Assembly (NCBI GenBank): GCA_003132905.1
Contig: PKZC01000051.1
Coordinates: forward strand, 971-23,437
Reading direction: 5' to 3'
Length of the DNA stretch: 22,467 bases
DNA from: Bryobacterales bacterium
GTDB taxonomy: Bacteria; Acidobacteriota; Terriglobia; Bryobacterales; Bryobacteraceae
This document shows, piece by piece, positions 1 through 22,467 of the stretch. A program made the translations under genes and the position numbers. How positions within the stretch are numbered: position 1 is the first letter of the stretch; each line of letters begins with the position of its first letter. Below the pieces are notes generated by a model. It was not told where the DNA came from and ran no database searches. It worked only from the letters and a program-made list of their open reading frames with translations.

Positions 1-650
1 AGGCGGGTAAAGCGCCGCATGCTCATCCGCATATTGAGGTTTTGACGCTCAACGATGCTGGTTGAGATATGCGCGTGATCCGGTGAGCCGACCATCACAG
101 TGCGCGCCACACCTGTCACGTGCGGCGGAGCATAGCGACCCGGCCCGATGGGCTCGGCATCGTAAAATTTAACTATCTGCCCGTAGTCGATATCCGCGCC
201 AAAGACGCGATCTACTGCGTCGGCGTAGGCAATCATGCCGTCGGATGAAAGCTGCACCCGGTTCGCAAGCCGCTCGGAAATATCGGTCATAAAGGCGATA
301 GCGTTTTGACGATGCCGCTTGCCGACCAAATAGGCCGGAACAAGCTTGGTATCCGGGTCAATCGCCACAAACGTCCATTGCTCGCCAAGGCGCACCTTGT
401 CGTCGCCACGCTTAAGGTGCGTTTGCTTTTTTCCGACAAACGACCAGATTTCGTCAACCTGTAGCCGCTGGCAAGACAGGTCCCGCATTTGGTCATTGGC
501 GAGTGCGGCGCAGCCGGTCCCAACCTCGACCATCAACCGCATGATGGTGTCGCGGTGGGTATTGGTCATGCGCTCGGTTGAGCGGATGGAATTGCCCTCG
601 ACCAAGGCTCCGATGATTTGGGTCCGGCGAGCGAGTGAGGTGCGGTTCAT
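1..650 (-). CDS. IS1-family transposase, partial (C-terminus beyond window)
   Basis: Reading the minus strand from the ATG at 648-650 gives an open frame that runs off the window edge, about 216 residues, beginning MNRTSLARRTQIIGALVEGN. It contains an N-terminal helix-turn-helix-like part, then VDEIWSFVGKKQ (first catalytic Asp), VAIDPDTKLVPAYLVG, a block ending LSSDGMIAYADAVDRVFG, and SIVERQNLNMRMSMRRFTRL near the edge. This is the DDE layout of the IS1-like transposases common in Alphaproteobacteria; the last block carries the catalytic Glu. The enzyme would mobilise its own insertion sequence. The start is supported by homology-like spacing and a promoter at 681-708. Terminal inverted repeats were not identified, and the far end of the element is outside the window, so intactness is unknown. 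Confidence 0.87.
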   Translation of the reverse strand, partial: MNRTSLARRTQIIGALVEGNSIRSTERMTNTHRDTIMRLMVEVGTGCAALANDQMRDLSCQRLQVDEIWSFVGKKQTHLKRGDDKVRLGEQWTFVAIDPDTKLVPAYLVGKRHRQNAIAFMTDISERLANRVQLSSDGMIAYADAVDRVFGADIDYGQIVKFYDAEPIGPGRYAPPHVTGVARTVMVGSPDHAHISTSIVERQNLNMRMSMRRFTR

Positions 651-661
651 GGCAACATTCC

Positions 662-690
662 TTGACTAGAATTGTATATGAGCATATATA
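662..690 (+). promoter_or_regulatory. Predicted sigma-70-type promoter for the small HTH gene
   Basis: TTGACT at 662-667 and TATATA at 685-690 are separated by exactly 17 bases. This is a near-consensus housekeeping promoter reading toward the ATG at 722, with an expected start near 697. It interleaves with the divergent transposase promoter, so one bound protein could block both. Confidence 0.6.
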
Positions 691-722
691 CATTCGCAGG
701 CTTGTCAATGGGCTCATATACA
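673..722. promoter_or_regulatory. Inverted-repeat operator candidate between transposase and HTH gene
   Basis: TGTATATGAGC at 673-683 and GCTCATATACA at 712-722 are perfect 11-base inverted repeats, spaced by 28 bases. The left arm overlaps the -10 regions of both divergent promoters. The right arm ends on the first base of the HTH start codon. The left arm is also part of a smaller palindrome, TATATG-AG-CATATA. Paired sites like this suit a looping or cooperative repressor, and the adjacent HTH protein is the obvious candidate. No binding data exist. Confidence 0.5.
681..708 (-). promoter_or_regulatory. Predicted promoter for the IS1-family transposase
   Basis: On the minus strand a perfect TTGACA (complement of 703-708) is followed after 16 bases by TATGCT (complement of 681-686). 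Transcription would start near 675, leaving a short leader before the ATG at 650. It overlaps the plus-strand promoter of the helix-turn-helix gene. It is a pattern match only. Confidence 0.5.
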
Positions 723-958
723 TGAATTTTAAAGACGCCATCGATGCCGTTTGCGCCCCGCTAGGCCATGAAGATGTGGCAAAAATGTTGGGCGTTTCCG
801 TCCAGACCGTGCGACAGGCGCGGTTATCTCCGAACGCGAAAGCGTTCCGACAAGCGCCGCCGGGGTGGGAAAAGGCGGCTCTAAAGCTGGCGGAAACCAG
901 GGCAAACCATTTCCAACGCCTAGTCGAACGGCTTAAAAAGGCGAATACGGGGCACTAA
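722..958 (+). CDS. Small helix-turn-helix protein (78 aa), putative repressor
   Basis: The 78-residue product starts MNFKDAIDAVCAPLGHEDVA. Residues about 16-36 (HEDVAKMLGVSVQTVRQARL) read as a helix-turn-helix of the phage-repressor/excisionase kind, followed by a charged helical tail (about residues 50-78, WEKAALKLAETRANHFQRLV). A 29-codon upstream extension is possible, but it would start inside the transposase leader and ahead of the predicted promoter, so the ATG at 722 is preferred. The gene is divergent from the IS1-family transposase and shares a palindromic control region with it. A role as repressor of itself and of the transposase is inference. It may belong to the mobile element or to the DNA the element landed beside. 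Confidence 0.65.
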   Translation: MNFKDAIDAVCAPLGHEDVAKMLGVSVQTVRQARLSPNAKAFRQAPPGWEKAALKLAETRANHFQRLVERLKKANTGH

Positions 959-1022
959 TTTATGTCTAAAACCGATATATAATCAAAGGCTTATGTTAGT
1001 TTGACAAATAGTGATAGAGGTG

Positions 1023-1039
1023 TTTGACTATTAGTCAAA
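1023..1039. promoter_or_regulatory. Perfect palindrome at the start of the ATPase gene
   Basis: TTTGACT (1023-1029), a three-base spacer and AGTCAAA (1033-1039) form a perfect 7-base-arm inverted repeat ending at the A of the ATG at 1039. A further TTTGAC half-site begins at 1000, where a TTGACA (1001-1006) could serve as a -35 element. The position suggests an operator over the translation start. This is inference. Confidence 0.35.
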
Positions 1040-2481
1040 TGCTTGCCATATCCGAATCCGACATCAAAGCCAGAATTGCACGGGATAACCCGTGGTGGAC
1101 GGCCCCGGTCCAAGGCCTTCCTGAAGCAATTTATCTAAGGCGAGTGTATTTTTCTGCATTCAAAACGCTCGCTTTGAATTTTGATGTCAAACGCGCGACG
1201 ATATTATTAGGTCCACGCCGTGTCGGAAAAACAGTTATAATAAAGCAACTAATCCATGAAGCGATTGCCGGAGGTCTAAATCCAAATGCGATTTTGTATG
1301 CTGGTATAGATGCCCCAATCTATTCTGGTATGCCGCTTGAAAAATTTATTTCATTCATGCCACCGCTCGATAATGGACAGCGGTTAGTTATTTTCGACGA
1401 AATTCAATATTTGAGAGATTGGGAAGTTCACTTGAAAGATTTGGTGGACACCTACCCCAACATTAAATTTGTTGCGACCGGGTCGGCGGCAGCAGCCTTG
1501 CGTCTGAAGAGCCAAGAATCTGGAGCAGGACGTTTCTCAGAGTTCATGCTGCCCCCACTTACATTTTATGAGTTTCTACTTTTCACAGGAAAAGACCAAC
1601 ATCTAATTACGAAAGGGAAAACCACCCCATATGAAACCACGGATATTGTCGCACTCAATGATGAGTTCATCAATTACCTTAATTTTGGAGGTTATCCTGA
1701 AGCAGTGTTGAGTGAAACGATACGGCAAAATTCAGAACAGTTCATAAGAAACGACATTATAGATAAAGTCCTACTCAAGGATCTCCCGAGTCTTTATGGA
1801 ATAAATGAAATCCAACAGTTGAATAAGCTATTTTCATTTTTGGCATACAACTCCGGCAATGAAGCCAGCCTTGAAAATATTACACAAGAATCTGGCCTAG
1901 CTAAGCCAACTATCAAACGGTACATCGAATATCTCGAAAGCGCATTCCTAATAATAAAACTTACAACGGTGGACGACAATTGCCGGACGATGAAAAGGGA
2001 ACGTAACTTCAAAATATATCTCAACAATCCTTCCATGCGCGCAGCATTATTTGCTCCTATAAAGTCGGATGATAGCGAAAAGATTGGGCATTTAGCGGAG
2101 TCTGCCATTTTTTCCCAATGGCAGCACTCTGTGAATTTTCGGCAACTTAGGTACTCGCGATGGCGTAATGAGGGTGAAGTAGATATTGTTTATCTTGCTC
2201 TAAAGGATCAGCGACCGACTTGGATTGGTGAAATAAAATGGTCTGACCGGATAGAGAACAACTTTGGCAGAGAAACCGATTCGATTCGCACTTTGTTACA
2301 AAATCATAAAAGCATTCACTCTGTAATTTTTACGACAAAGACATACTCAAAAACGGTTCAATTTGAGAACCGAACAATGAATATTATTCCCAGTGCATTA
2401 TACTGTTACACTATAGGAAGAAACATAACCTCCAGTTTGGAAAAGGCTGCGCAGCCTGAGACTGCACCCGACGAAAAATAG
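1039..2481 (+). CDS. AAA ATPase with C-terminal PD-(D/E)xK-like domain (DUF4143 type)
   Basis: The 480-residue protein is an ATP-binding protein of the AAA_14/DUF4143 group. Walker A is LLGPRRVGKT (about residues 56-65), Walker B is RLVIFDEIQ (about 115-123), and VATGSAAAALRLKSQESGAG is the sensor-1 region typical of this group. A winged-helix-like middle part (ITQESGLAKPTIKRYIEYLE) precedes a C-terminal segment with GEVDIVY (about 379-385) and GEIKW (about 397-401). The Asp and Glu-x-Lys there fit a PD-(D/E)xK nuclease fold. Such proteins are common near mobile DNA; their roles are mostly unproved. A TTG at 1024 could add five residues, but the Shine-Dalgarno-like AGAGG lies only three bases from it. 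The gene is clearly more AT-rich than those to its right, which suggests transfer. Confidence 0.8.
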   Translation: MLAISESDIKARIARDNPWWTAPVQGLPEAIYLRRVYFSAFKTLALNFDVKRATILLGPRRVGKTVIIKQLIHEAIAGGLNPNAILYAGIDAPIYSGMPLEKFISFMPPLDNGQRLVIFDEIQYLRDWEVHLKDLVDTYPNIKFVATGSAAAALRLKSQESGAGRFSEFMLPPLTFYEFLLFTGKDQHLITKGKTTPYETTDIVALNDEFINYLNFGGYPEAVLSETIRQNSEQFIRNDIIDKVLLKDLPSLYGINEIQQLNKLFSFLAYNSGNEASLENITQESGLAKPTIKRYIEYLESAFLIIKLTTVDDNCRTMKRERNFKIYLNNPSMRAALFAPIKSDDSEKIGHLAESAIFSQWQHSVNFRQLRYSRWRNEGEVDIVYLALKDQRPTWIGEIKWSDRIENNFGRETDSIRTLLQNHKSIHSVIFTTKTYSKTVQFENRTMNIIPSALYCYTIGRNITSSLEKAAQPETAPDEK

Positions 2482-2487
2482 CTTTCG

Positions 2488-2787
2488 ATGAATCGTGTAG
2501 ATACGAATCAACTAAAGCAGGCCGTCGAATCTCAGCACGGCTGCACGGCTACGCTTGCCCAATCGGTGCCGGTCAAAGAGACATTTGGCGGCAAGACGGT
2601 CTGGGAGGGCATCGTGCATGTGTTCAAAATTCATGGCCACCCTCAGGCCACCCAAGCCTATGCCTGGTCGTCCCCGATAGAGGGGAGCGATAAGCGGCGG
2701 TTCTTTGCGGTGCTGCATGTGCCACCGATTACGTCGCCGGTGGATGCGGTAAGGGCGGCTATCGTGGCGGAACATAAGGCGCGATGA
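2488..2787 (+). CDS. Conserved-looking hypothetical protein (99 aa)
   Basis: Six bases after the ATPase stop a 99-residue frame opens, MNRVDTNQLKQAVESQHGCT. It has a mixed alpha/beta composition with no membrane segment or signal peptide: a helical start, a strand-rich centre (TVWEGIVHVFKIHGHPQATQ), then RRFFAVLHVPPITSPVDAVR and a final helix. No catalytic motif is recognised. I have an impression of similar small proteins beside transposases in rhizobial genomes, but this is unverified. GC content is higher than in the ATPase, so the two genes may have different origins. The last four bases overlap the next gene (ATGA), implying translational coupling. Confidence 0.7.
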   Translation: MNRVDTNQLKQAVESQHGCTATLAQSVPVKETFGGKTVWEGIVHVFKIHGHPQATQAYAWSSPIEGSDKRRFFAVLHVPPITSPVDAVRAAIVAEHKAR

Positions 2788-2987
2788 ATACGATCTTTCG
2801 GATTCTGTACGGGTTTGCGGCCATAGGCTTTGCCGGAGCAGCAATAAGCAGCCTATCTTCGCTTAAAACAGCGCAAAAGCCATGGGTGGCAATTGTCTAT
2901 GGCCTCGGAGCGGCTTGGCTCTCACTAGAATGTGCTGCTTATACCCTACACATCGTCGGACCTCTTGCCCGTATTATCGCGCGTTGA
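2784..2987 (+). CDS. Small two-helix membrane protein (67 aa)
   Basis: The start codon overlaps the stop of the preceding gene (ATGA at 2784-2787). The 67-residue product has two hydrophobic stretches. One covers about residues 5-25 (FRILYGFAAIGFAGAAISSL), the other about 34-60 (WVAIVYGLGAAWLSLECAAY and beyond), with a short positively charged loop and a basic tail. It is predicted to be an inner-membrane hairpin of unknown function. The gene stops six bases before the end of the IS3-family remnant, so insertion of that element may have altered its 3' end or downstream context. Confidence 0.6.
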   Translation: MNTIFRILYGFAAIGFAGAAISSLSSLKTAQKPWVAIVYGLGAAWLSLECAAYTLHIVGPLARIIAR

Positions 2988-2992
2988 TCAAA

Positions 2993-3215
2993 TTAGGACA
3001 CTACCCGGCTCCGCCATTCCTTGATAATTTTCATTTTATGTTTTCCCTCCGTTTCCGAATGGCCTTACCTTGCACGAAGCAGACGTTAGTCGGTGTCAGG
3101 CTGTCCAATTTTCATGGTAACGATGGTTGTTGTAGTAATCGACGAACTCGCCGATGCGCTGCTCGATCTGACTTGACAGGTAGTAGCTCTTGAGCAAAAC
3201 GCGGTGCTTAATCAA
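2993..3215 (-). pseudogene. IS3-family transposase (OrfB) C-terminal remnant, frameshifted
   Basis: On the minus strand 3215-3095 reads IKHRVLLKSYYLSSQIEQRI followed by GEFVDYYNNHRYHEN. This matches the end of IS3-family OrfB integrases, where the usual form is ...RILLENYYLPGDLE...FV..YNH.RYHE. One missing base after HEN shifts the frame, which continues DSLTPTNVCFVQGKAIRKRR (usual form NLTPADVYFGRGKAIL). A second shift in an A run leads to KMKIIKEWR and a TAA at 2993-2995. The first three quarters of the gene are absent. It is a dead scar of an insertion sequence; the right-hand junction lies just upstream of the crotonase gene. Confidence 0.75.
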
Positions 3216-3286
3216 GCTCTTGCGCGCAAGCTGGTTGCGGACGAATTCGAGACCGAGGACAATGCACGCTCATAAGGAATGGCCGC

Positions 3287-4090
3287 ATGATCCCGATGAC
3301 TTTCAACGACCCGCGCCTGGCGACGCTCAACGGCTTCAAAGTCGAATTGAACGCCGAAAAGCAGCGCGCGGATATCATTCTCGACCGTCCGCCGCTCAAT
3401 GTCATCGAGATGGCACAACGCGACCAGTTGCGGCTTGTATTCGAGGCGCTCGACCAGGACGAGCGTGTGCGCGTGATTGTGCTGCGCGCCATTGGCGAAC
3501 ATTTCTCCAGCGGCGGCAATATCAAGGGCTTCATGGAGGCGACGCCCGAGCACGTGTCGAAGCTTGCCTGGAATATCGCGGCCCCAGCGCGCTGCTCGAA
3601 GCCGGTGATCGTCGCCAATCGCGGCTACTGCTTCGGCGTCGGTTTTGAGGTCTCGCTCGCCTGCGATTTCCGGATTGTTTCGGAAACCTGCTTCTACGCG
3701 TTGCCGGAGCAAAAGCTTGGCCAAATTCCAGGTTCTGGTGGCTCCGCGCGCCTGCAAAAAATCGTCGGTATCACGCGCACTAAGGATATCGTCATGCGCT
3801 CGAAGCGCATTCCCGGGAAGCAAGCCCTCGATTGGGGGATCGCAACCGAATGCGTGCCCGATGCGAAACTTGAAGCAGCGGCCGACGCCCTGGTCGACGA
3901 ACTATTGACATTCTCGCCGCTCGCACAGCGCACAGCGAAGAAGCTGCTCAATGACACGGAGGATTCGACGCTGTCGATCTCGATCGAATTGGAGGGGCAT
4001 TGCTACAGCCGGCTGCGGCAATCCGATGATTTCCGCGAAGGCGTGGAAGCCTTCCACGGCAAGCGAGCGGCGCATTTCAATGGAAGCTGA
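3287..4090 (+). CDS. Enoyl-CoA hydratase/isomerase family protein (crotonase fold)
   Basis: The 267-residue protein has the crotonase core. DRPPLNVIEMAQRDQLRLVF (about residues 33-52) is the CoA-binding start. EHFSSGGNIKGF (71-82) supplies the oxyanion hole. CFGVGFEVSLACDFRI (115-130) contains Glu121, and FYALPEQKLGQIPGSGG (136-152) contains Glu141; these are the two positions of the catalytic glutamates of enoyl-CoA hydratase. It therefore probably hydrates or hydrolyses an enoyl-CoA ester; the substrate is unknown. AAGGA eight bases before the ATG at 3287 supports this start over the ATG at 3296. It lies in line with an alpha/beta hydrolase and an acyl-CoA dehydrogenase, suggesting a beta-oxidation-like set. 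Its upstream DNA is an IS3 remnant, so its original promoter may have been replaced. Confidence 0.87.
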   Translation: MIPMTFNDPRLATLNGFKVELNAEKQRADIILDRPPLNVIEMAQRDQLRLVFEALDQDERVRVIVLRAIGEHFSSGGNIKGFMEATPEHVSKLAWNIAAPARCSKPVIVANRGYCFGVGFEVSLACDFRIVSETCFYALPEQKLGQIPGSGGSARLQKIVGITRTKDIVMRSKRIPGKQALDWGIATECVPDAKLEAAADALVDELLTFSPLAQRTAKKLLNDTEDSTLSISIELEGHCYSRLRQSDDFREGVEAFHGKRAAHFNGS

Positions 4091-4276
4091 CGCAAGGGTG
4101 GCCGCTGATGACAAACTCAATGAGACAATGGCATGACACGCTATAGAACGATGATCATTGCGACGCCGCTGCCGGCGACCGCATTGAGCGGTGCCGATGC
4201 CGATCGGAATTTTCCTCGGCAGAATAATTCGGCCTACGATTGACCAGCCAATTCAGCTCGTGAAGTAAATTGCAAC

Positions 4277-5041
4277 ATGCAGATTTCGATTGATGCGATG
4301 ACGTTAGAAGGCAAATGGTTTGGGCCAAAGCCGTCAGTGGCGCCCACAATCGTGATGTTGCATGAAGGATTAGGGTCCGTCAGCACTTGGCGCGATTTCC
4401 CGCAGCAGCTGACGGAAGCGACGGGCGCTGGCGTGTTCGCCTATTCGAGACCAGGGCACGGCCATTCCTCTTCGATTAAATTACCCCGACCTCCTGATGC
4501 CATGCACCGTGAAGCGCAGGAGGTGCTGCCACGGATTCTCGAAGAGATCGGATTCAAACGAGGACTCCTCCTCGGCCATAGCGACGGCGCATCGATAGCC
4601 GCAATATGTGCCGGCAAAGTGCAGGATTCCCGCATAAGCGGGCTGGTTCTCATAGAGCCGCATTTCAATGTGGAAGAGAAAAATCTCGATGCGATAAGGC
4701 AGATGATCGTAAATTATGCAACGACCGATTTGCGCGCACGACTAGTTCGCCATCATTCCAATGTTGACACCATGTTTGCAGCCTGGAGCGGCATGTGGCT
4801 CGACCCACGCTTCAAATCTTTTGATCTTAGACGTGAGCTTTCACAGATTGTTGCTCCCATGTTGATCGTCAAGAGCGAAGACGATCCATACAGCACGATG
4901 GCTCAAGTCCACGTGGCGGAAGCTGAATGTCGTTGCCGGCTCGAAATTGCCGTTATTCCCGGCGTTGGGCACGCGCCGCATAAAGACAATTCGAAGCAAA
5001 CGCTCAAAGCCATCGCCGACTTTGCCAGCAATGTTCTCTGA
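4277..5041 (+). CDS. Alpha/beta-fold hydrolase
   Basis: The 254-residue protein has the hydrolase elements in order. HEGLGSVSTWRDFP (29-42) is the oxyanion loop, YSRPGHGHS (56-64) follows, and GHSDGAS (100-106) is the nucleophile elbow with Ser102. KSEDDPYST (199-207) carries the likely acid Asp203, and GVGHAPH (229-235) carries His232. It is cytoplasmic, with no signal peptide. The family includes C-C bond hydrolases of aromatic pathways, esterases and thioesterases, and sequence alone does not choose between them. It stands 186 bases after the crotonase gene and 114 before the acyl-CoA dehydrogenase, all on one strand, so they are probably co-transcribed and act on the same catabolic route. 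Confidence 0.87.
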   Translation: MQISIDAMTLEGKWFGPKPSVAPTIVMLHEGLGSVSTWRDFPQQLTEATGAGVFAYSRPGHGHSSSIKLPRPPDAMHREAQEVLPRILEEIGFKRGLLLGHSDGASIAAICAGKVQDSRISGLVLIEPHFNVEEKNLDAIRQMIVNYATTDLRARLVRHHSNVDTMFAAWSGMWLDPRFKSFDLRRELSQIVAPMLIVKSEDDPYSTMAQVHVAEAECRCRLEIAVIPGVGHAPHKDNSKQTLKAIADFASNVL

Positions 5042-5155
5042 GGTCACGATGAAGCATAACCAACTCGCGAATGAGGACGCAGGCGTGGAGCGATCACCGC
5101 TCTTATTATCCTGGCCTTTCTATCTGGTTACCCGACACAAACATGGAACCGCAAC

Positions 5156-6292
5156 ATGCCAATGGATGACCTCAGCGAACAACAGCGCATGCTTCGTGAC
5201 TCGGTCCGGAAGTTCGCGAGCCAAGAGTTGGCTCCCAATGCCGCAAAATGGGACCGCGACTGCAACCTTCCTGATGCGGTCGTTGGCAAACTCGGTGCGA
5301 TGGGACTGCTTGGCATGATGGTCGCGCCGGAGTACGGCGGCACATTTTCTGACTATGTTTCGTTTGGACTTGCGGTGGAGGAGATCGCCGCCTGCTGTGG
5401 CGGAACTTCGGTTCTGGTTCAAGTGCACAACGCTGTCGGCTGCGCTCCGATCGCCAATTACGGAACAGAGGCGCAGAAGCGCGCTTTTCTTCCCGACCTC
5501 GCCTCCGGTCGCAAGATCGGCGCATTCTGTCTTACCGAAGCGCAGGCCGGCTCAGAGGCGCACAACTTGCGCACTCGCGCCGAGCTCAAAGCCGGCAAAT
5601 GGGTTTTGAACGGTGAAAAGCTGTTCATCTGCAATGGCTGGCGTGCCGGCGTCGCGGTGGTGTTCGCGATCACCGACCCGAGCAGCGGCAAGAAGGGCAT
5701 CTCGGCATTCATCGTGCCTACCGATGTGCCTGGCGTCGTGAAGCATCCGCCGGAACACAAGCTCGGCATGCGCGCCTCGGACACTTGCGCAATAACCTTC
5801 GACAACTGCGCCATCCCGGCTGAAAATCTCCTTGGCGAGCCCGGCCAGGGGCTTTCGATCGCGCTCGGCAACCTCGGAGCCAGCCGCACGGCTATTGCCG
5901 CCCAGGCAACCGGCATTGCACGCGCGGCGCTTCATGCGGCGGTGAAGTATGCCAAGGAGCGCGTGCAGTTCGGCAAGCCAATCATCGAGCACCAAAGCGT
6001 AGCGAATCTGCTCGCGGACATGCAGGTCAAGTTAAACGCGGCTCGGCTTTTGTGGCAGCACGCCGCACGTTGCCGCGATGCCGGCGACCCTGCAGTGGCG
6101 GAGGCCTCGCAAGCGAAGCTCTTCGCCAGCGAAGTGGCTGAATGGATATGCTCGAAGGCGATCCAGGTTCACGGCGGTTACGGCTACATGGCGGATTTTC
6201 CGGTGGAACGCATGTACCGGGACGCTCGCCTCACTCAGATCTATGAAGGCACCAGTGAGATACAGCGCATGGTCATCGCGCGTTACCTATGA
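5156..6292 (+). CDS. Acyl-CoA dehydrogenase (FAD)
   Basis: The 378 residues are the usual length for a soluble acyl-CoA dehydrogenase. The N-terminal helical domain runs to about residue 115. [15 protein letters not shown] (122-136) is the beta-domain signature that contacts FAD and substrate. The C-terminal domain ends [18 protein letters not shown], with Glu364 at the usual catalytic-base position of short/medium-chain enzymes. [12 protein letters not shown] (269-280) and QVHGGYGYM (337-345) are standard FAD and dimer motifs. It would introduce a 2,3 double bond into an acyl-CoA and pass electrons to ETF. No ETF gene is present here. ATGs at 5156 and 5162 are both possible. The crotonase gene upstream could take the next step. 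Confidence 0.9.
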
Positions 6293-6322
6293 ACGATGCA
6301 ATGCGCTGGATAATTCTGCCGC

Positions 6323-6413
6323 CATGTTGCTTTGGTCGCGATCTGCGCTTGAGGCAGAGATTTGGACGTTGCGGCAGCAACTCCGTTCGAGATTCCGCCA
6401 AAGGCGTAGCTGA
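6323..6413 (+). pseudogene. Fragment of an integrase-type transposase N-terminus
   Basis: The plus strand reads MLLWSRSALEAEIWTLRQQL followed by a basic run and a stop at 6411-6413. The segment resembles the coiled start of integrase-core transposases in Bradyrhizobium-like genomes, where a sentence such as SRA.LEAEILVLRQQL is common. Only about 30 codons remain and no catalytic domain follows. The match is from memory and short, so it could be chance. Confidence 0.4.
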
Positions 6414-6477
6414 CTCAAACCTTTGACAAAGGTCACCCGGATTTGGACATCGATGGCAGGCGCCGCTCGCTAAAAAC

Positions 6478-6497
6478 ATATTGTATTTTTGCAATAT
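6478..6497. promoter_or_regulatory. AT-rich palindrome upstream of sqr, operator candidate
   Basis: ATATTG (6478-6483) and CAATAT (6492-6497) are perfect inverted repeats around an eight-base AT-rich spacer, about 90 bases before the sqr start. Sulfide oxidation genes of Alphaproteobacteria are often controlled by ArsR-type persulfide sensors (SqrR/BigR) binding AT-rich dyads. This site would suit such a repressor, but no regulator gene of that type is in the window. Confidence 0.4.
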
Positions 6498-6587
6498 CTA
6501 GTAAGCTCTCGACGGATCGGAACGATACGCGGCCCAATAAGAGCCGCTCTCTCACGCGCTCAACAATAAGTCAGGGAGGAATAACCA

Positions 6588-7835
6588 ATGCCGAATGGCA
6601 CACATCATCGAGTCCTTATCGTCGGCGGCGGCACCGCCGGCATCACAGTGGCGGCGATTCTGCAGCGCCGCGGCCGCGGCCTGGATATCGCAGTCGTCGA
6701 GCCGCAGAAGGAACATTACTACCAACCGGCACTCACATTGGTCGGGGCGGGCGTTTATCCGCTGGCGAAAACCCATCGTCCGGAGGCGAGTGTGATGCCG
6801 TCCGGCGTCACATGGATCCGCGGCGCAGCGAAGACATTCGAACCGGAACGGAACACGGTGCGCCTGCTCAACGGCGATGCGTTCACGTATGATTATCTGG
6901 TTGTCTGCACCGGCGTGAAACTCGATTGGAACAAGATCGCAGGCTTGAGCGATACGCTCGGACGCAACGGCGTGTGCAGCAACTATTCCCCCACCACGGC
7001 AAACTCCACCTGGGACTGCGTGCAGGGCCTCAAAGCCGGCGACAAGGTGGTGTGCACGCAGCCGCCGATGCCGTTCAAATGTCCGGGTGCGCCGCAAAAG
7101 ATCATCTATCTGATCGCCGATCGCCTACGCCGCCGCGGCATCCTGAAGGACTGCAAGCTCGACTTCTTCACCCACGCGCCAGCGATCTTCGGCGTGCCCT
7201 ATTTCGCGCGCGCGTTGGTCAAGGTCGCCGCCCGCTACGGCATCGGCGTGCACTATCAGCAGAACCTGGTGACGGTGGACGGAACTGCGAAGACCGCGAC
7301 CTTCGAATTCGTCGGCGACACCGGCAAAGGCGAAAAGGAGACCGTGCCGTTCGACCTGTTGCATGTCTCTCCGCCGCAGAGCCCGCACGACGAGATCAAA
7401 TCGAGTCCGCTCGCCAATGCCGCCGGCTGGGTCGAGGTCAACCAGGCCACCATGCAGCACGTGCGCTATCCGAATGTCTATTCGCTGGGCGACGTGTGCT
7501 CGACGCCAAATTCGAAAACCGCCGCGGCGGTCCGCAAACAGTCGCCGGTCGTGGCTAAAGCGATTCTTTCAAGCATTGCCGGCAAGTTCATTCCCGGCGC
7601 CTATGACGGTTACGCCTCGTGCCCGCTGACAACGGCGATCGGCAAGACCATCCTGGCGGAATTCTGCTACGGCGGTAAAGTCACACCGACCTTGCCGCTC
7701 AATCCGTCGAAGGAGCGTTGGGTGGGCTGGTGGATCAAGCTGACCGGCCTGCCGCTTATGTATTGGCACTACATGCTGAAGGGATATGTCTGGTTCCCCA
7801 AGCACAATACCGATTTCAAGGAAGAGGTGCCCTGA
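6588..7835 (+). CDS. sqr: Type II sulfide:quinone oxidoreductase
   Basis: The 415-residue flavoprotein oxidises sulfide to sulfane sulfur and passes electrons to quinone at the inner membrane. VLIVGGGTAGITVA (9-22) is the FAD dinucleotide fold. GVCSNYS (128-134), FKCPGAPQKI (163-172), LLHVSPPQSPHDEIK (257-271), PNVYSLGDVCSTPNSKTAAA (295-314) and YASCPLTTAIGKTILAEF (342-359) match the human/fungal (HMT2-like) SQR type. Cys165 and Cys345 sit at the two redox-active cysteine positions of that type. The C-terminus (about 380-405) is hydrophobic and aromatic, consistent with membrane attachment. A strong Shine-Dalgarno (AGGGAGGA) precedes the ATG. It has its own 295-base leader and is not tightly linked to the neighbours. 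A role in protecting against sulfide or persulfide is inferred. Confidence 0.92.
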   Translation: MPNGTHHRVLIVGGGTAGITVAAILQRRGRGLDIAVVEPQKEHYYQPALTLVGAGVYPLAKTHRPEASVMPSGVTWIRGAAKTFEPERNTVRLLNGDAFTYDYLVVCTGVKLDWNKIAGLSDTLGRNGVCSNYSPTTANSTWDCVQGLKAGDKVVCTQPPMPFKCPGAPQKIIYLIADRLRRRGILKDCKLDFFTHAPAIFGVPYFARALVKVAARYGIGVHYQQNLVTVDGTAKTATFEFVGDTGKGEKETVPFDLLHVSPPQSPHDEIKSSPLANAAGWVEVNQATMQHVRYPNVYSLGDVCSTPNSKTAAAVRKQSPVVAKAILSSIAGKFIPGAYDGYASCPLTTAIGKTILAEFCYGGKVTPTLPLNPSKERWVGWWIKLTGLPLMYWHYMLKGYVWFPKHNTDFKEEVP

Positions 7836-8204
7836 CGTCGTTCGACGAATGCGGACTCCTCTTGCCCTTCGGCGAATTGCCCTTGTCACTTCTGAATCCG
7901 GATTTGATTTACGACAGGCACAAGGAGAGCAGCGAAGCGAGAGCGGAAAGAATTGTGATCATGCCCACAATGGTATGGCGGTGGCGCGAAAATCTTCAGC
8001 TTTTCGCGGTCTTTTGGAGTTTTGAGTAACCACAGCGCGGACGCAAGTCCGTCAGGGATCGCGATTCAAGTGGAGCATGATCCCCGGTCGAATTTCCAAT
8101 ATTGGGCGATGGTTTGCGATGGGTGCGGTCCGAATCCTAGGCATACAAGGCACGCGGCACGGTTGCGCCTAGTTCCAAACAGCGGAAAGGTTGGCAATTC
8201 GGCG
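7836..8204. other. Intergenic region between convergent sqr and Bug genes
   Basis: These 369 bases lie between the 3' ends of sqr (plus strand) and the Bug receptor (minus strand). They hold one copy of the dispersed repeat (7923-8030). Open frames across it show no protein-like composition apart from the repeat itself. No convincing rho-independent terminator was found for either gene. Confidence 0.6.
7923..8030 (+). repeat. Dispersed repeat, left copy (inverted relative to 22162-22268)
   Basis: The reverse complement of 7923-8030 aligns with 22162-22268 over its full length. Shared blocks include GCTCAAAACTCC-like ends, AGATTTTCG, GTGGGCATG and the 15-base TCACAATTCTTTCCG. In one frame both copies encode a similar short peptide ending GLLEF or DLSEF before a stop, but neither has gene-like context. 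It is probably a genome-wide intergenic repeat unit. It sits just after sqr, at the left border of the minus-strand cassette. Confidence 0.75.
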
Positions 8205-9197
8205 CTATTTTCTCGCGATGCCTGCGCGCTCGACGATCTCCTTCCACATTGGCAATTCGCGGACCATGAGCGCATGCAGCTCATCGGGCCCTTCATATTT
8301 CACTTTGAAGCCAGCCTTGAGCATTTTGGCCTGTAGGTCGGGTTTCTGCAGGATGGCGACCGTCGCCTCATTAAGGCGGTTGATGATCGGCGCCGGTGCA
8401 CCGGTCGGCGCAAGAAACATTTGCGTGGTTTCGACAACCGCATTGGGAATGCCGGCTTCCGCCATCGTCGGAACGTCAGGCATGTCCGGCCAATGCTCGC
8501 TGCCGGTCTGGACCAAAGCCTTCAGCGTGCCGGCCCGGATGAAGCCGATCAAATTGGCAATCGGGATCGAGGCGATGTCGGTCGTACCTGCGAGGGCAGC
8601 CTCGAGTGCCGGCACTGCACCCGAATACGGAACATTCGTCATTTCGATATTGGTGCGCAGCTTCAACAGCTCGACCGCAAGATCCGAGAAGCTGCCGATG
8701 CCGGCCGTGGCATAGGTGAGTTTGCCCGGGTTCGCTTTAGCCTTTGCTATCAGATCCGCAATGCTGGTAATGCCTGAGGCCGGCCGCGTGATAATGGCAT
8801 TGGGCGAAGCCCCGAGATAAGCAATCGGCGCGAAATCCTTGAGCGGGTCGTAAGCGACTTTGCCGACGTTCGGATTGGTCAGAATCACGCCAGTGACGAC
8901 CAGCAGGGTGTAACCGTCGGGCTCGGCACGCGCGGCGCTTGCGATCCCAATATTGCCGATTGCACCGGGGCGGTTCTGGATAATAACATTCTGCCCAAGT
9001 TTCGGCGCCAGCTCGGCCGCCAACAGCCGGCCGAGCAGATCGGTGGGGCCGCCGGCCGGAAATGGGACGATGATGGTGACTGTGCGCTCGGGCCAGGCGG
9101 CGCGCGCTTCACCGACCGCCAGTACCGCAAGCATAAACACAACCAACCGAATTGCGTGAAAAGCGAAGCGAGTGATTTTTTGATATTTTCTATTCAT
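8205..9197 (-). CDS. Bug-type solute receptor (tripartite tricarboxylate transporter family)
   Basis: The 330-residue protein has a signal peptide of about 33 residues: basic start, hydrophobic RLVVFMLAVLAVGEARA, cleavage before AWPE. The mature protein shows the Bug/TctC hallmarks: VTIIVPFPAGGPTDLLGRLL, the ligand-loop VIIQNRPGAIGNIG, EPDGYTLL, and LTYATAGIGSFSDLAVELLK. It would bind a small organic anion in the periplasm. No TctA/TctB membrane genes are adjacent, which is usual for orphan Bug receptors; it may work with remote permeases or as a sensor. GGAG eight bases ahead of the ATG supports the start. It is the last gene of the minus-strand cassette. A decayed copy of its C-terminus occurs at 16198-16372. 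Confidence 0.9.
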   Translation of the reverse strand: MNRKYQKITRFAFHAIRLVVFMLAVLAVGEARAAWPERTVTIIVPFPAGGPTDLLGRLLAAELAPKLGQNVIIQNRPGAIGNIGIASAARAEPDGYTLLVVTGVILTNPNVGKVAYDPLKDFAPIAYLGASPNAIITRPASGITSIADLIAKAKANPGKLTYATAGIGSFSDLAVELLKLRTNIEMTNVPYSGAVPALEAALAGTTDIASIPIANLIGFIRAGTLKALVQTGSEHWPDMPDVPTMAEAGIPNAVVETTQMFLAPTGAPAPIINRLNEATVAILQKPDLQAKMLKAGFKVKYEGPDELHALMVRELPMWKEIVERAGIARK

Positions 9198-9222
9198 CTG
9201 TGCAACTCCACCTTATGCGCTC

Positions 9223-9245
9223 AAGGCTCACATCGGCTGAGCCTT
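9223..9245. other. Stem-loop in the leader of the Bug gene
   Basis: AAGGCTCA (9223-9230) and TGAGCCTT (9238-9245) form a perfect 8-base stem with a 7-base loop, 26 bases upstream of the Bug start. No T run follows, so an mRNA structure or an operator is likelier than a terminator. Confidence 0.45.
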
Positions 9246-9252
9246 CACTAAA

Positions 9253-9271
9253 CGACGCTATTTAGGCGTCG
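9253..9271 (-). terminator. Weak stem-loop after the dehydrogenase gene, possible attenuator
   Basis: CGACGC (9253-9258) and GCGTCG (9266-9271) form a 6-base GC-rich stem with a 7-base loop. Read on the minus strand it is followed by GTTTAG, a poor T tract. It lies between the dehydrogenase-like gene and the Bug gene, so it might reduce read-through. Its strength is doubtful. Confidence 0.3.
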
Positions 9272-9371
9272 CAAAATAGTAGGCTCCTTTCCAGGCTCCA
9301 AGCGGTTTCACTGAAGATAATATCCGCTCGTAGCGCCGATCTCGCCCCGACAGAAAGGGTGACTTCAGCCG

Positions 9372-10544
9372 CTACAAAACGAACTCCGGTATGAGACCTT
9401 GCGGAGCCTTCCCGTGGAAGACCCGTGAAATATTGGCCAGCACCGCCTCAGCTTCGTCGATCATGAAATTTGGGTCACCCCCGCTGATATGCGGGGTCCA
9501 CAGAACGTTATCGAGTTCAAGCAGAGGCGTATCCGAAGGGACCGGCTCGTACCGATAGACGTCCAATGCGGCGCCGCCCAAATGCCCGGCCTTGAGGCTT
9601 TCGTACAGAGCCACTTCGTCGAGAATACCGCCGCGCGCGGTATTGATCAGATAGGCACCGCGTTTCATCTTGGCAAAGAAATCGCGCCCCGCCAATTTCT
9701 CCGTCTCTTTGCCGTATGGCACATGCAGCGACACAAAATCGGATTGCGCCAGCAATTCATCAAACGGCGCATAGGAAACGTCGCCAAAATTTCTTTCTTC
9801 TTCCGGGCTAAGTCGCGTTCGTTTGAAATAGAGAACTCGCATCCCCATGCTGCACATCCGCCGAGCGACAAAACCGGAATTCTCGCCGAGCCCGATGAAC
9901 CCGATGGTGCTGCGCGAAAGAATTTTGAAATTGCGGATCCCCGCCCAGTTAAACTTGTTCCGGGAAGGATCCTTGGCGAACACGGGAGGCGCCGCCGGAT
10001 CCCGGCGGCCGACAACCGAGCGATGGGCCTGAAGCAGATTGCGGGCAAGTGCGAGTATAAGCGCCGTAATATGGTCGGCGCTCGATTGACTGCTCAAGCG
10101 AGCCAAGTTGGCAACGGGAATGTTCAGCTTGCGCGCTGTTGCAACATCGATATTGCCGTAGGAACGGCCGAATTGCTGAATGAGCCGTGTTTTGGTCCCG
10201 CAGGCCTCGACCTGTTTTTTGCCGAGGGTTGAGGCTTCCACAACGACAAAATCGGAAGACGGCAATGTCCGATCGAGTATCTCCTCGCTCTGACAGACGG
10301 TCGTCTCGATTTCCGGCGGCAATTCGAGCCGGTCGGCCATCGTGGTCAGCTCTTTGAGTGGCGCAGGGAACTCGTCGCCAAAGAAGTAACGTAATGTCTT
10401 TTCGCCTTCGGGCGTCAATTTGCGCCGCAAACCCATTTCCATCAGGCGAAACAGGGCGTCTTCTTCGGCGAAAACCACGTGGATTTGTTTCTGGCTCACA
10501 GCGTCATCCCGTGTTTTGCGATTTCTTACCGATGTCAATCTCAC
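9372..10544 (-). CDS. D-isomer-specific 2-hydroxyacid dehydrogenase-like protein
   Basis: The 390-residue protein has the NAD fold IGFIGLGENSGFVARRM (about 214-230). The third glycine of the usual GxGxxG is Ser, with Gly next to it. Catalytic-type residues of the family are in place: Arg304 (NTARGGILDE), Glu333 (YRYEPVP) and His352 (TPHISGG). It would reduce a 2-oxoacid or oxidise a D-2-hydroxyacid with NAD(P)H. Its N-terminal domain is about 50 residues longer than in typical members. The GTG at 10544 lacks a clear ribosome site; a GTG at 10499 (VSQKQIHVVF) with GGGA seven bases upstream is a good alternative and would give 375 residues. It starts four bases after the flavoprotein stop, so the two are surely co-transcribed. 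Confidence 0.85.
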   Translation of the reverse strand: MRLTSVRNRKTRDDAVSQKQIHVVFAEEDALFRLMEMGLRRKLTPEGEKTLRYFFGDEFPAPLKELTTMADRLELPPEIETTVCQSEEILDRTLPSSDFVVVEASTLGKKQVEACGTKTRLIQQFGRSYGNIDVATARKLNIPVANLARLSSQSSADHITALILALARNLLQAHRSVVGRRDPAAPPVFAKDPSRNKFNWAGIRNFKILSRSTIGFIGLGENSGFVARRMCSMGMRVLYFKRTRLSPEEERNFGDVSYAPFDELLAQSDFVSLHVPYGKETEKLAGRDFFAKMKRGAYLINTARGGILDEVALYESLKAGHLGGAALDVYRYEPVPSDTPLLELDNVLWTPHISGGDPNFMIDEAEAVLANISRVFHGKAPQGLIPEFVL

Positions 10545-10548
10545 TCTA

Positions 10549-12093
10549 TCATTTCATCCGGCCGGCGCGCCGCGCGGCGAGCGCAGCCTCAGTCCATTCC
10601 GCGCTGCCTAGCGCCGCGCTGCGGCCCGCCAAGCGGCCCGATACGAAAGCCCAGCCGAGATGATGCCCGTGGCCTTCGAGCAATACCCCACCCTGCCCGG
10701 CAGAGCCTGCCGCAAAAAGCCCGTGGATCGGCTGGCCACCTCGGTCGACGACCTGAAATTTTCTGTTGATGCGGGCGCCGCCGTCGGTAAAGACGATCCA
10801 ACTTTTGGCCGGACCAAGCGCGCAATAAGGCACGCGGTCAATCGGCGCCAATCCTGCCGGAAGATTGCTGTTGTACTCGTCGACCGTCTTTTCCAGCGCA
10901 CCGGCCGGCATCGCAAGCTTCTTTGCGAGTTCCGCGAGCGTCTCAGCTTCGAAGAAGACGTCCTTGCGATTGCGCCGATAATCCGCGAGGTAGGCATAGG
11001 CCACCCCAGGCGCTGTGGAGATGAAATTCGGCCACGCGCTGAACTCGGCCGCGATCTTTTGATCCATCAGGACGTAGGCGATGCGTTCGGGCTGGCGCGG
11101 AATTGCGAGTTCGGGGCAATTACGTTCGTCGACGAACCGCTTTCCTTCCTTGTTGACCAGAATCGCGCCCTTTTTAAAAAGATTGAGCGACGGCGCCAGA
11201 TTGGTCGTAATGAACATCATCAGAAACGGCCGTAACAGCCAGGACGGCAGATAATTCATCGCCCAGCGCATAGCGAGCGCAATCGGTTTGATCGGCGGAA
11301 TGAGGTCGATAAATTTCTTGCTGGGCGGCGCGACGAAGCGAATCTCCGGTCCCAGCATGATCTCGCCGTTCACAATGTCGCCGCCCGCCTCCTGCGCCAT
11401 GCGCTGGCCGTCGCCGGTGCTGGTCGGATTTATGCCTTCGACGTCGGCAAGATCAGCAGACATGAACTCAGCCTTGATCTCCTTGGCCGAACTGTAGTCG
11501 CCGGTGGCGAGGATGACGCCGAACTTCGCGCCGATGCGATGGGCGGTGTTACCGTCGGAGGCAACCTCGACGCCAGTGATCGTCGCATCGTCGCGCGTCA
11601 GCTTCACCACTCGCACGCCAACGCGTATGTCGACGCCGAACCGCCGTGCACGCTTCTCCAGGTGATAAAGATACGAGCGCGCGTGCGGCAGGACATTATG
11701 CATGCGCGGCAGGCGGTGCGGTGGTTCGGGCATGGCGCCGAAGAACACGACCCCCATATCCATCAGCCACTGCACCATGTCCGGTGAATGCTCGACCAGC
11801 AACCGCCGCAACTCGAGATTATCCTTTTCGGCAAAGCCGCGATTGTCGGCAAACAACGCCATGTCCTCGAAGTGAGCCTGCGGAAAATCGTGAATCCCCT
11901 TGTCCCACTGCAGAGGCGTACAAGTCGAGGTCACCGAGCCGACCGAACGAATGGTGGTGCCACCAAGCGCGGGATTCTTTTCAAGCAACACCACTTTTCG
12001 TCCAAAGCGCGCCGCTTCAACCGCCGCGGCAAGGCCGCTCCCGCCGCCGCCGACAACAACGACATCAAAAGTTTCGTCGCTCTGACTGCTCAT
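10549..12093 (-). CDS. FAD-dependent oxidoreductase, fumarate reductase flavoprotein-like
   Basis: The 514-residue protein belongs to the FAD_binding_2 family (fumarate reductase, 3-ketosteroid dehydrogenase, urocanate reductase). The FAD fold is VVVVGGGGSGLAAAVEAA (11-28) ending in acidic Glu38. GFAEKDNLELRRLLVEHSPD, GVILATGDYS and GAILVNKEGKRFVDE follow. The last is the usual place of the catalytic Arg. The C-terminal half of the FAD site is VFTDGGARIN and GLFAAGSAGQGGVLLEGHGH. No signal peptide or cytochrome domain is present, so it is a soluble cytoplasmic enzyme. A hydrophobic insert at about 288-315 could contact the membrane. It probably reduces or oxidises an activated C=C bond in a ring-derived product. 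Next to UbiD and the Mo enzyme it is a candidate ring-reduction step, by inference only. Confidence 0.87.
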   Translation of the reverse strand: MSSQSDETFDVVVVGGGGSGLAAAVEAARFGRKVVLLEKNPALGGTTIRSVGSVTSTCTPLQWDKGIHDFPQAHFEDMALFADNRGFAEKDNLELRRLLVEHSPDMVQWLMDMGVVFFGAMPEPPHRLPRMHNVLPHARSYLYHLEKRARRFGVDIRVGVRVVKLTRDDATITGVEVASDGNTAHRIGAKFGVILATGDYSSAKEIKAEFMSADLADVEGINPTSTGDGQRMAQEAGGDIVNGEIMLGPEIRFVAPPSKKFIDLIPPIKPIALAMRWAMNYLPSWLLRPFLMMFITTNLAPSLNLFKKGAILVNKEGKRFVDERNCPELAIPRQPERIAYVLMDQKIAAEFSAWPNFISTAPGVAYAYLADYRRNRKDVFFEAETLAELAKKLAMPAGALEKTVDEYNSNLPAGLAPIDRVPYCALGPAKSWIVFTDGGARINRKFQVVDRGGQPIHGLFAAGSAGQGGVLLEGHGHHLGWAFVSGRLAGRSAALGSAEWTEAALAARRAGRMK

Positions 12094-12446
12094 TAGCGCC
12101 GTCCCCGGTTTATTCTTACGGCGCCGTCATTCCGCTGTCGACGGCCAACATAACTGGGCAATACGAAGGCTCGTCCCATGCGAGGAACAAGAAGGCGTTG
12201 GTGAAGTCCTAGGCTGCTCCATCTGGTTCATCACACGAAGCACATCCAGCTCGCGCCTTAGTTCGGACAGCCGGTCGCCCTTGCGAAAGATTTTCTTGAA
12301 ATACGGCGCCTTTCGCCCAATGCGGTCAACATTTGTCCTGTTGCCGATATGGGCTTGACTGCGAGCCAGATTCCGAGGGCCTTAGCATCTCCCCATAAGC
12401 GGCCATTACCCGCTCTGGCCCCTAAATCTGAGTTGATCAAGGCAAG
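12094..12446. other. Degenerate stretch with gene debris
   Basis: These 353 bases separate the flavoprotein gene from the small cysteine ORF. The left part is the short-chain dehydrogenase tail (12116-12208). On the minus strand about 12380-12206 also holds an open frame of coding-like composition (KAPYFKKIFRKGDRLSELRR and LDVLRVMNQMEQP) without a start codon. Its family is not recognised. It appears to be the residue of one or two deleted genes. Confidence 0.5.
12116..12208 (-). pseudogene. C-terminal remnant of a short-chain dehydrogenase/reductase
   Basis: Minus-strand translation of 12208-12116 gives DFTNAFLFLAWDEPSYCPVM followed by LAVDSGMTAP and a TAA stop. This is the standard SDR ending, normally of the form (A)xaxLFLASDEASYVTGQ.LxVDGGMTAP. 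The VTG motif has become CPV and the NAD-binding and Tyr-xxx-Lys parts are missing, so it cannot be active. An intact SDR here would have been a plausible ring reductase for the neighbouring pathway, for example a phloroglucinol-reductase-like step. Confidence 0.7.
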
Positions 12447-12662
12447 TTAGAAAACGGCTGGATAAATGTTCGGAGGCCTTCGCCAGTGTTCATCATCGCG
12501 ATCGATCTGCATTTCCTTCGCAATACACTCGTTGCCCGTGGAGAGAATGCATCGTTCATTCCGGCCGCAATCGCCGCCAATAAAGTGAGACAACCGTAGC
12601 GACATCGCGATTCTGTCCGCCAACTTGAAGAATACCTTCCAGATTTTGTCGAATGCGCGCAT
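12447..12662 (-). CDS. Small cysteine-containing hypothetical protein (71 aa)
   Basis: The 71-residue product starts MRAFDKIWKVFFKLADRIAM and carries Cys32, Cys38 and Cys46 in a block reading GGDCGRNERC and GNECIAKE, then an acidic-basic stretch (QIDRDDEHWRRPPNIYPAVF). No family is recognised. Evidence that it is real: a long Shine-Dalgarno (AGGAAAGGA, complement of 12671-12679) eight bases ahead of the ATG, a natural amino-acid mix, and its place 74 bases after the Mo-enzyme small subunit on the same strand. The cysteines could bind a metal or Fe-S cluster, and it may be an accessory or electron-transfer partner. It might instead be the tail of a larger gene trimmed by rearrangement. There is no signal peptide. 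Confidence 0.55.
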   Translation of the reverse strand: MRAFDKIWKVFFKLADRIAMSLRLSHFIGGDCGRNERCILSTGNECIAKEMQIDRDDEHWRRPPNIYPAVF

Positions 12663-12736
12663 CCGTTTGATCCTTTCCTCAGCGTCGAATTGCCCCGCGC
12701 CTGTAACGCAAGCATTTTCTCGCTTGAATGCGGAGC

Positions 12737-13570
12737 CTATCCCGTCTTTTTCAGACTGACCTCGCCCAGATCCTGGTCACCGTCCGTCGTCACAACGACA
12801 CGGAAGCCTTCGTAGCCTTCCTTCTTGATCTCGACGCTGTACTTTCGGTCCTTGTCCAGCTCCCTAATCCAGAAGTCGCCAAACTCATCCGACTGCACCA
12901 TGACGGCGCGATCGTCAAAAAGATCGATCGATGTGATTGCGGCACCTGAAATCACCTCGTCGGTGCCGGCGTCGATGACAATGCCGGCGATCCACGGCTT
13001 GGGCAAACCCCTCCAGTAAACCCGCGGCTCGGCCTGATATTCCGGGTGATAGGTTTCGAGCCGCTTTGCCTGTCCTTCTTGGCTGAAGACGCTATCTGTC
13101 TCGTCGGCGAAGACGATGGCATCATGGGGACACACTTCGGCGCAGCGGGGCAGCAATCCTTCGTCGACGCGGTGCGCGCAGCCCGTGCATTTCTGCGCAA
13201 TGCCGAGGTCGTCGTTCAGATAGATGACGTCATAGGGACAGGCCTTCTGACAGAGCCCGCAACCGTTACAGGTTTCCGGATCAATCCAGACCAGACCATC
13301 GTCGCGCCGCTTGATGGCGCCCTCGGGACACACCTTGATGCAAGGAGCGTTCTCGCAATGCTGACAGAGCAGCGGCAGGTACGACATCTTGACCCTGGGC
13401 GTCTTGCCCCGCTCGACCGGGATCACGTCGATCCAGAAATGGCCGGTGTCGGGCTGCGTTGCCGTCCACGGCGCATAGCTGTTGCCGACATGCTCGTCCT
13501 TGCAGGCGATGATGCACAGGCTGCAACCGCTGCACTTGTCGACATCAATGAGAAATGACTTCTTACCCAT
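12737..13570 (-). CDS. Fe-S small subunit of transhydroxylase/resorcinol hydroxylase-type Mo enzyme
   Basis: The 277-residue electron-transfer subunit has sixteen cysteines in four groups: Cys13/16/19/23, Cys69/72/77/81, Cys101/104/107/111 and Cys128/131/143/147. This is the pattern for four [4Fe-4S] clusters of DMSO-reductase-family beta subunits. From about residue 193 a separate beta-rich domain begins (WIAGIVIDAGTDEVISGAAI ... GDFWIRELDKDRKYSVEI), a carboxypeptidase-regulatory/transthyretin-like barrel. The pyrogallol transhydroxylase beta subunit, known from memory to be 274 residues, also has such a barrel, which identifies this subtype. The ATG at 13570 is preferred; a TTG at 13582 would add four residues but sits directly on the AAAGG ribosome site. 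It is 22 bases downstream of the large subunit. Confidence 0.88.
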   Translation of the reverse strand: MGKKSFLIDVDKCSGCSLCIIACKDEHVGNSYAPWTATQPDTGHFWIDVIPVERGKTPRVKMSYLPLLCQHCENAPCIKVCPEGAIKRRDDGLVWIDPETCNGCGLCQKACPYDVIYLNDDLGIAQKCTGCAHRVDEGLLPRCAEVCPHDAIVFADETDSVFSQEGQAKRLETYHPEYQAEPRVYWRGLPKPWIAGIVIDAGTDEVISGAAITSIDLFDDRAVMVQSDEFGDFWIRELDKDRKYSVEIKKEGYEGFRVVVTTDGDQDLGEVSLKKTG

Positions 13571-13592
13571 TTGTGCAATCAACCTTTGCCGA

Positions 13593-16172
13593 TCAACCCT
13601 GCAGCGCCGATCCGCGGTCGATACCTACGCCGGCCACGATGTCTGCGGTGTCGATTTTCTCCACTTGCGCTAAGAATCCGCTGATGTTCATTTCCGGGAT
13701 ACTGATCTCCTTCCCGGCGCCATATTTTTCCGTCGGCGACGGGGAGATTAGGTTTATGCACCCGCCTCTATCGACCAGCTTGTTCCGCAGCTTCGCCGTG
13801 TCGATGTTGGCGCCATGTTCGATGGACAAGGCGCCCGGAATAATCCGTTCCGTCAGCACGGCGCCGCACAGCACGCTGCCGCGGTCGTTGTGGACCATGA
13901 TGATGTCGCCGGCGGCAATGCCCCTCGGCGCAGCGTCGCTCGGATGAATCCAACATGGCTCGTACATGTAACCGTCCGGCCCGCGGACCTTGGAAAGCTC
14001 GCGGATCCAGTCGATATCGTCGCCCTGAACATGGAACCTAAATCGCGGATGGTTCGACATCACCGCCAGGGGATACTCCTGCGACCTGGCGGAGCCGTGC
14101 TGCTCGGAATGCGAAACCCACCTCGCCAGCGGCGGCCGTTCCTTATTGTCAGGATCTAGCGCCGCGATGCGCCCCGATACGAATTCGATCTTGCCCGACG
14201 GCGTCTCCAGCCCTTTCGCTGCGGCCCAGTACCAATGAAGACCGCCCTCATTCGGGCCGTAGCCGTGCTCCTTCTTGATGTCCACCCATTCGTCCCAGGT
14301 CGGGCAGTCATAGACGACGTATTGCTTTTTCTTGAACTCGTCCCAGCTCAGCCCGAGCTTGGTCTTGGCCAGCGTGCGCTCATAGGTCTTCTTGAGCCAT
14401 TCGCCGGCGGCCGGGAATGCATCGTCCAAACCCAGCCGCTGTCCGATCATGCGGTGAATCTCGTAGTCGCTCTTGGAATCGCCTACCGGCTCGATCGCCT
14501 GCGCCTGATAAAACAGGGCGAGGATATCGCTCCGCTGCACCGCGAGCAGATCCTCATGCTCATAGTTCGTTTGCGCCGGCAGGATCAGGTCGGAGAACGG
14601 GATGTCGTTCTCAAACCACGGATGCACGCCAACGACGAAATCGATGCGCGGCGCGCGGAGCGCCTCCAGCCATTGGTAGCCGTTGCCCCAACTGCCCGGC
14701 TGACTGCCGTTCTCGTTCCACACCATCCGGATGCCGGGGTGGTCCTTGTTGGGAGGAAAGTGATAACGCTTGAACTGGTCCTCGGTCTTCGCCAAAGCGG
14801 CGGACGTGCTTCGCCACTCGATCGAAGGACACAGAATCGCTTCCGTCGCAAGCGTGCGCGGGATGAACACTGGCGACTTCGGCCCGTGCCCGATCGCATA
14901 CTCGATCATGGGATTGAAAGGTATGCCGAGCCGGTCGACCTCAGGATAGCGCGGAACTTGCGCCAGCGATTTCTTATAAAAGGACGGCGCTCCCGTCCGT
15001 AGAAACTGCCGTCCCGGGCGGCCGATGCCTTGCATCGCCAGCACATAGGCTTCGAGGCGTCCGACCAGATGCGACAACGTGCCTCTGATCTTGGCGCCGC
15101 CGAAATAGACCGACAGCGTGGTCTTCTTGCTGGCCCACTCTCTGGCCAACGCGCGAATAGTGTGCGCCGGCACGCCGGTCATCTTCTCCGCCCAGACCGG
15201 CGTCTTCGCGATGCCGTCGTCTTCTCCCATCACGTGCTTCTTGAACTCGTCGAAGCCGATAGTGTGCGTCTCGACGTATTCCTTGTCGTAATTGCCCTCA
15301 ATGATCCAGGTATGCGCCAACGCAAAATAGAGCGCCGCATCCGAATTTGGCTTCACCGGAATCCATTTGTCGGCGTGAATGGCGGCCGCATAATTGAGGT
15401 CGGGAGAGATGGCTACGATCTTGATACCGGCGCGCTTCAGCCATTTGGGCATTTCCAGCGCAATCGATCCCGACATGCCTAACCCGGTCACCTCCGGATC
15501 GTTGCCGGAGAAGATTACCATCTCGGCATGCTCGAGAACATCGTCCCAGACCGCGTCCTGATATGGCTCGCCCAAGGTATTGTCGAAACCCCAAACGTGC
15601 TTGGCGCCCCAGTAGTAGCCTTCCCAGCTATCGGGGTTGCGCACCTGCTGGGTCCACCATCCCCAACCTAGGCGTTCGCGGATCATGTCGAAGAGATAAT
15701 GCCCCCAGAAGTGCAGCGACTGCAGATATCCGCTCTGGCCGTGACCATCCGCCTGCACCAGAACGGGCTCCATCGAGCCGTATTTCTCGCGGATGCGCTT
15801 GAGCTGATCGACAATGATGTCGAGCGCCTGATCCCAACTGATCCGCTTATAGCCACTCCTTCCGCGTTGTTCGGTGTTCGGATTGTCAGGGCTCCAGTCG
15901 GTCCTCAACAGCGGATATTTTACGCGCGCGGCGGAGTGCACGCGCCTTTTGGCGGCGAAGGCCAAAGGCATCTGCACTTCCTTCTTCGGACGCGAGAAGG
16001 TGCCGCGTGACGTCTTGATCTCGTAGAGTCGAACATCGTCGGGAATGTAGAATGGCAACGACCGGATGATCTTCGAGCCGGACACGTGAGAGACCAAAGG
16101 AAAATTCGATCTCGCCAAGCCGCTCGCAGGGTGAGAAACGTAAACGACTCTGGGCTCTTGATCATCAGACAT
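13593..16172 (-). CDS. Molybdopterin large subunit, pyrogallol transhydroxylase / resorcinol hydroxylase type
   Basis: The 859-residue protein is a DMSO-reductase-family catalytic subunit binding bis-MGD molybdenum. Unlike most members it has no N-terminal Cys cluster, as in pyrogallol:phloroglucinol transhydroxylase (about 875 residues) and resorcinol hydroxylase. RNPDSWEGYYWGAKH (178-192) contains Asp181-Ser182-Trp183, which I equate with the Asp174-Ser175-Trp176 of Pelobacter transhydroxylase, Ser being the Mo ligand. Family blocks include ISWDQALDIIVDQL (111-124), VIFSGNDPEVTG, RAGIKIVAISPDLN, SDLILPAQTNYEHEDLLAVQ and, near the end, the molybdopterin-binding domain (ALSIEHGANIDTAK). No Tat signal is present, so it is cytoplasmic. 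With the small subunit it should hydroxylate or transhydroxylate a phenolic ring. The upstream UbiD gene suggests the substrate arises by decarboxylation of a hydroxybenzoate. Confidence 0.88.
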   Translation of the reverse strand: MSDDQEPRVVYVSHPASGLARSNFPLVSHVSGSKIIRSLPFYIPDDVRLYEIKTSRGTFSRPKKEVQMPLAFAAKRRVHSAARVKYPLLRTDWSPDNPNTEQRGRSGYKRISWDQALDIIVDQLKRIREKYGSMEPVLVQADGHGQSGYLQSLHFWGHYLFDMIRERLGWGWWTQQVRNPDSWEGYYWGAKHVWGFDNTLGEPYQDAVWDDVLEHAEMVIFSGNDPEVTGLGMSGSIALEMPKWLKRAGIKIVAISPDLNYAAAIHADKWIPVKPNSDAALYFALAHTWIIEGNYDKEYVETHTIGFDEFKKHVMGEDDGIAKTPVWAEKMTGVPAHTIRALAREWASKKTTLSVYFGGAKIRGTLSHLVGRLEAYVLAMQGIGRPGRQFLRTGAPSFYKKSLAQVPRYPEVDRLGIPFNPMIEYAIGHGPKSPVFIPRTLATEAILCPSIEWRSTSAALAKTEDQFKRYHFPPNKDHPGIRMVWNENGSQPGSWGNGYQWLEALRAPRIDFVVGVHPWFENDIPFSDLILPAQTNYEHEDLLAVQRSDILALFYQAQAIEPVGDSKSDYEIHRMIGQRLGLDDAFPAAGEWLKKTYERTLAKTKLGLSWDEFKKKQYVVYDCPTWDEWVDIKKEHGYGPNEGGLHWYWAAAKGLETPSGKIEFVSGRIAALDPDNKERPPLARWVSHSEQHGSARSQEYPLAVMSNHPRFRFHVQGDDIDWIRELSKVRGPDGYMYEPCWIHPSDAAPRGIAAGDIIMVHNDRGSVLCGAVLTERIIPGALSIEHGANIDTAKLRNKLVDRGGCINLISPSPTEKYGAGKEISIPEMNISGFLAQVEKIDTADIVAGVGIDRGSALQG

Positions 16173-16197
16173 AGTGTCATTCCAACCTTGCGTATGC

Positions 16198-16372
16198 CTA
16201 TTTCTTGCCTATACCGGCGCGCTCGACGACCTCTTTCCACATGGGCATCTCGCGGGCACGCAAATCCTCCGGCGATTCGTATTTCACTAAGAACCCGGCG
16301 CTAAGCATTTTGGCTCTTACAGCGGGATTCTGCAGGATGGCTTTCGTCTCTTCGGCTCAATGGAGCAGATCA
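16198..16372 (-). pseudogene. C-terminal remnant of a second Bug receptor
   Basis: Minus-strand translation gives AILQNPAVRAKMLSAGFLVK, YESPEDLRAREMPMWKEVVE and RAGIGKK, then a TAG at 16198-16200. The intact Bug gene ends ILQKPDLQAKMLKAGFKVKY ... ELPMWKEIVERAGIARK. Upstream, an in-frame TAG and an indel (LLH*AEETKAIL for RLNEATVAIL) mark decay, and the rest is gone: the UbiD stop is only a few bases away. It is a truncated paralogue of the gene at 8205-9197. It lies between the UbiD and Mo-enzyme genes, and the deletion brought these two closer. Confidence 0.85.
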
Positions 16373-16380
16373 TTTGGTGC

Positions 16381-18036
16381 CTATTTTCCTTCCTGGACAT
16401 CCCGGACTTCAGTGTTCATTTTCACGTCTTTGCGCCGTCGTAGCATGGCGAGGCGTCCGGTTTCCCAATAGTCGCCCGCGACAGCGAGTTGAGCCTCACG
16501 CTCGAGGTCTTCGGTCCACGCCCCGAGCGAGTAGCCAAACCACGGGGCCTGTGGTTTCAGCTTCTGTTGATGGAGCGTGTTTTCCCAGATGTCGCGCGCA
16601 TGTTCCATGAATGGGCGGGTCGGCAAGGAAATCGGAGGATAGTCTTGATGCAGTGTTGCATTGATCAGAAGTGCCGAGTCTTCTGAGCCGCGCACTTTGT
16701 CGCGAGGTCCGTGCCCCTCATCCTTGTGTGGCAAGATATGCATGTCGAGATGGGGCTTTGACCGCAACGCGATCGCCCAGAGGATGGCATCAGCATTGTT
16801 GGGGTCGATGTCCTCGTTAGTGGCAATAATTATTTTGCCTGACGGCCGTTGAACCGTCGCGCAGCCGTAAAGGGCGCGCCAAACTTCTGTATTGGGGACG
16901 CCGCGCTCGAATTGGAGCACAAAAATGCGATAGCCGCCGGAGAGCGGCATATGCATGTAAACGCGTGTTAGGCCGTTAATTCCAAGATTATGCCGCAAGT
17001 GGCGGAAGAAGTTGTATTCTTGTCCGGGCTTGCGCATAACTGTCGCCTCGCTGGGCGCGAATTGTCCGACGAACGAAGTGAATATTGCATTACGGCGGTG
17101 GGTAATGCAGGTCACGTCGACGAAGGCGTTAAACTCCTGCAAATTGACGTGGCCGTGCGATTCTCCGAATGGAGCCTCCGGTTCTAAATATTCGGTACTT
17201 ACCATGCCTTCGATGACGATCTCGGCCTCAGCGGGGACCAAGAGGTCTACAGTGCGCGCGTGGACGACGTTGATCGGGCTACCGACCAAGCCGCCGGCGA
17301 GCGCCAATTCGTCAACTGTTTCCGGAGCTTTTTGAACGGCGGCATACGAAACTACTGGTGGACCGCCAACGACAATGGCGACCGGCATCGGTTTCCCCAG
17401 TGCTTTATACTTTTCCCAATGCAGGTAGCCGCCCGCTTTAAGCTCTACCGACGTGTTCATGCCGACACGGCGGGGTGCTTTGATCTGGCCCCGGTAATTT
17501 CCGAGATTTTGAATACCGGTTTCTGGGTCTTTGGTGATGTAGCCAGATGTCGTGAGATATGGACCATTGTCCCAGCCGGGCGTCGATATCGGTACTGGCA
17601 ATGCGTCGAGCGCGCGGCCAGGCGTGTTCAAATCATCGCCTTCAATGATGACTTCCTGGCACGGGCCGTTTTCAACGAGCCGCGGCGGCGTAAGGTTATC
17701 CATTGCTTCCGCCCAGGCACTGACGATCTTATCGAGCGGCCTTCCAACTCCGATTTCGAAAATCTTTGGGCTTGCTGCCATGGCGCCGATTAGAACGGGC
17801 ATGTCATATTTCTTGCCCTTGCTATCCACCACGTTTGTGAACAGCATGGCCTTGCGATCGTTCTCCTCCATACCGCCGCAGAACTGCCAACGCATCAGAG
17901 GATGCATTTCAGTATCTTTGTTGACCGGCACGTCTACTTTCAGCAGGAGCTGCGCCTCCTCGAGCGCGCGGACATGATCATGGAGATCATGATAGGCCCG
18001 CTCCGGCGACGACGAATTAGCCTTGTTGCTGTTCAA
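16381..18036 (-). CDS. UbiD-family prenyl-FMN-dependent decarboxylase
   Basis: The product is about 551 residues. UbiD enzymes use prenylated FMN and Mn/K to (de)carboxylate aromatic or alpha,beta-unsaturated acids. Motifs (numbered from the TTG) include NLGNYRGQI (177-185) with the Arg that binds prFMN, VVGGPP (223-228), and EPEAPFGESHGH (285-296). Glu287 and Glu292 there have the five-residue spacing of the catalytic glutamates of Fdc1. The start is a TTG at 18034-18036: AGGAG (complement of 18043-18047) lies six bases before it. An in-frame ATG at 18102 would add 22 residues but lacks a ribosome site and has no family-like sequence. Relatives include gallate, protocatechuate, vanillate and phenylphosphate (de)carboxylases. 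Its pairing with a phenol-hydroxylating Mo enzyme favours a polyhydroxybenzoate. No UbiX prenyltransferase gene is in the window. Confidence 0.9.
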   Translation of the reverse strand: MNSNKANSSSPERAYHDLHDHVRALEEAQLLLKVDVPVNKDTEMHPLMRWQFCGGMEENDRKAMLFTNVVDSKGKKYDMPVLIGAMAASPKIFEIGVGRPLDKIVSAWAEAMDNLTPPRLVENGPCQEVIIEGDDLNTPGRALDALPVPISTPGWDNGPYLTTSGYITKDPETGIQNLGNYRGQIKAPRRVGMNTSVELKAGGYLHWEKYKALGKPMPVAIVVGGPPVVSYAAVQKAPETVDELALAGGLVGSPINVVHARTVDLLVPAEAEIVIEGMVSTEYLEPEAPFGESHGHVNLQEFNAFVDVTCITHRRNAIFTSFVGQFAPSEATVMRKPGQEYNFFRHLRHNLGINGLTRVYMHMPLSGGYRIFVLQFERGVPNTEVWRALYGCATVQRPSGKIIIATNEDIDPNNADAILWAIALRSKPHLDMHILPHKDEGHGPRDKVRGSEDSALLINATLHQDYPPISLPTRPFMEHARDIWENTLHQQKLKPQAPWFGYSLGAWTEDLEREAQLAVAGDYWETGRLAMLRRRKDVKMNTEVRDVQEGK

Positions 18037-18042
18037 CTTTGT

Positions 18043-18047
18043 CTCCT
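18043..18047 (-). promoter_or_regulatory. Shine-Dalgarno that decides the UbiD start
   Basis: AGGAG on the minus strand lies six bases before the TTG at 18036. The rival ATG at 18102 has no comparable site. This favours the TTG start for the decarboxylase. Confidence 0.6.
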
Positions 18048-18121
18048 TTTCCCATTCAATGCCGACTTTTGGCGAAGTTGTTAGCTGGTCGGTCCTACTC
18101 ATGCCAATGGAAAGCCATCAG

Positions 18122-19198
18122 TTAGCGGCTATATTCCTTCCAGATCGAAGATAGCGACGTTTCTACTATATCGTTGTAGGCTGGCGGTGTCCCTTTGATC
18201 TGTCCGGTAGTCTGGAGCAACTTTACGTTCTTGGTGATCATGCTAGACAACACGGCAGGCTTCCAAGCCGGTGCTGCATTTTTGATGACGCGACGCAACA
18301 CTGCAGGATCGTTCTTCGGAAACTCTTTGAGAGCGATCTTTAGCAAATTATCAAGGTGCGTAGGATCAGCAATGTAGTTTTGCGCGCGAACGATCGCGTG
18401 CATCATTTTTTCGACTGTCTGGCGGTTGGAAGCGAGGTAGGACTTTGACGTTTCCACCATGCTGAAGCCGAAATCATCAAAAACTTCGGGTCCTTCGCCG
18501 GCAGTGAAGTTGATGATATAGCTCCAGGTGCCGAGTTTTTCGACTGCAAGCACGGAAAACGGGTCCGAGAGCATATTGGCGTCAACGGCCTTAGCCTCGC
18601 CGGCGGCAATTTGCCGATCGCCGCCTTGAATAGGGATCAAAGTCGCGTCCTTGTCAGGATTGATTCCTGCAGAGATGAGCGTGTAGCGAGTCGCCAGATC
18701 GGTGAAGCCACCGCGGCCAAGCGTTCCGATGCGAAGGCCCTTAAGGTCGGCGACAGTCGGTTTGTGGCCCAGCTTATCGGCGATGTCCTTGCGAATGACG
18801 AGCCCGCAGGTCAGCCGCGCCAGCCCCGTCATGGTAACGACAATCGGCAAGCCGCGTTTGACAGCTTTGAGGCCATCCTCGAGGGCACCGTAAAGGAATT
18901 GCGACGAGCCACCAACCAACGAGGCCATCGCCGCCGGTCCGGCTCCGAAATAGTCGAATTTGACGTCGAGGCCTTGGCCAGCGAAGTAGCCCCGATCCAG
19001 TGCCACGAACAACGGAAGCGCCGAGATCGCGCGCGCTGCCACGGCGACGTGGACTACTTGAGGCTCGGTTGCGGCCGCGTTCTCGCCGCCAGAGATAACG
19101 TGGACGCCAAGCAGCGCAGCCAGTGCCGTGAAGAAGAGCGGTAACCGCCGACCACGGCCGATTGGCGTTGTGTTTTGTAATGTCCTGTGTCCAACCAT
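18122..19198 (-). CDS. ABC transporter substrate-binding protein (NMT1/SsuA-like)
   Basis: The 358-residue precursor has a basic start with RR, a hydrophobic core (LPLFFTALAALLGVHVISGG) and probable cleavage around residues 42-45 (AAATEP). The mature part follows the NMT1/SsuA pattern: LPLFVALDRGYFAGQGLDVK, a GGSSQFLYGA loop, LKGLRIGTLGRGGFTDLATR, then YLASNRQTVEKMMHAIVRAQ. Such proteins bind sulfonates, nitrate, thiamine precursors or aromatic acids such as phthalate. GGGAG seven bases before the ATG supports the start. It belongs with the permease and ATPase genes upstream. Its position directly before the UbiD gene suggests that the ligand is the aromatic acid to be decarboxylated; this is inference. 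Confidence 0.88.
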   Translation of the reverse strand: MVGHRTLQNTTPIGRGRRLPLFFTALAALLGVHVISGGENAAATEPQVVHVAVAARAISALPLFVALDRGYFAGQGLDVKFDYFGAGPAAMASLVGGSSQFLYGALEDGLKAVKRGLPIVVTMTGLARLTCGLVIRKDIADKLGHKPTVADLKGLRIGTLGRGGFTDLATRYTLISAGINPDKDATLIPIQGGDRQIAAGEAKAVDANMLSDPFSVLAVEKLGTWSYIINFTAGEGPEVFDDFGFSMVETSKSYLASNRQTVEKMMHAIVRAQNYIADPTHLDNLLKIALKEFPKNDPAVLRRVIKNAAPAWKPAVLSSMITKNVKLLQTTGQIKGTPPAYNDIVETSLSSIWKEYSR

Positions 19199-19279
19199 AT
19201 TTTTCTCCCTTGGGCATTTCCGCGATGCCAGTATCGCAAGAGACGGTGAGGCAGTCCGTATACATTGATCAGGTGGTCG

Positions 19280-20056
19280 TTATCGGGTGTCGGCTCTCCG
19301 CCAACGCAGCAGGATTGCGGACACCTTTAGGAAGAGACGATCGAGCAAGAATGCCAGCATCATCAGTACGAAAAGAGGCATAAGCATGCCGGTTGTGTCG
19401 AATGCACCTGCCGCACTGCTGATCATGTAGCCGATACCAGCACGGGCGGAGATGAATTCGCCGACGATCGCCCCGATTATGGCGAATGAAATTGATACGC
19501 GGAGAGCCGAAAAGATCCACGGCACGCAATTCGGCAGTAGCAGTTTCAGGAATGTCTGCCCCCGCGTGGCACCCATAACGCGCATGAAGCTGACAAGCAC
19601 GGGGTCAACCGAGCTGATTCCTTCTTGTGTGTTGATCATCACCGGCACCACCACTAGTGAAAATGCGAGCAGGAACTTGGAGGCGAAGCCGATGCCGACG
19701 TACATCACGATCAGCGGCGCAAGCGCCACACGAGGAAGGCTGTTGAGCGCCACGATGAACGGCTCTAAAATGGCTCCGACAGAGCGAGTGACACCGAGTA
19801 GTAGACCGAGCGCAATGCCCGCGGCTGTACCGACAGACAGGCCGCAGAGCGCTTCCCAGATTGTCACGCGCGTGTGGAAAGCTAATTCGCCGGTGGTCAG
19901 GGACTGCCAGAATGCCTTGGCAATAAGGCTTGGACTGCTGGTCCAGACCGTGTCAATAATCCCGAGACCGGCACTCGCCTGCCACAGCACCAGCGCCGCG
20001 CAAAGAAGCAACAGTTGAACTAGGACGATCCGCACTTTAGATTTTGTAGCAATCAC
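19280..20056 (-). CDS. ABC transporter permease (SsuC/TauC-like)
   Basis: The 258-residue inner-membrane protein has about six hydrophobic segments, beginning VLVQLLLLCAALVLWQASAG. The cytoplasmic EAA-type loop MRVMGATRGQTFLKLLLPNC (about residues 158-177) contacts the ATPase. ISFAIIGAIVGEFISARAGI and the final LMPLFVLMMLAFLLDRLFLK are typical of this family. The GTG start overlaps the stop of the ATPase gene (GTGA), implying translational coupling and a stoichiometric importer. The 81-base gap to the substrate-binding protein gene is still compatible with one transcript. Confidence 0.9.
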   Translation of the reverse strand: MIATKSKVRIVLVQLLLLCAALVLWQASAGLGIIDTVWTSSPSLIAKAFWQSLTTGELAFHTRVTIWEALCGLSVGTAAGIALGLLLGVTRSVGAILEPFIVALNSLPRVALAPLIVMYVGIGFASKFLLAFSLVVVPVMINTQEGISSVDPVLVSFMRVMGATRGQTFLKLLLPNCVPWIFSALRVSISFAIIGAIVGEFISARAGIGYMISSAAGAFDTTGMLMPLFVLMMLAFLLDRLFLKVSAILLRWRRADTR

Positions 20057-20883
20057 GAGCGTCCAGCCATGGCTTTGATGGCCTCGTCACGAAGCTGTTC
20101 CCAGAGCGTGTCGTAGTACTCGGCGAATCGGGGATCGGTGTGCAGGTGGCTCAAGTTTCGGGGCCGCGGGATATGGACTCGATGATCGGCTAAGAGGACG
20201 CCAGGCCGCGCTGACATGACGACAATGCGATCCGCTAGCGCAATAGCCTCGGCAAGATCATGGGTGACGAACACGACCGTCCGCCGGTTCGCCTCCCAAG
20301 ATGCGAGAAACATCTCATGGATGAGCACTTTAGTTTGGGCGTCGAGTGCGCCGAATGGCTCGTCCATGAGAAGGATCTGCGGGTCGGTGGCCAGGGTGCG
20401 GGCAAGCGAAACACGCTGGCGCATGCCGCCTGAAATTTCGTTCGGATAGTGATTTTCAAAACCGGCGAGGCCGAGGTCGCTCAGAATTTGACGAACCTTT
20501 TCTCGTCGCACATCTTTAGTCACGCCGCGCAGTTCAAGCCCGATCTCGGCATTCTTCAGCACCGTACGCCATGGCATGAGGGCGTGATGTTGGAACATAT
20601 AACCGACACTCGGATTGCTATCGTGGACGCGCTTACCCAGAACCTGTACTTGGCCACGCTGGATTGGCAGTAAGCCAGCTATAAAGTTCAGCAGCGTACT
20701 CTTGCCGCATCCGCTTGGGCCGACAATGGCAACAAATTCGCCGTCGGCGATTTGCAAGTTGATGGTCTTGAGGATTTCCAGTGGTCGACTGTCGCGTCCC
20801 GTTACCGAGTAGCCAAGTTCACTGACGTGAATGGTAGGTGGACTGCCAGTTGCGGTGCGAGTCTCATTTTGAGCAGGTAGCAT
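20053..20883 (-). CDS. ABC transporter ATP-binding protein (SsuB/TauB-like)
   Basis: About 276 residues from the ATG at 20881-20883 (MLPAQNETRTATGSPPTIHV). All nucleotide-binding motifs are present: Walker A GPSGCGKST, Q-loop MFQHHALMPW, signature SGGMRQRVSLARTLATDP, Walker B ILLMDEPFGALD and switch His in VFVTHDLAEA. It powers uptake by the adjacent permease and binding protein. The frame stays open upstream to 21018, but that stretch is low in family likeness and would make the protein unusually long, so the shorter start is preferred. It is probably the first gene of the minus-strand operon, divergent from LysR. Confidence 0.9.
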   Translation of the reverse strand: MLPAQNETRTATGSPPTIHVSELGYSVTGRDSRPLEILKTINLQIADGEFVAIVGPSGCGKSTLLNFIAGLLPIQRGQVQVLGKRVHDSNPSVGYMFQHHALMPWRTVLKNAEIGLELRGVTKDVRREKVRQILSDLGLAGFENHYPNEISGGMRQRVSLARTLATDPQILLMDEPFGALDAQTKVLIHEMFLASWEANRRTVVFVTHDLAEAIALADRIVVMSARPGVLLADHRVHIPRPRNLSHLHTDPRFAEYYDTLWEQLRDEAIKAMAGRS

Positions 20884-21229
20884 TGCGACATTAAGCCTTA
20901 GCTGAAGCTGCCAAAAGCATATTGGTCGTAGCCCCGCTGCCGGCGCTTCAAATATGGCTCCGTTCAACGTCAGCGCGTTAACGGCGAACTTCATTAGGCT
21001 GCATTTCGGGCTCCCCAACTGCGCTCAGGAACCAGCCATGCTAACTGATATACTGTCGTAATCCGGAATCTCGAGTACGTATATGGGAATAAAAACTAGG
21101 AGGGAGATGGCAAAAAAGCAATACACTTCCGAGCTTTAAGAGGTATAGACTATCCACTATGCCTTCGGCTTAAAGAAAGGCTTGTAAAAAGCCGACAATG
21201 CTGAATGCGGTCAGCGGGAGGTTACGCAT
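20884..21229. other. Divergent control region between ABC operon and LysR gene
   Basis: These 346 bases separate the two divergent start codons. The half next to LysR is AT-rich and holds an inverted repeat (21134-21175). The half next to the ABC gene is an open frame without protein-like character. Clear -35/-10 pairs could not be assigned on either strand. This is where a LysR regulator would be expected to bind. Confidence 0.55.
21134..21175. promoter_or_regulatory. Inverted repeat, candidate LysR binding site
   Basis: CTTTAAG (21134-21140) and CTTAAAG (21169-21175) are perfect 7-base inverted repeats enclosing a smaller dyad, GGTATAGACTATCC (21142-21155, with a central ATAG-A-CTAT). The site lies 55-95 bases upstream of the LysR start, in the divergent region, as is usual for LysR autoregulation. 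No classical T-N11-A half-site was chosen with confidence. Confidence 0.4.
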
Positions 21230-22138
21230 ATGATCTCGACTTCGATGCGACGCCTTGAAGTTTTTCTCGCAGTTGTCGAATCGGGCCGTTTCAGTGTGGC
21301 GGCTGAACGTCTTGGAATTACACAGCCTTCGGTCAGCGCCCACATTGCCGGCCTCGAGAGGCAGATTCGACAGCCGCTGTTTCTGCGCAATCCTGGCCGC
21401 ACTCCCTCGCTCAGCCACGCCGGTAGGTCACTGTTAGTCTATGCGACCGAGGCTGTGCGCAAATCGCGTGAGGCGGCTAGCGAAATTAGGAATCTTTGCC
21501 CCAGCGGAGCTGAGGAGTTGACGATTGCAGCCCAACGCTGCATTGCCAATCATTTGCTGCCGCCAATGCTGACGGATTTCATGTCCGAGCATCCGCAAGT
21601 GAAGATGACAGTGAACAGCGAAATCCAGGAAAACGTGATCGGATTGGTCAATGCCGGCAATGTCGATATGGCTTTGTTCTTGGGCGTGCAACGTGTGAGC
21701 GGGTTACCATCGGAGGTCGTCGGGCATCAGCGGCTCGCGCTCGTCGTGTCGCCGACGCATGAGCTTGCATCGCGTCAACGGGTGACACCGGAAGAATTAG
21801 CCAAATATCCGTTTGTCGGCGGGCTAGAAAATTCTAACTTCGCCAAGCTCATTGACACGGTATTGCGCAAGATTCACGTCAGCACTCCAAAATACTTGAT
21901 TCGCCTCCAAGATGCGACCGCACTAACGGCGATTGCTCGCCGCGGCGCCGGCGTTCATTGCACGCCGTTGTGCAATGTGCAGGCGGACATCGAAGCCCGC
22001 TTGCTGAAGCAGTTGCCTCTTACAGTTGAGCTCCCGCCGCTGCAAATTCGTTTGGCTTTTAATCCATCCAAACAGGTGTCGAATATTACCTATCGGTTTG
22101 CGCAAGTCTTGCGCAAAAAATCGATTTGGACGCATTGA
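21230..22138 (+). CDS. LysR-family transcriptional regulator
   Basis: The 302-residue protein has the LysR winged helix-turn-helix at about residues 8-65 (RLEVFLAVVESGRFSVAAER, LGITQPSVSAHI). A linker helix follows, then a two-lobed inducer-binding domain from about residue 95 (EELTIAAQRCIANHLLPPML). GGGAGG eight bases before the ATG supports the start. It is divergent from the ABC importer / UbiD / Mo-enzyme operon and is therefore its likely activator, responding to the imported aromatic acid or an intermediate. The inducer is unknown. The gene ends 23 bases before the right copy of the dispersed repeat. Confidence 0.92.
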   Translation: MISTSMRRLEVFLAVVESGRFSVAAERLGITQPSVSAHIAGLERQIRQPLFLRNPGRTPSLSHAGRSLLVYATEAVRKSREAASEIRNLCPSGAEELTIAAQRCIANHLLPPMLTDFMSEHPQVKMTVNSEIQENVIGLVNAGNVDMALFLGVQRVSGLPSEVVGHQRLALVVSPTHELASRQRVTPEELAKYPFVGGLENSNFAKLIDTVLRKIHVSTPKYLIRLQDATALTAIARRGAGVHCTPLCNVQADIEARLLKQLPLTVELPPLQIRLAFNPSKQVSNITYRFAQVLRKKSIWTH

Positions 22139-22467
22139 TTCGCGATTTGTACGGGCTGTGCTTGCTCAAAACTCCGAAAGGTCGAGAAAGCCTATAGATT
22201 TTCGTGCCATCGCCATACTGTCGTGGGCATGGTCACAATTCTTTCCGTGCTCGTTTCCCTGGTCTCGTTCCGCATTCGCAGCCGCGTGTCCTTTCCGAAA
22301 ATCACATCTGCACATATTGATGGTGTAGTCCGGACAAGATGGGGATGGCGATAACACGCCCAGACCGCAGGATTGGTCGGCGCAATGGGGCATCTTCCTG
22401 AAGGGCCAGGTGAGTCCGTGCCCTGTTGTAATAGGCAGCATACGAAGCTAGCACTACTTTGGCAGAT
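22139..22467. other. Window end: repeat copy and unassigned sequence
   Basis: After the LysR stop come the right copy of the dispersed repeat (22162-22268) and about 200 bases in which no gene could be supported. Frames there are open for short distances but lack recognisable motifs. No clear terminator follows LysR. Confidence 0.55.
22162..22268 (-). repeat. Dispersed repeat, right copy (inverted relative to 7923-8030)
   Basis: This copy lies opposite in direction to the one after sqr. The two share roughly three quarters of their positions by eye, including an uninterrupted TCACAATTCTTTCCG and GTGGGCATG. It follows LysR directly and forms the right border of the cassette. Confidence 0.75.

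Follow-up and report, generated by a model that had tools for sequence, protein, structure and literature searches.

A candidate catabolic locus for an aromatic acid, with a UbiD-family decarboxylase and a molybdenum enzyme from a sister clade of the transhydroxylases

Described relatives of the molybdenum enzyme

The activities described for the transhydroxylase/resorcinol hydroxylase subfamily of molybdenum enzymes are the transhydroxylation between pyrogallol and phloroglucinol and the hydroxylation of resorcinol and of 3,5-dihydroxybenzoate; to our knowledge, all of them come from bacteria grown without oxygen. The pyrogallol-phloroglucinol transhydroxylase (TH) of Pelobacter consists of two subunits and displays an NPDSW motif whose Ser is a Mo ligand, a His and an Asp near the metal, and a C-terminal barrel, all of which recur in the enzyme considered below. 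Resorcinol hydroxylases of the RhLS type are represented here by RhL-like reference rows that were chosen because a fused E1-dehydrogenase gene lies some 1.1 kb from them, as is the case in 3 of the 21 genomes searched (G485, G418, and G621); the label denotes gene context rather than a name, and no sequence labelled RhL was included. Among the matches listed, the named relatives of these rows are from Georgfuchsia, Ferribacterium, and Thauera.

Two further systems are relevant. The Mo catechol dehydroxylases show that removal of a ring hydroxyl exists in the bis-MGD family and constitute a separate clade, with acetylene hydratase nearest (PMC7028382). The phloroglucinol pathway of Clostridium scatologenes (PGR, DPGC, TfD, and TAL) includes a ring-opening enzyme, DPGC, from a family that goes by the name "cyclase," and its last step is catalyzed by a beta-keto acid cleavage enzyme acting on triacetate; neither a D-2-hydroxyacid dehydrogenase-family protein nor a flavoprotein of the kind found in our locus is named in those parts of its description that we cite (PMC10470551).

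Gene content of the locus

The window, i.e., the whole 22,467-nucleotide stretch of DNA that was analyzed, contains one minus-strand run that encodes an importer, a UbiD-family decarboxylase, a Mo enzyme, a flavoprotein, a D-2-hydroxyacid dehydrogenase-family protein (HADH), and a binding protein. Every gene named in the original prediction, which was made from the sequence alone, is an open frame: the UbiD gene indeed lies beside the genes for both Mo enzyme subunits on the same strand, and the predicted divergent LysR-type regulator is found at 21230..22138 on the plus strand (25 NCBIfam LysR models among the matches listed, every one under its cut-off). The importer (18122-21018, minus strand) is composed of a TauB/SsuB-like ATPase (20053..21018; NF008421, 221.6 bits, below the cut-off of 357), the true start of which is probably inside this open reading frame (ORF), an SsuC-like permease (19280..20056; NF008470, 110 bits, below the cut-off of 347), and a periplasmic binding protein of the NMT1/SsuA type (18122..19198; PF13379 and PF09084). 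The three importer parts are therefore present as anticipated, but their designation as aromatic-acid-type is not borne out, as the SsuA/TauA/NtrB-type models are matched below their cut-offs and the family is broad. The last gene of the run (8205..9197, minus strand) encodes a second periplasmic binding protein, which we take to be of the TctC/BUG type; it has homologues near the loci of relatives and no NCBIfam match. An Rfam search of the window likewise returned no match.

The UbiD-family prenyl-FMN decarboxylase (16381..18102, minus strand; PF01977, 4.8e-55) is 573 aa long, with an alternative start at 18036, where by arithmetic the 551-aa database entry P0121 would begin. It possesses R204, E309, and E314, presumably the catalytic residues, and thus has the R/E/E triad and the UbiD domains in common with decarboxylases of the VdcC, UbiD, HmfF, and AroY types. 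It differs from these in its length and in falling under all seven curated cut-offs listed (e.g., 207 of 245 for TIGR00148 and 154 of 650 for VdcC), on which basis we rejected its assignment to a curated type with a known substrate (VdcC, UbiD, or phenylphosphate). No UbiX was found among the 16 window ORFs scanned. In the open-access literature, whose scope makes this a weak absence, nothing was found that ties UbiD to a transhydroxylase or to Rokubacteria.

A sister clade with a conserved metal site and an altered pocket

The large subunit of the Mo-bisMGD enzyme (13593..16172, minus strand) retrieves TH as its best solved match (4v4c_A; E value of 2.6e-118, 400 bits), followed by a TMAO reductase at 234 bits. 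The Fe-S small subunit (12737..13582, minus strand), which falls just beyond the interval quoted in the original prediction (13593..18036), also has the corresponding TH subunit as its best solved match (4v4c_B; 3.5e-46), and the alignment extends across residues 10-276 of 281, including the C-terminal barrel. Both matches are far beyond chance. The small subunit combines an Fe-S domain (PF13247) with a C-terminal carboxypeptidase-regulatory-like domain (PF13620), which is the architecture of the superfamily, and the large subunit bears the mark of this superfamily of Ser-coordinated MopB enzymes (PgtL/RhL), an NPDSW motif with the Mo-ligand Ser, the adjoining Asp, and a pocket His.

Within this superfamily, however, the large subunit is only 33% identical to TH and 34-35% identical to the RhL-like enzymes, whereas these two share about 45-55% identity with each other. 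The trees place it outside the TH/RhL-like clade, in a deep sister clade that we term clade A. The split of clades A and B from TH plus the RhL-like enzymes received SH-aLRT values of 99 for both sides in quick trees with a long outgroup branch, and holding seven clade A rows together with TH was rejected (AU p 1.4e-7). As long outgroup branches meet the family, the rooting is uncertain, but the unrooted split does not hinge on it. The original prediction of a transhydroxylase/resorcinol hydroxylase-type enzyme, to be placed in a tree with TH, holds for the superfamily but is not supported for either enzyme proper.

Analysis of the alignment columns points in the same direction. All 60 family rows agree with TH at His144 and Ser175, and 58 of them at Asp174. 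In the window protein, Ser182, beside Asp181, is the predicted Mo ligand, and His144 is the probable pocket His near the metal; alignment A1 put another His, 154, in this column, and in the structure model, His144 comes directly after strand 137-140 in a loop (143-147) with pLDDT below 50, which leaves the assignment probable rather than certain. Tyr152 and Tyr404, which we take to be the substrate contacts in the TH structure, are both present in 38/38 TH/RhL-like rows and in 0/22 rows of clades A and B, and clade A also lacks the Cys557/Tyr560 stretch of TH. Clade A thus seems to retain the family chemistry at the metal but not the known substrate pocket, and it is this combination, in a little-studied branch of a small known family, that makes it of interest. 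The structure model (pLDDT 84, with loops at the Mo site below 50) retrieved TH as the best match with Foldseek; VIA-align gave 35.8 for TH and 35.0 for TorA, a tie within 1 Z, so that the fold alone cannot place the large subunit.

The small subunit provides a second contrast. The window protein and another 14 clade A rows have all 16 cluster cysteines, as against 12 in TH, enough for three sites, and 8-9 in the RhL-like enzymes. On the strength of these cysteine counts, a net redox enzyme appears likelier than a transhydroxylase for clade A. A deep sister clade that shares the metal site yet has another pocket and a complete electron wire would offer a test case for the loss of net redox function by a transhydroxylase. 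Where named, the relatives of the window enzyme among the matches listed carry general names (TMAO reductase, molybdopterin oxidoreductase, and the like). The differences in residues and cysteines yield an annotation rule: homology is no ground for naming a clade A gene pyrogallol transhydroxylase or TMAO reductase. By MAG titles, clade A is found in Alpha-, Beta-, and Gammaproteobacteria, in Rokubacteria, and in one archaeal bin, whose contig (5.5 kb) may be a binning error.

Genomic partners of clade A enzymes

The flavoprotein (10549..12093, minus strand; FAD_binding_2, PF00890) and HADH (9372..10544, minus strand; PF02826 and PF00389) had been regarded as foreign to both known pathways, with the suggestion that the route might be new. 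The route indeed need not be a textbook one, but comparative context reveals that the two are not outsiders: they are the closest partners of the Mo genes, HADH in particular. In gene maps of the relatives' loci made with a simple ORF caller, 5 of 20 clade A loci have both genes no more than 3.1 kb from the Mo gene, in differing gene orders; the other 15 have no such pair within the stretch compared. Across the genomes of one family, HADH relatives are present in 2 of 5 that bear clade A versus 1 of 93 others (Fisher p 0.006). The flavoprotein was rejected as a clade-A-specific marker, as its family is found in 13 of 98 genomes, of which 2 bear clade A (p 0.13). It was also rejected as a fumarate or urocanate reductase: in the best alignment, the flavocytochrome c3 His before TMGG is replaced by Phe and the Arg of NRLGG by Glu, these being presumably the active-site His and the carboxylate-binding Arg of flavocytochrome c3.

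Another 5 of the 20 loci have a gene of the flavin aromatic-hydroxylase type no farther than 1 kb from the Mo gene (called by Pfam in L007 and L140 and by homology in the other three). Locus L013 has a Mo-HADH-flavoprotein module with a divergent gene of the triacetate-cleaving type about 160 bp away, whose product scores 542 bits against a cut-off of 430 for NF053538 (3,5-dioxohexanoate:acetyl-CoA acetone transferase; 3,5-dioxohexanoate is triacetate). This gene, the one point of likeness to the Clostridium pathway, hints at a phloroglucinol-type end route; it is present in 1 of the 20 loci. Additionally, L007 contains a PF04199 "cyclase" gene, with homologues in L010 and L011, and PF04199 may be the family of the ring-opening DPGC. 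No ring-cleavage enzyme was found among the 16 window ORFs scanned.

Proposed function and alternatives

On the basis of these observations, the reading we favor, with a probability of roughly 0.55, is that the run constitutes a catabolic unit under LysR control, dedicated to an aromatic carboxylic acid that is probably hydroxylated, and that aromatic carbon might enter metabolism by way of the clade A Mo enzyme. We infer the substrate, the order and direction of the reactions, and the electron acceptor as follows. Uptake of the aromatic acid would fall to the ABC importer, perhaps together with the TctC-type protein, and UbiD would strip the carboxylate from the acid nonoxidatively in a prenyl-FMN-dependent reaction. 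The Mo enzyme would then add a ring hydroxyl (or, in reverse, remove one) at its Ser-ligated Mo-bisMGD center, with water as the source, and the two electrons would leave via four [4Fe-4S] clusters to an external carrier rather than to a second phenol. A cyclic ketone or 2-oxo compound formed in this way might subsequently be reduced or oxidized by the flavoprotein and HADH. A broader and distinctly more tentative proposal is that clade A is a further functional Mo-bisMGD aromatic lineage, performing water-based ring hydroxylation or dehydroxylation with a rebuilt pocket and a four-cluster wire. It might serve Proteobacteria that also use O2-dependent aromatic enzymes, as a mobile core in which the flavoprotein and HADH stand in for the reductive or quinone steps of the known routes, perhaps with triacetate as the end point.

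One alternative, rather unlikely, is that only the Mo enzyme, HADH, and the flavoprotein belong together, with UbiD and the importer being chance neighbors that serve another route. UbiD lies within 2 kb of the Mo gene in 2 of 13 genomes (0.56 expected, P 0.11) and within 5 kb in 3 of the 13 (0.94 expected, P 0.07), so its adjacency is not significant alone, and 5 to 41 UbiD-family matches occur in each of these 13 relatives' genomes; in 15 of the 20 clade A loci, many with cut flanks, no UbiD was seen within 6 kb. Nevertheless, the UbiD gene of the window lies 208 bp upstream of the large-subunit gene on the same strand, and same-strand UbiD genes also stand near the Mo gene in L014 (about 0.2 kb) and L003 (2.0 kb).

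The classical gallate-type route, in which UbiD converts gallate to pyrogallol, the Mo enzyme is a working TH, and phloroglucinol is reduced and cleaved to triacetate, we consider improbable. Among solved structures, none matches either subunit better than TH, and the triacetate-type gene near the L013 module and the PF04199 genes would fit such a route. Against it, clade A falls in the other main clade, is devoid of the Tyr152/Tyr404 pair and the Cys557/Tyr560 stretch, and has 16 rather than 12 cluster cysteines; the triacetate-type gene is confined to that one locus, and PF04199 is a broad family. Moreover, no phloroglucinol reductase, cyclohydrolase, or triacetate lyase, and hence none of the four Clostridium genes (PGR, DPGC, TfD, and TAL), could be recognized in the 16 window ORFs scanned.

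A little less probable still is a reductive direction, with the Mo enzyme stripping a hydroxyl from a polyphenol by means of electrons fed through the four clusters. A complete cluster wire works both ways, and the catechol dehydroxylases supply a precedent in the bis-MGD family; yet they form a clade of their own nearest acetylene hydratase (PMC7028382), which is a weak match of our large subunit (73 bits), and the flavin hydroxylase-type neighbors suggest oxidative catabolism in some loci.

Least probable is a route of the resorcinol/3,5-dihydroxybenzoate type, with hydroxylation of a resorcinol-type ring to a hydroxyhydroquinone that is then oxidized to a quinone and hydrolyzed: although the superfamily and the metal-side residues are the same and a 16-cysteine subunit offers the electron exit that a net hydroxylase needs, the RhL-like enzymes belong to the other main clade, keep Tyr404, have 9 of the 16 cysteines, and have different neighbors, and no E1_dh match was found on the clade A gene contigs of five genomes (G002, G009, G010, G012, and G013) and no E1-type dehydrogenase among the 16 window ORFs scanned. 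The window enzyme was accordingly rejected as an RhLS, since it lies outside the clade linked to E1-type dehydrogenase genes. The RhL-like large subunit further differs in that it is close to 1000 aa long and has PF21423 in the 120 relatives listed (of 4829), while the 120 listed relatives (of 3002) of the window enzyme are without it.

Transcription of the run

The favored reading would put the genes of the run on one transcript, but the Fe-S and flavoprotein genes are separated by a gap of 644 bp in which no conserved gene lies, so a single transcript is not assured. No six-frame piece of this gap matched any compared locus below an E value of 0.05, as a remnant gene might have. In scans of the window, promoter-like sites were at chance level (6 versus 5.9 expected), and terminator-like sites numbered 21 against 14.0 expected (sd 3.6). 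One terminator-like candidate is located at 12191-12170, before the flavoprotein gene.

Composition of the cluster and position of its Mo enzyme

We found that the minus strand between 21018 and 8205 carries a run made up, in order, of the three genes of an ABC importer, a UbiD decarboxylase gene, the large-subunit (the Mo gene, 13593-16172) and Fe-S-subunit genes of a Mo-bisMGD enzyme, and genes for an FAD_binding_2 flavoprotein, a protein of the D-2-hydroxyacid dehydrogenase family (HADH) and a binding protein, taken to be TctC; a LysR gene at 21230-22138 is divergent. The Fe-S and flavoprotein genes are 644 bp apart (12093-12737), and the gap holds one terminator-like stem (12191-12170) and no conserved ORF. 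The original prediction was right about this gene content and about a route unlike the textbook pathways; it went too far in assigning the Mo enzyme to the transhydroxylase or resorcinol hydroxylase type. The run is a real catabolic cluster, and the Mo enzyme at its centre belongs to a little-known branch of a small family of Mo enzymes.

Relatives of the large subunit came from a close-relative scan of a species-genome collection (20 loci), 395 genomes from the family to which the Sterolibacterium-titled MAG G002 belongs (17 matched), 300 genomes from the order of another relative's genome, G009 (3 matched), and three plasmid loci. Among the matches listed, the nearest is encoded on a 4.4-kb contig (a database protein, 93% identical); the large subunit of a Rhodospirillales MAG (locus L016) is 82% identical. 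The window enzyme and its relatives at 70-82% identity form clade A, and two Myxococcota-labelled MAGs at about 41% identity supply clade B. A third clade unites the Pelobacter pyrogallol-phloroglucinol transhydroxylase (TH) with enzymes about 850 or 1000 aa long, including resorcinol-hydroxylase-type relatives picked by gene context (RhL-like). In a 64-row tree rooted with TorA-, DmsA- and BisC-annotated sequences and one unnamed sequence, clade A, the window enzyme included, groups with clade B (99) opposite TH and the RhL-like enzymes (99). A 31-row tree repeated this split, and a tree constraining seven clade A rows to group with TH was rejected (p 1.4e-7). Both trees come from quick searches, with branch support given as SH-aLRT values; their outgroup branch is long, and the root position is less sure than the split.

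An E1-type dehydrogenase gene, presumably a sign of the resorcinol/hydroxyhydroquinone route (from Azoarcus and Thauera work), lies ~1.1 kb from an RhL-like enzyme in 3 of 21 genomes searched (G485, G418 and G621); none of the five clade A genomes of that search has an E1 match on the contig carrying the clade A genes. A limited search of the open-access literature found no paper describing the branch of the window enzyme. One survey counts 285 RhL/PgtL hits, which may include clade A-type sequences without separating them (PMC10100899).

Active site and electron path

Residue columns with roles in the TH active site were compared across an alignment of 65 rows, 60 from the family and 5 from outside it. 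His144 and Ser175 are kept in all 60 family rows and Asp174 in 58. Tyr152 and Tyr404 occur in all 38 TH/RhL-like rows and in none of the 22 from clades A and B. None of the 18 clade A rows has a residue aligned with Cys557 or Tyr560; the four clade B rows have a different residue at the first of these positions and a gap at the second. A second alignment places the window His154 in the His column instead. The structure model has His144 directly after strand 137-140, matching the motif order, in a poorly predicted loop, and His144 is the probable active-site histidine of the window enzyme.

All 16 cluster cysteines, in four groups of four, are present in the small subunit of the window and in 14 further clade A rows, a count that excludes broken or cut genes; they are also present in five rows from Myxococcota MAGs, one of which (L020, 2985-3794) sits beside a different large subunit. 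The same columns hold 12 cysteines in TH, 12-13 in five TH-like rows and 8-9 in 25 RhL-like rows; as the last are taken to be hydroxylases, fewer cysteines need not exclude redox activity. A transhydroxylase needs no electron outlet. Judged from the cysteine counts, the four-cluster subunit points to such an outlet in clade A, which makes a net hydroxylase or dehydroxylase likelier than a transhydroxylase.

Gene neighbors

We surveyed neighbors at 20 clade A loci (the window, L001-L018 and L140), many with short flanks. The window UbiD has R204, E309 and E314 and reaches no cut-off among the curated families. In four loci (the window, L003, L014 and L015) the Mo gene has a UbiD gene no more than about 2.1 kb away; in L017 the distance is 5.8 kb. 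Thirteen clade A-bearing genomes (G001-G013) have 5 to 41 UbiD-family matches each (E 1e-30 or better), a large decarboxylase expansion in some, and across these 13 adjacency is not significant within 2 kb (2 observed versus 0.56 expected, P 0.11) or 5 kb (3 versus 0.94, P 0.07). Near the Mo genes of L009 is a thiamine-diphosphate enzyme (5250-6971), whose 51-58% relatives in three Alphaproteobacteria (L058-L060) stand several kb from 57-58% UbiD homologues.

In 5/20 loci (the window, L013, L015, L017 and L018) both HADH and the flavoprotein are no farther than 3.1 kb from the Mo gene, in varying order and strands. Six genomes out of 21 from clade A or B have HADH homologues: four adjoin the Mo gene, and two are on separate contigs from it, one adjoining the flavoprotein. 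Within one family of 98 genomes, scoring at most nine candidates per genome, HADH is present in 2/5 clade A-bearing genomes versus 1/93 others (Fisher p 0.006). The window HADH has both domains of its family, and a 2-oxo-acid role fits the arrangement in L128, where HADH lies 37 bp downstream of a thiamine-diphosphate enzyme gene.

Flavoprotein homologues are more widespread, several near TctC-type genes, and the flavoprotein was rejected as a clade A-specific marker (p 0.13). The window protein lacks the His and Arg positions taken to bind fumarate, which makes fumarate or urocanate reductase activity unlikely. Its homologue in L123, L124, L125 and L129 (in the last, a short 130-aa piece) is accompanied by a cupin of about 51% identity to the one close to the Mo module of L013; L123 also has TctA/TctB and an arylmalonate-decarboxylase-like gene.

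The window also holds a convergent plus-strand group (3287-7835) including an enoyl-CoA hydratase, an acyl-CoA dehydrogenase, an alpha/beta hydrolase-like ORF (labeled by eye, without an NCBIfam match) and a flavoprotein resembling type III sulfide:quinone reductase, scoring below the family cut-off. A 485-aa ORF (1024-2481, plus strand; G+C 41.6% versus 56% for the window; no NCBIfam match) looks ATPase-like by eye and foreign.

Possible end routes and oxygen-linked neighbors

In L013, the product of a divergent gene ~160 bp from the Mo gene exceeds the curated cut-off for 3,5-dioxohexanoate (triacetate) cleavage (542 versus 430 bits). In L007 the Mo gene has a PF04199 cyclase gene at a distance of 4.2 kb; L010 and L011 contain homologues of this cyclase, and L008 a short match. 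In the Clostridium scatologenes phloroglucinol pathway, the last enzyme is of the triacetate-cleaving type and the ring-opening DPGC belongs to the "cyclase" family (PMC10470551). Each of the two genes is a lead to a meta-trihydroxybenzene product and occurs in a minority of the loci. Taken with the arrangement in L128, the leads do not yet agree on one substrate.

Another five of the 20 loci (L007, L010, L011, L012 and L140) have an FAD_binding_3 aromatic-hydroxylase-type gene within 1 kb of the Mo gene, and thus some hosts pair the Mo enzyme with an O2-dependent type. RhL-like Mo enzymes are also found on plasmids of Burkholderia stagnalis (L068) and Salipiger abyssi (L070) amid aerobic aromatic-catabolism-type genes, with VOC proteins and fumarylacetoacetate hydrolases in both and a dienelactone hydrolase and flavin reductase in the latter; the TH/RhL-type family may therefore extend beyond anaerobic life. 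In L016, a URO-D-family gene and a RACo-type corrinoid activator (13448-16724) directly follow the clade A genes on the opposite strand, a pair resembling corrinoid-dependent demethylation.
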